Below, in pieces: positions 1 to 64,000 of a stretch of DNA of 64,000 nt. Both the position numbers and the translations under genes were made by a program. The notes beneath the pieces are model-generated. The model did no database searches, was not told where the DNA came from, and was given only the letters and a program-made list of their open reading frames with translations. Each line of letters begins with the position of its first letter. Positions within the stretch are counted from its first letter, which is position 1. The DNA comes from Streptomyces sp. NBC_01591 (GTDB lineage: Bacteria > Actinomycetota > Actinomycetes > Streptomycetales > Streptomycetaceae), in NCBI RefSeq assembly GCF_035918155.1, contig NZ_CP109327.1, forward strand, positions 6,262,001 to 6,326,000, read 5' to 3'.

Positions 1-989
1 CCGACCACATGGTGACGATCAGGTGGACCGAGGGCCGCGGCTGGCACGACGCCCAGCTCGTGCCCTACGCCCCGCTTTCGATCGACCCCGCCAACATGAC
101 CCTGCACTACGGGCAGGAGATCTTCGAGGGCCTCAAGGCGTACCGCCAGCCCGATGGCTCGGTCGCCACCTTCCGCCCCGAGGCCAACGCCAAGCGCTTC
201 CAGGCCTCCGCCCGCCGGCTGGCCATGCCCGAGCTGCCCGTCGAGACGTTCATCGCGGCCTGTGACGCGCTCGTCGCGCAGGACGAGGCATGGGTTCCGG
301 CGCATGGCGGCGAGGAGTCGCTCTACCTGCGCCCGTTCATGATCGCGGCCGAGGTCGGTCTCGGTGTGCGGCCCGCCAACGAGTACCTGTTCCTGGTCAT
401 CGCCTCGCCGGCCGGTGCGTACTTCCCCGGTGGTGTGAAGCCGGTCTCGATCTGGCTCTCCGAGAACCGGGTGCGTGCCGTCCCCGGCGGCATGGGCGAC
501 GCCAAGACCGGCGGCAACTACGCCGCGTCCCTCCTCGCCCAGGCCGAGGCCGCCGAGAAGGGCTGTGACCAGGTCGCCTACCTCGACGCGGTCGAGCACA
601 AGTGGGTCGAGGAGCTCGGTGGCATGAACCTGTACTTCGTGTACGGGAACAAGATCGTCACCCCGGCCCTGACCGGCTCCCTGCTCGCCGGTGTCACCCG
701 TGACTCGCTGCTCAAGGTCGCCCGTGACCTCGGTTACGAGTCCGAGGAGGGCCGCGTCTCCATCGACCAGTGGCGCGACGACACCGCGAACGGCACCCTC
801 ACCGAGGTCTTCGCCTGCGGCACCGCCGCCGTCATCACCCCGGTCGGCACCGTCAAGTCCGAGGGCGGCGAGTGGGTCCAGAGCGACGGCGCGCCGGGCG
901 AGGTCACGATGAAGCTGCGCGAGCGTCTGCTGGACGTCCAGCGCGGTGTCGCCGAGGACACCCACGGCTGGATGCACCCCCTCGGCTGA
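1..989 (+). CDS. ilvE: Branched-chain amino-acid aminotransferase, 5' end cut off by window
   Basis: PLP-dependent class IV aminotransferase that interconverts Ile, Leu and Val with their 2-oxo acids. The open frame already runs at base 3 (codons for Asp-His before the first Met at 9), and Streptomyces IlvE is about 360 residues, so roughly 35 N-terminal residues lie outside the window. Visible family marks are the [12 protein letters not shown] segment near the N terminus, the LYLRPF block, the PLP-binding lysine in [22 protein letters not shown], and the [12 protein letters not shown] cofactor-phosphate loop. The gene ends before a strong hairpin terminator, so it is transcriptionally separate from the urease-like operon. 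Confidence 0.96.
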
Positions 990-1036
990 AGGTTCTTCTT
1001 TCCGGACCGGACCGCCGGCCCGGAACCCGTACGTAC

Positions 1037-1075
1037 GAAAAGCCGCGCCCCGCTCCCCGCCGGGCGCGGCTTTCG
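1037..1075 (+). terminator. Intrinsic terminator after ilvE
   Basis: Perfect inverted repeat AAAGCCGCGCCC / GGGCGCGGCTTT separated by an 11-base loop, about 50 bases after the ilvE stop. The A-rich 5' flank and T-containing 3' flank fit a Streptomyces factor-independent terminator. Confidence 0.8.
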
Positions 1076-1124
1076 TGTGCCCGGACGTGCTCTCCCGCTC
1101 CCCGGAGTGTGCCCTCTCACATAC

Positions 1125-1165
1125 TTAGAGCGCTGCTCTAACCATGAGTTAGAGTACTGCTCCAA
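1125..1165. promoter_or_regulatory. Twin 17-bp palindromic operators before ureAB
   Basis: Two near-identical inverted repeats lie 24 bp apart start to start: TTAGAGCGCTGCTCTAA at 1125-1141 and TTAGAGTACTGCTCCAA at 1149-1165. Each is a 6-bp arm, a 5-bp centre and a 6-bp arm; the second has one arm mismatch. They end 17 bp before the GTG start at 1183, where a repressor would block initiation or elongation. The TetR-family gene at 4577, last gene of the same operon, is the obvious candidate ligand-responsive repressor. That link is inference; the repeats are seen directly. Confidence 0.65.
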
Positions 1166-1182
1166 CCGAGAGGTGTGGAGAC

Positions 1183-1863
1183 GTGCGACTGACTCCGACG
1201 GAACGCGACCGGCTACTGCTCTTCGGCGCCGCCGAACTGGCCCGGGCCCGCCGCGCCCGGGGCCTGAAGCTCAATGTCCCCGAGGCGACCGCCCTGATCG
1301 CGGACACGGTCTGCGAGGCCGCCCGGGACGGGCGCCGGCTGGCCGAGGCCATCGAGGCCGCGCGGTCCGTGCTCGGCCCCGACGACGTGCTGCCGGGCGT
1401 CGCCGACGTCGTCACCGAGGTCCATGTGGAGGCCGTCTTCGACGACGGCTCGCGGCTCGCCGTGGTCTCCCGGCCGCTGGGCGACGGGCTGGGCGACGAG
1501 GCGCCCGGGGCGGTCGTCCCCGGGCCCGCCACGCCCGAGCCGGAGCCCGCGGTGCGGCTGACCGTCCACAACACCGCGACCGTGCCGGTCTCCGTGACCT
1601 CGCACTTCCACTTCTTCGAGGCCAACCCGCGGCTCGACTTCGCCCGCGAGGCCGCCTACGGGATGCGGCTCCGCGTCCCCGCCGGGTCCTCCGTCCGGTT
1701 CGGGCCCGGCGAATCCGTCGAGGTGGGCCTCGTACCGATCGGCGGCGAGCGGATCGCGATCGGCTTCGCGGGCCTGGTGGACGGCCCGCTGGACGCCCCG
1801 GGCGCGCGCGAAGAGGCCCTGCGGCGCGCCGCGGCCTGTGGATATCTGGGAGCTGAGCGATGA
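1183..1863 (+). CDS. ureAB: Fused urease gamma-beta subunit (UreAB type)
   Basis: Structural subunit of a urease-type nickel hydrolase. Residues 1 to about 100 match the gamma subunit (LTPTERDRLLLF, ARGLKLNVPEATALI, ARDGR). The remainder matches the beta subunit (VTSHFHFFEANPRLDF, GMRLRVPAGSSVRFGPGE, LVPIGG). Separate ureA and ureB are usual in bacteria; gamma-beta fusions occur in Helicobacter and in a second urease-like locus of streptomycetes. The linker and beta N terminus are shortened and lack the usual MIPGEI start. GTG at 1183 follows a weak GTGGAG. The stop overlaps the ureC start by 4 nt (ATGA), so the two are translationally coupled. Confidence 0.88.
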   Translation: MRLTPTERDRLLLFGAAELARARRARGLKLNVPEATALIADTVCEAARDGRRLAEAIEAARSVLGPDDVLPGVADVVTEVHVEAVFDDGSRLAVVSRPLGDGLGDEAPGAVVPGPATPEPEPAVRLTVHNTATVPVSVTSHFHFFEANPRLDFAREAAYGMRLRVPAGSSVRFGPGESVEVGLVPIGGERIAIGFAGLVDGPLDAPGAREEALRRAAACGYLGAER

Positions 1864-3548
1864 GCATCGATCCGTACGAGTACGCCTCCGTGCACGGCCC
1901 GCGCGCCGGGGACCGGGTCCGACTCGGTGACTCCGGGCTGACCGTCCGCGTCGAGTCCGACGCGCAGCAGTACGGCGAGGAGTTCCTCGCCGGCTTCGGC
2001 AAGACCGCCCGCGACGGGCTGCACCTCAAGGCCGCCACCGTCCGCGACACCTGCGACGTGGTCATCAGCAATGTGCTGGTCATCGACGCGGTGCAGGGCA
2101 TCCGCAAGGTGTCGATCGGTATCCGCGAGGGCCGGATCGCGTCGATCGGCCGGGCCGGCAACCCGGACACCCTCGACGGCGTCGACGTCGTCGTCGGCAC
2201 GGGCACCACCATCGTCTCCGGCGAGGGGATGATCGCGACGGCGGGCGCCGTCGACACCCACGTCCATCTGCTCTCGCCGCGGATCATGGAGGCCTCGCTC
2301 GCCTCCGGCGTCACCACGATCATCGGCCAGGAGTTCGGCCCGGTCTGGGGCGTCGGCGTCAACTCGCCCTGGGCCCTGCGCCACGCCTTCAACGCCTTCG
2401 ACGCCTGGCCGGTCAACATCGGCTTCCTGGGCCGCGGTTCGTCCTCCCACCAGGCCCCGCTGGTCGAGGCGCTCGCGGAGGGCGGGGCCTGCGGCTTCAA
2501 GGTGCACGAGGACATGGGCGCCCACACCCGCGCCCTGGACACCGCGCTGCGGGTCGCCGAGGAGCACGACGTCCAGGTCGCCCTGCACAGCGACGGGCTG
2601 AACGAGTGCCTGTCGGTCGAGGACACCCTGCGCGTCCTGGAGGGCCGCACGATCCACGCCTTCCACATCGAGGGCTGCGGCGGCGGACACGTCCCCAACG
2701 TCCTCAGGATGGCGGGCGTCGAGAACGTCATCGGCTCGTCCACCAACCCGACGCTGCCCTTCGGCCGGGACGCCGTCGCCGAGCACTACGGGATGATCGT
2801 CTCCGTACACGACCTCAAGACGGACCTGCCGGGCGACGCCGCCATGGCCCGCGACCGCATCCGCGCCGGGACGATGGGCGCCGAGGACGTGCTGCACGAC
2901 CTGGGAGCCATCGGCATCACCTCGTCCGACGCCCAGGGCATGGGGCGGGCCGGCGAGACGGTGCGCCGCACCTTCGCGATGGCCGGGAAGATGAAGGCCG
3001 AGCTCGGCCCGATGGACGGCGACGGCCCCGCGGACGACAACGCCCGGGTGCTGCGCTACATCGCCAAGCTCACCATCAACCCCGCCATCGCCCACGGCCT
3101 CTCGCACGAGATCGGCTCCATCGAGACCGGCAAGCTCGCCGACATCGTGCTGTGGCGGCCCGAGTTCTTCGGCGCCAAGCCGCAGCTCGTACTGAAGTCC
3201 GGCTTCCCCGCGTACGGGGTCACGGGCGACCCGAACGCCGCCACCGACACCTGCGAACCCCTGATCCTCGGGCCGCAGTTCGGGGCGTACGGAGCCACCG
3301 CCGCCGATCTCTCCGTGGCCTTCGTCTCGCGGGCGGCGACCCAGCTCGGCGCCGACTCGATGCCCACCCGCCGCCGCCGCGTCGGCGTGCACGGCACCCG
3401 GGGCATCGGCCCCGGCGACCTGATCCACAACTCCCGTACCGGAGAGGTCGCCGTGGACGCCCGCAGCGGTCTGGTCACCCTGGACGGCGACCCGCTGCGC
3501 TCCGAGCCGGCCGACTCCGTCTCCCTCAACCGCCTCTACTTCCTCTGA
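1860..3548 (+). CDS. ureC: Atypical urease alpha subunit (UreC-like amidohydrolase)
   Basis: 562-residue member of the urease alpha family. All nickel ligands are visible: His134 and His136 (DTHVH), Lys214 in GFKVHED (the lysine that is carbamylated), His243 (VALHSD), His269 (AFHIEG) and Asp357 (TSSDAQGMGR); His216 is also kept. The mobile-flap motif, normally CHHL with the catalytic-assist cysteine, here reads V-H-D-L (Val316, His317), so the flap Cys is lost. The loop around residues 156-172, which packs on the substrate in true ureases, is also rewritten. No ureD, ureE, ureF or ureG lies nearby. It may hydrolyse a ureido compound other than urea, and its maturation presumably relies on chaperones encoded elsewhere. 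Confidence 0.85.
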   Translation: MSIDPYEYASVHGPRAGDRVRLGDSGLTVRVESDAQQYGEEFLAGFGKTARDGLHLKAATVRDTCDVVISNVLVIDAVQGIRKVSIGIREGRIASIGRAGNPDTLDGVDVVVGTGTTIVSGEGMIATAGAVDTHVHLLSPRIMEASLASGVTTIIGQEFGPVWGVGVNSPWALRHAFNAFDAWPVNIGFLGRGSSSHQAPLVEALAEGGACGFKVHEDMGAHTRALDTALRVAEEHDVQVALHSDGLNECLSVEDTLRVLEGRTIHAFHIEGCGGGHVPNVLRMAGVENVIGSSTNPTLPFGRDAVAEHYGMIVSVHDLKTDLPGDAAMARDRIRAGTMGAEDVLHDLGAIGITSSDAQGMGRAGETVRRTFAMAGKMKAELGPMDGDGPADDNARVLRYIAKLTINPAIAHGLSHEIGSIETGKLADIVLWRPEFFGAKPQLVLKSGFPAYGVTGDPNAATDTCEPLILGPQFGAYGATAADLSVAFVSRAATQLGADSMPTRRRRVGVHGTRGIGPGDLIHNSRTGEVAVDARSGLVTLDGDPLRSEPADSVSLNRLYFL

Positions 3549-3559
3549 GGACCCCCGAA

Positions 3560-4573
3560 GTGACCTTCCGCATGCCGCCGGAGTGGGCCCCGCACGAACG
3601 CACCTGGATGGCCTGGCCCGGCCCCAACCCCACCTTCGACACCGACGCCGAACTGGACGAGGCCCGCGCCGCCTGGGCCACCGTCGCCCGCGCCGTGCGC
3701 CGCTTCGAACCCGTCACGATGGTGGTCGGCCCCGGCCAGGAGGACGGCGCCCGCGCGCTCCTCGGCCCGGACATCGAGCTCGCCGTACGCCCCCTCGACG
3801 ACGCCTGGATGCGGGACATCGGCCCCACCTTCGTCACCGACGGACAGCGACTGGCCGCCGTCGACTGGACGTTCAACGGCTGGGGCGCCCAGGACTGGGC
3901 CCGCTGGGAGCACGACCAGCACATCGCCCGCTCCGTCGCCGAGCTCGCCGCCGTACCCGTACAGAGCTCCCGGCTCGTCAACGAGGGCGGCGCCATCCAC
4001 GTGGACGGCGAGGGCACCGTACTGCTCACCGAGACCGTCCAGCTCGGCAAGGAGCGCAACCCCGACTGGACCCGCGAGCAGGTCGAGTCCGAGATCCACG
4101 CCCGGCTCGGCACCGAGAAGGCCATCTGGCTGCCGCGCGGACTGTCCGGTGACTACGGCACGTACGGCACCCTCGGCCATGTCGACATCGTCGCCGCCTT
4201 CGCCCGCCCCGGCACCGTCGTCGCCCATGTCCAGCCGGACCCGGCCCACCCCGACCACGAGATCACCCGCGAGACCGTGCGCATCCTGCGCGAGGCCACC
4301 GACGCCAGGGGCCGCTCGCTGAACGTCGTCGAGGTCCCGGCGCCCACCGTGCTGCAGGCGGACGGGGAGTGGGTCGACTACTCCTACATCAACCACTACC
4401 TCTGCAACGGCGGTGTGGTCCTCTGCGCCTTCGACGACCCGCGCGACAAGGAAGCGGCGGCCATTTTCGGCGAGCTGTTCCCCGACCGTACGGTGACCCT
4501 CGTCGACGCCCGTACGATCTTTGCCGGCGGTGGAGGCATCCACTGCATCACGCAGCAGCAGCCGAAGGTCTGA
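3560..4573 (+). CDS. aguA: Agmatine deiminase
   Basis: 337-residue agmatine deiminase (peptidyl-arginine deiminase superfamily), which converts agmatine to N-carbamoylputrescine and ammonia in the cytoplasm. Guanidino-hydrolysing residues are all visible: Asp86 in WMRDIGPTF, Glu142 in NEGGAIHVDGEG, His207 in GHVD, and the nucleophile Cys329 in GGGGIHCITQQQP near the C terminus. The GTG at 3560 is preferred because TGAGGA lies just upstream and it begins 11 nt after the ureC stop; an in-frame ATG at 3572 would shorten it by 4 residues. Lying directly behind an atypical urease, it suggests that the two enzymes act in sequence on agmatine. No aguB-type N-carbamoylputrescine amidase is seen here. 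Confidence 0.93.
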   Translation: MTFRMPPEWAPHERTWMAWPGPNPTFDTDAELDEARAAWATVARAVRRFEPVTMVVGPGQEDGARALLGPDIELAVRPLDDAWMRDIGPTFVTDGQRLAAVDWTFNGWGAQDWARWEHDQHIARSVAELAAVPVQSSRLVNEGGAIHVDGEGTVLLTETVQLGKERNPDWTREQVESEIHARLGTEKAIWLPRGLSGDYGTYGTLGHVDIVAAFARPGTVVAHVQPDPAHPDHEITRETVRILREATDARGRSLNVVEVPAPTVLQADGEWVDYSYINHYLCNGGVVLCAFDDPRDKEAAAIFGELFPDRTVTLVDARTIFAGGGGIHCITQQQPKV

Positions 4574-4576
4574 ACC

Positions 4577-5182
4577 GTGCCCCCCGCGCCACGCCGTCGC
4601 AACACCGCCCCGCCCCGTGAGGAACTGCTGGCCGCCGCCATGGCCACCATCGCCGAACGGGGGCTCGACGGCCTCACCATGGCCGGACTCGGCCGCGAGG
4701 TCCAGATGAGCAGCGGACACCTCCTCTACTACTTCCGCACCAAGGACGAGCTGCTGCTCCAGACCCTGGAGTGGAGCGAGGGACGGCTCGGCGCGGAGCG
4801 GCGCGCCCTGCTGTCGGGTCCGGCGACGGCCCGCGAACGGCTCGACGGGTACATCGACCTGTACCTCCCCGACGGCCCCCGCGATCCGCACTGGACGCTC
4901 TGGCTGGAGGTGTGGAACCGCTCGCAGAACGCGGACGACGACGCGCGCGCCCGGCAGGCCGCCATCGAGGACGCCTGGCACCGTGACCTGGTGGCCCTGC
5001 TGGAGCGGGGCGCGGCAGCCGGGGAGTTCCGCCCCGTCGACGCCGAACGGTTCGCGACCCGGTTGCGCGCCCTGCTCGACGGCTTCAGCGTCCATGTCGC
5101 GGTCGGCCTCCCCGGCACCGGCCGTTCCCAAGTCCTCGCGCAAGTCGCGGAGTTCATCGAGGAATCGCTCACCGTCCGGTAG
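4577..5182 (+). CDS. TetR-family regulator, BetI-like C-terminal domain
   Basis: 201-residue repressor. Residues about 12-60 form the TetR helix-turn-helix (ELLAAAMATIAERGLDGLTMAGLGREVQMSSGHLLYYFRTKDELL). The ligand domain contains YIDLYLPDGPRDPHWTLWLEVW, typical of the BetI-type (TetR_C_6) subgroup, whose members often sense small amines or quaternary ammonium compounds. The GTG start lies 3 nt after the aguA stop, so it is translated with the operon. It probably autoregulates the ureAB-ureC-aguA unit through the paired palindromes at 1125-1165. Confidence 0.9.
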   Translation: MPPAPRRRNTAPPREELLAAAMATIAERGLDGLTMAGLGREVQMSSGHLLYYFRTKDELLLQTLEWSEGRLGAERRALLSGPATARERLDGYIDLYLPDGPRDPHWTLWLEVWNRSQNADDDARARQAAIEDAWHRDLVALLERGAAAGEFRPVDAERFATRLRALLDGFSVHVAVGLPGTGRSQVLAQVAEFIEESLTVR

Positions 5183-5280
5183 CAGCCGCGGAGCCGTGAA
5201 CGAAACGCACGTAAGTACGCGCGATCGTTGCGCATTTCGCCCTTGTTGCGGTCCCGGCTGTTCGGGCACGGTGACGGACC

Positions 5281-6615
5281 ATGGGACGAGAGCAGTGGAA
5301 GAAAATCTGGGTCGGTTCGGCCGGCAACATGGTCGAGTGGTTCGACTGGTTCGTGTACGCGACCTTCGCGGTCTACTTCGCGGATTCGTTCTTCCCCGAA
5401 GGCAATGAGACCGCCAATCTCATGAACACCATGGGCATCTTCGCTGTCGGCTTCTTCATGCGGCCGGTCGGCGGCTGGCTGCTCGGCCGGATCGGTGACC
5501 GCAGGGGCCGCAAGGCCGCGCTCACCCTCACCGTCACGCTGATGTCGGCCTCCGCGATCCTCATCGCCATCGCGCCGACGTACGACGTCGCGGGGTACGG
5601 CGGTGTCGCCGTCCTGCTGGTGGCCCGGCTGCTCCAGGGCCTGTCCGTCGGCGGCGAGTACGCCGCCAGCGCCACGTACCTCACCGAGGCGTCCGCCCCC
5701 AACCGTCGCGGCTTCGCCTCCAGCTTCCAGTACGTGTCCATGACCGCGGGACAGTTGGTCGGCCTCGGCCTCCAGATCGTCCTCCAGCGCAACATGTCCG
5801 AGGCGGCCCTGCACAACTGGGGCTGGCGCATCCCGTTCGTCGTCGGTGCGCTCGGCGCCGCGATCGTCTTCTATCTGCGCCGATCGATGCTGGAGACCGA
5901 GGTGTACGCGGAGTCCGGCGCCGCCGAGCAGGACGACCGCGGCACGCTGAAGGCGCTGTGGCGGCACAAGCGCGAGGCGTTCCTGGTGATGGCGCTGACC
6001 ATGGGCGGGACCGTCGCGTACTACACGTACACGACCTACCTCTCCAAGTTCCTCTCCAAGAGCGCCGGCATGGACAAGCCCACCGCCTCGCTCGTCAGCT
6101 TCTGCGCCCTGTTCGTCTTCATGTGCATCCAGCCGCTGGCCGGCATGCTCTCCGACCGGATCGGCCGCCGCCCGCTGCTGATCACCTTCGCCGTCGGCTC
6201 CACCTTCCTGACCGTGCCGATCATGACGATGCTCAAGCACGCGGGCACGTTCTGGCCGGCGTTCGGCCTGGCGCTGCTGGCCCTGGTCGTCGTCACCGGG
6301 TACACCTCGATCAACGCCTGTGTGAAGGCGGAGCTCTTCCCGACCGGCATCCGCGCCCTGGGCGTCGCCCTCCCGTACGCCATCGCCAACGCGCTCTTCG
6401 GCGGCACTGCCGAATATGTGGCGCTCTGGTTCAAGAAGGCGGGCATCGAGTCCGGCTTCTACTGGTACGTGGCGGGCTGCGCGGCGGTCTCCCTGGTCGT
6501 CTACCTGACCATGCGCGAGACCCGCGACATCGACCTGGGCCGGGTCGGCGCCGAGGACGCGGACCGGGAAAGCACGGAGCCGTCCGGAGCCACCAGCGCC
6601 ACGCCCGCATCCTGA
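5281..6615 (+). CDS. MFS metabolite:H+ symporter (MHS family)
   Basis: 444-residue, 12-TM major facilitator of the metabolite:H+ symporter group that includes KgtP and ProP. It shows the family opening GNMVEWFDWFVYATFA, the loop 2-3 motif GRIGDRRGRKAALT, LQGLSVGGEYAASATYLTE, NWGWRIPFVVG after TM6 and a second SDRIGRRPLL motif. It starts about 100 bp after the TetR gene in the same direction, so it may be co-transcribed or separately expressed; no copy of the upstream palindromes occurs in that gap. By context it may import a polyamine-related or organic-acid substrate, but sequence alone does not fix the ligand. Confidence 0.9.
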   Translation: MGREQWKKIWVGSAGNMVEWFDWFVYATFAVYFADSFFPEGNETANLMNTMGIFAVGFFMRPVGGWLLGRIGDRRGRKAALTLTVTLMSASAILIAIAPTYDVAGYGGVAVLLVARLLQGLSVGGEYAASATYLTEASAPNRRGFASSFQYVSMTAGQLVGLGLQIVLQRNMSEAALHNWGWRIPFVVGALGAAIVFYLRRSMLETEVYAESGAAEQDDRGTLKALWRHKREAFLVMALTMGGTVAYYTYTTYLSKFLSKSAGMDKPTASLVSFCALFVFMCIQPLAGMLSDRIGRRPLLITFAVGSTFLTVPIMTMLKHAGTFWPAFGLALLALVVVTGYTSINACVKAELFPTGIRALGVALPYAIANALFGGTAEYVALWFKKAGIESGFYWYVAGCAAVSLVVYLTMRETRDIDLGRVGAEDADRESTEPSGATSATPAS

Positions 6616-6658
6616 GACGGGGCGGGGCACGGAGGCGGCCCTGTGCAAGACTGCTTCC

Positions 6659-6709
6659 GTGCCCTCGTCCGTCATGATTATTGGCAGCAGGCGCGCCGGT
6701 CCGCAGTGA
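6659..6709 (+). CDS. Isoleucine-type leader peptide of cimA attenuator
   Basis: Sixteen-codon frame MPSSVMIIGSRRAGPQ ending at TGA 6707-6709. It contains two adjacent ATT isoleucine codons at 6677-6682, which are rare in a genome that strongly prefers ATC. No Shine-Dalgarno lies in front of GTG 6659. AAGACT at 6647-6652 is placed as a -10 box ending 6 nt upstream, so the message may start at the GTG itself and be leaderless; an internal ATG at 6674 is the alternative start. The frame is followed 56 nt later by an intrinsic terminator and then by cimA, an isoleucine-pathway gene. Confidence 0.65.
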   Translation: MPSSVMIIGSRRAGPQ

Positions 6710-6764
6710 CCGTCCCGCACCACCATGTGCGGCACGGCCACCGTGCCCCAGACCCGCGCGCAGA

Positions 6765-6790
6765 CCTCTCGCACCCGCGAGGGGTTTTTT
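6765..6790 (+). terminator. Attenuator terminator before cimA
   Basis: Eight-base-pair stem (CCTCTCGC with GCGAGGGG, one U-G pair), ACCC tetraloop, followed by six T residues at 6785-6790. It is a textbook intrinsic terminator 105 bases before the cimA start and downstream of the Ile-codon leader. A second hairpin, GGCACGG / CCGTGCC at 6731-6747, lies between leader and terminator and could be a pause or alternative structure. Confidence 0.8.
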
Positions 6791-6895
6791 CGTTTTCCGG
6801 CCCTCACCTCGGCCGGGGCGAGACGCACGCGGGATGATGGGGGCAAGTGGAGCCAGATCGTCCGGATCCGCTCATCCGACAGGAGTCAGACCAGC

Positions 6896-8503
6896 ATGAC
6901 CACCAAGGCCAAGCCCACCGACGACAGTTTCCATGTCTTCGACACCACACTGCGCGACGGGGCCCAGCGTGAAGGCATCAACCTGACGGTCGCGGACAAG
7001 CTCACGATCGCCCGGCACCTGGACGACTTCGGCGTGGGCTTCATCGAGGGCGGCTGGCCCGGCGCCAACCCCCGCGACACCGAGTTCTTCGCCCGCGCGC
7101 AGCAGGAGATCGAGTTCAAGAACGCCGAGCTGGTCGCCTTCGGCGCGACCCGCAGAGCCGGTGGCAAGGCCGCCGAGGACCCCCAGGTCAAGGCGTTGCT
7201 GGCGTCCGGCGCCCCGGTGATCACGCTGGTCGCCAAGTCCCACGACCGCCATGTGGAACTCGCGCTGCGCACCACCCTCGAAGAGAACCTGGAGATGGTC
7301 GTCGACACCGTCTCCTACCTCCGCGAGCAGGGCCGCCGGGTCTTCGTGGACTGCGAGCACTTCTTCGACGGCTACCGCGCCAACCCCGAGTACGCCAAGG
7401 CCGTCGTGCGCGCCGCCTCCGAGGCCGGCGCCGATGTCGTCATCCTCTGCGACACCAACGGCGGCATGCTCCCCGCCCAGGTCCAGGCCGTCGTCGCCAC
7501 GGTGCTCGCCGACACCGGCGCCCGGCTCGGCATCCACGCCCAGGACGACACCGGCTGCGCCGTCGCCAACACCCTCGCCGCCGTCGACGCGGGCGCCACG
7601 CACGTCCAGTGCACCGCCAACGGCTACGGCGAGCGGGTCGGCAACGCCAATCTCTTCCCCGTCGTCGCCGCCCTGGAGCTCAAGTACGGCAAGACCGTCC
7701 TGCCCGAGGGCGCGCTCGCCGACATGACCCGCGTCTCGCACGCCATCGCCGAGGTCGTCAACCTGACTCCCTCCACTCACCAGCCCTACGTGGGTGTTTC
7801 TGCCTTCGCCCACAAGGCCGGACTGCACGCCTCCGCGATCAAGGTCGACCCCGACCTCTACCAGCACATCGACCCCGCCCTGGTCGGCAACACCATGCGG
7901 ATGCTCGTCTCCGACATGGCGGGCCGCGCCTCCATCGAGCTCAAGGGCAAGGAGCTCGGCATCGACCTCGGCGGCGACCGCGCGCTCGTCGGCCGGGTCG
8001 TCGAACGGGTCAAGGAGCGCGAGCTCCAGGGCTACACGTACGAGGCCGCCGACGCCTCCTTCGAACTGCTGCTGCGCGCCGAGGCCGAGGGCCGCGTACG
8101 CCGCTACTTCCGCACCGAGTCCTGGCGCGCCATCGTCGAGGACCGCCCCGACGGCACGCACGCCAACGAGGCGACCGTGAAGCTCTGGGCCAAGGGCGAG
8201 CGCATCGTCGCCACCGCCGAGGGCAACGGCCCCGTCAACGCCCTCGACCGGGCGCTGCGGGTCGCCCTGGAGCGGATCTACCCGCAGCTCGCCAAGCTTG
8301 AGCTGATCGACTACAAGGTCCGCATCCTCGAAGGCCGCACCGGCACCGAGTCCATCACCCGAGTCCTCATCACCACGGGCGACGGCGCCGGCGACTGGGC
8401 AACGGTCGGCGTAGCGGAGAACGTCATCGCCGCGTCCTGGCAGGCCCTGGAGGACGCGTACACGTACGGGCTGCTGCGGGCGGGGATCGAGCCTACGGAG
8501 TAG
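6896..8503 (+). CDS. cimA: Citramalate synthase
   Basis: 535-residue enzyme of the CimA/LeuA family, which condenses pyruvate with acetyl-CoA to (R)-citramalate, the threonine-independent entry to isoleucine. The HMGL-like TIM barrel opens with VFDTTLRDGAQREG and carries the metal-binding HAQDDTGCAVANTLAAVDAGATHVQCTANGYGERVGN. A LeuA-type C-terminal dimer/allosteric domain occupies roughly the last 110 residues. ATG 6896 has AGGAG at 6881-6885; an in-frame extension upstream runs through the attenuator and is rejected. Regulation by isoleucine-dependent attenuation is suggested by the upstream leader. The family was long annotated as a second 2-isopropylmalate synthase. Confidence 0.92.
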   Translation: MTTKAKPTDDSFHVFDTTLRDGAQREGINLTVADKLTIARHLDDFGVGFIEGGWPGANPRDTEFFARAQQEIEFKNAELVAFGATRRAGGKAAEDPQVKALLASGAPVITLVAKSHDRHVELALRTTLEENLEMVVDTVSYLREQGRRVFVDCEHFFDGYRANPEYAKAVVRAASEAGADVVILCDTNGGMLPAQVQAVVATVLADTGARLGIHAQDDTGCAVANTLAAVDAGATHVQCTANGYGERVGNANLFPVVAALELKYGKTVLPEGALADMTRVSHAIAEVVNLTPSTHQPYVGVSAFAHKAGLHASAIKVDPDLYQHIDPALVGNTMRMLVSDMAGRASIELKGKELGIDLGGDRALVGRVVERVKERELQGYTYEAADASFELLLRAEAEGRVRRYFRTESWRAIVEDRPDGTHANEATVKLWAKGERIVATAEGNGPVNALDRALRVALERIYPQLAKLELIDYKVRILEGRTGTESITRVLITTGDGAGDWATVGVAENVIAASWQALEDAYTYGLLRAGIEPTE

Positions 8504-8542
8504 CCCTCGCGGGGGCGGGCCCACGGCGCGGTTGTTCTTGCC

Positions 8543-8575
8543 GTCGCGATCGATGTGGATCACATCGATCGCGAC
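8543..8575 (+). terminator. Perfect 15-bp inverted repeat downstream of cimA
   Basis: Arms GTCGCGATCGATGTG and CACATCGATCGCGAC flank a 3-base centre, 40 nt after the cimA stop. As RNA it would form a 15-bp hairpin with a triloop and no U tract, a common form of Streptomyces terminator. As DNA it could be a dimeric operator. I favour a terminator from its place. Confidence 0.55.
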
Positions 8576-8659
8576 CACTCGCGCGGAATCCGACCGCGGC
8601 CGACCCCGTCACGGTGAACGTTGCGCGACGGGCCACGAGTGCGGCGGCGAGCGGCGTTC

Positions 8660-8678
8660 GCGTTCAGGAGCTGAACGC
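8660..8678. repeat. Inverted repeat in cimA-lacI gap
   Basis: Perfect 8-bp arms GCGTTCAG and CTGAACGC around GAG. It lies upstream of the predicted promoter of the LacI-family gene and may be a binding site for another regulator; no function can be assigned from sequence alone. The rest of 8504-8733 holds no convincing gene. Confidence 0.4.
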
Positions 8679-8733
8679 ACAACGCGTCCTGCCTGTACGG
8701 GAGATGGGTACGGACCAATGTCGGCGTGAAGTA

Positions 8734-8762
8734 TTGACGGCACTGTTCCGGCGGGGTTAACT
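8734..8762 (+). promoter_or_regulatory. Predicted housekeeping promoter of the LacI-family gene
   Basis: TTGACG at 8734-8739 and TTAACT at 8757-8762 are 17 bp apart. Transcription would start near 8769, just upstream of the palindrome at 8780-8797. Confidence 0.5.
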
Positions 8763-8779
8763 CACGCCGCAACGCCGGT

Positions 8780-8797
8780 ACCGGTTCCGGAACCGGT
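8780..8797. promoter_or_regulatory. 18-bp perfect palindrome, candidate LacI-type autoregulatory operator
   Basis: ACCGGTTCCGGAACCGGT is its own reverse complement with a central CpG, the shape expected of LacI-family operators. It sits just after the predicted transcription start of the regulator gene. Its sequence differs from GAGAGCGCTCTC at 9915 and 30142, so it may bind a different protein. Confidence 0.45.
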
Positions 8798-8834
8798 TCC
8801 GTCTCCGTAGTCACGCCTTGCCCCGGAGGCCCCG

Positions 8835-9809
<975 letters not shown>

Positions 9810-9888
9810 CGGTCCGGCCGGAGCCCGCGGCCGACTGCTCCTCCGTACCCTCCGGATCTTCCAGACCGCAGTCCCTCTTGGAGTTGCC

Positions 9889-11574
9889 ATGTCCGCACGA
9901 CGTCACGCCACGTTGAGAGCGCTCTCGATCGCCACCGCCGTGGTCGCGCTCGCCGCCGGTTGCTCGTCCGCCAACTCGGGTGCCAACAAAGGGGGCGGCG
10001 CCTCCGGCGTACTGACCCTGGGCAAGCCGGACGGGCCGCAGACCGACAACAGCAACCCGTTCCTGAACACCTCGGCGGGCGCCACGCTCGGCTACCGCTA
10101 CATGATCTACGAGCCCCTCGCCATGACGAACCAGGTCCGGCCCGCGGACAAGGCCGCCCCGTGGCTGGCGACCGACTGGAAGTGGGAGGCCAACTTCACC
10201 AAGGTCACCTTCACCCTCGACCCCAAGGCCAAGTGGGCCGACGGCAAGCCGCTGACCGCCGACGACGTCGCGTACACCTTCGACCTGCTCAAGAAGCACA
10301 CGGCGCTCAACTGGAACGGCATCCCGTTCGACGGGGTCGCGGTGCGGGGCAAGCAGGTCGTGCTGACCTTCAAGGAGTCCCAGTACGTCAACCAGAACAA
10401 GATCATCCAGCAGTTCATCGTGCCCAAGCACATCTGGGAAGGCGTCAAGAACCCCGAGACCTGGCCCAACCGCACACCCGTCGGCTCGGGCCCGTACAAG
10501 CTCAAGACGTTCACCCCGCAGACCACCACACTGACCGCCACGCCCACGTACTGGAAGGGCGCGACCAAGGTCAAGGAGCTGCGCTACACCGCGTACAACG
10601 ACAACAGCGCCGCGACCACGGCGCTCGCGAACGGCAAGGTCGAGTGGTCGTTCGTCTTCATGCCGAACTACAAGCAGCTGTTCATCAGCAAGGACCCCGA
10701 GAACCACAAGCTGTGGTTCCCCTCCGGGCTCGGCATCCACGGACTGTGGTTCAACACCGCCCGCAAGCCCTTCGACAGCCCGGCGCTGCGCAAGGCCATG
10801 GCGATGGTCGTCGACCGCAAGGCGATCCACACCCAGGCCGAGGCCACGCTCTACCCGGAGATCACCAACCCGACGGGCATCCCGCTGCCCGCAGGTGAGT
10901 CCTTCCTCGCGCCCGAGTACAAGAGCGCCACCACCGCACCGGACGTGGCGGGCGCCAAGGAGATCCTCGCCGACGCCGGGTTCACGCTCAGCGGCGGCGT
11001 ACTGAAGGACCCGGGCGGCAAGCCGGTGAAGCTCACCTTCACCGACCCGGCCGGCTGGAACGACTACATCACCGGTCTCGCGATCATCAAGGACAACGTC
11101 AAGCAGCTCGGCATCGAGGCCAAGGTCAAGACGCAGACCGCGGAGGCCTGGGGCGCGGACGTCGCCAACGGCAACTTCGACGCCACCCTGCACTGGACCA
11201 ACAGCGGCGCCACCCCGTACGACATGTACCAGAACATCATGGACGGCGCGCTGCTCCAGCCCGTCGGCAAGGCGTCCCAGCAAGGCAACTTCGGCCGCTT
11301 CAAGAGCGACGAGGCGACTGCGGCGCTCAAGGACTTCGCCAATGCCACCGAGGACTCCGCCCGGACCGAGGCCATGAACACCCTCCAGAAGATCATGGTC
11401 GAGCAGGCGCCGGTGATCCCGACGGCCGCCGCCCCCATCGGAGCCGAGTACTCCACGAAGAACTGGGTGGGCTGGCCCACCGAGGCCGACCCGTACGCCC
11501 CGCCGCAGCACACCCAGCCGTCCGCGCTGCAGATCGTGCTGAAGCTCCAGCCCGCCAAGCAGAGCCAGGGATAA
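9889..11574 (+). CDS. ABC transporter substrate-binding lipoprotein, family 5 (Opp/Dpp type)
   Basis: 561-residue extracytoplasmic solute-binding protein. The signal peptide ends in a lipobox (ALAAGC), so it is probably lipid-anchored. Family-5 features are visible: [31 protein letters not shown], and a long C-terminal lobe. Family 5 is known for peptides and nickel but also includes binding proteins for cellobiose, laminaribiose and other oligosaccharides. With a GH1 enzyme at the end of the operon and a LacI regulator in front, oligosaccharide uptake is the better reading. GGAG lies 7 nt before ATG 9889. A LacI-type palindrome lies inside codons 9-14. Confidence 0.9.
9913..9928. promoter_or_regulatory. 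LacI-type operator inside start of binding-protein gene
   Basis: GAGAGCGCTCTC at 9915-9926 is a perfect 12-bp palindrome with a central CG and resembles the CebR-type core GGGAGCGCTCCC. It lies about 25 bp into the coding sequence, where a bound repressor would block elongating polymerase. The same core recurs at 30142-30153 upstream of a beta-1,3-glucanase gene. Confidence 0.6.
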
Positions 11575-11607
11575 GGGATTAGGGGATACGGGACACAGGG
11601 ACCGGCC

Positions 11608-12666
11608 ATGTCGAAACAGCCCGCACAGAACCATGTCGTGCTCGAAGCGCGCTCAGTCACCAAGCACTTCCCCGTACGCCGCACCGGACGCGACCTCGTC
11701 ACGGGCAGACGCCGCACCGTCCACGCCGTCGACGATGTCTCGCTGGAACTCCGGTGCGGCACCGTCACGGCGCTGGTGGGGGAGTCGGGCTCCGGGAAGT
11801 CCACCGTGGCCAGACTGCTCGCCCAGCTGTATCCGCTCACCGGGGGCGAGATCCGGCTGGACGGCACAGCCGTGAAGGCCGGACGGGGCCGGTCCTTCCG
11901 CGCCTACGTACGCCGGGTCCAGATCGTCTTCCAGGACCCGTTCGCCTCGCTGAACCCGGTGCACACCGTTCGCTACCACCTCACCCGGGCACTGCGGATC
12001 CACGGCCGGGCGGGCAGCGGCGAGGCGGAGCTGGAACAGAACCTGACCGCTCTGCTGAACCGTGTCCAGCTGACTCCCGCGCACCAGTACCTGGACAGGT
12101 TCCCGCACGAGCTGTCCGGGGGACAGCGCCAGCGCGTGGCCATCGCCCGCGCACTCGGCGCCGATCCCCAGGTCCTGCTCGCCGACGAGCCCGTCTCGAT
12201 GCTGGACGTCTCGATCCGGCTGGGCGTGCTCAACCTGCTGAAGGACCTCAAGGACCGGCTGCGCCTCGCGATCCTCTACATCACCCATGACATCGCGTCG
12301 GCCCGCTACTTCGCGGACACGACGCTGGTGATGTACGCGGGCCGGATCGTCGAGGGCGGTGACAGCGAGACCGTCACCCAACGCCCCGCCCACCCCTACA
12401 CCCAGCTCCTCATCGCCTCGGCGCCCGACCCGGACCGGGTGGTCGCCGAGGCGGAGCAGGAGGAGACCGGCAGCGGCGAACCGCCCTCGCTCATCGCACC
12501 GCCCGCCGGCTGCCGCTTCCACCCCCGTTGCCCGAAGGCCATGGAGCGCTGCCGCACCGAAGCGCCGCCCCGTTTCGATCTCGCAGACGGCCAGTGGGCG
12601 GCCTGCTGGCTGTACGCGGACGGCGCGAAGGCCGACCACGGGCCCCGGAAGGAGACCGCGGCGTGA
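11608..12666 (+). CDS. ABC transporter ATP-binding protein (OppF/DppF type)
   Basis: 352-residue cytoplasmic ATPase that energises import by the Opp-type system. It shows Walker [11 protein letters not shown]-loop [12 protein letters not shown], signature [15 protein letters not shown], Walker B VLLADEP and the switch His in YITHD. The C-terminal oligopeptide-transporter extension contains the cysteine cluster C-x5-PRC-x5-C seen in this subclass. It overlaps the next gene by 4 nt (GTGA). Having two distinct ATPases (this one and 14702-15718) is normal for Opp/Dpp systems. Confidence 0.93.
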
Positions 12667-13643
12667 AATATCTGCTGCAACGGCTCGCCTTCTACCTGGT
12701 CACCGCCTGGGCCGCGATCACCATCAACTTCCTGATCCCGCGCATGATGCCGGGCGACCCGGTCCAGGCACTGCTCGCCCGTTTCCAGGGCCAGCTCGAC
12801 ACCGACGCCGTCAATTCGCTCAAGGCGCTCTTCGGACTCGACAAGCACCAGTCGCTCTGGCAGCAGTACACCGACTACTGGTCGCATCTGCTCGACGGCG
12901 ACCTCGGGCTCTCCTTCACCTTCTTCCCGACGCCGGTCAGCGAGGTGATCGCCCAGTCGCTGCCGTGGACGCTCGCACTCGTCGGCATCACCACGCTGAT
13001 CAGCTTCCTGCTCGGCACCGGCATCGGGGTCTTCACCGGGTGGCGGCGCGGCTCCTGGATGGACAGCCTGCTGCCCGTCACCACCTTCATCTCGGCCATC
13101 CCGTACTTCTGGCTGGGCCTCATCGCCATCGCGCTGTTCGCCGTGAAGTGGCCGCTCTTCCCGGCCGCCGGGGGTTACGACAGTGCGCTCGTGCCCGCCT
13201 TCGACTGGCCGTTCATCTCCAGCGCGCTCTACCACGGGGCGCTGCCCGGCCTCACCATCGTGCTCAGCGCCGTGGCCGGCTGGATCCTCGGCATGCGGAA
13301 CATGATGGTGACGGTGTCCTCCGAGGACTACGTCATGGTCGCCCAGGCCAAGGGGCTCTCCGAGCGCCGGGTGATGTTCGGGTACGCGGCGCGCAACGCG
13401 ATCCTCCCCAACATCTCCGGCTTCGCCCTCTCGCTGGGCTTCATCGTCGGCGGCACGCTGCTGGTGGAGATGGTCTTCTCCTACCCCGGCATCGGATACC
13501 AGCTCTTCCAGGGCGTCGGCGCCAAGGACTACCCCCTGATGCAGGGCGTCTTCCTCATCATCACGCTCTCCGTCCTCGCGGCGAACCTACTCGCCGATGT
13601 CATCTACATGGTCCTCGACCCCCGTACCCGAAGGGAGGCCTAG
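12663..13643 (+). CDS. ABC transporter permease (DppB type)
   Basis: 326-residue inner-membrane permease with six predicted TM segments. The N terminus ([30 protein letters not shown]) and the EAA-like loop with [28 protein letters not shown] are typical of the BPD_transp_1 DppB group. GTG 12663 overlaps the ATPase stop and is preferred to a far upstream in-frame ATG, which lies inside the ATPase gene. It pairs with the DppC-type permease that follows. Confidence 0.92.
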
Positions 13644-13646
13644 TCC

Positions 13647-15718
<2,072 letters not shown>

Positions 15719-15765
15719 GGCCTGTCCGGCCCTAGTAGGCCCCACCCGACAACTTACGGAGACCC

Positions 15766-17208
<1,443 letters not shown>

Positions 17209-17282
17209 GCATCGCCCGGAGCCGGTGTGCACCGCGCGCGGCGGCTGTCGCACACCGCACCCATTCGGGTTAACTTCGAAGT

Positions 17283-18665
17283 ATGCGGAACAGGCTGTTC
17301 CCGACGTTGCTGGTCGGCCTGCTGCTGATCCTGGCAGCGGCCGTCCTCGGCATGGCGCCCGGCGCGCCCGCACCGACCGGAGCGTCCACCGTCGCCGCGT
17401 CCACCGTCGACGACGTCGCGCAGGCGCTGCGCAAGAGCCCGGTCTACGTCGACCCGGCAGCGTCCGACCAGCTCTCACCGGGCCAGGCCGCCGCCCTGAC
17501 GAAGAAGATCAAGGACGCCGACAAGCCCGTGTTCGTGGCGGTACTGCCACAGACCTCCGCCTTCCCCGCGAAGACCCTGCTGAGCACCCTGCGCACCGAC
17601 ACCGGAATCACCGGCGTCTACGCGGTCCGCCTCGGCAACGGCTTCGACGCGGGCGCCGACCCCCAGGTGATGTCCACCCGAGCGGTCCACAACCTCACCA
17701 CCGCGGTGAAGACGCCCGGCGCGGACACCGACGCCGCGACGCAGCTGAACGCCTTCGTCGACCGGGCCGTCGAGCAGGCCCGGGGCAGCGCCCCCGCCTC
17801 CTGGGGCGGCTCGTCCGGAGGTGGCGGATCGTCGTCCGCCGTCGGGCTGATCACGTTCGGCGTGATCCTGGTGCTGGCCGGCGGCACGGCCTACACGCTC
17901 GTCCGCCGCAACCGCAAGCGCAAGGAGACCGAGGAGCGGGCCGCACTCGACAAGCTCCGGGTCGTTGTGGACGAGGACATCACCGCGTACGGCGAAACCC
18001 TGGACCGGCTCGACTTCCACCCGGCCGAGCCGGGCGCCGACGACACCATGCGCGCGGACTACGAGCGGGCACTCGACTCCTACGAGAGCGCGAAGACCCG
18101 TATGGACAGGGCCCGGCATCCCTCCGACGTGCGCGGGGTCACCCAGGTCCTGGAGGACGGCCGCTTCTCCCTGGCCGTCCTGGAGGCCCGCCGCACCGGC
18201 GGCGAACTGCCGGCCCGCCGCCCGCCGTGCTTCTTCGACCCGCGCCACGGCCCCTCGGTCGCCGACGTCCGGTGGTCCCCGTCCGGTGGCACGGCCCGCG
18301 AGGTCCCGGTCTGCGCGGCGGACGAGGTCCGGCTGCGCGCGGGCGACGAACCGCTGAGCCGCACCGTCGACACGGGCGACGGCCGCCGCCCGTACTGGGA
18401 GGCGGGCCCGGCATACGGTCCGTGGGCGGGCGGCTACTTCGGCGGCGGCCTGCTCCCCGGCCTGCTCGTCGGCACGATGCTCGGCTCCATGCTGTCGAGC
18501 CCCGCGTACGCGGCGGAGTACGGCGGCGGCGACTTCGGCTCCGGCGGGGACTGGAGCGGCGGCGACTTCTCCGGGTCCGACTTCGACTCGTCGGGATTCG
18601 ACGGCGGAGGCTTCGGAGGAGGCGACTTCGGGGGCGGCGGAGGATTCGACGGGGGCGGGTTCTGA
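17283..18665 (+). CDS. Membrane-anchored protein with Gly-rich tail, unknown function
   Basis: 460 residues. A signal peptide or TM lies at about 5-28, followed by an exported region of about 150 residues, a Ser/Gly linker, one TM near residues 200-220 (VGLITFGVILVLAGGTAYTLV) and a charged cytoplasmic helical domain. Next come a hydrophobic patch and a C-terminal Gly/Asp/Phe/Ser-rich tail of about 45 residues. The layout resembles bacterial proteins with a TPM-like exported domain and Gly-rich end, but I see no catalytic motif. It is separated from the GH1 gene by 74 nt containing a weak CGGTGTGC / GCACACCG hairpin, so it is probably not part of the sugar operon. Confidence 0.7.
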   Translation: MRNRLFPTLLVGLLLILAAAVLGMAPGAPAPTGASTVAASTVDDVAQALRKSPVYVDPAASDQLSPGQAAALTKKIKDADKPVFVAVLPQTSAFPAKTLLSTLRTDTGITGVYAVRLGNGFDAGADPQVMSTRAVHNLTTAVKTPGADTDAATQLNAFVDRAVEQARGSAPASWGGSSGGGGSSSAVGLITFGVILVLAGGTAYTLVRRNRKRKETEERAALDKLRVVVDEDITAYGETLDRLDFHPAEPGADDTMRADYERALDSYESAKTRMDRARHPSDVRGVTQVLEDGRFSLAVLEARRTGGELPARRPPCFFDPRHGPSVADVRWSPSGGTAREVPVCAADEVRLRAGDEPLSRTVDTGDGRRPYWEAGPAYGPWAGGYFGGGLLPGLLVGTMLGSMLSSPAYAAEYGGGDFGSGGDWSGGDFSGSDFDSSGFDGGGFGGGDFGGGGGFDGGGF

Positions 18666-18718
18666 GCCGCTGACCAGTAACCTCCCGGGCAGGTGCGATT
18701 CATGCTAGACCTGATGTT

Positions 18719-21502
18719 ATGTCTGGTATCGGCCGATTCCGGGCGCGGCTGCTACGCTCCGTCCGGCGGACACATCGGCACGATGGGGGGCGCTCGGGCC
18801 AAGCCGCCCCCGCGCCGCCCGACCGGCATATGCCCCACCGCTCCGTGGGCCGCGAACTGCTGTCGCTGTTCAGTGTGCGTACCGTGGCCGGTCAGGTGTT
18901 CTGCTTCGTGCTCGCGCTCGTCATGCTGCTCATCGCCGGCGCTGCGATCGCGCTGGTGGTGCAGGGCCGCAGCGTCGGCCTGCACGAGGCCCGGACCCGC
19001 GCACTGAGCGTGGCCCAGACATTCGCCGACTCGCCGGGGATCGTGCAGGCGCTGGACAGCAAGAACCCCACCGCGATCCTGCAGCCACGCGCGGAGGAGG
19101 TCCGCAAGGAGGCCGATGTCGATTACGTCGTCGTGACCAGCCCCCGGGCTATCCGCTATACCCACCCGAACCCCGCGCTGATCGGCAAGCACTTCATCGG
19201 CCCGTACAAGGAGGCGCTGACCGGTAAGGGCTTCACCCAGACCGGCTCCGGCACCCTGGGGCCCTCGATCGAAGCAGTGGTGCCTGTCACCCGGTCCGAC
19301 GGTTCGGTTGTCGGCCTGGTGGCCGTCGGACTCACCGACAGGTCGGTGGACAGCGTGGCCGATCGTTCCATCCGGTTGAGCATCGCCGCCGCGGTGGCCG
19401 CCCTCACGCTCACGGTGGGTGGCGCGGCGCTTGTGAGCAGACGGCTGCGCCGTCAGACGCACGGGCTCGAACCCGCCGAGATGACCCGGATGTACGAGCA
19501 CCACGACGCGGTGCTGCACGCGGTCCGCGAGGGTGTCCTCATCGTCGAGGCCGACCGGCTGACCCTGGCCAACGACGAGGCCCGCAGACTCCTCGACCTG
19601 CCCCCGGACGCCGAGGGCCGAGCGGTGACGGACCTCGGGCTGGACCCGGGTACCGCGGAACTGTTCGTCTCCGGCCGGACCGTCACGGATGAGCTGCTGC
19701 GGGCCGGCAACCGGCTGCTGGCCGTCAACCTCCGTCCGACCGACACGCACGGCGGCCCGCCCGGCACCGTGGTGACCCTGCGGGACACCACCGAACTCCG
19801 CGCGGTCACGGGACAGGCGGAATTCGCGACCGAACGACTGCTGCTCCTGTACGAGGCCGGTGCCCGGATCGGCACCACACTCGATGTGACCCGGACGGCG
19901 CAGGAGCTGACGGAGGTGGCGATCTCCGGATTCGCCGACGCCGCGACGGTCGACCTCGCCGACCCCGTACTGAGAGGGGACGAACCGGTCACGCCGGACG
20001 GCGCCACGCTGGAGATGCGCCGCACCGCCGTCGCGGCGGTCCGCGCGGACCATCCGCTGTACCCGATCGGCCACCTGGTCGGCTTCGTCCCCGACAGGAC
20101 CCGGGCCATGCGTGTGCACAGGGACGATGCCGACCTGAAGGGCGAATTCACGAAGCTGGGCTGGCGGAACTGGGATCTCGACGTGGCCGAGCGGCTCAGG
20201 GTGCAGGGATTCCACTCGCTCATGTCGGTGCCGCTGCACGCGCGCGGCGTGATTCTGGGCATGGCCAACTTCTGGCGCTCGGGCGATTCGGAACCGTTCG
20301 ACGACGACGACCTGTCCTTCGCGGAGGAACTGGTGGCCCGAGCCGCGGTGGGTGTGGACAACGCCCGCCGCTACACGCGGGAGCACGCGCTGGCCGTGAC
20401 GCTGCAGCGCAGTCTGCTGCCCCGTGGCCTGCCCGAGCAGAACGCCCTCGATGTCGCCCATCGCTATCTGCCGGCGTACGAGGGGGTGGGAGGCGACTGG
20501 TTCGATGTGATCCCGCTGTCCGGCGCCCGGGTGGCGCTGGTCGTCGGCGACGTGGTCGGGCACGGGCTGCACGCCGCGGCCACCATGGGGCGGCTGCGCA
20601 CCAGCGTCCACAACTTCTCCTCGCTGGACCCGGCGCCCGATGAACTCCTCGGGCATCTCGATGAACTGGTCAGCCGGATCGACCGGGAGGAAGTCGACGC
20701 CGGTGATGTCGAGATCGCCGGAGCCACCTGTCTGTACGCGGTCTACGACGCGGTCTCCGGGAACTGCGCGGTGGCGCGGGCTGGCCACCCCGGGCCCGTG
20801 CTGGTCCTTCCCGACGGCACCGTCGAGTGCCCCGAGGTCCCGACCGGAGTTCCCCTCGGCATCGGCGGCATGCCCTTCGAGGCGGCCGAGTTCCACGTAC
20901 CCGAGGGGAGCCGTCTGGTCCTCTACACGGACGGTCTCGTCGAGCGGCGGGACCGGGACATCGGCACTGGTCTCGACCTGCTGCGCGACGCTCTCGCCGG
21001 CCGCGACCGGACGCCGGAGGAGACCTGCGACGACGTGCTTGCCGCGCTGCTGCACGATCAGCCGGACGACGACGTCGCCCTGCTCGTGGCTCGCACCCGC
21101 ACGCTCGATCCCGACCAGGTCGCGCAATGGGCCGTGGCCACCGATCCGGCGGCCGTCGCCGGAGTCCGCAAGAACGTCGCCCAGTGGCTCACCGACCGGG
21201 GCCTGGAGGAGGAGGCGTTCGCCACCGAACTGATCCTGAGCGAACTGGTCACCAACGCGGTGCGGTACGGCGGGGCACCCATCGGGGTCCGCCTGCTGTA
21301 CGACCGCAACCTGATCTGCGAGGTCTCCGACAGCAGCAGCACCTCACCGCATCTGCGCTACGCGGCGACGACGGACGAGGGCGGCCGGGGCCTGTTCCTC
21401 GTCGCCCAGTTCGCCGAACGCTGGGGCACCCGCTACACCGAGACGGGCAAGGTCATCTGGTCGGAGCAGACGGTCGGCGAACCGGAAGACAACGCCTTCT
21501 AG
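18719..21502 (+). CDS. Sensor phosphatase: sCache-PAS-GAF-SpoIIE PP2C-HATPase
   Basis: 927-residue membrane sensor. TM1 is near residues 55-80, an extracytoplasmic single-Cache domain of about 130 residues follows, TM2 is near 222-243, then PAS (about 260-350) and GAF (about 380-545). The SpoIIE/RsbU PP2C phosphatase domain shows GGDWFDV, VVGDVVGHG, YTDGLVE and DDDVALL. A C-terminal RsbW-like ATPase domain has ELILSELVTNAVRYG and GGRGLFLV. Fusing phosphatase and anti-sigma-like kinase in one chain is common in Streptomyces and suggests control of an anti-sigma-factor antagonist in response to a small extracellular ligand. No Shine-Dalgarno is obvious before ATG 18719. Confidence 0.9.
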   Translation: MSGIGRFRARLLRSVRRTHRHDGGRSGQAAPAPPDRHMPHRSVGRELLSLFSVRTVAGQVFCFVLALVMLLIAGAAIALVVQGRSVGLHEARTRALSVAQTFADSPGIVQALDSKNPTAILQPRAEEVRKEADVDYVVVTSPRAIRYTHPNPALIGKHFIGPYKEALTGKGFTQTGSGTLGPSIEAVVPVTRSDGSVVGLVAVGLTDRSVDSVADRSIRLSIAAAVAALTLTVGGAALVSRRLRRQTHGLEPAEMTRMYEHHDAVLHAVREGVLIVEADRLTLANDEARRLLDLPPDAEGRAVTDLGLDPGTAELFVSGRTVTDELLRAGNRLLAVNLRPTDTHGGPPGTVVTLRDTTELRAVTGQAEFATERLLLLYEAGARIGTTLDVTRTAQELTEVAISGFADAATVDLADPVLRGDEPVTPDGATLEMRRTAVAAVRADHPLYPIGHLVGFVPDRTRAMRVHRDDADLKGEFTKLGWRNWDLDVAERLRVQGFHSLMSVPLHARGVILGMANFWRSGDSEPFDDDDLSFAEELVARAAVGVDNARRYTREHALAVTLQRSLLPRGLPEQNALDVAHRYLPAYEGVGGDWFDVIPLSGARVALVVGDVVGHGLHAAATMGRLRTSVHNFSSLDPAPDELLGHLDELVSRIDREEVDAGDVEIAGATCLYAVYDAVSGNCAVARAGHPGPVLVLPDGTVECPEVPTGVPLGIGGMPFEAAEFHVPEGSRLVLYTDGLVERRDRDIGTGLDLLRDALAGRDRTPEETCDDVLAALLHDQPDDDVALLVARTRTLDPDQVAQWAVATDPAAVAGVRKNVAQWLTDRGLEEEAFATELILSELVTNAVRYGGAPIGVRLLYDRNLICEVSDSSSTSPHLRYAATTDEGGRGLFLVAQFAERWGTRYTETGKVIWSEQTVGEPEDNAF

Positions 21503-21587
21503 AGGCGTCGCTTGCTGTTCCAGCAACGAAGCTTGCCGAAATCGCACTGTCGCGCGGATGCTCTCCGGTGAAAGGGAGGTGCTCCTC

Positions 21588-22610
21588 ATGAGCGAAATGA
21601 CCGGAGACGGCAGCGTGAACAGCGGCGAAGAAGCGACGACCGGGGACGGCGGCCCGGACCGCCCCTACGACGTGGTGGTGATCGGCGGCGGCGCCGCCGG
21701 ACTGAGCGGAGCCGTGACCCTGGCCAGGGCGCGCCGGTCGGTCCTCGTGCTCGACGCGGGGCACCCGCGCAACGCCCCCGCCTCGCACATGCACGGCTAC
21801 CTGGGACACGACGGCATCCCGCCCTCGGAACTGCTGGCCACCGGCCGGGACGAGGTGTCCCGTTACGGGGGAGAGGTCGTCCAGGACGCCGTGGTGGCCG
21901 CCGAGCGGCTGCCCGACGGCACGGGATTCCGCGTCGTACGGGAGGACGGGCCCCCGGTGGTGGCGCGCCGGCTCCTGGTGACCACCGGCCTCGTCGACGA
22001 ACTGCCCCCGGTACCGGGCGTGGCCGAACGGTGGGGGCGCGAGGTCCTGCACTGCCCGTACTGCCACGGCTGGGAGGTCGCCTCCCGCCCGATCGGCGTC
22101 CTGTCCACCGGCCCGCTGGCCGTGCACCAAGCACTGATGTGGCGCCAGTGGAGCGAGGACATCACCCTCTTCCGCCACACTGGGCCCGAGCCCACGGACG
22201 AGGAGTACGAGCAGCTGGCCGCCCGCGGCATCGCCGTGGTCGACGGCGAGGTGGCCGGCCTCGAAGTGGCGGACGACCGCCTCACCGGGGTGCGGCTGGC
22301 GGGCGGCCGGGTGATCCCGCGCGAGGCCGTCGTGGTGCAGCCCCGCTTCACCGCCCGCGCGGACTTCCTCGCGAGCCTGGGGCTGACCACGGCCGAACAG
22401 AAGATGGGTGGCGAGGTGATCGGTACGTACGTCTCCGCCGACCCGGCCGGGGCGACGGACGTGCCCGGCGTCCGGGTGGCCGGCAATGTGGCCGACCCGA
22501 AGGGGCAGGTCATCGCCGTGGCCGCTGCCGGAGTGCAGGCCGCCGCGGCGATCAACGCGGACCTGATCACCGACGATGTGAACCGCGCGGTCGCCGCCCG
22601 CCGTGCCTGA
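21588..22610 (+). CDS. Thioredoxin-reductase-like FAD/NAD(P) oxidoreductase, CPYC type
   Basis: 340-residue two-domain flavoprotein. The FAD Rossmann motif is VVVIGGGAAGLSGAVTLARA, the redox-active pair is in HCPYCHGWE, and the C-terminal FAD site includes VRVAGNVADPKGQVI. The second dinucleotide fold lacks a clean GxGxxG, as in the dithiol-oxidase-like TrxR relatives. The cysteines and overall size fit this subgroup rather than housekeeping TrxB, and no trxA is adjacent. AAAGGGAGG at 21571-21579 supports ATG 21588. Confidence 0.85.
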   Translation: MSEMTGDGSVNSGEEATTGDGGPDRPYDVVVIGGGAAGLSGAVTLARARRSVLVLDAGHPRNAPASHMHGYLGHDGIPPSELLATGRDEVSRYGGEVVQDAVVAAERLPDGTGFRVVREDGPPVVARRLLVTTGLVDELPPVPGVAERWGREVLHCPYCHGWEVASRPIGVLSTGPLAVHQALMWRQWSEDITLFRHTGPEPTDEEYEQLAARGIAVVDGEVAGLEVADDRLTGVRLAGGRVIPREAVVVQPRFTARADFLASLGLTTAEQKMGGEVIGTYVSADPAGATDVPGVRVAGNVADPKGQVIAVAAAGVQAAAAINADLITDDVNRAVAARRA

Positions 22611-22642
22611 CGGGGACTGCTCCGCGCCGTCGGGGCAACGCC

Positions 22643-22690
22643 GAGCGCCCGCCTCCCTCCCCGGCGGGGGAGGAGAGGGCGGGCGCGCTC
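22643..22690. terminator. Bidirectional hairpin between oxidoreductase and yceI
   Basis: Imperfect long stem: GAGCGCCCGCC and GGGCGGGCGCGCTC outside, CCTCCCC and GGGGAGG inside, around a GGCG loop. It sits between convergent genes and can serve both. Confidence 0.65.
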
Positions 22691-22718
22691 GGGTTCAGGC
22701 GTGAGATGGCGAAACGCG

Positions 22719-23351
22719 TCAGGCCTGGGTCGCGGCGGACTTGATCGCGGAGATGTCGAAGTTGAGCTTGACCTTGTCGCTGACCATCACGCCGCCCGTC
22801 TCCAGCGCCGCGTTCCAGGTCAGGCCCCAGTCGGAGCGCAGGATGTCCGCGCTGCCCTCGAAGCCGACCCGCTCGTTGCCGTAGACGTCGGTGGCGGAGC
22901 CGTTGAACTCCAGGTCGATGGAGAGCGGACGCGTGACGTCCTTGATGGTGAGGTCACCGGTGACGCGGTACTTGTCACCGCCGAGCTGCTCGGCCTGCGT
23001 GGAGCGGAACGTCATGAGCGGGAACTTCTCGGCGTCGAAGAAGTCGCCGCTGACCAGGTGCCCGTCGCGGTCGGCGATGCCGGTGTCGACGCTGGCGATC
23101 TTGACGTCGATCGACGCGGCGGAGTTCGCCGGGTCGGAGCCGTCCAGCTTCAGACTGCCCTCGTGCTCGCCGAAGGTGCCGCGCACATTGGTGACCATCG
23201 CGTGGCGCACGGTGAAGCCGATGCTGCTGTGGGCCGGGTCGATCGCGTAGTCGCCGGTGAGGGCGGCGAGGGCCGGGTCCACGGCGGGGGCGACGGTGGC
23301 GGTGGCAGTGGCGGACGGGGCGTTGTTGTTCTTGCGGTTGAACAGAGCCAT
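22719..23351 (-). CDS. YceI-family protein
   Basis: 210-residue YceI-like beta-barrel that binds polyisoprenoid-type lipids in related structures. The core spans residues about 35-205: DYAIDPAHSSIGFTVRHAMVTNVRGTFGEHEGSL, FFDAEKFPLMTFRS, DLTIKDVTRPL and FNGSATDVYGNERVGFE. There is no signal peptide; an Ala/Thr-rich N-terminal stretch precedes the barrel, as in other actinomycete homologues, so it is probably cytoplasmic. GAGGAGC lies just before the ATG. The upstream region holds paired GTTGAA repeats, suggesting repressor control. Confidence 0.93.
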   Translation of the reverse strand: MALFNRKNNNAPSATATATVAPAVDPALAALTGDYAIDPAHSSIGFTVRHAMVTNVRGTFGEHEGSLKLDGSDPANSAASIDVKIASVDTGIADRDGHLVSGDFFDAEKFPLMTFRSTQAEQLGGDKYRVTGDLTIKDVTRPLSIDLEFNGSATDVYGNERVGFEGSADILRSDWGLTWNAALETGGVMVSDKVKLNFDISAIKSAATQA

Positions 23352-23426
23352 GGCTCCTCCTCGGGGGACGTGATCGAGCGCGGTCGAGCGGTGATCGGGC
23401 GGGGGTCGGGCAGGTGTCGAAGTGGT

Positions 23427-23481
23427 TGTTTAACCTTCAACGAGACTGACTGTAGCGCGATCTAGTTCAACATTCAACATC
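23427..23481 (-). promoter_or_regulatory. Paired GTTGAA direct repeats in yceI promoter
   Basis: On the minus strand, GTTGAATGTTGAAC (23465-23479) and GTTGAAGGTTAAAC (23428-23441) each contain two direct half-sites. CTAGAT at 23459-23464, between them, could be a -10 box. The layout suggests an operator pair for a MarR- or similar-type regulator, but no intact regulator gene is adjacent. Confidence 0.4.
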
Positions 23482-23621
23482 TGGCTCATGGGGTGTCGTG
23501 AACACCGACCGAACGTCGGCCGAATTGCTGCCCGCCATTGCCGCCACCCTCTGGCGGACGCGCGTAGAACTCGGGCAGTATCTCCCTAGCCTTACTTGTC
23601 ATGAGCAGGAGGAGTTCCCCC

Positions 23622-24146
23622 ATGCTGTCCCATATGAGACTGCGCCCCGTCCTGACCGCATTCGCCCTCGTTCTCGGCGTTCTCTTCGCGCCGGGCGTCG
23701 GCGTCCTCGGTGGTGGCGCCACCCAGGCCCACGCCGCCACCAAGCTCACCCACGCCGAGGCCACCGCCCGGTTCAGCTCCTCCGGAATCACCTGGTCGTC
23801 CTCCGGCGGCTGCTCCGACCGCAACGTCCCCACCTGCACCTCGTTCGACCAGCTCAACCTGGCCACCGCCCAGGGCGCCCAGACCCTCAAGAGCGCCACG
23901 GGCTGCGCGCTGAACATCACCGGCGGCACCGAGACCGGCCACGCCGGTGGCACGTACTCGCACTGGAACGGCTACAAGCTCGACTTCGCCAAGTCGACCT
24001 GCCTCACCAACTACGTCCACAACGTCTTCACCTACATCGGTGTGCGTGGTGACGGCGCCCCCCAGTACAAGGCGGGCTCCGGCAACATCTACGCCGACGA
24101 GGGCAACCACTGGGACGTGACGTACTACAACTGCGGCGGCTGCTGA
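23622..24146 (+). CDS. Secreted M15-like zinc peptidase
   Basis: 174 residues with a Sec signal peptide ending near TQAHA-A. The mature part contains TGGTETGHAGGTYSHWNGYKLDF and EGNHWDVTYY, giving the H-x6-D ... H ligand pattern of M15-type peptidoglycan peptidases, plus several cysteines that probably form disulfides in the extracellular form. ATG 23622 is chosen because GGAGGAG at 23608-23614 is correctly spaced; an ATG at 23601 lies upstream of that site. It would cut peptide stems of cell wall, its own or a competitor's. A strong terminator follows. Confidence 0.75.
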   Translation: MLSHMRLRPVLTAFALVLGVLFAPGVGVLGGGATQAHAATKLTHAEATARFSSSGITWSSSGGCSDRNVPTCTSFDQLNLATAQGAQTLKSATGCALNITGGTETGHAGGTYSHWNGYKLDFAKSTCLTNYVHNVFTYIGVRGDGAPQYKAGSGNIYADEGNHWDVTYYNCGGC

Positions 24147-24166
24147 CCTCCGCACGCATCGACCCG

Positions 24167-24205
24167 CACGGGGTGCCCCTGTCCGCCGGACAGGGGCACC
24201 CCGTG
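24167..24205 (+). terminator. Strong terminator after the M15-like gene
   Basis: Perfect 18-bp stem CACGGGGTGCCCCTGTCC / GGACAGGGGCACCCCGTG with a GCC loop, 20 nt after the stop. Confidence 0.85.
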
Positions 24206-24361
24206 TCGCTGTCTCACCCCACGTCGGCCGCGCCGGGCCCCGGCGAGAGGGCGCCACCTCGCCGATCCGAATGTGTGACGGATCAGCATGGTCAACTGCC
24301 GAGGTCCACCTGGTGACATCCATGTGGAAGCCCCGGCAGAACCAGGAAAGGCGAGGCACCG

Positions 24362-24607
24362 GTGAAGCACCCCGCAGGCCCGCCGCCACCTGGTCGCCGC
24401 CGTCCTGACCCGTGGCACTGGCTGCGCCCCCGGAGTTCACGGGCGTTCGTCCTCGGCATCTGCATGGCCGTCGGCGGGCTTGCCGGCGGGGTGCGCTCCG
24501 TGGTGGACGGAAAGGGGATCTGGACGGCCTTCGGCATCTTCGGCGTGGGGGTTCTCGGAGTCGTTCTCACTGTCGCGTGGATCGTGACGTACGCGCGGGA
24601 GCACTGA
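24362..24607 (+). CDS. Small two-TM membrane protein, unknown
   Basis: 81 residues: a Pro/Arg-rich cytoplasmic N terminus, then two hydrophobic spans (AFVLGICMAVGGLAGGV and FGIFGVGVLGVVLTVAWIVTYA). An AAAGGCGAGG stretch precedes the GTG. It looks like a real small membrane protein from the clean hydrophobic pattern, but I do not recognise the family. Confidence 0.5.
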   Translation: MKHPAGPPPPGRRRPDPWHWLRPRSSRAFVLGICMAVGGLAGGVRSVVDGKGIWTAFGIFGVGVLGVVLTVAWIVTYAREH

Positions 24608-24643
24608 GGTCGCGATCCCGCCGACGCCCACATCACGCGACAG

Positions 24644-24931
24644 CTACACGCGGACGGTCATGGTCACGGTGACCTCGTCACCTGCCGAGAGTCCCTGCGG
24701 CTTGCGGACCGCGTTCTTGAGCGGCAGCAGGTAGCTGCCGTCCTTGGGGAAGAGCGACGTGGTGAAAGCGGTCTCGCCGATGCGCGCGTCCACGGGTACC
24801 GCGCCCCAGCCGTACGTGGCCAGCGCGGCCACCTCGCGGATGTCGGCGGCCTGTTCGGTCGGCACGGCGGCGAAGTAGAACGGTGAAGGCCCCCGCCACT
24901 CGATGACGCGGCCGGTGAATACAACGTGCAC
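24644..24931 (-). CDS. DUF1905 domain protein
   Basis: 95-residue protein matching the DUF1905 pattern: VHVVFTGRVIEWRGPSPFYFAAVP, GWGAVPVDARIGETAFTTSLFPKDGSYLLPLKNAVRK and a C-terminal GDEVTVTMTV. DUF1905 proteins are small beta-barrels of unknown role. The GTG at 24931 fits the family start; an in-frame extension to 25015 would add 28 unrelated residues. Its 5' end abuts the broken RHS gene on the other strand, a sign of a rearrangement junction here. Confidence 0.8.
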   Translation of the reverse strand: MHVVFTGRVIEWRGPSPFYFAAVPTEQAADIREVAALATYGWGAVPVDARIGETAFTTSLFPKDGSYLLPLKNAVRKPQGLSAGDEVTVTMTVRV

Positions 24932-25029
24932 GAGGTCGATCCGTTCATCGATGGAGCCGAATGCCGGGCAGCGTACATGCGGGCCCACTCGACACAAGAG
25001 GTGGCGGTCGCCCACCAGCGGGAGGCGAC

Positions 25030-27569
25030 CGCCAACACGGCGGTCAAGGGTGGCAATGCCACCCGCACCATCACCGACGCTCTGGGCCGCACCGCCGAGA
25101 CCCGCACCTACGCAGGCACCGAGCCGAACGACACCGCGTACGGCGCCACGACCGGCACGGCTTACACCCGGGTGAAGTACGACTACACCCGCGACGGCAA
25201 GCAGTCGCAGATCACCGGCATCGACGATGCCAAGTTGGACCTACACCTACGACCTGTTCGGGCGTCAGACCGGCACGAGCGACCCGGACAAGGGCGCGTC
25301 CACCACCGAGTACACGGAGCTCGACCAGATCGACTCCACGACCGACTCACGCAACGCGAAGCTGCTCTACGGCTACGACGAGATCGGCCGCAAGACCGAC
25401 CTGTGGCAGACCACGAAGACGGACGCCGAAAAACTCGCCCACTGGAGCTACGACACTCTGCTCAAGGGCCGGCCCACCGCTTCCACCCGCTACGTCGGTG
25501 GCACGACCGGCAAGGCCTACACGAAGCAGATCACGGCCTATGACACTCTCGGCCGTGCCATCAGCACCGATGTCGTGCTGCCGAGCGACGACCCGCTGGT
25601 CACCGCCGGGGCGGTATCGTCCACGCTCACTTTCGGCACGGACTACCGGCTCGACGGCAATGTCAACAACACCAAGGAGCCGGAAGCCGGCGGGCTCCCC
25701 CAGGAGATCATCGGAATCAGGTACAACTCCGTTGGCCTGCCCACCGAACTCTCCGGAACGAGCACCTACCTCCTCGGTGTCTCCTACTCCGCCCTCGGCC
25801 AGGCAGAAGTGCTCACCGTCGGCATCGAGGGTGCCAAGAACGCCTACATCAGGAACACGTACGAGGCAGGCACCGGCCGTCTCACCCGCAGCCACGTCAC
25901 GGATCAGACCCACTCGTACATGCTGCAGGACCTCAACTTCACCCAGGACGACGCGGGCAACGTCCAGTCCATCTTCGACCCCACCACCCTCGGTGGCACA
26001 TCCAAGGCCGACAACCAGTGCTTCACCTACGACGCCAACCGGCGCCTGACCGAAGCCTGGACCCCCAAGTCCGCCGACTGCGCCACCGGCGGCCGCACCA
26101 CCGCCAACCTCGACGGCGCCGCCCCGTACTGGACCAGCTACACCTACAACGACGCCGGCCAGCGCGACACCGAGACAACCCACGCGGCCACGGGTGACGC
26201 CACCACCACGTACGGATACAAGACGGCGACCGGCCAGCCCCACCCGCTCGTCAAGACCACGGGCGCCAAGGCCGCCACGTACGCGTACGACAAGGCGGGC
26301 AACACCACAGGACGCCCCGGCACCCAAGCCACCCAGACCCTGGACTGGAACACCGAAGGCGAACTCGCCTCCACCACCGAACCGGCAGCCGGCGCGAAGC
26401 CCGCACTGGGCACCACCTACCTCTACGACGCCGACGGCGAACTCCTCATCCGCCGCGCGACCGGAGACGGCGACACCGTCCTCTACCTCGGCGCCACCGA
26501 AGTACGCCTCACCACCAAGGGCGCGACCAAGACGATCTCCAGCGCCCGCTACTACAGCGCGGCGGGCCAGACCATCGCGGTCCGCACCACAACGGCCGGC
26601 ACCGCGGGCAGCAAGCTCAGCTACCTAGCCGCCGACCACCACGGCACCAGCAGCATCGCCATGGACGCCACCACCCAGGACGTCACGAAGCGCTACACCA
26701 CCCCCTTCGGCGCCTCCCGCGGTACGAAGTCCACGACCTGGCCTGACGACAAGACCTTCCTGGGCAAGCCCGCCGACACCACCACGGGCCTCACCCACAT
26801 CGGTGCTCGCGAATACGACCCAAGCGTCGGCCAGTTCATCAGCGTCGACCCTGTACTGGCTCTCGACCAGCACCAATCCCTGAACGGCTACGCGTACGGC
26901 AACAACAATCCTGTTACGTCGGCTGACCCCACTGGTATGTGGATCGACGACGGCACGGGTCACAGCGAGCCCCGGCGCGACGGAGGGCCCGCCGGGCCGC
27001 CGAGTCCCACCCCGGGAAGGTCCGGGGGCACTCATGGCAGCGGCAGCAGCACGGCGACTACTGGCGGCGATGGTCCGAGCCCGAGCCCGAGTCCGGGGCC
27101 GAAACCGACCTCCGGTCCGTACAAGGACGCAGGTATATATGACCCTGCAGGCCAGGCTGCCAAGTGGTTCTGGAACGAATTTCTCGGTTTCGGTCCACCT
27201 GAGATGCACCTCATGTGCGGAGCGGACGGCTTGTGTGAGTACGGTCCGTACGACGAGGCTATCTTCCCTTGGAGCCCTGGGGGTGCGAGTCGTCTTCTAG
27301 GAAATGCAAGCCGGACCGGCGCAGCTCTCAGCTTTGCGCAAGCAGTGAAGTCCTTGAAGGATGTGGTCAAGTCAAATCCCGTCAAGAAGGGTGGGCCAAC
27401 CTCTGGACTTGGTGTTCCTGCTGACGGGCAGATCTACGCCGTCCAAAGCGGAAACAAGGCGCTCGACAAGGAGCTGCTAAAAATCGCCAACGAAAGACTC
27501 AGACAGGGATGGGTGGAAAGTGACGTACAACAGGGCTCAGGCGTACTATCGCGAACAGCACGCAGATGA
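25030..27569 (+). pseudogene. RHS/YD-repeat polymorphic toxin gene, 5'-truncated and frameshifted
   Basis: Remnant of a large secreted RHS toxin. YD-type repeats are recognisable (TDALGRTAET, YTYDLFGRQTG, LYGYDEIGRKTD, FTYDANRRLTEA, YTYNDAGQRDT), and the RHS core ends with GAREYDPSVGQFISVDPV and YAYGNNNPVTSADPTG. Only about 70 residues precede a frameshift near 25233, where AAGTTGGACC has one T more than the expected AAGTGGACC; the frame then stays open to 27569. Signal sequence and most of the N-terminal shell are missing. The C-terminal 200 residues are a variable toxin region that ends abruptly and overlaps the immunity gene by 50 nt. Confidence 0.85.
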
Positions 27570-27957
27570 ACCGTCGGTAGTTCGAACCCCTGAGGACGTC
27601 GATGCGCTGATCGACGCTCTCGCTACGGGCCCTGAGTTCGAGAACTTGGCTGTTCTGCACAGTTCGGAGCGTGAGCTTCTGCCATCAGGATTTCCAGATC
27701 ACGAGTTCATGGTTGGCGCCGACGGGAAGCGGCAGGTAGGCGTTCTGAGCTTCATGGACGAGAAGAGCTTTGTCTCGCTCGGCTCTTCGGGGAGTAGCGG
27801 AGTGGAGGTTTCCTACTTTGTGGTAGAGAATCCGACCGAATTTCCCGCCACCGCAGAAATCCCCCTTGCTCTGGTGCGTCAGGCCGTAAAGGAATTCCTT
27901 TCTTCTGGAGGGCGGCGTCCGGCGTGTGTCCAATGGCAGGAGCCGGAAATCTGGTAA
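27520..27957 (+). CDS. Imm1-like immunity protein
   Basis: 145 residues immediately behind and overlapping the RHS toxin tip, the standard place for its immunity gene. Features resemble Imm1: an N-terminal VRTPEDVDALIDAL helix, GADGKRQVGVLSF, SYFVVENPTEFPATAEIPLALVRQAVKEFLSSGGRRPACVQWQE. Imm1 proteins commonly guard against nucleic-acid deaminase toxins. Base composition is noticeably lower in GC than the flanks, consistent with transfer. The reading frame is intact although the toxin gene is broken. GTG 27520 is the likely start. Confidence 0.65.
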   Translation: MTYNRAQAYYREQHADEPSVVRTPEDVDALIDALATGPEFENLAVLHSSERELLPSGFPDHEFMVGADGKRQVGVLSFMDEKSFVSLGSSGSSGVEVSYFVVENPTEFPATAEIPLALVRQAVKEFLSSGGRRPACVQWQEPEIW

Positions 27958-28009
27958 TCGCCCTCTTTTGCTTCTGCGCTCGGCGAAGTGGGGCTGTGCG
28001 ACGGCATGA

Positions 28010-28056
28010 CCTCGGGCTTTCACCTGCCGGACAGCCCACCCGGTGAAAGCCCGAGG
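28010..28056 (+). terminator. 15-bp perfect hairpin downstream of immunity gene
   Basis: CCTCGGGCTTTCACC and GGTGAAAGCCCGAGG with a 17-base loop, about 50 nt after the immunity stop. Probably a terminator of the toxin-immunity unit. The rest of 27958-28144 shows nothing else. Confidence 0.55.
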
Positions 28057-28144
28057 GCAGCGCGAGGTGCTTCCGATCCCCGCCGCCGCCAAGCTTCTGC
28101 GGCAGGCGCGCCCGTCGAAGATGAGAGCCCGAGCGGTGCCTTGA

Positions 28145-28658
28145 GTGCCGAGAAACTACGATGCCTTCGGCTGTCTGTTCGGTGTGTGCGACAACGGGCA
28201 GTTCGCTCCGGTGGTTCCTATCCGCGGGACTGCCTGTCGATGCGTCGAACCGCGTCCGCGAGGAACACGAAACAACAGCTAGGAGAAGCGCGAGCTGGGT
28301 CAGGTGGGAGGAGATCAAGCGGATCGACTGGGATGAAGAGTCTGCTTTCCCGACGTCTTTATCCGCGAGTACCGCCGTGATCCGCAGGGCGAATGGCAGC
28401 TTCTCCGGCGGCATTGCCACGCCCTCAGGAGTTCATCGATCGCTGTGGGCAGCCGGCCCGCATCGCAGTACGAGCCGGTGAACACCTCCCCGAAGGCTCC
28501 CAGCGGGTCGACGGCGACCAGATGTTCCGTGTCGAGCGCCTCAGCCGCTGCGATGCCGTGCCCGGCGACCAGTGGGGCCCATCTGGTCCGTCATGAGCAC
28601 CCTCGCCGACCTCCACGGGAGCGACGATGTCAGGCTGACCGTCTGGTTCGACGGCTGA
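28145..28658 (+). pseudogene. Decayed gene with several frameshifts, unknown family
   Basis: Protein-like fragments appear in order but in different frames: VPRNYDAFGCLFGV and QFAPVVPIRG from GTG 28145; then GLPVDASNRVREEHE and SASWVRWEEIKRIDWDEE; then DVFIREYRRDPQGEWQLL; then LPEGSQRVDGDQMFRVERLSRCDAVPGDQWGP; finally WSVMSTLADLHGSDDVRLTVWFDG before TGA 28656. Together they look like one streptomycete protein of about 170 residues, of a family I recall only as a hypothetical. Three or more indels make it non-functional. Confidence 0.65.
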
Positions 28659-28715
28659 CGTCACACAGCCCGGACTCGGGGTGAACGAGTCGGTCCAATC
28701 GCGTGGACTGCCCGG

Positions 28716-28751
28716 CCCGTCCGCGCCGATGGGGGCGTCGGCGCGGACGGG
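28716..28751 (-). terminator. Terminator of the GH64 gene
   Basis: 14-bp perfect stem CCCGTCCGCGCCGA / TCGGCGCGGACGGG with an 8-base loop, just past the stop of the minus-strand glucanase gene. Confidence 0.8.
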
Positions 28752-28787
28752 CGACCCGCACGGGCGCGACCGCCCGCGCGCCCCGGA

Positions 28788-30017
28788 TCAGGCCCCCACG
28801 GTCACCGTGAAGCGGCGGGGGTTGCCGTCGTTTGCCGCGCCCGAGACGTCGGGTTCGCCGTCGGGACGGACGTCGTCGTAGGGGAAGGCGTAGCCGATCG
28901 GGGTGTTGGCGTGGACTACGCGGGACCAGTGGTTGGTGGTCGGGTCCTGGTAGTAGTCGGCGGTCGAGGTGCCGTTCGGCTGGTCGGGGTGGGTGAGCAT
29001 GAGGGAGCGGTTGAAGCCGGAGGCGAGGCGGGCCAGGAGGGCCTTCTTGTCGTCCGGGTCGGCCGGGTTGTTGGCGAACGGGCCGTGGTTGCAGGTGAAG
29101 ATGTCCTTGGAGACGGGCTTGGTGAAGGTGTGCCCGCCCTCGAAGGTCAGGACGTCCCCGCTGACCCGGCCGGTGCGGACGCCGCGGCCGCCCTGGAGGT
29201 CGATCCGCAGGTCGGTGGAGCGGTACTTCTCCCAGACCTGGTCGATGTACGACGTGAACACATCGCGGAACGGCATCTCGTCCGGCCGGTCGAAGAACGG
29301 CGCCATCAGGTTCTGCGGTGAGATCACCCGCAGTACGTTGCCGTCCGCGCCGCGGATCACCAGCTTGTCCCACGGCTGGCCGTCGGCGGTGGCCTGGGCG
29401 GTGAGGCCGTCCGCGATCCGCTGTACCGCGCCGTCCGGGAGCGGTGCCACGGTGTGCGTCGCGTCGCCGGCCAGGGTCAGGCCGATCGGCAGTGCGGTGA
29501 CCAGGTCGACGTAGCTGATGTTCGCGTACAACTGTTGCGGGTTGAAGGTGAACTCGCAGAAGGACCACGTGCGGCCGTAGTTGGCGTCGGTGGACGTCGC
29601 GAACGCCGGCTCGACCAGGGCGGGGCCGGGGTTGAGGTAGAACGTGAGCGTGTCGTCACGTACGAAGTAGACGCGGGCGCCGTACATCTGGGGCAAGGTC
29701 AGGACCACCGGTGCGCCACCCGCCGCGTTCAGCGGGATGGCGCAGTCGACCGGCAGCGGGGTCTGCGGTGCGGCGGGGGAGTCGGGGCGGTAGACGCCGC
29801 CGTCGGCCCGCAGCAGGACCCAGCGGTCGGTGCCCTGCTCGTGGCCGGTGACGTAGGCGTTGACGCTGCCCGGCAACGAGCGGTTCTCCAGGGCGAGTTC
29901 GCAGGTTGCGGGGGCAGCGGAGGCGCTCGGGCTCAGGGCGCTGCCCCAGGCGGGGTAGGTGAGGGCGGTCGCGGTGGCGGCGGCGCCGCCCGTCAGGAAC
30001 AGCCTGCGCGAAATCAT
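28788..30017 (-). CDS. Secreted GH64 beta-1,3-glucanase
   Basis: 409-residue family-64 endo-beta-1,3-glucanase of the laminaripentaose-producing type. The catalytic Glu in FCEFTFN and Asp in ISYVD are 16 residues apart, as in the characterised S. matensis enzyme. Other family blocks are YGARVYFVRDD, DEMPFRDVFTSYIDQVWEKY, FTCNHGPFANN and the C-terminal RFTVTVG. The N terminus MISRRLFLTGGAAATATAL is a Tat-type signal. ATG 30017 is preferred to an extension at 30047 because GGGAG sits just upstream and the Tat motif then lies at the start. A LacI-type operator is found about 125 bp upstream. Confidence 0.9.
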   Translation of the reverse strand: MISRRLFLTGGAAATATALTYPAWGSALSPSASAAPATCELALENRSLPGSVNAYVTGHEQGTDRWVLLRADGGVYRPDSPAAPQTPLPVDCAIPLNAAGGAPVVLTLPQMYGARVYFVRDDTLTFYLNPGPALVEPAFATSTDANYGRTWSFCEFTFNPQQLYANISYVDLVTALPIGLTLAGDATHTVAPLPDGAVQRIADGLTAQATADGQPWDKLVIRGADGNVLRVISPQNLMAPFFDRPDEMPFRDVFTSYIDQVWEKYRSTDLRIDLQGGRGVRTGRVSGDVLTFEGGHTFTKPVSKDIFTCNHGPFANNPADPDDKKALLARLASGFNRSLMLTHPDQPNGTSTADYYQDPTTNHWSRVVHANTPIGYAFPYDDVRPDGEPDVSGAANDGNPRRFTVTVGA

Positions 30018-30140
30018 GAGAGGACTCCCGAGGTGTGTGGGGGCCACGGACGGGGCGATCGTGCGGGGGGTGAAAGCGGCGGGGGGTCCGCGGTGCGCTC
30101 CACTCTCGTGAGGGCCGCATCGGGCGTCAAGACTTATGAC

Positions 30141-30154
30141 TGAGAGCGCTCTCA
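30141..30154. promoter_or_regulatory. LacI-type operator upstream of GH64 gene
   Basis: TGAGAGCGCTCTCA is a perfect 14-bp palindrome sharing its 12-bp core with the site inside the ABC binding-protein gene (9915-9926). On the minus strand it lies about 10 bp upstream of TTGACG (30130-30125), a candidate -35 box, with GAGAGT 17 bp further as a weak -10. Confidence 0.65.
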
Positions 30155-30226
30155 GAAACGGGAAGTCTTCACAACTCGGCGTAGTGCGCGGGAGGTTGCG
30201 GCCCGGCGTACCGGGCCGTGACGCGG

Positions 30227-30475
30227 TCAGACCGTGGCGTCCAGGAACGCGGTCCAGGCGGCGGGGGGAACCGTGAGAACGGGGCCGCCGGTGACCTTGG
30301 AGTCGCGGATGTGCACAGCGGCGGGGTGGGTGGCGACCTCCACGCAGTCACCGCCCTGGCTGCTGCTGTAGCTCGACTTGCGCCAGTCGTAGGCGACTTC
30401 GATGCAGTTGCCGCCCTGGTCGCTGCTGTAGCTGGACTTGAACCAGGCGAGGGCGGCGGTACGTGCGTGGGTCAT
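30227..30475 (-). CDS. Tandem-DUF397 small protein
   Basis: 82 residues containing two consecutive copies of the DUF397 N-terminal motif, WFKSSYSSDQGGNCIEVA and WRKSSYSSSQGGDCVEVA, then the usual VRIRDSK-like segment (VHIRDSKVTGGPVLTVPPAAWTAFL). DUF397 proteins are small partners of WhiJ-like regulators in Streptomyces development. Its ATG overlaps the regulator stop by 4 nt. The internal duplication appears to be a local in-frame event. Confidence 0.9.
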   Translation of the reverse strand: MTHARTAALAWFKSSYSSDQGGNCIEVAYDWRKSSYSSSQGGDCVEVATHPAAVHIRDSKVTGGPVLTVPPAAWTAFLDATV

Positions 30476-31296
30476 GTCTCTCCAAGCAGTTCGTCCAGTA
30501 GGCGTGCGCTCTTTTCGACGGAAAGCGCCTGCGAACGCAGCATCCCATACATCTGCTGGAGCACGCAGACGTCATCCGGGTCCTCGTGCAGGTAGCTGGT
30601 CAGCTGGCCCTCCACGTAGACGAGCTGGTCGTGATCGGGGGTTTCCAGCAGCACCATCGGCCCAGCGAGCCCGGCATGCTTCGGAAGCTTCATCGGCATG
30701 ATCTGGAGCCCCAGGAACGGGAGTTCCATGCACTGGCGCAGATGCCGGATCTGGTTCTGCAACATGGTGGGATCCCTGATCTCGCTGCGCAGAATGGTCT
30801 CCTCCAGCAAGAAGTGAAGCATGGGGCGTGGCTTGCGTTCGAGGAGCTTCTGGCGGTCGAGTCGGCCCGCCACCCACTCCTCCCGCTCGTCCTCTTCAAG
30901 AGGCGGATACTGGCAGGAAAAGACGAACCGGATGTACTCCTCGGTCTGGAGCAGCCCCGGCACCACCTGGTTCTGATACGAGAGCAGCGTCACTGCCTCT
31001 TGCTCGTACTCCACGTAGTCCTGTACGAACGCCGGGAACCGCTCCTTCTGCGGCACCTTCAACACCGCGACCTCCAACGCCCCTTTCGTGTCCAGTAGTT
31101 CATCCAGCAGGACCGCGAGTTCCCGCTGCAGTGTCCTGCGCCCCTGCTCGATTGACGCGATCGTGTCCTCGCCGACACAGCACCGCTCGGCGAGTGCCGC
31201 CTGTGTCATCCGCGCCGCCTTGCGGAACATCGCCAACTGGGCGCCGATCAGGTGCCAGGACGTGATCCGCTTGCTCTTCTTCTTTGCCGGTTGCAT
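30472..31296 (-). CDS. WhiJ-like XRE regulator (HTH_31 + DUF5753)
   Basis: 274 residues. The helix-turn-helix at about 15-70 (LIGAQLAMFRKAARMTQAALAERCCVGEDTIASIEQGRR) is followed by the DUF5753 domain typical of WhiJ paralogues (VPGLLQTEEYIRFVF, RLDRQKLLERKPRP, EETILRSEI, LQIMP). GGGGAGAGG precedes ATG 31296. In S. coelicolor such genes pair with a DUF397 gene and often an RsbW-like gene, and affect sporulation and antibiotic production. This is one of many paralogues, so no symbol is given. Confidence 0.92.
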   Translation of the reverse strand: MQPAKKKSKRITSWHLIGAQLAMFRKAARMTQAALAERCCVGEDTIASIEQGRRTLQRELAVLLDELLDTKGALEVAVLKVPQKERFPAFVQDYVEYEQEAVTLLSYQNQVVPGLLQTEEYIRFVFSCQYPPLEEDEREEWVAGRLDRQKLLERKPRPMLHFLLEETILRSEIRDPTMLQNQIRHLRQCMELPFLGLQIMPMKLPKHAGLAGPMVLLETPDHDQLVYVEGQLTSYLHEDPDDVCVLQQMYGMLRSQALSVEKSARLLDELLGET

Positions 31297-31407
31297 GGAC
31301 TGCCTCTCCCCGTCACGAACCCCGGATGACCCGTCAGAAGGCGTACATCTCCGTTGTACGACCTGACGCGCTGCTCAACCGCAGTGACTTTGTGTGACGT
31401 TGGTGGC

Positions 31408-31845
31408 GTGAATGAAACAACTCAACTCCCCCACTTCCGCGAGGTGTTCCACCGCCGGGAACGCCGATCCGTGCCGCTCGTACGACAGTTCGTCCGTGAG
31501 GCTCTCGTCGACTGGGCGTGCGACGTCCGGACCGATGACGTGTTGCTCTGCGTGAGCGAACTCGTCACCAACGCCTTGCTGCACGGCGTCCCGCCCGGTC
31601 GTGGGTTCCGCCTCCACCTCCGCCTGGAACCGGCCGACGGCACCCTGCGCATCGAGGTCCACGACAGCGGTGACGGGGAGGTTCGTCTTGCCGATTCCAG
31701 GGCGGCGTCGGATGAGGAAGGGGGCCGTGGGTTGCGGCTGGTGGCGGCGCTCGCCGACAAGTGGGGGGTGGGGGAGCGGAACCCCGGCAAGGTGGTGTGG
31801 TGCGAGTTCGAGGTGTCGGTGGGGTGCGGCATGTCGACGAGATAG
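31408..31845 (+). CDS. RsbW/AbaA-type ATP-binding regulatory protein
   Basis: 145-residue GHKL ATPase with the N box in LCVSELVTNALLHG and the G box in EGGRGLRLVAALADKWGV. It is divergent from the WhiJ-like gene, completing the familiar triad with DUF397. Possible serine kinase (anti-sigma type) or non-kinase ATP binder. The GTG at 31408 gives the best alignment with relatives; an in-frame TTG at 31354 is less likely. Confidence 0.85.
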   Translation: MNETTQLPHFREVFHRRERRSVPLVRQFVREALVDWACDVRTDDVLLCVSELVTNALLHGVPPGRGFRLHLRLEPADGTLRIEVHDSGDGEVRLADSRAASDEEGGRGLRLVAALADKWGVGERNPGKVVWCEFEVSVGCGMSTR

Positions 31846-31940
31846 AACCGGGGGACGAGATACAAGATCGGCAGGGTCTACCGGTTCCGGCCGCGCGTGG
31901 GCTATCCCTGGAACGGCGGCCCCCGTCGGGGTCGTTTCCG

Positions 31941-31964
31941 TGGAAGTGGAAGTGGAAGTGGAAG
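31941..31964 (+). repeat. (TGGAAG)4 hexanucleotide repeat overlapping an RBS
   Basis: Four exact copies of TGGAAG, immediately followed by GAG, create the purine-rich ribosome-binding site ahead of ATG 31975. Adding or losing units would leave the SD-to-ATG spacing unchanged but alter the upstream purine tract. Confidence 0.75.
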
Positions 31965-31974
31965 GAGCCCTGCC

Positions 31975-32847
31975 ATGGCCGACTGGTACGTGGACGATCG
32001 CTGCACCAACTGCGACGTGGCCCGACAGTTCGCACCCGAGTTGATCGGAGAGGAAGAAGGGACGTCGCGGATTCTGCGGCAGCCGAGCGACGAGGCGGAG
32101 AACCGGCGCTTACACGCCGCCGTCTTCGCCTGTCACACCCGCTCGATCCGGCCCGCGTCGGGGCAGCCGGACCCCGCGCTCGACCCGTTCCCGATGGCGC
32201 TGGACGACGGCGTACTGGTCTGCGGGCACAACTCCCAGCACACCGCCGGCGCCAACTCCTACCTCCTGCGACGCCCGTCCGGCACGGTCATGATGATCGA
32301 CACCCCGCGCTGGAGCCCCGGGCTGGCCGAGCGGTACGTGGCGGCGACGGGGCCCGTCACCGATGTGCTGCTCACCCATCGCGATCACGTCGCGCACGGG
32401 CGCCGTTACGCCGACCACTTCGGCGCCCGGATGTGGATCCACGAGGGCGACCTCGACGCGGCGCCGGACGCGGACCAGGTGATCCGGGGGCTCGACCCGG
32501 TGGAGATCGGCGAGGGTGTCACCGCCCATCCGCTGCCCGGCCACACCCGGGGCAGCGTGCTCTATTTCGCGGACGACCGGTACTGCTTCAGCGGCGACAG
32601 CTTCTACTGGTCGCGTACGACAGAGGACCTCGAAGTCGCGGAGAGCGTGACTTGGTACTCCATCGAGGAGCTGGCCGCCTCCCTGGCAAGGACGGCGGGG
32701 CAGTTGCGGTTCGAGTGGGTGCTGCCCGGCCACGGCGACCGGCAGCGCCGGGAGGCCGAGGAGATGTCCCGGCGGTTGCACGCGCTGGCGGAACGTACGG
32801 CGCTGCTGCGGCCCCGGCCGATCGACTTCACCGCCCTCCGCTGGTGA
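31975..32847 (+). CDS. Metallo-beta-lactamase-fold protein with N-terminal Cys motif; TTA codon
   Basis: 290 residues. The N terminus DDRCTNCDVARQF resembles the ferredoxin-like start of a known MBL subfamily. The MBL fold follows, with metal ligands in THRDHVAHG, PGHTRGS, SGDSFYW and PGHGD. The substrate is unknown. Codon 46 (32110-32112) is TTA, so translation should depend on the bldA leucyl-tRNA and thus on developmental stage. ATG 31975 is chosen for the GGAAGGAG just upstream. Confidence 0.85.
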   Translation: MADWYVDDRCTNCDVARQFAPELIGEEEGTSRILRQPSDEAENRRLHAAVFACHTRSIRPASGQPDPALDPFPMALDDGVLVCGHNSQHTAGANSYLLRRPSGTVMMIDTPRWSPGLAERYVAATGPVTDVLLTHRDHVAHGRRYADHFGARMWIHEGDLDAAPDADQVIRGLDPVEIGEGVTAHPLPGHTRGSVLYFADDRYCFSGDSFYWSRTTEDLEVAESVTWYSIEELAASLARTAGQLRFEWVLPGHGDRQRREAEEMSRRLHALAERTALLRPRPIDFTALRW

Positions 32848-32868
32848 CGTTCCACGGCCGCTGGTGAC

Positions 32869-32902
32869 GCCTGCCGGACCGGCTCCACGCCGTCCGGCAG
32901 GC
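32869..32902. terminator. Terminator between convergent genes
   Basis: 11-bp perfect stem GCCTGCCGGAC / GTCCGGCAGGC with a 12-base loop, between the MBL gene and a minus-strand gene. Confidence 0.75.
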
Positions 32903-32928
32903 GCTCGGTCGCCGAGGCGAAACCGTGG

Positions 32929-33396
32929 TCAGTTCATCGCCATGACGGTCGGCGTCTCCGCGGCCATCAGCATGTACGGGGCCTGCGGATCGGCGTTCAT
33001 CGCTCCGACCCACCGGTTGTAGAACGCGGTCCCGGCATTCGCGGTCGAGCTCGAGTTGACCTCGAACAAGGCGAATGCCCAGACATGCGAGCAGATCAGG
33101 ACGAACTCCTGCGCAGTGACACCACGAAGTGTGGCAGCGGCCGCTTGGGACCAGCGTCGATCGTTGTCAGCGAGGTTCTCGCTGATGAAAGCCCGGAGAT
33201 CATCGCGTGACGTCCGGTTGCGCTTGAAGACTTGACGGGTGAACTGCCCTTGGACGAACTGCGAGCTGAAGGGAGTGGGAACCCACATCCAACTCCACCC
33301 AGGCCCGGTCCCGTTCCACTCGGTTTCCGCATCCGAATAGTCGTGGTTGGAGATCACGGATTGGAAAGACTTACCTGGAGCGTCCAGCTTGTGCAT
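32929..33396 (-). CDS. Hypothetical protein, lower GC than flanks
   Basis: 155 residues, starting MHKLDAPGKSFQSVISNHDYSD and ending in PYMLMAAETPTVMAMN. It is rich in Trp, Phe and Ser, with no signal peptide, TM or known catalytic motif. AGGGGG just before ATG 33396 supports this start; an ATG at 33414 would add 6 residues. Codon use is less GC-biased than its neighbours, suggesting recent acquisition. I do not recognise the family. Confidence 0.6.
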   Translation of the reverse strand: MHKLDAPGKSFQSVISNHDYSDAETEWNGTGPGWSWMWVPTPFSSQFVQGQFTRQVFKRNRTSRDDLRAFISENLADNDRRWSQAAAATLRGVTAQEFVLICSHVWAFALFEVNSSSTANAGTAFYNRWVGAMNADPQAPYMLMAAETPTVMAMN

Positions 33397-33732
33397 GCTG
33401 CCCCCTGATGTCATCCGTCGGTGAGCCGCGGCAGTGGACGCGCACCGCCCCCACCGCGTGCTCGTCATTCGGCAGCAGGCTACGTGGAGGGCTTCGGAGT
33501 GAGGGCCGGCTTCGGGGAACTTTTCCACTGTTCCTGCACATACCCGTGGTCCAAGGGGCGATTCCAGCCCGTTCAGCTCTTGTTCACTGCCGCCCACCGC
33601 CGTATCTGGCGATCAGTCACTGCCCCTGTCCCGCGCTCCGCTTGGACTTACGCAACGCGGTTGTTGGACTGGAGGGCTCCGAGTCGTCGCAGGTCGTTGA
33701 CGGTGTCCGGTCACGGGGACTACTCAGGGCAC
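33397..33732 (+). promoter_or_regulatory. Intergenic region with leaderless promoter of GH101 gene
   Basis: TTGACG at 33697-33702 and TACTCA at 33721-33726 are 18 bp apart, and the -10 ends 6 nt before ATG 33733. That predicts a message beginning at the ATG, which explains the lack of a Shine-Dalgarno there. The rest of this 336-bp gap shows no convincing gene; an open frame from 33421 joins the GH101 frame but is judged non-coding. Confidence 0.55.
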
Positions 33733-36700
33733 ATGTCGCGAAGATTCACTTCGGCGGGCGCCGTAGCCGCCGCCTCAGTCGCCGTCCTGGCGCTGGTGGG
33801 GACCGCGCTCCCCGCCACCGCCGCCGCTTCTCCCGCATCCGCCGCAGCCGGGCCGGCCGTACCCGCGGGCGCCACCGTCATCGGGTCCGCGCAGCTCTCG
33901 GTCGCCGTCGCGGACGACTTCCCGCGCGTTCTGGCGTACACCGACAAGGCCAGTGGAAGCCGGCTGTTCGGCAGTACGCAGCCGGTCACCGCCGTGACCC
34001 TGAACGGCACCGCGCACCCGGTGAAGCTCAAGGGCGCCCCCGTGGTCACCGCCTCGGCCGCCCGCTACACGCTGGTCTTCACCGACCTGCCCGGCATCGA
34101 GATCGACGCCTCGCTCTCCGTCTCCGGACGCGCCACCACCTTCAAGGTGACGGCCGTCCGCGACACCGAGGCGTTCCGTGTCGGCACCATCGACATCCCC
34201 GGCCACGACCTGGTCTCCGTCGGGTCCACGGACACCGGCGGGGCCACCGCCTTCACCCGGCTGGACAACGACTCGACGAAGACCGCCGATGTCTTCGGCA
34301 AGGTCACCGCGGACACCGCCGCCGACAAGGCGCCGGTGGGTGCCTCGTACGCGATTCTCAACACCGGGTCGCTCGCCGCGGCCGTGGAGTCCAACTCCTC
34401 GTACGACAAGCCGTCCGGTGCCACCGGCGGCGACGACGCCCGGTTCTGGCACCAGGCCCGCAAGGCCGACGACGGCAGCGTCCGGGTCGGCGTCTGGTCC
34501 GGCCAGTGGACCTACCGCGGGGACGGGGCGCCGAAGCCGGAGAGCGGGGACAACCTGCCCTGGGCGAAGGTCGTCGTCACCCCCGACGCCAACGGCGACA
34601 AGTCGGTCGACTGGCAGGACGGCGCCGTCGCGTTCCGCTCCATCGGCGTCAAGGCGCCCGGCAGCAAGGACACCCCGGACCGGGTCATCACCCACATCCC
34701 GTTCAACTTCGCCAGCCAGGCCACCCACCCCTTCCTGCGCACTCTCGACGACGTCAAGCGGGTCTCCCTGGCCACCGACGGTCTCGGGCAGCTCGCGATC
34801 CTCAAGGGCTTCGCCTCCGAGGGCCACGACTCCGCCCACCCCGACTACGGCGGCAACTACAACAAGCGCGCCGGCGGGCTGAAGGACCTCAACGAGCTCC
34901 TGAAGGACGGCAAGAAGTGGGGCGCCACCTTCGGCGTCCACATCAACGACACCGAGGCGTACCCGGAGGCCAACGCCTTCGACGAGAAGCTCGTCGACAA
35001 GACCAAGCCCGGCTGGAACTGGCTCGGCCAGAGCTACTACATCGACCAGCGCCGCGACGTGAACAGCGGTGACCTGGTCAAGCGGATACAGCAGCTGCGG
35101 GACGAGACGGACCGCAACCTCAGCCTGCTCTACTTCGACGTCTACTACACGCACGGCTGGATCCCCGACAAGACCCTCCAGGAAGTGCAGAAGCAGGGCT
35201 GGAACGTCGCCACCGAGTGGGCCGACAAGTTCGAGCGCGGCTCGCTCTGGTCGCACTGGGCCAATGACCTCGACTACGGACCCGCCACCAACAAGGGCCT
35301 CAACTCGAAGATCATCCGGTTCATCCGCAACGGCGAGAAGGACGTCTGGAACAACGACCCGGTCCTCGGCCAGACCGCGATCCAGGAGTTCGAGGGCTGG
35401 ACCGGCGAGACCGACTGGAACGCCTTCTCCAACAACATCTGGCAGCGCAACCTGCCCGCCAAGTACCTCCAGCAGCAGAAGATCACCCGCTGGGACGGCA
35501 ATGACATCACCCTCACCGGCGGTGTCCGGGGCACGATCGAGGACGGCAGGCGGACGTTCTACGACCACGGCCGCAAGGTCCTGAGCGGCACCGACTACCT
35601 GCTGCCGTGGGACGGCGGGAAGAAGCTGTACCACTACAGCAAGTCCGGCGGCACGAGCAGTTGGGCGGTGCCGTCGAAGGGCGCGTACACCGTCTACGAG
35701 CTTACCGACAACGGGCGGGTCGAGACCGGCACGGTCAAGCCCGTCGACGGGGAGATCACGCTGACGGCCAAGGCCGGTCAGCCGTACGTCCTCTACCCGG
35801 AGCAGGCGCCGGAGGCCGCCGACCCCCAGTGGGGCGAGGGCACCCCGGTCGACGACCCGGGCTTCAACGACAAGGGGCTGACCGCCTGGTCGAAGACCGG
35901 AACCGTCGCCCGTGAGACCGACGGCAAGGGCCTCAACAGCGCCCGGCTCTCCGGCAGCGGCACCGAGGCGCTCTCGCAGCGCATCGACGGCCTCGCCCCC
36001 GGCAAGCGCTACACCGCGTCCGCGCTCATCGAGGTCCAGCCCGGAAAGGCCCGGCACACCACGCTCTCCATCGGTGGGAAGTCCGTCTCGGTGGACCGCT
36101 CCACCGCGAAGGACTACGTCGCCGCGTCCGAGCGGCACGGTACGTACTTCCAGCGGGCCAAGGTGAACTTCACCGCCCCCGCGAACGGCAGCACCACCCT
36201 GCGCATCGAGGCGGCCGAAGGCAGCGCCGCGAGCGTGCGGGCCGATGACGTACGCATCGTCGCCAACGCCCCGACAACGAAGGAGAACAGCCTCTCCTAC
36301 GAGGACTTCGAGGCCGTGGACCAGGGCTGGGGCCCCTTCCTCAAGGGCGACGCGGGCGGCTCCACCGACCCCCGCACCGTCATCTCCCAGCTGCACGCCC
36401 CGTACACCCAGGCCGGCTGGAACGGAAAGCTGATCGACGACGTGATCAGCGGCAAGGAGTCCCTCAAGTCCCACGAGGAGAACGCCGGACTCGTCTACCG
36501 CACCGCCCCGTGGACCGTGCCGATGGCCGACGGGCACCGCTACAAGGTCGAGTACGACTACCAGTCCAGCCATGAGGGCGCCTACGAGTGGGTCGACGGC
36601 TACGACCGGATCACCGCCGACGGCAAGCCCGACTCGGTCGAGACCCGGACCACCGCCATCGGACAGCAGCGCACCACCGGCCACTTCGCCGAGACCGTCA

Positions 36701-37608
36701 CCGCGGGCTGTGGCGACACCTGGACCGGGCTGCGCAAGCGAGACGACGCCCCCGACGGCGCCGACTTCGTCCTCGACTCCTTCACCGTGACCGACCTCGG
36801 CCCGGCCCCCGACTCCGAGCAGGCCGCCTGCGGCACCCTCGGGATCGACCCGGGCGCCGAGACCCTGGAGCCGGGCACGGCCAACACCGTCAAGGTCTCG
36901 TTCGCCAACTACGAGGCGACGGCGGCGACCGGTGTCGCACTGAGCCTCTCCGTTCCCGAGGGCTGGAAGGCGGAGCCCTCGGGCGCCGTCACCTTCGACT
37001 CGGTCGCGGCGGGCACCGAGGTCACCGGCAGCTGGCGGGTCACTCCGCCGGTCGATGCCAAGTACCAGGTGTACGGCCTGAGTTCCGAGGCGAAGTACAC
37101 GGTCGGCGGCGCACAGCGCACGCTCGGCGCCCAGACCTCCGTACGGACCCTGCCGCCGCCGCCCACCACCGACAGCTGGGCCAGCGACCTGGACTGGACG
37201 GCCTCCGAGAACGGCTGGGGCCCGGTGGAGAAGGACCTCTCCAACGGTGAGACCGGCACCGGCGACGGCTCCCCGCTGACCATCGGCTCCACCGTCTACA
37301 CCAAGGGCCTCGGCAGCCACGCACCGGCGAAGATCCGCTACTACCTCGGCGGGAAGTGCACCTCGTTCACCGCCCGGGTCGGCGTGGACGACGTGCAGAA
37401 GAGCGCCGGCAGCGTGCAGTTCTCCGTCACGGCCGACGGCACCGAGAAGGTGAAGTCGCCCGTGCTGAAGGCGGCCGACAGCGCCTGGTCGCTGACGGCG
37501 GACGTCACCGGAGCCAAGTACGTCGAACTGGTCGTCGGCGACGGCGGCGACGGCAACGGCAACGATCACGCGGACTGGGGTGACGCACGCTTCCATTGCG
37601 GAAGCTGA
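33733..37608 (+). CDS. Secreted GH101 endo-alpha-N-acetylgalactosaminidase
   Basis: 1291-residue exported enzyme that releases the core-1 disaccharide from O-glycoproteins. The signal peptide ends near residue 32. The GH101 catalytic region covers about residues 270-600, with the nucleophile Asp in LLYFDVYYTHGW and acid/base Glu in NVATEWADKFE. A galactose-binding-like module follows (about 720-850), then a second beta-sandwich, an NEW3-type domain (LEPGTANTVKVSFANYEATAATG) and a C-terminal NPCBM domain (WASDLDWTASENGWG to the final DARFHCG). It is followed by a PL8 lyase gene, pointing to animal-derived or glycoprotein substrates. Confidence 0.92.
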   Translation: MSRRFTSAGAVAAASVAVLALVGTALPATAAASPASAAAGPAVPAGATVIGSAQLSVAVADDFPRVLAYTDKASGSRLFGSTQPVTAVTLNGTAHPVKLKGAPVVTASAARYTLVFTDLPGIEIDASLSVSGRATTFKVTAVRDTEAFRVGTIDIPGHDLVSVGSTDTGGATAFTRLDNDSTKTADVFGKVTADTAADKAPVGASYAILNTGSLAAAVESNSSYDKPSGATGGDDARFWHQARKADDGSVRVGVWSGQWTYRGDGAPKPESGDNLPWAKVVVTPDANGDKSVDWQDGAVAFRSIGVKAPGSKDTPDRVITHIPFNFASQATHPFLRTLDDVKRVSLATDGLGQLAILKGFASEGHDSAHPDYGGNYNKRAGGLKDLNELLKDGKKWGATFGVHINDTEAYPEANAFDEKLVDKTKPGWNWLGQSYYIDQRRDVNSGDLVKRIQQLRDETDRNLSLLYFDVYYTHGWIPDKTLQEVQKQGWNVATEWADKFERGSLWSHWANDLDYGPATNKGLNSKIIRFIRNGEKDVWNNDPVLGQTAIQEFEGWTGETDWNAFSNNIWQRNLPAKYLQQQKITRWDGNDITLTGGVRGTIEDGRRTFYDHGRKVLSGTDYLLPWDGGKKLYHYSKSGGTSSWAVPSKGAYTVYELTDNGRVETGTVKPVDGEITLTAKAGQPYVLYPEQAPEAADPQWGEGTPVDDPGFNDKGLTAWSKTGTVARETDGKGLNSARLSGSGTEALSQRIDGLAPGKRYTASALIEVQPGKARHTTLSIGGKSVSVDRSTAKDYVAASERHGTYFQRAKVNFTAPANGSTTLRIEAAEGSAASVRADDVRIVANAPTTKENSLSYEDFEAVDQGWGPFLKGDAGGSTDPRTVISQLHAPYTQAGWNGKLIDDVISGKESLKSHEENAGLVYRTAPWTVPMADGHRYKVEYDYQSSHEGAYEWVDGYDRITADGKPDSVETRTTAIGQQRTTGHFAETVTAGCGDTWTGLRKRDDAPDGADFVLDSFTVTDLGPAPDSEQAACGTLGIDPGAETLEPGTANTVKVSFANYEATAATGVALSLSVPEGWKAEPSGAVTFDSVAAGTEVTGSWRVTPPVDAKYQVYGLSSEAKYTVGGAQRTLGAQTSVRTLPPPPTTDSWASDLDWTASENGWGPVEKDLSNGETGTGDGSPLTIGSTVYTKGLGSHAPAKIRYYLGGKCTSFTARVGVDDVQKSAGSVQFSVTADGTEKVKSPVLKAADSAWSLTADVTGAKYVELVVGDGGDGNGNDHADWGDARFHCGS

Positions 37609-37616
37609 TCCACCAT

Positions 37617-37659
37617 GATGCGGAACGGGTGCTCACCATGTGTGTGCCCGTCCCGCATC
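37617..37659 (+). terminator. Hairpin between GH101 and PL8 genes
   Basis: GATGCGGAACGGG pairs with CCCGTCCCGCATC with one A-C mismatch, 17-base loop, 9 nt after the GH101 stop. It suggests separate transcription of the two genes. Confidence 0.65.
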
Positions 37660-37698
37660 GTGCATGCAGGGCGATTCCCTGACTACATGGAGCCGCAC

Positions 37699-40047
37699 AT
37701 GCCGAACTCGCCCGCCTGGTCCCGCCGTACCCTGTTGACCCTCTCCGCCGCCACCGCCCTGGCCGTCGCCCTGCCCGGTTCCGCCACGGCCGCCGGTACC
37801 GCCGCGGACGTCGACGAATTCGACGTCCTCTGCCGCCGCTGGGCCGGCATCGCGCTCGGCACCGGCTACGACCCGAGGAACGAACCCTTCGCCTCCCGCC
37901 TGGCCGATACGGGCACACTCGCCCGCGGGTTCCGGTCGACGATGAGCCCGGCCGCGGACTCGCTGTGGCCCGGCGTCGCGTACAACCCGCCGTCCGGCAT
38001 CACCCAGAGCTACAGCCGGCTCTGGACGATGACCCAGGCGTACGTCCAGCCCGGCACCGGCTCGACCAACGACGCCGCCCTCCTCGCCGACATCCTCCGC
38101 GGCTGGGACCACCTGGCCGCGACCGCCTACCACTCCTCCGTCACGCCGTACGGCAACTGGTGGGAGTGGCAGATCGGCAGTCCGCGCATCCTGATGGACA
38201 TCGCCGCCGTGCTGTACGGACAGCTGGGCGCGGCCCGCGTCGAGGCGGCCTGCGCGGCCGTCGACCACTTCATCCCCGACGAGGTCCTGCGCGTCTACAG
38301 CGGCACCTCCACCGGCGCCAACCGGGTCGACCTGTGCCGCTCCGTCGCCCTGCGCGGGGTCCTCGGCCGGGCACCCGCCAAGGTCGCCCTCGCCAGGGAC
38401 GCCCTGTCACCCGTCTTCCCGTACGTCACCAAGGGGGACGGCCTGTACGCGGACGGGTCGTTCATCCAGCACACCACCGTCGCCTACTCCGGCACCTACG
38501 GCCAGGTCATGCTCGACGGGCTCGGCCGGCTCTTCGCCCTGCTCGCCGGATCCACCTGGGCCGTCACCGACCCGAACCGGCAGGTCATCCTGGACAGCGT
38601 CGAGCACGCCTACGCGCCGCTGATCCACAACGGCCTGATCATGGACAGCGTCAGCGGTCGTGCCATCAGCCGCGGTTACATGAAGCACGACGACCTCCAG
38701 GTGATGCGCAGCGACCACTTCCACGGGCAGGGCGTCATAGCCGGGATCGCCCTCCTCGCCGCGAGCGCCTCGGTGGCCGAGCGCGACCGGTGGCACGGCA
38801 TGGTCAAGGGCTGGATCGCCCGTGAGCAGACCAGCGCGATCCTCACCGCCCGCCAGTTCTCCGTCGCGGACCTGGCCCGGCTGCACGCGGTCCAGGACAC
38901 CGCCGTCCCCGCCGCACCGGAGCGGGTGGGCCACCACCTCTTCGCCCAGATGGCCCGCGCCGTGCACCGGCGCCCGGACTGGGCCGCCGGCATCTCCATG
39001 GCCTCCGAGCGGATCTCGTACTACGAGTGCGGCAACGGCGAGAACCCGCGCGGCTGGCACACCGGCGCCGGAATGCTCTACTGGTGGCCGGGAGCGAAGC
39101 AGAACGACCAGTACACCGACTGGTTCTGGCCCACCGTCAACCCCTACCGGCTGCCCGGCACGACCGTGTCCACCAAACGGCTCGCCGACCGCGCCGGCGG
39201 TGAATGGGGTGCGGCCAGGCCCGCGGCGCGATGGGTCGGCGGCGCCACCGACGGCGAGTACGGCGCGGTCGGCCAGCACCTCAAGGGCCTCGGCTCCACC
39301 CTGGACGCCCGCAAGTCGTGGTTCTGCGCCGCCGACACGGTCATCTGTCTCGGCGCCGGCATCACCGCCACCGACGGGGTGCCCGTCGAGACGATCGTCG
39401 ACAACCGCATGCTCGGCTGGAACGGCACCGAACCGCTCACCGTCGACGGCCGCGCCGAACCCCGCTGGGCCCATCTGGAGGGCCACGGCGGCTGGGTCTT
39501 CCCCGGCGGTGCGGACCTGCGCACCTTGCGCGAGGACCGCACCGGCGCCTGGTCCGACATCAACATCATCAGCTCCACCGAGCGCCGCACCCGCCGCTAC
39601 CAGACCCTCTGGCTCGACCACGGCACCGACCCGGAGGCCGCCGGCTACGTCTACCTGCTGATGCCCGGCGCCTCCCGCCGCACCGTCGCCGCCCGCGCCG
39701 CCGACGGAGGGTGGCTGACCGTGCTCGCCAACACCGCCGCCGCCCAGGCGGTCGCGGTGCCTTCGCAGGGGTTGACCGCCGCCAACTTCTGGCGGGCGGG
39801 CACGGCCGGACCGCTCTCCGTCACGGCCCCGGCGAGCGTGCTCGTACGGCAGCGGCGGGAGACGACGACGCTGTGCGTGAGCGGGCCGGACCGCAGCGGC
39901 GCCCCGGTGGAGGTGGTGTGGGAGCGGCCGGTACGGGAGGTCCTCTCCGCGGACCCGGGGATCGAGGTGCGCGCCACCGGACGGCGCCTGGTGCTCCGGG
40001 TCGATCCGGGGACGGCGGGCGTCACCCTCCGGTGTGACGTCCGGTAG
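37699..40047 (+). CDS. Secreted PL8 polysaccharide lyase (hyaluronate/chondroitin/xanthan type)
   Basis: 782-residue lyase with a Tat-type signal (SRRTLLTLSAATALAVALPGSATA). The alpha/alpha toroid carries the catalytic Asn in YGNWWEWQIGSPR, and His and Tyr in FIQHTTVAYSGTYGQVML. The beta-sandwich half includes YYECGNGENPRGWHTGAGMLYWW and WPTVNPYRLPGTTV. Family PL8 beta-eliminates uronic-acid polymers; hyaluronan or chondroitin is likely, xanthan possible. ATG 37699 has GGAG 6 nt upstream; earlier starts at 37687 and 37615 lack one. Confidence 0.9.
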   Translation: MPNSPAWSRRTLLTLSAATALAVALPGSATAAGTAADVDEFDVLCRRWAGIALGTGYDPRNEPFASRLADTGTLARGFRSTMSPAADSLWPGVAYNPPSGITQSYSRLWTMTQAYVQPGTGSTNDAALLADILRGWDHLAATAYHSSVTPYGNWWEWQIGSPRILMDIAAVLYGQLGAARVEAACAAVDHFIPDEVLRVYSGTSTGANRVDLCRSVALRGVLGRAPAKVALARDALSPVFPYVTKGDGLYADGSFIQHTTVAYSGTYGQVMLDGLGRLFALLAGSTWAVTDPNRQVILDSVEHAYAPLIHNGLIMDSVSGRAISRGYMKHDDLQVMRSDHFHGQGVIAGIALLAASASVAERDRWHGMVKGWIAREQTSAILTARQFSVADLARLHAVQDTAVPAAPERVGHHLFAQMARAVHRRPDWAAGISMASERISYYECGNGENPRGWHTGAGMLYWWPGAKQNDQYTDWFWPTVNPYRLPGTTVSTKRLADRAGGEWGAARPAARWVGGATDGEYGAVGQHLKGLGSTLDARKSWFCAADTVICLGAGITATDGVPVETIVDNRMLGWNGTEPLTVDGRAEPRWAHLEGHGGWVFPGGADLRTLREDRTGAWSDINIISSTERRTRRYQTLWLDHGTDPEAAGYVYLLMPGASRRTVAARAADGGWLTVLANTAAAQAVAVPSQGLTAANFWRAGTAGPLSVTAPASVLVRQRRETTTLCVSGPDRSGAPVEVVWERPVREVLSADPGIEVRATGRRLVLRVDPGTAGVTLRCDVR

Positions 40048-40115
40048 ACACCGGGTGACCGGAGTATGTCCAGGGACTGGGAGTGGCGCCCGCTACGCGC
40101 GTATTCTCATGCGCC

Positions 40116-41498
40116 ATGGGGGAGTTGAAGGCGGACTGGCGGCTCCGGCTGCGACAGGGCGCCGCGGACGGGCCCGTCTGCGGCGCCGGTGTGCTGCTCA
40201 CTCAGGACCGGGCACTCACCTGCGCGCACGTCGTGGGGGAGCCGGACGCCCGGATCTGGGTGGAATTCGCCGAGAACCCCGCCATCGCCCCGGTCGGGGC
40301 ACGCGTGGCCGAGGGCGGCTGGCTGCCCGGTCTCGGGGCGACCCGCGAGGACATCGCCGTACTCGCCCTGGACAGCCCGCGCCCGCACGCCACCCCCGCG
40401 ACGCTCGACCGGAGCCTGGAGCGCGGCCGCGAGGTGTGGATCGGCGGGTACGCGCGGTCCTTCGCCGACGGGATGTGGCTGACCGGGCGGATCAGCGGAG
40501 CGCACGGCGCGTGGATCCAGCTCGACGCCGGGCGCAACGAGCAGGTGGTGAAACCGGGGTTCAGCGGGGCCGCCGTGCAGGTGCGCGGCGGGCCGGCCGG
40601 ATCGCCCGAGCGGGTCGTCGGGATGGTCGTCAGCTGGCGCGGCGACCTCGACCTGGCGCTGCCCGCCGAGAACGACCTGGCGTTCTCGTACATGATCCCG
40701 ATCGATCGGATCGCCGAACTCGTCCCGCTGGTCGCCGAGTTGAGCGGCCCGGACGGCTGGGACCACGGGCTGGCCCGGCGGCTGCGGAGATGGTTCGCCG
40801 GGGGCGACGAACCCGCGGTGCGCTTCAGCGTCGTACCGCACGGCGGCGGCCGCGACCGCACCCTCCGCCACCACCTGCACCGCGCCCATCTCGTCTACCG
40901 GGGCGGACGCACCACCCCCGAGGACTTCGTCGACGAGCTGGTGACCAGGCTGCGGCCGCCCCGCCACCAGGCCCAGGCGTACCGCGAGTGGTTGCTCGTG
41001 GGCGGCACCCCGCCCGGGTGGCCGGTGGACGGCGGGCCCGGGAGCGCGGGGCCCACCCTCGCCGTGATCGGCCTCGACGAGGACCGGCAGCCGCACCGGC
41101 TGGTGCCCCTGCTCGCACGGGTGCGGACGCTCGGCTTCCGGCTGCTCGTCGTCGTGCGGGACAGCCGCGGCGAAGAGGTGAACGAGGTGGCGCGGCAGCT
41201 GCTGTTACCCGCCCTCGACGAGCGGGCCGCCGAACTGGTCCGCCGCGTCGAGGGCATCGAAACGGAGTGGGCCGGGCTGAACGGCCTGGTGGAATCGGCC
41301 TCCCTGAGCCCCCTGCCGCGGACCGACGCGGCCCGCCGCCGGCAGCAGCTGGCACGACTGCGCACCGTCGACGACCCGTACGAGCGGCTCAGGGCCCTGC
41401 GCGCCCTGCTGCGTGAACTCCGGGCGGACCTGGAGAGGCACGGCCGGGCGGACGTACCCGGACAGCGCGGCGACCAGGGACGGGCCGGTCACCGATGA
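40116..41498 (+). CDS. Trypsin-like serine protease, operon gene 1; TTA codon
   Basis: 460 residues. The N-terminal S1-type protease domain has a full triad: His38 (LTCAHVV), Asp79 (REDIAVLALD) and Ser150 (KPGFSGAAV). Residues about 230-440 form an alpha/beta then helical region of unknown fold. There is no signal peptide, so the protease is probably cytoplasmic. Codon 364 (41205-41207) is TTA, which predicts bldA dependence. The stop overlaps the kinase start (ATGA). Cytoplasmic trypsin-like domains joined to regulatory modules are known from bacterial conflict and signalling systems, but its target here is unknown. Confidence 0.85.
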   Translation: MGELKADWRLRLRQGAADGPVCGAGVLLTQDRALTCAHVVGEPDARIWVEFAENPAIAPVGARVAEGGWLPGLGATREDIAVLALDSPRPHATPATLDRSLERGREVWIGGYARSFADGMWLTGRISGAHGAWIQLDAGRNEQVVKPGFSGAAVQVRGGPAGSPERVVGMVVSWRGDLDLALPAENDLAFSYMIPIDRIAELVPLVAELSGPDGWDHGLARRLRRWFAGGDEPAVRFSVVPHGGGRDRTLRHHLHRAHLVYRGGRTTPEDFVDELVTRLRPPRHQAQAYREWLLVGGTPPGWPVDGGPGSAGPTLAVIGLDEDRQPHRLVPLLARVRTLGFRLLVVVRDSRGEEVNEVARQLLLPALDERAAELVRRVEGIETEWAGLNGLVESASLSPLPRTDAARRRQQLARLRTVDDPYERLRALRALLRELRADLERHGRADVPGQRGDQGRAGHR

Positions 41499-43840
41499 GG
41501 ATTCCCTGCCCGCACCGCCGGTTCACCGGAGCCCCCTGCGACGGCGCCGTGCAGCCCACCGGCTACTGCGACACCTGCGGCCGCTCCGAGGACGGCCCGG
41601 GACTCCCGCCGCTGCCCGCCGCCCCCGACAAGTGCGGGCCCAGAGGACTGCTGGAACTGCCCCTGCTCAGCCCGAGCACCCCCGAACAGCGGCTGAGCGC
41701 CGCCGTGACACAGGCACACGTCCGGATGAGCTGCTCGTCCAAGTCCTGCGCCACGTACTTCGTCGCCCCGTACACCGCCGCCCCGCCGCCCGACGAGGGC
41801 CACTGCCCCAGATGCGGCGCCCCGTACTCCTACCGCCCCGAACTCCACCGGGACGGGCCGCTGCTCCAGGACCAGTACCGGATCCTCGGGCCCATCGCCC
41901 ACGGCGGCCAGGGCTGGGTCTACCTCTCCTTCGACACCCACCTGGAAGACCTCGTCGCCGTGAAGGGGATGCTGAACCGGTACGCGGAACGGGGCGCCGC
42001 CCAGGCCGCCGAGGAGCGCCGCAGCCTCGTCGCCATCCGGCACGAACGCATCGTCCAGATCCGGGACTTCGTCAGCACCAGCAGCGAGGACGGCACGGTC
42101 TCCGGCGGCTACATCGTGATGCAGGACGTCGGCGACCGCACACTCTCCGCCGTCGTCGAATCGACCCGGCAGGGCAACTTCGTCCTCGACATCGAGCACG
42201 TCATCACCTACGGCTGCCAGATCCTCGAAGCCCTCGCCCATCTGCACGGCATGGGATTCCTGTACGGGGACATGAAGCCGTCCAACGTCGTCCACCAGCA
42301 CGACGGCGTCAAGGTCATCGACCTCGGCGGGGTGCGGGGGAGCGGATCCGCCGGGCCACCGCCCGTCATCACCCCCCGGTACGCCGCGCCCGAGATGGTC
42401 AGCGGCAGTCCGCTCACCGTCGCCCACGACATCCACACGGTCGGGGCGACACTGGCCGAACTGGCGGGCTGGGCGGTCGGTGACGACGTACCCGGCCTCG
42501 GCATCAGCTCGTTCCGGCTGGTCGTGGAGCGGGCGACCGACCAGGACCCGGAACGCCGGTTCGCCGACGCCGAGGAGATGGCGGGCCAGCTGCGCGGAGT
42601 GCTGCGCGAGATCCGGGCACTGCGCGGGAAGCGGGACCGGACCGAACCATCCGCGTACTTCACCCCGTCCACCGAACTGCTCGGCGCGAGGCTGGGCTCC
42701 GTACCCGACTACGCGCACTGGCTGGACCGTACTCCGCACCGCCGCGACGAGACGCGCGAAGCGCCCGCCCTGGACCCCGGGCTCCCCACCCCCACCGAGA
42801 TCGCCCGTCGGCTGCCGGTGCCCAGGCCCTATCCGGGGGACCCGGAGGCCGCCCGGTTCCTGGTCAGCAGCTACGACCCCGGCCGGCTGCTGGCCCAGCC
42901 CGCCGAGGGGGAGCGGTCGGTGGAGATCTGTCTGCACAACGCCCGGCTGCTGCTCGGCCAGGAGGGCGTCGAAGCGCTGACCCGGGCGCGCGAACAGGTG
43001 GAGGCGGCGAACGCCATACCCGGCCCCGGCCCGGTGCGGCAGTGGCGGCTGAGCTGGCACTGGGGCCTCGTCGCGCTGCGCAGCGCGGAGGTCCTGGACG
43101 ACCGGCGGCAGCTGCTGGAGGCCGCCCGGGAGCACTTCGCCGCCGTCCACCGCGCGCTGCCCGGCGAGTACGCCGCGAAGCTGGCCCTGGCCTACGCCGC
43201 GGAACAGCTCGGCCCGGACCGCCCGGCCGGTCCGATCCCGTCGGCGTACGAACTCTTCCGGGCCGTGCACGCCCGCAACCCCTCCCACGTCGGTGCCGCG
43301 CTGGGCCTGGCCAGGCTGGCCCTGGCGCGCGGCGACCGGGACGCGGCGGCCGAGGTCCTGGACCTGGTGCCGGACGAGTCGCGGGACCACACCGTCGCCC
43401 GGATCGCCGCGCTGCGCATCCGGGCGGCCCGGCTCGCGGCGGGCGGGCGGCCGCTGCCCGGGAAGCGGCGGATCGACGCCGTGCTCGCCGCGGTACCCCT
43501 GCGCGAAGGCGGCCCGGCACCGCATCCGGCATCCGTGGTGACGGGCGACGAATCGGCCCGGCTGCTGCGCACCGAACTGTACGAGTGGAAGCTCGACGCG
43601 GTCCGGGACGAGGCCGGCGGCCCGCGGCACGACGGCCGCTGGTGGCGGCGGGGACTGCCACCGGCGCCGATGCCCGGGGAACGGGCCGTACGGGAGGACC
43701 TGGCCCGGTGCTACCGCTGGATGGCCCGGCAGTGCAAGGACACCGCCGACCACGAGAAGCTCATCGACCTCTCGCACGCCGTCCGCCCGCAGACCCGCTT
43801 CTGGTTCCCACCCCGACGCCGTACCCCTGGAGGCAGTTGA
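41495..43840 (+). CDS. PknG-like Ser/Thr protein kinase, operon gene 2
   Basis: 781 residues in PknG order. An extra N-terminal zinc-ribbon-like Cys set (Cys5, 15, 25, 28) comes first, then a rubredoxin-like Cys pair of pairs (C80, C85, C104, C107). The kinase domain spans about 128-370 (IAHGGQGWVYLSFD, Lys157 in VAVKG, catalytic YGDMKPSNVV replacing HRD, DLGG replacing DFG, TPRYAAPE), and a C-terminal TPR-type helical region about 430-690. Mycobacterial PknG has rubredoxin, kinase and TPR parts and controls 2-oxoglutarate metabolism through a small FHA protein. No such FHA substrate is encoded nearby. Confidence 0.9.
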   Translation: MRIPCPHRRFTGAPCDGAVQPTGYCDTCGRSEDGPGLPPLPAAPDKCGPRGLLELPLLSPSTPEQRLSAAVTQAHVRMSCSSKSCATYFVAPYTAAPPPDEGHCPRCGAPYSYRPELHRDGPLLQDQYRILGPIAHGGQGWVYLSFDTHLEDLVAVKGMLNRYAERGAAQAAEERRSLVAIRHERIVQIRDFVSTSSEDGTVSGGYIVMQDVGDRTLSAVVESTRQGNFVLDIEHVITYGCQILEALAHLHGMGFLYGDMKPSNVVHQHDGVKVIDLGGVRGSGSAGPPPVITPRYAAPEMVSGSPLTVAHDIHTVGATLAELAGWAVGDDVPGLGISSFRLVVERATDQDPERRFADAEEMAGQLRGVLREIRALRGKRDRTEPSAYFTPSTELLGARLGSVPDYAHWLDRTPHRRDETREAPALDPGLPTPTEIARRLPVPRPYPGDPEAARFLVSSYDPGRLLAQPAEGERSVEICLHNARLLLGQEGVEALTRAREQVEAANAIPGPGPVRQWRLSWHWGLVALRSAEVLDDRRQLLEAAREHFAAVHRALPGEYAAKLALAYAAEQLGPDRPAGPIPSAYELFRAVHARNPSHVGAALGLARLALARGDRDAAAEVLDLVPDESRDHTVARIAALRIRAARLAAGGRPLPGKRRIDAVLAAVPLREGGPAPHPASVVTGDESARLLRTELYEWKLDAVRDEAGGPRHDGRWWRRGLPPAPMPGERAVREDLARCYRWMARQCKDTADHEKLIDLSHAVRPQTRFWFPPRRRTPGGS

Positions 43841-45250
43841 ATGGGCCGCACCGCCGCGTCGACCGGCCTCGGGATCAGCCTCTCCGTCCAGGTCGCGGAG
43901 CAGCAGCGGCCGGACCCGGACGCCCGGATCGACGCCCATGTGAGGGTCCGGGCGCTCGCCGTCGGGCCGCGCGACCGGATTCCCGCCGTCGACATCGCGC
44001 TGGTCATCGCGGTGGACGTGGCCGCCGGGCGGCGTGACGCGGCCGTCGCGGCGCTGACCGACGCCGTGGGCGCCCTGCCCGACGGGATCTCCTACACCGT
44101 GCTGGGCGGCGAAGCCTCGCAGTGCTACCCGCTGCGCGGCCGGTGGGCGCTCGCCGGCCCCGACGACCGGCGCCACGCCGTTTTCAGCGTCGGACGGATC
44201 ACCGCGTCCGCCGAGGGACAGGAGCCGTCCGGATACACCACCTGGCTGGCCAGGGCGCGCGAACTCTTCGCCGAACGCGCCCTCCCCGTACGGCACCTGG
44301 TGCTCATCACCGACGGCTCCAGCCGGGGCGACGAGGACGACACCTCCCGCCCGGACAGCGCACTGAACATCGAACTCGCCCGCTGCGAAGGAGAGTTCAC
44401 CGCCGACGTCATCGCCCCGGGAGCGGGCTGGGACCCGGCTCCGCTGCTCGCCGTCACGGAACGGCTGCACGGCGCCGCCGCGTCCTCGCCCGACGCCTTC
44501 GCCCCCGCGGTCGCCGAGGCCCTGGGCAGGCTGCGCCGGGTCCGCAGCCCCGAGCTCCCCATCGAGGTGACCGTGCGCCCGAATGTGCGGGAAGCGACGC
44601 TGATCGAGACCGCACCGCACCAGCAGCGGCTGGAGCCGGAACCGGTCCGGGACGATCCACGCCGGCTGGAGTTCCGCACCCACCAGTGGAAGCCGGAATC
44701 CCGCGACTACCTCCTCACCCTCCGGGCCGACGCGAGCAACGACCCGCTGGGCGTGCCCCTCCAGCTCGCCGCGGTCATCGTCGGCGGCGCCACCGAAGCG
44801 GTCGTGGTCCGCTGGCTGCCGCCGGGAACCGCCGCGGCCACCGCGCGCATCTCCGGCGCCGCGGGCCGCGACATCCACACCATGAACGTCTCCACGCGGA
44901 TGCGGACCGCCCTCAACGACGGGTACGCCGCCCTCGACCTGGGGAGCCGCGAGCGGGCCGAGGCGAAGCTCGGACTCGCCGTCCGGCTCGCCACCGAGAT
45001 CGCCGCGGACTGGGTCCTGGACGAGGTCCGCAAGGTCGCCCGCATCGTGGACGGCCAGCGGGGGATCGTCCGGATCGGGCCGACCGTCGACCCGGGCACC
45101 GTCCGCCAGGGAATGCTGAGCATCACCTCCGGGCACCCGGTCGAGCTGCCCCCGGTGCCCCGGGCCGGTACGGAGACCCAATGCCCGCACTGCGACCATC
45201 CGGCCGGACCCGCGGCCGCGTTCTGCATCGACTGCGGGAGGCAGCTGTGA
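43841..45250 (+). CDS. VWA-domain protein with C-terminal zinc ribbon, operon gene 3
   Basis: 469 residues. A von Willebrand A-like fold lies at about 45-220, with core strands VDIALVIAVDVAAG and HLVLITDGSSRGD. The MIDAS motif is degenerate: the first Asp and the later Thr and Asp remain, but both serines of DxSxS are missing. A beta-rich middle follows, then a helical segment and a terminal zinc ribbon CPHC ... CIDC. It begins directly after the kinase stop (TGAATG) with GGAG upstream. It may be a scaffold joining the kinase with the membrane sensor; that is inference. Confidence 0.8.
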   Translation: MGRTAASTGLGISLSVQVAEQQRPDPDARIDAHVRVRALAVGPRDRIPAVDIALVIAVDVAAGRRDAAVAALTDAVGALPDGISYTVLGGEASQCYPLRGRWALAGPDDRRHAVFSVGRITASAEGQEPSGYTTWLARARELFAERALPVRHLVLITDGSSRGDEDDTSRPDSALNIELARCEGEFTADVIAPGAGWDPAPLLAVTERLHGAAASSPDAFAPAVAEALGRLRRVRSPELPIEVTVRPNVREATLIETAPHQQRLEPEPVRDDPRRLEFRTHQWKPESRDYLLTLRADASNDPLGVPLQLAAVIVGGATEAVVVRWLPPGTAAATARISGAAGRDIHTMNVSTRMRTALNDGYAALDLGSRERAEAKLGLAVRLATEIAADWVLDEVRKVARIVDGQRGIVRIGPTVDPGTVRQGMLSITSGHPVELPPVPRAGTETQCPHCDHPAGPAAAFCIDCGRQL

Positions 45251-46254
45251 GGCTCGGACCGGCCCGGTCGCGCAGGAGCGCCTACCGCTCCCGCACCCGG
45301 CGGCTGCTGGAGTGGCATCTGGCCGCGATGCTGGTGGCCGCCCTGGTCTCGATGAGTGCCCTGCTCGTCTCGTACCGCGAGGTCCAGATCTCGGCGGGCG
45401 AGATGCGCGCCCGTGGCGCCCCGGCCGTACAGGGCGTGGCCGCCACCCAGCTCGCCCTGCTGCGCGCCCACGAGGAGGCCGATCGCTCCGTGCGGCACCG
45501 CATCACCGATGTGGTGGGCGCCGGTGCCGGCTACGAGAACCAGCTCGCCGCCGCCGACCAGGGCCTGTCCCGCCTCTCCGACGTACAGATCGACGGGGAC
45601 CGCGGCCGTGGGGTGCTCGAAACCGTGAACGGGCTGCTCACCTCGTACAGCAGCTCCATCACCCCCGGCGCGGTGAAGTACGTGTCGGACGATCTGATGC
45701 AGGAGGAGAAGTTCGCCGAGGCCGAGAGGCTCCTCACTCGTGAGCGCACCGGTGTGGTGCCGCGCCTGGACGTCCTCCAGGGGCACCAGATGGCCCGGAT
45801 CGACACGCTCAGCTCGATGAGCGCCCTGCAGTGGTCCGGCTGGGCGGTCGCCGAACTCGGCCTGCTGGCCATGGTCCTGATCACCCTCTCCGCGCTGTGG
45901 GTGCTGCGCACCCGCTGCGGCCACAGCCTCGACCTCTGTCTGCTGGTCTCGCTGCTGGCCGTGGTCTTCCTGGCGACGGGCCCGCTGATCGCGACGAGCG
46001 TCACCCAGGACCGGTTGGGCACGGCCCGCGACGGGCTGGTCCGGATCGAACAACAGGCTGACGACCACAGCGATCTGGCCAGGTCCCAGCAGACCGTCAC
46101 CGAGACAGCGACCCGGGTGCGCGCCGGGCTGGCCGCCCAGGGCTGGCAGAGCGGCATGTACTACGGGGCGCTCACCGCCGGTGCCCTGATCGTGCTGCTG
46201 CCCGCCGTCGGCATCGGCCGGCACCTGAACGCCGACTACTGGAGGACCGGATGA
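45247..46254 (+). CDS. GlnX-like four-TM helical-sensor membrane protein, operon gene 4
   Basis: 335 residues. TM1 is at about 24-45, then an extracytoplasmic helical domain of about 145 residues, TM2 and TM3 at about 200-245, a second helical outer segment (DRLGTARDGLVRIEQQADDHSDLARS...), and TM4 near 303-322. The helical outer domains suit docking of a binding protein. In mycobacteria and corynebacteria, GlnX has this size and topology and links the lipoprotein GlnH to PknG. GTG 45247 overlaps the previous stop by 4 nt. Confidence 0.75.
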   Translation: MRLGPARSRRSAYRSRTRRLLEWHLAAMLVAALVSMSALLVSYREVQISAGEMRARGAPAVQGVAATQLALLRAHEEADRSVRHRITDVVGAGAGYENQLAAADQGLSRLSDVQIDGDRGRGVLETVNGLLTSYSSSITPGAVKYVSDDLMQEEKFAEAERLLTRERTGVVPRLDVLQGHQMARIDTLSSMSALQWSGWAVAELGLLAMVLITLSALWVLRTRCGHSLDLCLLVSLLAVVFLATGPLIATSVTQDRLGTARDGLVRIEQQADDHSDLARSQQTVTETATRVRAGLAAQGWQSGMYYGALTAGALIVLLPAVGIGRHLNADYWRTG

Positions 46255-47486
46255 TGCTGCGCGCCCGCGCGGTCCTGCTCGTCCTGTGTCTGATGCTGGC
46301 CGCGACGGGCTGCGGGCTCGCCGCTCCCGGCGGCGGCGACGAGCAGCCGAAGGTGACCATCCTCGGGCCGTGGACCGACAACCAGGAGACGCAGTTCAAG
46401 GCCGTCCTGGACACGTTGGGCACCCCTTACACCTACCAGGGCACCGCCGCCAGCCGGGAGGTCCTGCTCGCCGCGGTGCAGGCGGGCAATCCGCCCGACA
46501 TCGCGATCCTGCCGGGCGTCGGGGATCTCGTCGAGTACGCCGCCGAGCGCCGGCTGCACCCGCTGGGCGGCAAGGGCGCGGCCGCGAAGTACGGCAAGCC
46601 CTGGCAGCCGGAGGCGAGGGGCATCGAGGCGGACCTCTGGGTGGCTCTCAAGGCGGACCTCAAGAGCATCGTCTGGTACCGCAAGGACCGGCCGCCGCCC
46701 TCCTACCCGGCGCCGCTGACCTCCTGGTGCATCGGCATGGGCGACGACGGGGCATCGGGCTGGCCGGGCAGCGACTGGATCGAGGACCTGATCCTGCAGA
46801 CGGCGGGCCCGGTGCTGTACGAGCGATGGGCGACCGGGGGCCTGAAGTGGACGGACGGCCCGGTGCTCAATGCCTGGAGCCTGTGGGCCGGCCTGCTGGC
46901 CCAGGACCGGGACGCGGCCGGCCGGGCCCTGCTCGACGACCACCGGGGCGGGCCCGACGGGCGCGGGCTGCTCTTCGACGGCGGTTGCGACCTGGAGCAC
47001 CAGGGCTCCTTCGCCAGGTCCTTCTACGGGGACCACAGCGGGCAGGCCGCCTTCACGGACTCCGCGCCACTGCTGCCCTCGGGCCCGAGGATCAAGGGAC
47101 GCGAGGTGTCCGCCGACTTCGCCGCGCTCTTCGGCAGCTCGACACAGGCCCGCGATCTGCTCACCCGGCTCACCTCCCGCGAGGCCCAGGCGGAGTGGGG
47201 CCGCAAGGCCGGGGTATTCTCGCCGAACTCCGACGTGCCCGCCAGGAAAGGTACGGTCGAGAAGCAGATCAGCAGCCGTCTCACCGACCAGCGCGTGCCC
47301 CTCTGTCTGGACGCCTCCGATGTGATGCCCGCCGCCGTACGGGACGCCTTCTACGAGGCGGTGCTGCTGACCATCGCCCACCCCGATGCCCCGGTGCGGG
47401 ACCGGCTGGATGACATCCAGCGGGTCCAGGCCGCCCAACCGGGCCACACCCCGAGGCTGACAGGGGTGTGCAGCAGACCACAGTGA
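46251..47486 (+). CDS. Orphan solute-binding lipoprotein, family 1, operon gene 5
   Basis: 411 residues. A lipoprotein signal ends in LAATGC. The mature chain has family-1 (sugar-type) binding-protein features: VTILGPWTDNQETQFKAVLD, AGNPPDIAILPG, AAERRLHPL, WYRKDRPP and GAFSPN-like VFSPNSDVP. No permease or ATPase accompanies it, so it is probably a ligand receptor for the membrane protein, not a transporter part. GlnH in PknG systems is a family-3 amino-acid binder; here the fold is different, so the ligand should differ, perhaps a sugar. The start overlaps the previous stop (ATGATG). Confidence 0.85.
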   Translation: MMLRARAVLLVLCLMLAATGCGLAAPGGGDEQPKVTILGPWTDNQETQFKAVLDTLGTPYTYQGTAASREVLLAAVQAGNPPDIAILPGVGDLVEYAAERRLHPLGGKGAAAKYGKPWQPEARGIEADLWVALKADLKSIVWYRKDRPPPSYPAPLTSWCIGMGDDGASGWPGSDWIEDLILQTAGPVLYERWATGGLKWTDGPVLNAWSLWAGLLAQDRDAAGRALLDDHRGGPDGRGLLFDGGCDLEHQGSFARSFYGDHSGQAAFTDSAPLLPSGPRIKGREVSADFAALFGSSTQARDLLTRLTSREAQAEWGRKAGVFSPNSDVPARKGTVEKQISSRLTDQRVPLCLDASDVMPAAVRDAFYEAVLLTIAHPDAPVRDRLDDIQRVQAAQPGHTPRLTGVCSRPQ

Positions 47487-47639
47487 GCCTTTGTCGGACT
47501 CGCACAAAGACTGCCCCGTACCGGCTGGTACTTCGCCTGCATACCGTCCGGATTCTGTTGGGCTCCACCAGGAAACGGGTCAGGAGACTGTACGGAGTCG
47601 ACGGCAGGGTTTACTTGCTCGGCTTCGTAGGGTCGGTAC

Positions 47640-49223
47640 ATGACCGTTGTGGACGAAACCCCGGGCGAGCCGAGCGACACCCGTGGCCGTGTGGCCGAAC
47701 TGCTGGACTTGCGTGAGCAGGCCCGTCGCGGACCGAGTGACCGGGCGACCGAGGCGCAGCACGCCAAGGGCAAGCTGACGGCGCGTGAGCGCATCGCGCT
47801 GCTCCTCGACGAGGGTTCGTTCAGGGAGGTCGAGCAGCTGCGCCGGCACCGGGCGACGGGGTTCGGTCTGGAGGAGAAGAAGCCGTACACCGATGGTGTG
47901 ATCACCGGCTGGGGCACGGTCGAGGGCCGTACGGTCTTCGTGTACGCGCACGATTTCCGGATCTTCGGGGGTGCGCTGGGCGAGGCCCACGCCACGAAGA
48001 TCCACAAGATCATGGACATGGCCATCTCGGCGGGTGCGCCGCTGGTGTCGCTGAACGACGGCGCGGGCGCCCGTATCCAGGAGGGTGTGAGCGCGCTCGC
48101 GGGGTACGGCGGGATCTTCCAGCGCAACACCCGCGCGTCCGGTGTGATCCCGCAGATCAGTGTGATGCTCGGCCCGTGCGCGGGCGGTGCGGCCTACAGC
48201 CCGGCGCTGACCGACTTCGTGTTCATGGTCCGCGAGACCTCGCAGATGTTCATCACCGGTCCCGACGTCGTGAAGGCGGTCACCGGCGAGGAGATCACCC
48301 AGAACGGGCTCGGCGGCGCGGACGTGCACGCCGAGACCTCGGGCGTCGCGCACTTCGCGTACGACGACGAGGAGACCTGCATCGCCGAGGTCCGCTACCT
48401 GATCGGGATGCTGCCCTCCAACAACCGCGAGAACCCGCCCACCGCCGCGAGCGACGACCCCGCCGACCGGCGCGGCGACGTCCTGCTCGACCTGGTCCCG
48501 GCCGACGGCAACCGACCGTACGACATGCACAAGGTCATCGAGGAGCTCGTCGACGACGGCGACTACCTGGAGATCCACGAGCGCTGGGCCCGCAACATCG
48601 TCTGCGCCCTGGCCCGCATGGACGGCCAGGTCGTCGGCATCGTCGCCAACCAGCCGCAGTCCCTCGCCGGCGTCCTGGACATCGAAGCCTCCGAGAAGGC
48701 GGCCCGCTTCGTCCAGATGTGCGACGCCTTCAACATCCCCATCATCACTCTTTTGGACGTACCCGGCTTTCTGCCCGGGGTCGATCAGGAGCACGGTGGA
48801 ATCATTCGGCACGGTGCGAAGCTGCTCTACGCGTATTGCAACGCCACGGTGCCGAGGATCTCGCTGATCCTGCGCAAGGCCTACGGCGGTGCGTACATCG
48901 TGATGGACAGCCAGTCCATCGGTGCGGATCTGACGTACGCCTGGCCGACCAACGAGATCGCGGTGATGGGCGCCGAGGGCGCCGCCAACGTCATCTTCCG
49001 TCGGCAGATCGCCGACGCCGAGGACCCGGAAGCCATGCGCAAGCGCATGGTCAAGGAGTACAAGGCGGAACTGATGCATCCGTACTACGCAGCCGAGCGA
49101 GGCCTGGTCGACGACGTCATCGACCCCGCCGAGACCCGCGAGGTGCTGATCGCCTCGCTCGCCATGCTCCGTTCCAAGCACGCCGACCTGCCGTCCCGCA
49201 AGCACGGCAACCCCCCGCAGTAG
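47640..49223 (+). CDS. accB: Acyl-CoA carboxylase beta (carboxyltransferase) subunit, AccB type
   Basis: 527 residues. It transfers CO2 from carboxybiotin to acetyl- or propionyl-CoA, making malonyl- and methylmalonyl-CoA for fatty acids and polyketides. Both crotonase-like halves are visible (GDGAGARIQEGV-like NDGAGARIQEGVSALAGYG; LRKAYGGAYIVMDSQSIGADLTYAWP). The specificity position in GGAY-I-VM is Ile, as in S. coelicolor AccB, and not Asp as in PccB, predicting acceptance of acetyl-CoA. It partners with a biotinylated alpha subunit encoded elsewhere and the epsilon subunit just downstream. ATG 47640 gives the standard family N terminus. Confidence 0.95.
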   Translation: MTVVDETPGEPSDTRGRVAELLDLREQARRGPSDRATEAQHAKGKLTARERIALLLDEGSFREVEQLRRHRATGFGLEEKKPYTDGVITGWGTVEGRTVFVYAHDFRIFGGALGEAHATKIHKIMDMAISAGAPLVSLNDGAGARIQEGVSALAGYGGIFQRNTRASGVIPQISVMLGPCAGGAAYSPALTDFVFMVRETSQMFITGPDVVKAVTGEEITQNGLGGADVHAETSGVAHFAYDDEETCIAEVRYLIGMLPSNNRENPPTAASDDPADRRGDVLLDLVPADGNRPYDMHKVIEELVDDGDYLEIHERWARNIVCALARMDGQVVGIVANQPQSLAGVLDIEASEKAARFVQMCDAFNIPIITLLDVPGFLPGVDQEHGGIIRHGAKLLYAYCNATVPRISLILRKAYGGAYIVMDSQSIGADLTYAWPTNEIAVMGAEGAANVIFRRQIADAEDPEAMRKRMVKEYKAELMHPYYAAERGLVDDVIDPAETREVLIASLAMLRSKHADLPSRKHGNPPQ

Positions 49224-49293
49224 TCCGCACTCCGCGCAGCACCCCTGCCGAGCCCGCGAAGACCTGCCTGCCGAGAAGACGGAGAAACAACCT

Positions 49294-49494
49294 ATGACCA
49301 CCGCCGAGTCCGTGCTGCGCGTTGAGAAGGGCCTTGCCGACCCCGAGGAACTGGCCGCGATAACCGCGGTCCTGCTCGCCCGCGCCGCAGCCCAGCCCGC
49401 CGCGCCCCCCGCCCACCGCGGCCGCAACACGGCCGGGTGGCGCCGCCTGGAACGCACCCCGGGCTTCCGCGCCCCGCACTCCTGGCAGGGCTGA
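49294..49494 (+). CDS. accE: Acyl-CoA carboxylase epsilon subunit
   Basis: 66-residue AccE-type protein: a VLRVEKGLADPEELAAITAVLLAR helix followed by a basic tail RRLERTPGFRAPHSWQG. Epsilon subunits stimulate and stabilise actinomycete acyl-CoA carboxylases. It lies 70 nt after accB, with a GGAG-type SD. Confidence 0.93.
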   Translation: MTTAESVLRVEKGLADPEELAAITAVLLARAAAQPAAPPAHRGRNTAGWRRLERTPGFRAPHSWQG

Positions 49495-49506
49495 CGCGCA
49501 ACGCGT

Positions 49507-49546
49507 GAAAGGGCCCCGCACTCCTTCGGGAGTGCGGGGCCCTTTC
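49507..49546. terminator. UUCG-capped bidirectional terminator
   Basis: 18-bp perfect stem GAAAGGGCCCCGCACTCC / GGAGTGCGGGGCCCTTTC with a TTCG tetraloop, between convergent accE and cvnD. The A and T ends make it usable from both strands. Confidence 0.92.
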
Positions 49547-49570
49547 GTACGTCCGGACCGCGGGGAACCT

Positions 49571-50152
49571 CTACCGCAGCCGAGCCATGAGCGCGTGTTC
49601 GACGAGCGTGATCAGCGCACTCTTCGCATCCGCACGGTGCCGCGCATCCGTCGTCAGAATCGGCGTGTCGGGGCCGATCTGGAGGGCTTCGCGGACTTCG
49701 TCGGGGGTGTAGGGCTGGTGTCCGTCGAAGCCGTTGAGGGCGATGACGAAGGGGAGGCCGCTGTTCTCGAAGTAGTCGACGGCGGGGAAGCAGTCGGCGA
49801 GGCGGCGGGTGTCGACGAGGACGACGGCGCCGATGGCGCCGCGGACCAGGTCGTCCCACATGAACCAGAAGCGGTCCTGTCCGGGCGTACCGAAGAGGTA
49901 CAGGATCAGGTCCTGGTCCAGGGTGATGCGACCGAAGTCCATCGCCACCGTGGTGGTGGTCTTGTCCCCGGTGTGCGTCAGGTCGTCGATGCCCGCGGAC
50001 GCGGACGTCATCACGGCTTCGGTGCGCAGCGGATTGATCTCCGAGACGGCACCGACGAACGTGGTCTTACCCACGCCGAAGCCCCCTGCCACCACGATCT
50101 TCGCCGAGGTAGTAGAGCGGGCTGCTCCGCCGCTAGAGCTTGCGAAGTCCAC
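49571..50152 (-). CDS. cvnD: Conservon GTPase CvnD (first conservon)
   Basis: 193-residue small GTPase. It has P-loop GGFGVGKTT, switch II-like FGTPGQDRFWFMWD and NGFDG in the place of NKxD. It is the nucleotide switch of the CvnA-D membrane-associated complex, which resembles eukaryotic G-protein systems. GTG 50152 overlaps cvnC by 20 nt. It differs from the second CvnD (54797-55378) at only five residues. By remembered synteny this conservon corresponds to SCO5537-SCO5540. Confidence 0.93.
   Translation of the reverse strand: MDFASSSGGAARSTTSAKIVVAGGFGVGKTTFVGAVSEINPLRTEAVMTSASAGIDDLTHTGDKTTTTVAMDFGRITLDQDLILYLFGTPGQDRFWFMWDDLVRGAIGAVVLVDTRRLADCFPAVDYFENSGLPFVIALNGFDGHQPYTPDEVREALQIGPDTPILTTDARHRADAKSALITLVEHALMARLR
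49665..49942. repeat. 278-bp perfect repeat, copy 1 (in cvnD)
   Basis: Identical base for base to 54891-55168, inside the paralogous cvnD. Mismatches start immediately outside (C/G at 49664, C/G at 49943). Confidence 0.9.
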
Positions 50153-50759
50153 TGAGCACCCTTTCGAGCAGTGTCACATCTGGCTGGCCGCCGGCGGACT
50201 CGTCGCCGCCGGGCTGATGGATAGCGACGAGTCCGGCCTCTGCCAGGTCGGCTACGAGGATCCGGGCAACGCCGAGCGGGATCGAGAGCAGTGCCGAAAT
50301 CTCGGCGACCGACTTGATCTCGAAACACAGCCGGCAGATCCGCTGGTGCTCGGGCAACTGCCCTTGCAGCCGGGACGGATCAGCCGTGGTACTGACCAAC
50401 GCCTCAATGGCGAGTTGGTAGCGCGGTCGGGTCCGGCCGCCGGTCATGGCGTACGGACGAACCAGCGGATTGTGCGCGGCGGGCGCGGCAGGCTCGGGGG
50501 TCTGCCGCGGCTGTACCGGCTGAATACGGGGCGTCCGGGGCGAGTCGTAGCGGTGCGGACGCTGCGTGGGCCACCCGGAACTCTGCCGGGTGTCCTGCGG
50601 CGGCTGCTGAGGCTGCTGCGGCTGCTGCTGATAGGGCCGGTAAGGCTGCTGGGCGCTCTGTCCGCTGGGTGCGGAGGGGAAATTGAATCGGTTGTCCCCG
50701 TGCTCACCCGGTACCTGCCGGCCACCGTTGTACGGGTGTCCGCCCTGGGGTGTGTCCAC
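50133..50759 (-). CDS. cvnC: Conservon DUF742 protein CvnC (first conservon)
   Basis: 208 residues. The N-terminal 95 are Pro/Gln-rich and disordered (PYQQQPQQPQQPPQ). The DUF742 core follows: LVRPYAMTGGRTRPRYQLAIEALVSTT, LPEHQRICRLCFEIKSVAEISALLSIPLGVARILVADLAEAGLVAIHQP, ending VTLLERVLSGLRKL; it is a winged-helix-like fold. The long tail is absent from the second CvnC (135 aa). GTG 50759 has GGAGGA upstream. Confidence 0.92.
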   Translation of the reverse strand: MDTPQGGHPYNGGRQVPGEHGDNRFNFPSAPSGQSAQQPYRPYQQQPQQPQQPPQDTRQSSGWPTQRPHRYDSPRTPRIQPVQPRQTPEPAAPAAHNPLVRPYAMTGGRTRPRYQLAIEALVSTTADPSRLQGQLPEHQRICRLCFEIKSVAEISALLSIPLGVARILVADLAEAGLVAIHQPGGDESAGGQPDVTLLERVLSGLRKL

Positions 50760-50848
50760 GATTCCTCCTCCGACTACCGGTCCCGATCCCAGTGGGTCCG
50801 CGCCACCGCACCTTATGGCCCGGTGGCGCGAAACGCACTGTCTGCCTA

Positions 50849-51271
50849 CTAGTTAAGAAGACTTCCCTGCAGTTCAGCACGGAGGTCCGGGGTGAGGACA
50901 CTGCCCGCACGGTCGACGAGAAGTGCCATTTCGTACCCGACCAGACCGATATCGGCGTCCGGATGTGAGAGAACGGCCAGCGAGGATCCGTCGGAAATGG
51001 ACATGATGAAGAGGAATCCGCGCTCCATCTCCACAACTGTCTGATTCACCGCACCGCCCTCGAAGATCCGCGAGGCACCCGCGGTCAGCGAGGTCAGCCC
51101 GGAGGCGACGGCCGCCAGCTGGTCGGCACGGTCACGGGGGAATCCCTCGGACATGGCCAGCAGGAGTCCGTCGGCGGAGACCACCACCGTGTGCGACACC
51201 CCAGGGGTGTTGTCCACGAAGTTGGTGATCAACCAGTTCAGATTCTGCGCCGCCTGGCTCATCGGGCTCAC
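50849..51271 (-). CDS. cvnB: Conservon roadblock/LC7 protein CvnB (first conservon)
   Basis: 140-residue roadblock/LC7 domain protein (NLNWLITNFVDNTPGVSHTVVVSADGLLLAMSEGF ... LTPDLRAELQGSLL), the likely GTPase-activating or scaffold partner. GTG 51271 follows AGGAG embedded in the end of cvnA; an inner ATG at 51262 is the alternative. One base separates it from the cvnA stop. Confidence 0.93.
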   Translation of the reverse strand: MSPMSQAAQNLNWLITNFVDNTPGVSHTVVVSADGLLLAMSEGFPRDRADQLAAVASGLTSLTAGASRIFEGGAVNQTVVEMERGFLFIMSISDGSSLAVLSHPDADIGLVGYEMALLVDRAGSVLTPDLRAELQGSLLN

Positions 51272-51272
51272 A

Positions 51273-54200
51273 CTAACGCTCCTGGTTGTAGGTATTACTG
51301 TCGTCCGAACCCGCGCTGCGTCCCCGCAGTACGCCCCGCCGCAGGTTGCTCAACCTGCCGCGGACGTCCTCGGGGGCACGGGAAACCTGAGGGCCGCCCT
51401 GCAAGGTCTGCTCCGCCGCACCCTCGACCAGATTGGCCTTGGGTACCCGCCGGGGGAGTCCGGACGGGGTGATCCCGCCCGCCTTCGGCTCCCGGAGCTT
51501 CTCCGCCCGCTCCCAGCGCTCGTCGTTGGCCGAGCGCCAGTCGTCGGAGCCGTTTCCGTCCGCTTGCGCGGGCGACGGCTGCTGCGGCAGTTCCTCCTGC
51601 TGCTGCGGCTGTTGCTGCGCGGCGACGGGCCGGCTTTTCCCGCGGCCGGTGGGCTGCCAGTGCTGCTGGCCGCCCCGGCGCGGCAGACCGGCTTCGGTCA
51701 GCTCAGGACCGGAGTCGGGCGTGGGCTCCGGACGGTCGAAGCCTACGCGCTCCTGCGGCTCCGTGGGGGCGCTCGGGACGGATTCCGTTTCGGCCGGTGC
51801 CGGCGGCTCGTACGCACCCTGGTAGGCGCTCTGATCCGGCCAGTCTCCCTGGTGGGACTGGGGAGCGAACTGTTCCTCGTACGTCGGCTGCGAGGCCTCA
51901 CCGGCCGTGTATGGGGCTTCCGTATAGCCACCGGGCAGACCCTGGTCGGGCAGCTGGGCAAAGCCCGCGTCGGCGCGGTAGGGGTCGTAGCCGCCCTCGT
52001 ACGGAGCCTGCTCGTACTGCTCCTGCCGCGAGCCCTGCTGCGGCTCCGGGGCGTATCCGTTCCCGGCGTACTGGTTGCCGGCGTACGGATCCTGCGGGAA
52101 CTGCGGGGGCTCGCCCGCCGTCTGCGCCTCCAGCGCCGCACGGCGCTCCTCACGCATCAGCGAACGGCCCACCGGATCCAGCTGCGCCGCCTCCGCCGAG
52201 GACTGCTCGTAGCGGGAGTCGTCGAAGCCCAGCTCCGCCGCAGTGCGCATGTGCGGCTGGGACGGCTGCTGTTCGAAGCTCTGCTGCTCCGGAATGATCG
52301 AGGAGACGGTGAAGTCGTCCGCCGCGGCGGACGGTCCGCCACCGCCACCGTGGGTGATCGCGTCCGGCAGCATGACCAGCGACGTGGTTCCGGCCTGCTC
52401 GCCCGAGGGGCGCAGCTGGACCCGGATGCCGTGCCGGTCGGCGAGACGGCCGACCACGAACAGACCCATCCGCTGCGACACCGCGGCGTCCACGGTCGGC
52501 GGGTTGGCCAGCTTGTGGTTGATGTCGGCGAAGTCCTCGGCGGTGAGCCCGATGCCCTTGTCGTGGATCTCGATCATCACGCGGCTGTCGGGCAGCCGGG
52601 TCGCGGTGACCCGCACCTTGGTCTGCGGCGAGGAGAACGTGGTGGCGTTCTCCAGCAGCTCGGCCAGCAGGTGCACGAGGTCGGTGACCGACTGGCCGTG
52701 GATCTCGGTCTCGGGCACCCCGGTGAGCTCGATGCGCTCGTACGACTCCACCTCGGAGGCGGCGGCACGGAGCACGTCGACCAGCGGGACCGGCTGGTTC
52801 CAGCGGCGGCCGGGTTCCTCGCCGGCGAGGACCAGGAGGTTCTCGCCGTTGCGGCGCATACGGGTGGCCAGGTGGTCCAGCCGGAAGAGGTTCTCCAGCT
52901 GGTCCGGGTCGGCCTCGTTGTTCTCCAGGTCGGTGATGAGGGTCAACTGGCCCTCGATCAGCGACTGGTTGCGGCGCGAGAGATTGGTGAAGATGGCGTT
53001 GACGTTACCCCGCAGCATGGCCTGCTCGGCCGCCAGCCGGACCGCCTCGCGGTGCACCTGGTCGAAGGCGCGGGCGACCTCGCCGATCTCGTCGTGGCTG
53101 TGGATCGGGATCGGCTGGACGCGGGTGTCGACCCGGCCCGGTTCGGCCCGGGAGAGCTGGTCGACCAGCATCGGCAGCCGCTGCTCGGCGATCCCGAAGG
53201 CGGCCGTACGCAGCCGGCGCATCGAGCGGCTCATCTGCTGGGCCATGAGGCCGGCCAGCACGAAGGCGGCAAGCAGGGCGACGATCACGACGGCGGCGTT
53301 GACGATGGCGTCGGTCCTGGCACTGGACGAGATGTCCGCGGCCTCGGCCACGGCCTTGTCGACGAGCTCGTCCTCGACCGTGGTGTAGCCGTCGAACTTG
53401 GCGGTGGCGGCCGCCATCCAGGTCTCGGGCGTGATGCCCTTCGCGGCCAGCTTCTCGGGCGACTTGCCCTGCCCGATCTGCTGGGCCATGCCGTCGAAGA
53501 CCGAGCCGTCGATGCTGGGCGGGGCGACGAACGGGACCCCCGCGGCGTCGGCCTTCTCCTTGGCCTTCTTCAGCTTCTCCGCGCCCTCGTCGGCCTTGGC
53601 GGCCATGACCTGCTTCAACCGGGCCGCGTCGGCCTCCGTGCCGCCGGAGACGAACTCGCCGAGCGCGATCTGCTCCAGGTAGTTGTACGAGCCGAAGGCC
53701 TTGACCTGGGCATCGAACTTGGCGCTCTCCTGGCTCGGACGCACCAGCAGGTGCATGCCGATGGAGCGCTGAAGCGATTCTGCAGCCTTGGCGAGCTCGA
53801 CCGCGTAGACCGTACGGCCGTAGGTGGTGATGTTGCCGGTGCCCAGACCCAGCTCGTTGCTGAACTCCATCAGGGAGTGCTGGACCCTGACGTAGCCCTC
53901 CTCCGTCTTCACCGGGTCCATGCCCTCGGCGAAGGCGGCCTTGCGCAGCTCGGGGAGTGTGGGCTCCTCCAGCCGGAGCAGCTGAAGACGCCGCTCCAGG
54001 CCCTGCTTCTTGGGCATGCCCTTCACGGCCTCGTTGAACTTGCCCGCGGCGTTGTCGGTGGTGGCCTGGACCTCCCCGATGACGGCGGCGTCACGCTTGT
54101 TCGAGAGCAGGGGCTGAGCGGAGAGGTCACGCTCATTGAGGAGCGCCTGGCCGTACTCGGCGGCCGCGCGCACGATCAGCGCGGTCTTCTCGGCGTCCTG

Positions 54201-54449
54201 CGCCTCACGCCAGGTGTCGATCGACCCCTTCACCTGGAATCCGCCCATGACCAGGCCGACCAGGACGGGGATCAGGAGAATCGCGTTCAGCCGGGTGGGT
54301 ACCCGCCAGTTGCGAGGCGACAGCCGGCTGGTGCTGCCACCGGACACCGCCGCGTCGGACGCATCGGCGGACGACGCCGCGGCGCGCGGTGGCGGGGTGA
54401 AGTTGCCCCGCTCCTGCCGCGCCGTGGAGCTCGCGTTGCTTCGCCTCAC
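51273..54449 (-). CDS. cvnA: Conservon sensor kinase CvnA (first conservon)
   Basis: 1058-residue membrane sensor. TM1 is near residues 55-75, then an extracytoplasmic nitrate-sensor-like helical domain of about 305 residues, TM2 near 385-407, HAMP and a coiled coil (DEIGEVARAFDQVHREAVRLAAEQ). A histidine-kinase ATPase domain follows (LLAELLENATTFSSPQ, DKGIGL, MGLFVVGRLADRHGI). The C-terminal tail of about 370 residues is Pro/Gln/Tyr-rich and disordered, ending with RVPKANLVEGAAEQTL and ED-VRGRLSNLRRG, a motif shared by both copies. GTG 54449 has GAGAGG upstream. It is the receptor of the conservon complex. Confidence 0.93.
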   Translation of the reverse strand: MRRSNASSTARQERGNFTPPPRAAASSADASDAAVSGGSTSRLSPRNWRVPTRLNAILLIPVLVGLVMGGFQVKGSIDTWREAQDAEKTALIVRAAAEYGQALLNERDLSAQPLLSNKRDAAVIGEVQATTDNAAGKFNEAVKGMPKKQGLERRLQLLRLEEPTLPELRKAAFAEGMDPVKTEEGYVRVQHSLMEFSNELGLGTGNITTYGRTVYAVELAKAAESLQRSIGMHLLVRPSQESAKFDAQVKAFGSYNYLEQIALGEFVSGGTEADAARLKQVMAAKADEGAEKLKKAKEKADAAGVPFVAPPSIDGSVFDGMAQQIGQGKSPEKLAAKGITPETWMAAATAKFDGYTTVEDELVDKAVAEAADISSSARTDAIVNAAVVIVALLAAFVLAGLMAQQMSRSMRRLRTAAFGIAEQRLPMLVDQLSRAEPGRVDTRVQPIPIHSHDEIGEVARAFDQVHREAVRLAAEQAMLRGNVNAIFTNLSRRNQSLIEGQLTLITDLENNEADPDQLENLFRLDHLATRMRRNGENLLVLAGEEPGRRWNQPVPLVDVLRAAASEVESYERIELTGVPETEIHGQSVTDLVHLLAELLENATTFSSPQTKVRVTATRLPDSRVMIEIHDKGIGLTAEDFADINHKLANPPTVDAAVSQRMGLFVVGRLADRHGIRVQLRPSGEQAGTTSLVMLPDAITHGGGGGPSAAADDFTVSSIIPEQQSFEQQPSQPHMRTAAELGFDDSRYEQSSAEAAQLDPVGRSLMREERRAALEAQTAGEPPQFPQDPYAGNQYAGNGYAPEPQQGSRQEQYEQAPYEGGYDPYRADAGFAQLPDQGLPGGYTEAPYTAGEASQPTYEEQFAPQSHQGDWPDQSAYQGAYEPPAPAETESVPSAPTEPQERVGFDRPEPTPDSGPELTEAGLPRRGGQQHWQPTGRGKSRPVAAQQQPQQQEELPQQPSPAQADGNGSDDWRSANDERWERAEKLREPKAGGITPSGLPRRVPKANLVEGAAEQTLQGGPQVSRAPEDVRGRLSNLRRGVLRGRSAGSDDSNTYNQER

Positions 54450-54796
54450 TCGACCAACAACCTCTCGGCGTCGGCACCTACGCTGTGCCGTATTTCGTTC
54501 AGGGCCGTACTACTCGGGAGTTCGTCGAATTCCAGCACGGGGACCGGTCGCGTTCCAAACAGTCGGAACCTGTCATTCCGAGTGGCCCATGCCTCAGAAA
54601 AAACGGGCATAAAGAACGAGCCCCGTCAAAAGGCGGGACTCATGTGAGCGCAGTGGCACCAATTGGATGCGTCGGGTGTCGAACGCGGCTCAATTCTCTG
54701 TCGAAACGTTATGAATACGGGGGCGGATCGTGTCAAAGGACACAGTCCACCCCCGTCCGACTACGGTAACTACCGTATGGCAATACCGACTTGTGC
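54450..54796 (-). promoter_or_regulatory. Gap between conservons: terminator and inverted repeat
   Basis: No gene. At 54717-54757 an 18-nt stem (ACGGGGGCGGATCGTGTC with its partner, two C-A mismatches and a T-G pair) and an AAAG loop probably terminates the second conservon. At 54762-54777 TACGGTA / TACCGTA forms a 16-bp inverted repeat. The part nearest 54449 should hold the promoter of the first cvnA. Confidence 0.55.
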
Positions 54797-55378
54797 CTAC
54801 TTGAGCCGAGCCATGAGCGCGTGCTCCACGAGCGTGATCAGACCGCTCTTGGCATCCGCACGGTGCCGGGCGTCCGTCGTGATGATCGGGGTGTCGGGGC
54901 CGATCTGGAGGGCTTCGCGGACTTCGTCGGGGGTGTAGGGCTGGTGTCCGTCGAAGCCGTTGAGGGCGATGACGAAGGGGAGGCCGCTGTTCTCGAAGTA
55001 GTCGACGGCGGGGAAGCAGTCGGCGAGGCGGCGGGTGTCGACGAGGACGACGGCGCCGATGGCGCCGCGGACCAGGTCGTCCCACATGAACCAGAAGCGG
55101 TCCTGTCCGGGCGTACCGAAGAGGTACAGGATCAGGTCCTGGTCCAGGGTGATGCGACCGAAGTCCATGGCGACGGTCGTCGTCGTCTTGCCCCCGGTGT
55201 GCGTCAGGTCGTCGATGCCCGCGGACGCGGACGTCATCACGGCTTCCGTACGCAACGGGTTGATCTCCGAGACGGCACCGACGAACGTGGTCTTGCCCAC
55301 GCCGAAGCCCCCTGCCACCACGATCTTCGCCGAGGTGGTGGCCCGGGCCGCACCGCCGCTAGAGCTTGCGAAGTCCAC
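54797..55378 (-). CDS. cvnD: Conservon GTPase CvnD (second conservon)
   Basis: 193 residues, with P-loop GGFGVGKTT, FGTPGQDR and NGFDG as in the first copy; differences are Ala13, Gly63, an Ile for Leu, a Gly for Ala and a terminal Lys. It overlaps cvnC by 20 nt. From memory this conservon corresponds to cvn1 of S. coelicolor (SCO5544-SCO5541). Confidence 0.93.
   Translation of the reverse strand: MDFASSSGGAARATTSAKIVVAGGFGVGKTTFVGAVSEINPLRTEAVMTSASAGIDDLTHTGGKTTTTVAMDFGRITLDQDLILYLFGTPGQDRFWFMWDDLVRGAIGAVVLVDTRRLADCFPAVDYFENSGLPFVIALNGFDGHQPYTPDEVREALQIGPDTPIITTDARHRADAKSGLITLVEHALMARLK
54891..55168. repeat. 278-bp perfect repeat, copy 2 (in cvnD)
   Basis: Identical to 49665-49942. The flanking parts of the two genes are clearly diverged at silent positions. 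Confidence 0.9.
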
Positions 55379-55766
55379 TGAGCACCCTTTCGAGCAGTGT
55401 CACATCCGGCGCGCCGCCGGTCTCTCCATTGCCCGGCTGGTGGATGGCCACCATGCCGGCTTCCGCCAGGTCCGCCACGAGGATCCGGGCCACGCCGAGC
55501 GGCATCGACAGCAGTGCCGAGACCTCGGCCACCGACTTGACCTCACGGCAGAGGTGGCAGATCCGCTGGTGCTCGGGGAGCAGGGTCCCCAGATGCGCGG
55601 GGTCGGCCGTGGTGGAGACCAGTGCCTCTATGGCGAGCTGATAGCGCGGCCGGGTCCGGCCACCGGTCATGGCGTACGGGCGGACCAGTGGCTGGTCGCC
55701 TTCACCTTCGTACGACGCGTGGTGCAGTGCGCCGTACGGATCGGGTGAGGCGGGTGGCGGGGTCAT
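55359..55766 (-). CDS. cvnC: Conservon DUF742 protein CvnC (second conservon)
   Basis: 135-residue DUF742 protein (QPLVRPYAMTGGRTRPRYQLAIEALVSTTADPAHLGTLLPEHQRICHLCREVKSVAEVSALLSMPLGVARILVADLAEAGMVAIHQPG). It lacks the Pro/Gln tail of the first CvnC. GGAGGA lies before ATG 55766. Confidence 0.93.
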   Translation of the reverse strand: MTPPPASPDPYGALHHASYEGEGDQPLVRPYAMTGGRTRPRYQLAIEALVSTTADPAHLGTLLPEHQRICHLCREVKSVAEVSALLSMPLGVARILVADLAEAGMVAIHQPGNGETGGAPDVTLLERVLSGLRKL

Positions 55767-55899
55767 GAATCCTCCGGGCGTGACAGCAGTACGTCGGCTT
55801 GCCGTCTGAAGGGGCCGGTGGGGGGCTCTAAGCGGCCTGACGGGTGAGGGATGAGGGCATTACCTGGGGCAATCGAGTCTGTCATCGATCCATGGCCGC

Positions 55900-56322
55900 C
55901 TAATGGAGCAGGCTGCCTTGGAGCTCGGCGCGGAGGTCGGGGGTGAGAACGCTGCCCGCACGGTCGACCAGCAGGGCCATCTCGTACCCGACCAGGCCGA
56001 TGTCGGCGTCCGGGTGGGCGAGAACGGCCAGCGAGGAGCCGTCCGAGATGGACATCAGGAAGAGGAACCCGCGTTCCATCTCCACCACGGTCTGGCTGAC
56101 GGCGCCGCCTTCGAAGATCCGCGAGGCACCCGCGGTCAGCGAGGTCAGCCCGGAGGCGACGGCGGCCAGCTGGTCGGCGCGGTCACGGGGGAATCCTTCG
56201 GACATGGCCAGCAGGAGTCCGTCGGCGGAGACCACCACCGTGTGCGACACCCCGGGGGTGTTGTCCACGAAGTTGGTGATCAACCAGTTCAGATTCTGCG
56301 CGGCCTGACTCATCGGGCTCAA
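55900..56322 (-). CDS. cvnB: Conservon roadblock/LC7 protein CvnB (second conservon)
   Basis: 140 residues, differing from the first CvnB at four positions. The start corresponding to the first copy is TTG here (56322), abutting the cvnA stop with AGGAG 6 nt upstream; an ATG at 56313 would drop three residues but lacks a close SD. The role is as for the first copy. Confidence 0.92.
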   Translation of the reverse strand: MSPMSQAAQNLNWLITNFVDNTPGVSHTVVVSADGLLLAMSEGFPRDRADQLAAVASGLTSLTAGASRIFEGGAVSQTVVEMERGFLFLMSISDGSSLAVLAHPDADIGLVGYEMALLVDRAGSVLTPDLRAELQGSLLH

Positions 56323-59300
56323 CTAACGCTCCTGCTGGTGAGTGGGGCCGAGTGGGAAACTGCCGGTCGACTGGCCGTTGTTGGCCTGCCGCCCTTGCTG
56401 GATGCCCCGGCGGAGATTGGTCAACCGCCCGCGTACATCATCGGGGGCACGTGACACCTGAGGACCGGACTGATGGTTCTGCTGCTGAGCGGTGCCCGGC
56501 ACCAGGTTGGCCCGAGGCACTCGGCGCGGCAGTCCGGAAGTGGTCACTCCGCCTGCCGCGGGCTTCTTGACCCGCTCCGCCTGCCGTACGAGTTCGTCGT
56601 TCGGCGAGGGGCGCCAGGAACTTGTGGTGCTGCCCGTGTCGCCCTCGCCGCGGTTGGGCGCCGCGGGAGCGGGAGGCTCCGGGGCGGTCGGCCGCTGGGG
56701 GAGGGACGCGGGCGCCTGCGGCTCGGCGGGCGGCTGCTGGCCACCCTGCTGCGGGCCGTGGAACCAGTTGGTCTCCAGGGTGTCGTACAGCGGCGTACGA
56801 CCGTCCCCGGGCCCGGCCGCCGGAGGCAGCGCCTCGGGCTGCGGCTGCGGCGGCAGGACCGGACGGTACTGCGCGTCACCGGTGGGCGCGACGGGCGGAC
56901 GCGGGGCGCCGAAGTCCTCGTCGTCCCGGCCGCGCTGACGCGGGGCCGGCAGGCCCTGGTCCTGCGCCCGGACAGGCTGCTGTCCGAAGTCGGGGCGGGC
57001 GAACTGTGCGGTGCTTGCCGGGTCCTGGGCGGACAGGTCCTGCGGGGCCGGAGCCGAGAAGTCCGGGCGGGCGAACTCGGCGGTGGAGCCGGGGCCCTGC
57101 CGGTCGTCCATGGGCGCCCGCGGGGTGAGCGGCGGGCTCATCGGCCGCTGGAACTGGCCGGTGGACTCGGGGTCCTCGTGACCGCGCGGGGCGTCCAGCG
57201 GAGTACGCCGCGGCGCGGACGGCTCCTCGGTGCCCCAGCTGGTGGTCTGCGGACGCTGCGGCTGAGGGTTGCCACCGGGCAGCTCGGCACGCGGGCCGCC
57301 GACCGGGGGCAGCTGACGGCCGGGATCGCCCTGGCCGGCGGGCTGCTGGAAGCCGCCCTGGTCGGCCGGGTTCTGCCGGGACTGCTGCGGTTGGGACGGC
57401 TGCCACGGGGCGGGGCCGTTCGGCCGGCCCTGCGAGCCGTTCTGGTCCTGGCGGTCCGGACCCTGGCGGTTCTGGTCCTGGCGGTGCTGGCCGAACAGGT
57501 CGGGCCCGCCCGATTCCGTACGACCCGGTCCGTCGCCCTGGCCGCGGGCACCTAGGCGGGCACCGTTGCCGAAGGCGCCGGCGAGGCCGCCGCCGTGACG
57601 ATGCGGTTCCGGGCGGGAGGCGTCCTGCGGTCCGGAGCCGGACAGCCCGGCGGACTGGAATCCGGCGTTCTGCTGGCCCTGCTGGTTCGGCTGGCCCTGC
57701 TGATGGCGGGGGCCGCCGTCGCGCGAGGGCAGTGCGGCCCGCGGTGCGGAGCCCGCACCGACCTGACCGCGCGAGGCGCCGGGCCCCGAGGCGAGACGGC
57801 CGGCCGGGCCCGACGGGGAGCTGCCGAGGCCGGGACGGGAGCCGTTGCCCGGGCCCGCCGTGTTGCCACCGGCGAGCAGGCCGCCGGGGGCGCCGGACTG
57901 CTGTCCGGGTGCCTGCTTGGGAGCCGGCTGCTTGCCGCCGTGCGCGACGTCGACGGGCAGCATGACCAGCGCGGTCGTGCCGCCGGAGTCGGACGGCCGC
58001 AGCTGGATCCGGATGCCGTGGCGCAGGGACAGCCGGCCGACCACGAACAGACCCATGCGGCGGGAGACCGAGACGTCCACGGTGGGCGGCGAGGCGAGCC
58101 GCTCGTTGATCGCCGCGAGGTCCTCGGGGGAGAGGCCGATACCGGTGTCGTGGATCTCGACCAGCACCCGCCCGTCGGGCAGCGCGTGACCGGTGACCCG
58201 GACCTTCGTCTGCGGCGAGGAGAACGACGTGGCGTTCTCCAGCAGCTCGGCGAGCAGGTGCACGAGGTCGTTGACCACGCGGCCCGCGACCTCGGTGGCG
58301 GGCACCGCGGCCAGTTCGATGCGCTCGTACTGCTCCACCTCGGAGGCGGCGGCACGGAGCACGTCGACCAGCGGGACGGGGCGGGTCCACCGGCGGCCCG
58401 GCTCCTCGCCCGCGAGGACGAGGAGGTTCTCGCCGTTACGGCGCATACGGGTCGCGAGGTGGTCGAGCTTGAAGAGCGAGGAGAGCTGGTCCGGGTCGGC
58501 CTCGCGCGACTCCAGTTCGGAGATGAGCGAGAGCTGACGCTGGATGAGGCCCTGGCTGCGGCGCGAGAGGTTGGTGAACATCGCGTTGACGTTGCCCCGG
58601 AGAAGGGCCTGCTCGGCGGCGAGACGGACGGCCTCGCGGTGCACGTCGTCGAAGGCCGCGGCCACCTGGCCGATCTCGTCCCGGGAGTGCACACCGACCG
58701 ACTCGACCGAGGTGTCCACGTCTTGCGGGTCGGCCTCGGAGAGCTGCTTGACGAGCTCGGGCAGCCGGTCCTGGGCCACGCGCGTGGCCGTGTCCTGCAG
58801 CCGTCGCAGCGAACGGATCATCGACCGGGCGACGACGAAGGCACCGACCAGCGAGACGCCGAGCACCAGCAGGATGAGCGCACCGCTGATGATCGCTTCG
58901 CGCTTCGACTCGTCGCGGAGCTCGCGGGCCTTGCCCTCCATGTCGCTGAGGAGGGTCTCCTCGATGGTCTTCATCGCCTGGATCTTGGTGGAGCTCTGGT
59001 CGTACCAGTCCAGGTAGGAGCGCCGCGCGGTGCCGGTCATGCCCGAGGGGCTGTCCAGCACCTTCTTCGCGTAGGTGTTGGCGGCCTTGATCTCCGGGTT
59101 GCCCTCGTCCAGCGTGGCGGTCAGCTCGTCGGCGTTGTTGCCGGTGGCCTGGTACACGCCCTCGAAGGAGCGGAGCGCCGCACGCTCCTTGTTGAGCGCG
59201 GCCTTGCCGAACTGCTTGTCGTTCTCGTCGAGGTGCGGCTGCTTGTCGTTGCCGCCGGGCAGGGCCGCGGCGATGATCGCGCGCTGGACCGAGGCGTACT

Positions 59301-60084
59301 CCTTGGCGGAGGAGAAGGCCGCCAGCGCCCGGGTCCGCTTGATCATCTCCGAGTTGCTGGTCGCCTGCGCCATGTCCTGCGAGAGGCTCAGCAGCGAGGT
59401 GATCAGCTGGCTGTACTGGTCGACGGTCTGGAGACTCGGAGTGTCCTTGGCGTAAGCCGTCTTGCGGATGTCGCGGATCTCGGCCAGCTGGCTCGCGATC
59501 TGGGTGACGCTCGAGTAGATGCCCTCGAGGGCCTCGTCGCCGGAGGGGTCGCCGATCGAGGTCGTCGCGTCGAGGAAGGCCGTCTTCGCCCGGTCGGTCT
59601 TCTTGCGGGGCTCGGTGACCTTGAAGTCGGAGGGCTTCACGCCGTTGGCCAGCGGACCGGCCGAGCGGTCGCGCTCCTCCTGGAGCGCCTGGGCGAGCGA
59701 CGTCGCCTGCTTGGTCATCCTGGTCAGCAGCTGCATGTGATCCAGCTGCTGGATGTCGTTCATGGACTCGTTGATCCGCAGTCCACCGAGCGTGGTCGCG
59801 GCGACCACGGGCAGGGCGAGCAGGGAGACCAGGCGCGTGCTGATGCGCCAGTTGCGAAGAGCGACTCGCGAGCCGGTGCTGACGGGGCCCCGGGACTTGA
59901 GCGACGAGACCGGATCGGTGCCGCCGTTCGCCGTGGCACCGGGGCGCTGAGCGCGGTCGCCGCTGTCACCGGCCGCAGCAGGCCCGGGGTTCTGGGCGTG
60001 CTGGGCCGAGGAACCGCGGTCGGTCCCGCCGTGCGGCTCCTGTTCCGCCGCAGCGCTGCCATCCCTCTTGAAACGTCCCTGCAC
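56323..60084 (-). CDS. cvnA: Conservon sensor kinase CvnA (second conservon)
   Basis: 1253 residues. A cytoplasmic N terminus of about 80 residues precedes TM1 (VSLLALPVVAATTLGGL), then a nitrate-sensor-type outer domain of about 300 residues, TM2 (AIISGALILLVLGVSLVGAFVVA), HAMP and the ATPase domain (LLAELLENATSFSSPQTKVRVTG, DTGIGLSPED, MGLFVVGRLSLRHGI). A very long Gly/Pro/Gln-rich disordered tail of about 500 residues ends with RVPRANLVPGTAQQ and DDVRGRLTNLRRG. GTG 60084 with AGAGG upstream parallels the first cvnA; a longer frame to 60369 is not supported by an SD. Confidence 0.92.
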   Translation of the reverse strand: MQGRFKRDGSAAAEQEPHGGTDRGSSAQHAQNPGPAAAGDSGDRAQRPGATANGGTDPVSSLKSRGPVSTGSRVALRNWRISTRLVSLLALPVVAATTLGGLRINESMNDIQQLDHMQLLTRMTKQATSLAQALQEERDRSAGPLANGVKPSDFKVTEPRKKTDRAKTAFLDATTSIGDPSGDEALEGIYSSVTQIASQLAEIRDIRKTAYAKDTPSLQTVDQYSQLITSLLSLSQDMAQATSNSEMIKRTRALAAFSSAKEYASVQRAIIAAALPGGNDKQPHLDENDKQFGKAALNKERAALRSFEGVYQATGNNADELTATLDEGNPEIKAANTYAKKVLDSPSGMTGTARRSYLDWYDQSSTKIQAMKTIEETLLSDMEGKARELRDESKREAIISGALILLVLGVSLVGAFVVARSMIRSLRRLQDTATRVAQDRLPELVKQLSEADPQDVDTSVESVGVHSRDEIGQVAAAFDDVHREAVRLAAEQALLRGNVNAMFTNLSRRSQGLIQRQLSLISELESREADPDQLSSLFKLDHLATRMRRNGENLLVLAGEEPGRRWTRPVPLVDVLRAAASEVEQYERIELAAVPATEVAGRVVNDLVHLLAELLENATSFSSPQTKVRVTGHALPDGRVLVEIHDTGIGLSPEDLAAINERLASPPTVDVSVSRRMGLFVVGRLSLRHGIRIQLRPSDSGGTTALVMLPVDVAHGGKQPAPKQAPGQQSGAPGGLLAGGNTAGPGNGSRPGLGSSPSGPAGRLASGPGASRGQVGAGSAPRAALPSRDGGPRHQQGQPNQQGQQNAGFQSAGLSGSGPQDASRPEPHRHGGGLAGAFGNGARLGARGQGDGPGRTESGGPDLFGQHRQDQNRQGPDRQDQNGSQGRPNGPAPWQPSQPQQSRQNPADQGGFQQPAGQGDPGRQLPPVGGPRAELPGGNPQPQRPQTTSWGTEEPSAPRRTPLDAPRGHEDPESTGQFQRPMSPPLTPRAPMDDRQGPGSTAEFARPDFSAPAPQDLSAQDPASTAQFARPDFGQQPVRAQDQGLPAPRQRGRDDEDFGAPRPPVAPTGDAQYRPVLPPQPQPEALPPAAGPGDGRTPLYDTLETNWFHGPQQGGQQPPAEPQAPASLPQRPTAPEPPAPAAPNRGEGDTGSTTSSWRPSPNDELVRQAERVKKPAAGGVTTSGLPRRVPRANLVPGTAQQQNHQSGPQVSRAPDDVRGRLTNLRRGIQQGRQANNGQSTGSFPLGPTHQQER

Positions 60085-60663
60085 TAGCGTCGCAACCTCT
60101 GGACCAGGCGTTCCGCCGCTCTGGGCGGTGGAACGGTGTCGGCGTCTTGGGGCGTTGTGCCCGCCCCATGGTGGTCGTGAGTGACCGGCGTCCTTCCCCT
60201 TTCCGCCGCCACTCGGCGCTCCGTTGCGCCCCTGCGCGCCGGCTTGAAAACCCGCGGCGGTGCGTGGAATTCCAGCACAGTGCCGGATCTCCAACAAGGG
60301 CCCAGTGCCGGGCTGCGACCTGGGTGACGCGTTGTGATGACTGAGTAACAAGCCGTGGAGCGTGATCATGGATAAAGCGGACGATCAGGTGTGAATCGGC
60401 GAAGCGTGAAGGGTGTCCCAGTCGACATGATCAGGAGCGGAATGGCTGATTCAGTGCCGTAATGTCCGTTTCTGTCAACCTGATCGACCGCCTGAAATGG
60501 GGGAATTGTCGGCGCGGTCGTGAGCAAACTCACATGATGATCGTCGTCTCTTCCGGCCTTCGGGAGGGAATTGGGTGTTTAGCCTGACGCTTTACAGGGA
60601 TGGCAAATCCGACAACCGGCGCCCCTCCGGGCGGCGCCCGTACCGACAGGGTCCGAACGGCAG
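60085..60663. other. 579-bp divergent intergenic region
   Basis: This should hold the promoter of the second conservon (minus) and of the small gene at 60664 (plus). I see an unusually low-GC stretch around 60340-60600 (for example TTGTGATGACTGAGTAACAAG) and a GGCGCC / GGCGCC hairpin near 60620-60640, but no convincing gene. Confidence 0.4.
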
Positions 60664-60852
60664 ATGAAGACGACGACGATGTTCCGCAACATTGCCAACC
60701 CCCGGCGCACCACGCTGGCGCACCTCAAGGACGCCGACGAACTGCAGACGCCGGAGCAGCCGGAGCACACCGTGGACCTGCCCACCCAGACGGCCAACCC
60801 GCGGCGCACCATCCTCATGGAAGCCCCGGTCACCGCCGCCGTAGCGGAGTAG
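60664..60852 (+). CDS. Small NPRRT-repeat protein
   Basis: 62 residues with two copies of a short motif, IANPRRTTLAHL (residues 10-21) and TANPRRTILMEA (43-54), separated by an acidic Pro/Glu/Gln linker. There is no signal peptide or TM. ATG 60664 lacks a strong SD; ATG 60679 is an alternative giving MFRNIANPRRT. The composition (two basic patches on an acidic, probably disordered chain) suggests a binding peptide, but no function is known to me. Confidence 0.65.
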   Translation: MKTTTMFRNIANPRRTTLAHLKDADELQTPEQPEHTVDLPTQTANPRRTILMEAPVTAAVAE

Positions 60853-60980
60853 TGCGGGCGCCGTCCCCCTCACCCACCCCGCCCCGCCGGGCCGCCCCGT
60901 AATCGGGGCAATCCTCGCCGGTCGACGCGTTAGCCTGGAGCGTCAGTCTTCAGCCAGCAAGTGAGGGGCGACAGCATCCC

Positions 60981-61757
60981 GTGCGCATCGCCAGGTTCTC
61001 CATCGACGGCAATGTCGCCTTCGGCGCCGTCGAGGGCGAGGGGCCCGATGGTCTCGTCCTCGACATCATCAAGGGCATCCCGTACGCCGAGTTCGAGCTC
61101 TCCGGCACCAAGGTCCCGCTGAGCAAGGTCCGCCTCCTGCCGCCCGTGCTCCCCAACAAGGTCGTGGCCATCGGCCGCAACTACGCGGAGCACGCCAAGG
61201 AGCTGGGCAACGAGGTACCGGACGTCCCCGTCGCCTTCTTCAAGCCCACCACCTCGGTGATCGGCTCCGGCGACGCCATCGAGTACCCCTCCTTCTCCAA
61301 CGAACTCCACCACGAGGCCGAACTGGCCGTGGTCATCGGCCGTATGTGCCGCGAAGTTCCGCGCGAGCGCGTGAAGGACGTCATCTTCGGCTACACCTGC
61401 GCCAATGACGTCACCGCCCGCGACGCCCAGAAGCGGGAGAAGCAGTGGGCCCGGGCCAAGGGCTTCGACACGTCCTGCCCGCTCGGCCCTTGGGTGGAGA
61501 CCGACCTCGACCCCCATGACCTCACCATTCAGGCGACGGTCAACGGAGAGCAACGGCAACTCGGCCGTACGAGCGACATGATCCGCTCGATCGAGGATCT
61601 GGTCGTCCACATCACGGAAGCCATGACGCTGCTCCCGGGCGATGTGATCCTCACCGGCACTCCCGCAGGGGTCGGACCCCTCCATGTCGGCGACGAGGTC
61701 GCCGTCACCATCGAAGGCATCGGCACTCTCACCAACAAGGTGATCAAGCGTGGTTAA
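60981..61757 (+). CDS. Fumarylacetoacetate hydrolase-family protein
   Basis: 258-residue FAH-fold hydrolase, isomerase or decarboxylase. Metal ligands are in [11 protein letters not shown] (Glu-x-Glu) and CANDVTARD (Asp). Other blocks are [74 protein letters not shown]. Bacterial members act on 2-oxo acids such as oxaloacetate or acylpyruvates. It overlaps gltX by 8 nt, so it is co-translated with a housekeeping gene. Confidence 0.92.
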
Positions 61758-63222
61758 CGCACCAGTCCGTGTACGTTTCTGTCCCTCCCCGACCGGCAAC
61801 CCCCATGTGGGCCTGGTCCGCACCGCCCTGTTCAACTGGGCCTTCGCCCGGCACCACGGCGGCACCCTGGTCTTCCGCATCGAGGACACGGACGCCGCCC
61901 GCGACTCCGAGGACTCCTACAACCAGCTCCTGGAGTCGATGCGCTGGCTCGGCTTCGACTGGGACGAGGGCCCCGAGGTCGGCGGCCCGCACGCCCCGTA
62001 CCGCCAGTCGCAGCGCATGGACATCTACAAGGACGTCGCCGACAGGCTCCTCGCCGGCGGGTACGCGTACCACTGCTACTGCACCACCGAGGAGCTCGAC
62101 ACCCGCCGCGACGCCGCCCGCGCCGCCGGCAAGCCGTCCGGCTACGACGGCCACTGCCGCGAGCTGAGCGCCGAGCAGATCGCCGCGTACGAGGCCGAGG
62201 GCCGGACATCGATCGTCCGCTTCCGGATGCCCGACGAGGCGCTCACCTTCACCGACCTGGTCCGCGGCGAGCTGACCTTCCAGCCGGAGAACGTGCCGGA
62301 CTACGGCATCGTCCGCGCCAACGGCGCCCCGCTCTACACGCTGGTCAACCCGGTCGACGACGCGCTGATGGAGATCACCCACGTCCTGCGCGGCGAGGAC
62401 CTGCTCTCCTCCACCCCGCGTCAGCTCGCCCTCTACAAGGCGCTCATCGAGCTGGGCATCGCCAAGGACACCCCGGCCTTCGGCCACCTGCCGTACGTCA
62501 TGGGCGAGGGCAACAAGAAGCTCTCCAAGCGCGACCCGCAGGCCTCGCTCAACCTCTACCGCGAGCGCGGCTTCCTGCCCGAGGGGCTGCTCAACTACCT
62601 CTCCCTGCTGGGCTGGTCGATCGCCGAGGACCGCGACATCTTCTCCATCGCGGAGATGGCGGCCGCGTTCGACATCAAGGACGTCAACGCCAACCCGGCG
62701 CGCTTCGACCTGAAGAAGTGCGAGCACATCAACGCCGAGCACATCCGCAAGATGGACATGAAGGCGTTCACCGAGGCCTGCGGCCCCTGGCTGAAGGCCC
62801 CGTTCGCCCCGTGGGCCCCGGAGTCCTTCGACGCGGACCAGTTCGCGACGATCGCCCCGCACGCCCAGACCCGCGTCACGGTCCTGTCGGACATCACGGC
62901 CAACGTCGACTTCCTCTTCCTCGACGAGCCGGCGACGGACGAGGCGTCCTGGAACAAGGCGATGAAGGAGGGCTCCGACGCCCTGCTCGCCACGGCCCGC
63001 GCCAAGCTGGTCGACGCCGAGTGGAACGCGGACACCCTGAAGAACGCCATCCTCGCCGCGGGCGAGGAGCACGGCCTGAAGCTCGGAAAGGCCCAGGCCC
63101 CGGTCCGCGTCGCCGTCACCGGCCGCACGATCGGCCTGCCGCTCTTCGAGTCCCTGGAGATCCTGGGCCGCGAGAGGACGATCGCCCGCATCGACGCTGC
63201 CCTGGCGAAGCTGGCCGCGTAA
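61750..63222 (+). CDS. gltX: Glutamyl-tRNA synthetase
   Basis: 490 residues, class I aminoacyl-tRNA synthetase. HIGH-type motif in [11 protein letters not shown], glutamate site FRIEDTD, KMSKS-type KKLSKRD, and the anticodon-binding helical domain from about residue 320. The GTG 61750 start overlaps the FAH gene. A 17-bp terminator follows. Confidence 0.96.
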
Positions 63223-63247
63223 CGGCGGGTCCACCGAAGCACATCCA

Positions 63248-63288
63248 CGGGAGGGGCGGCAGCCAAGCGACGGCTGCCGCCCCTCCCG
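63248..63288 (+). terminator. Terminator after gltX
   Basis: Perfect 17-bp stem CGGGAGGGGCGGCAGCC / GGCTGCCGCCCCTCCCG with a 7-base loop. Confidence 0.88.
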
Positions 63289-63351
63289 TCGTGCGTGCAC
63301 GCACTGGCGCGAACCCGCTGTGCCCGCCGCACGGGCCTCTACGCTGACCCC

Positions 63352-64000
63352 ATGACGATCCGCGCGGTCCTCTGGGACATCGACGACACGATCTTCGACT
63401 ACTCGGGTGCCGACCGCGTCGGCATGCGCAAGCATCTCGAACAGGAGGGCCTGCCCGACGGATACGACTCCGTCGAGCAGGCCCTCGCCGCATGGCGGAC
63501 GATCACCGACGCGCACTGGGCGCGGTTCGCCGCCGGGGAGACGGACTTCCTGGGGCAGCGCCGGGACCGGGTCAGGGAGTTCGTCTCGCGGGCGCTGGAC
63601 GACGAGGAGGCCGACGACTGGTTTGCCCGGCACGCGGCCCACTACGAGGCCGCCTGGGCGCTCTTCCCGGATGTGCTGCCCGTGCTGGATCTGCTGGCGG
63701 ACGGGTTCCGGCACGCGGTGCTGTCGAACTCCAGCATCCACAACCAGGACCGCAAGCTGCGCACACTCGGTGTGCGGGACCGTTTCGAGGCCGTGGTGTG
63801 CGCCGTGGAGCTGGGTGTCTCCAAGCCCGAGGCCGGAGCCTTCCACGCCGCCTGCGAGGCGCTGGCGCTGGAGCCGCGAGAGGTCGCGTACGTGGGGGAC
63901 GAGCCGGACATCGACGCCGGTGGGGCGGTCGCCGCCGGGCTGATGGGGATCTGGCTGGACCGGGGCGGGCGCGGTGGACGGCCCGAGCTCGTCCGCATCA
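63352..64000 (+). CDS. HAD-superfamily hydrolase, 3' end cut off by window
   Basis: At least 216 residues. HAD motif I is WDIDDTIFD, motif II LSNSS, motif III Lys in VSKPEAG and motif IV VGDEPDIDAGGAV, with a helical cap between I and II (subclass I). Small-molecule phosphatase; substrate unknown. ATG 63352 gives the motif I Asp at residue 9, as usual. The frame is open at the window edge and probably ends a few dozen codons later. Confidence 0.9.
   Translation, partial: MTIRAVLWDIDDTIFDYSGADRVGMRKHLEQEGLPDGYDSVEQALAAWRTITDAHWARFAAGETDFLGQRRDRVREFVSRALDDEEADDWFARHAAHYEAAWALFPDVLPVLDLLADGFRHAVLSNSSIHNQDRKLRTLGVRDRFEAVVCAVELGVSKPEAGAFHAACEALALEPREVAYVGDEPDIDAGGAVAAGLMGIWLDRGGRGGRPELVRI

Follow-up and report, generated by a model that had tools for sequence, protein, structure and literature searches.

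PknG has been known as a metabolic switch that responds to amino acids: in the GlnH-GlnX-PknG system, an FHA substrate (GarA/OdhI) controls 2-oxoglutarate metabolism. What might a kinase of this type be doing in an operon that also encodes a trypsin-like protease and a sugar-type solute-binding protein (SBP)? Such an operon, consisting of five coupled genes at 40116..47486 (+ strand), lies in a 64-kb stretch of DNA from Streptomyces sp. NBC_01591 that is referred to as the window. The gene order is protease, PknG-type kinase, VWA/zinc-ribbon protein, GlnX-like protein and SBP lipoprotein. An ORF check of the window located all five genes where a sequence-only reading had placed them, with junctions of 4, 0, 4 and 4 nt. 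Pfam returned Trypsin_2 for the first protein, PknG_TPR and Pkinase for the second, VWA_3 and weak zinc ribbons for the third, no match for the GlnX-like protein, and a sub-threshold SBP_bac_1 match for the SBP. Our preferred reading, which we hold at a probability of about 0.6, is that the operon represents a second, paralogous GlnX-PknG line with a sugar-type sensor and a kinase-coupled cytosolic protease as its output.

Relation to the canonical PknG locus

The experimental precedent is GlnH-GlnX-PknG of mycobacteria and Corynebacterium glutamicum. Three papers (PMC6069109, PMC9769921, PMC8546545) report that Asp and Glu are ligands of GlnH, that GlnX contains four helices, that losing glnX has the same effect as losing pknG, and that the system needs the TPR domain of PknG. 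PknG_TPR matches two places in the Streptomyces sp. NBC_01591 genome, the window operon and a canonical locus (L033) with the order GlnX-like protein, SBP_bac_3 protein, coiled-coil protein, PknG, PP2C phosphatase, VWA protein (with an intact MIDAS) and FHA protein. Since the genome carries this canonical locus in addition to the window operon, we regard the latter as a divergent second module.

The kinase (781 aa, 41495..43840, + strand) has the features of a PknG-type Ser/Thr kinase: a cysteine-rich N terminus with the rubredoxin-like residues C80/C85/C104/C107, a kinase domain and a TPR domain. PknG_TPR scored 112.4 bits and PknG_rubred just 17.1 bits, under the cut-off; the four cysteines align with those of the canonical kinase. 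The best sequence match in the PDB is PknG itself (2pzi, E = 2.4e-66). Among 62 aligned rows, the catalytic residues are kept wherever a residue occupies the position (K157 in 57/57, D259 in 59/59 and D276 in 58/58).

The GlnX-like membrane protein (335 aa, 45247..46254, + strand) has hydrophobic stretches at residues 25-43, 201-219, 230-248 and 306-324. Its family is homologous to canonical GlnX as judged by hhalign (96.9%, E = 1.7e-10), and four hydrophobic stretches were found by hydropathy, at the same threshold, in 13/13 operon GlnX proteins and 3/4 canonical ones. Profile match and hydropathy together point to the four membrane helices and extracytoplasmic helical domains of GlnX, as a predicted topology. 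The relation to GlnH-GlnX-PknG proposed in the sequence-only reading is borne out by homology to canonical-locus proteins in the kinase, in GlnX and, as described below, in the C terminus of the protease.

With GlnH-GlnX-PknG and L033 the window operon shares a PknG kinase (TPR domain, metal-site cysteines), a four-helix GlnX and a membrane-tethered, transporter-free SBP, all in one operon. It differs from them in that its SBP has the SBP_bac_1-type sugar fold rather than SBP_bac_3, its coiled-coil homologue carries a trypsin domain, its VWA protein bears a zinc ribbon, its GlnX is shorter, and no FHA or PP2C gene was found by Pfam among the five genes. PMC6069109 mentions SCO1468 and SGR_4432 as SBP-linked kinases in one sentence and without detail; the likeness, as mentioned there, is a kinase gene adjoining an SBP gene in Streptomyces.

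The retention of kinase, GlnX and SBP sensor would also fit a redundant metabolic line, in which the kinase responds to a sugar cue instead and phosphorylates a GarA/OdhI-type FHA protein encoded elsewhere; L033 of the same genome does encode an FHA protein. We consider this quite improbable, given the missing FHA and PP2C genes and the separation of the kinases in a quick tree. There, a branch with support 100 parts 54 operon kinases (8 of the 62 rows were too short to include) from 4 canonical kinases, which all come from one family; several branches were flagged as long.

A trypsin domain on a coiled-coil homologue

The first gene encodes a predicted cytosolic trypsin-like protease (460 aa, 40116..41498, + strand) with a Trypsin_2 domain, a middle domain of putative alpha/beta character (about residues 215-350) that lacks a Walker A motif, and a C-terminal helical region. 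Its catalytic residues are His38 (40227..40229), Asp79 (40350..40352) and Ser150 in the motif G-F-S-G (40563..40565), all on the + strand. In an alignment of 55 sequences, His was found in 53/53 and Asp in 53/53 of those with a residue at the position, and Ser in 53/54, with Gly in L089. The intact triad that had been read from the window sequence is thus a property of nearly all aligned members. The protease kin search scored 7993 candidates and retained 172 proteins at E <= 0.001; among the best 120 of these, where a source gives a name at all, it goes no further than serine protease, S1 family, trypsin-like peptidase or hypothetical protein.

In its C-terminal part, the protease family shows homology to the coiled-coil protein encoded at L033 (97.5%, E = 7.9e-12, 123 columns), which by Pfam has no protease domain, and each of the two genes lies directly upstream of its own kinase gene. 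The window protease is shorter than most of its relatives and retains just the first part of the coiled-coil-like region. Judged by these comparisons, what the operon adds to the canonical genes is a trypsin domain, carried by a homologue of their coiled-coil protein.

The VWA protein (469 aa, 43841..45250, + strand; VWA_3 and weak DZR in Pfam) has a C-terminal zinc ribbon that is also seen in alignments. The sequence-only reading had taken it for a second new part; that view did not hold, because a VWA gene is present at the genome's canonical locus too. The same reading described a zinc ribbon and a degenerate MIDAS. Both are present in the window protein, whose first MIDAS motif reads D-V-A-A-G, but degeneracy is not a general trait: D-x-S-x-S is intact in 42/61 operon VWA proteins (owing to an alignment gap, the second serine was scored row by row, on the five residues counted from D59). 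The other 19 comprise the window protein, those of 17 loci grouping with it, and the L129 copy, which is broken. The VWA part is ancestral and the degenerate MIDAS a trait of the window's own branch. The MIDAS serines were lost in this one branch (window 43841-45250 and the 17 related loci) and kept in the others.

Conservation and distribution of the five-gene set

To survey the set we scanned one genome per species with an SBP profile and used the best 80 of 565 confirmed places, all in named genomes, with score thresholds of 90 bits for the protease, 140 for the kinase, 150 for VWA, 40 for GlnX and 90 for the SBP. All five genes were present at 43 of these best 80 loci, in the same order at 42 of the 43, and full sets were recovered from Streptomyces, Actinacidiphila, Kutzneria, Amycolatopsis, Saccharopolyspora and Micromonospora. 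The sequence-only reading had staked itself on co-conservation of the five genes, and they are co-conserved; chance adjacency was rejected on the census. No description of the five-gene set was found in the open-access papers searched, as judged by titles and abstract openings.

Among the same best 80 of 565, GlnX adjoins the SBP at 60 loci, 17 have an SBP with permease motifs and no GlnX, and 3 have neither; 5 of the incomplete loci among the 60 are cut by the contig start. A kinase, GlnX and SBP without a protease above threshold were observed at seven loci (L083, L091, L100, L109, L128, L138 and L154), of which L091 and L109 are truncated where their contigs begin, while in L083 a stretch of 100 N directly precedes the kinase. 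VWA calls are absent from L099, L100, L119 and L138. Five uncut loci carry GlnX and SBP but neither protease, kinase nor VWA; the GlnX-SBP pairs at L126, L130, L131, L133 and L134 (about 8500-11300), with no kinase, protease or VWA call nearby, are orphan receptors.

The protease could instead be a feedback or assembly factor that trims GlnX, the kinase or VWA, with unlinked substrates being phosphorylated as the true output; loci where kinase, GlnX and SBP occur but no protease was called agree with this account. The protease carrier region, being homologous to a protease-free coiled-coil protein, may first have served in scaffolding, which suits the same account. A triad kept in nearly all members requires just some proteolytic role, and the account departs from our preferred reading mainly in the substrate; we think it unlikely.

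In the window's family, 50 of 150 genomes had a protease match at E <= 1e-30, and 30/150 had one of near full length by reading of the rows; 27 of these 30 had a VWA match on the same contig at a distance of about 5 kb or less. Across the phylum (396 genomes, 4 candidates scored per genome), the VWA profile gave 25 matches at E <= 1e-10, and very strong matches were limited to 12 genomes of the window's own genus and one other genome (G332). As VWA matches are few and strongest in these genomes, the module is clustered and not general in the phylum. Spread on plasmids was set aside, a tblastn search of PLSDB with the VWA protein having given no match.

The flanks of the operon were also inspected. 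Directly 5′ of it (window 33421-40047) are genes for a GH101 endo-alpha-N-acetylgalactosaminidase and a PL8 polysaccharide lyase. We considered them as a clue to the ligand, but GH101 is close to the operon in 3/81 loci (L079, L081 and L084) and PL8 in 2/81 (L079 and L081), in stretches that reach just 2 to 5.5 kb upstream of the protease and would miss a more distant GH101; they were not counted as parts of the system. Downstream, at 49571-51271 and 54797-56322, are two tandem GTPase/roadblock-type gene sets, which we take to be conservon-like and whose DNA is 89-90% identical over 893 and 429 nt.

A sugar-type SBP linked to GlnX

The last gene encodes a solute-binding lipoprotein (411 aa, 46251..47486, + strand) with a lipobox-like Cys21, spotted by eye. 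A model and fold search, together with conserved columns, place it in the sugar type: the predicted fold is closest to galactose, glucose, xylo- and chitin-oligosaccharide SBPs, its Pfam match is weakly to SBP_bac_1, and it is not of the amino-acid type SBP_bac_3. Compared with the SBPs of sugar ABC transporters (AcbH, glucose/galactose-binding protein, BxlE and NagB2), it is alike in fold and in residues conserved among transporter-linked SBPs. It differs in an additional conserved pair, C352/C407, in the lack of a nearby permease motif, and in its occasional fusion to GlnX. C352 is present in 65/73 GlnX-linked SBP rows vs 0/20 other rows, and C407 behaves likewise.

We searched ORFs longer than 200 aa and no more than 6 kb away from the end of the SBP for the EAA-loop motif of permeases and detected it at none of the 60 GlnX-linked loci, 7 of which hold <6 kb downstream of the SBP, where a permease could escape detection. 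In the window, the one downstream flanking gene scanned matched no permease family. The earlier description of a sugar-type SBP without transporter genes is upheld by these results and the fold search. Titles at 16 of the 17 permease-linked loci do not name Actinobacteria; the other, L142, is an Actinobacteria MAG. In a quick tree of 89 of 93 SBP rows (L093, L129, L152 and L153 being left out as short), the GlnX-linked rows form one side of a branch with support 100 when L124 is left uncounted. L124 comes from a contig that begins at the SBP; scoring it as GlnX-free gives 2 changes on the tree, and otherwise there is 1.

Because the fold and many conserved residues match those of transporter SBPs, the protein could be an orphan that serves an ABC importer encoded at a distance, with the remaining four genes forming an unrelated unit. 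This is very improbable and was rejected as the main reading: permease motifs occur at 0/60 GlnX-linked vs 17/20 GlnX-free loci (with <6 kb of downstream sequence at 7 of the 60), GlnX-SBP fusions exist, and the sole other related SBP found in the genome, a paralogue of 29% identity, adjoins its own EAA-motif ORFs. That paralogue, the nearest in the genome (L163 1-7209, C1:3441001 onward), lies beside two ORFs with the permease-like motif; ahead of them is encoded a long protein whose N terminus looks, by eye, like an FHA domain.

Gene fusions and joint inheritance

GlnX and SBP form a single ORF at four distinct loci (L038, L040/L111 from one organism, L105 and L108). At the other end of the operon, L119 (a Pseudonocardiales MAG) has a single 1140-aa ORF in which residues 14-401 correspond to the protease and 427-1138 to the kinase; L099 probably has a similar ORF, with a weaker protease score. 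These fusions of neighbours argue for, but do not prove, physical coupling of the pathway parts, SBP with GlnX outside and protease with kinase inside. Pairwise gene distances among the five genes correlate with r of 0.73-0.94 over 48 loci (53 loci were common to all five genes, and 5 odd rows were dropped first). The correlations agree with joint inheritance and not specifically with binding, and plain vertical descent could explain them.

Comparison with Trypco/trypsin conflict systems

In PMC7159879, Trypco2 is named after its association with trypsins in conflict systems, and such trypsins and Trypco genes are reported in conflict systems of multicellular bacteria. We scanned 97 stretches, namely the window, 16 other loci and the 80 census loci (best 80 of 565). 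In 20 of them (L040 and L111 represent one organism), a Trypco2-like gene adjoined the protease gene and was encoded on the other strand; Pfam PF19631 confirmed Trypco2 in 3 loci. The genes are at 14615-14914 in L037, 4947-5249 in L039, 4441-4743 in L040, and in 17 more loci. A scan of the window itself found no Trypco2; the genome's sole match lies immediately 5′ of another gene, whose N terminus looks trypsin-like by eye. Given the 20 loci with Trypco2 beside the protease, the protease arm was possibly borrowed from the Trypco/trypsin repertoire of conflict systems.

Taken further, this suggests a conflict or self-destruct circuit in which SBP-GlnX-PknG senses wall damage or an invader and unleashes a trypsin from that repertoire on the cell. 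The patchy distribution (30/150 family genomes, by row reading) would suit such a circuit, as would the Trypco2 neighbours and the reported setting of their relatives. As that paper describes them, the vWA-MoxR (VMAP) systems with Trypco/trypsin resemble the operon in combining a trypsin-like peptidase with a vWA protein, and the Trypco2 neighbour at 20 loci may add to the likeness. Unlike them, the operon has neither MoxR nor VMAP among the scanned genes, the window has no Trypco2, and the protease is tied to a GlnX/SBP sensor and a PknG kinase. More broadly, a Pfam scan of the five genes and of three genes flanking them turned up no MoxR, VMAP, iSTAND or EACC1 partner. In the operon, the sole PADLOC hits were to kinase models, and a listed defence system was rejected on that ground. 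With the genome's one Trypco2 gene next to a different trypsin-like gene, we regard a conflict circuit as rather unlikely.

Discussion

Returning to a second GlnX-PknG line with a protease output, the pathway can be sketched by analogy to GlnH-GlnX-PknG. The membrane-tethered family-1 SBP would bind a sugar or oligosaccharide outside the cell and contact the extracytoplasmic helices of GlnX, which would relay the state of the SBP across the membrane. Signalling would run from SBP to GlnX to kinase, with the protease and VWA protein in the same complex. The cytosolic kinase, docked via its TPR domain, may phosphorylate partners in that complex, with the carrier region of the protease, the VWA scaffold or both as the likeliest targets. 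This phosphorylation may alter the activity of the trypsin-like protease or access to it.

A more specific scenario is possible, and we offer it tentatively. An extracellular oligosaccharide on the SBP, for example a fragment of the wall or of a competitor's polymer, would act through GlnX-PknG to switch on the protease of the same complex; cleavage of cell proteins would then bring about a developmental or self-sacrifice response. Such a system might have arisen when a Trypco-class trypsin was joined to the coiled-coil subunit in a PknG nutrient sensor.

Judging by this operon, GlnX-PknG looks like a reusable relay across the membrane, able to take a different sensor, here a sugar-type SBP, and a different output, here a protease. 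Common soil bacteria thus provide a case, open to experiment, where a Ser/Thr kinase may place an internal protease under the control of an external ligand.
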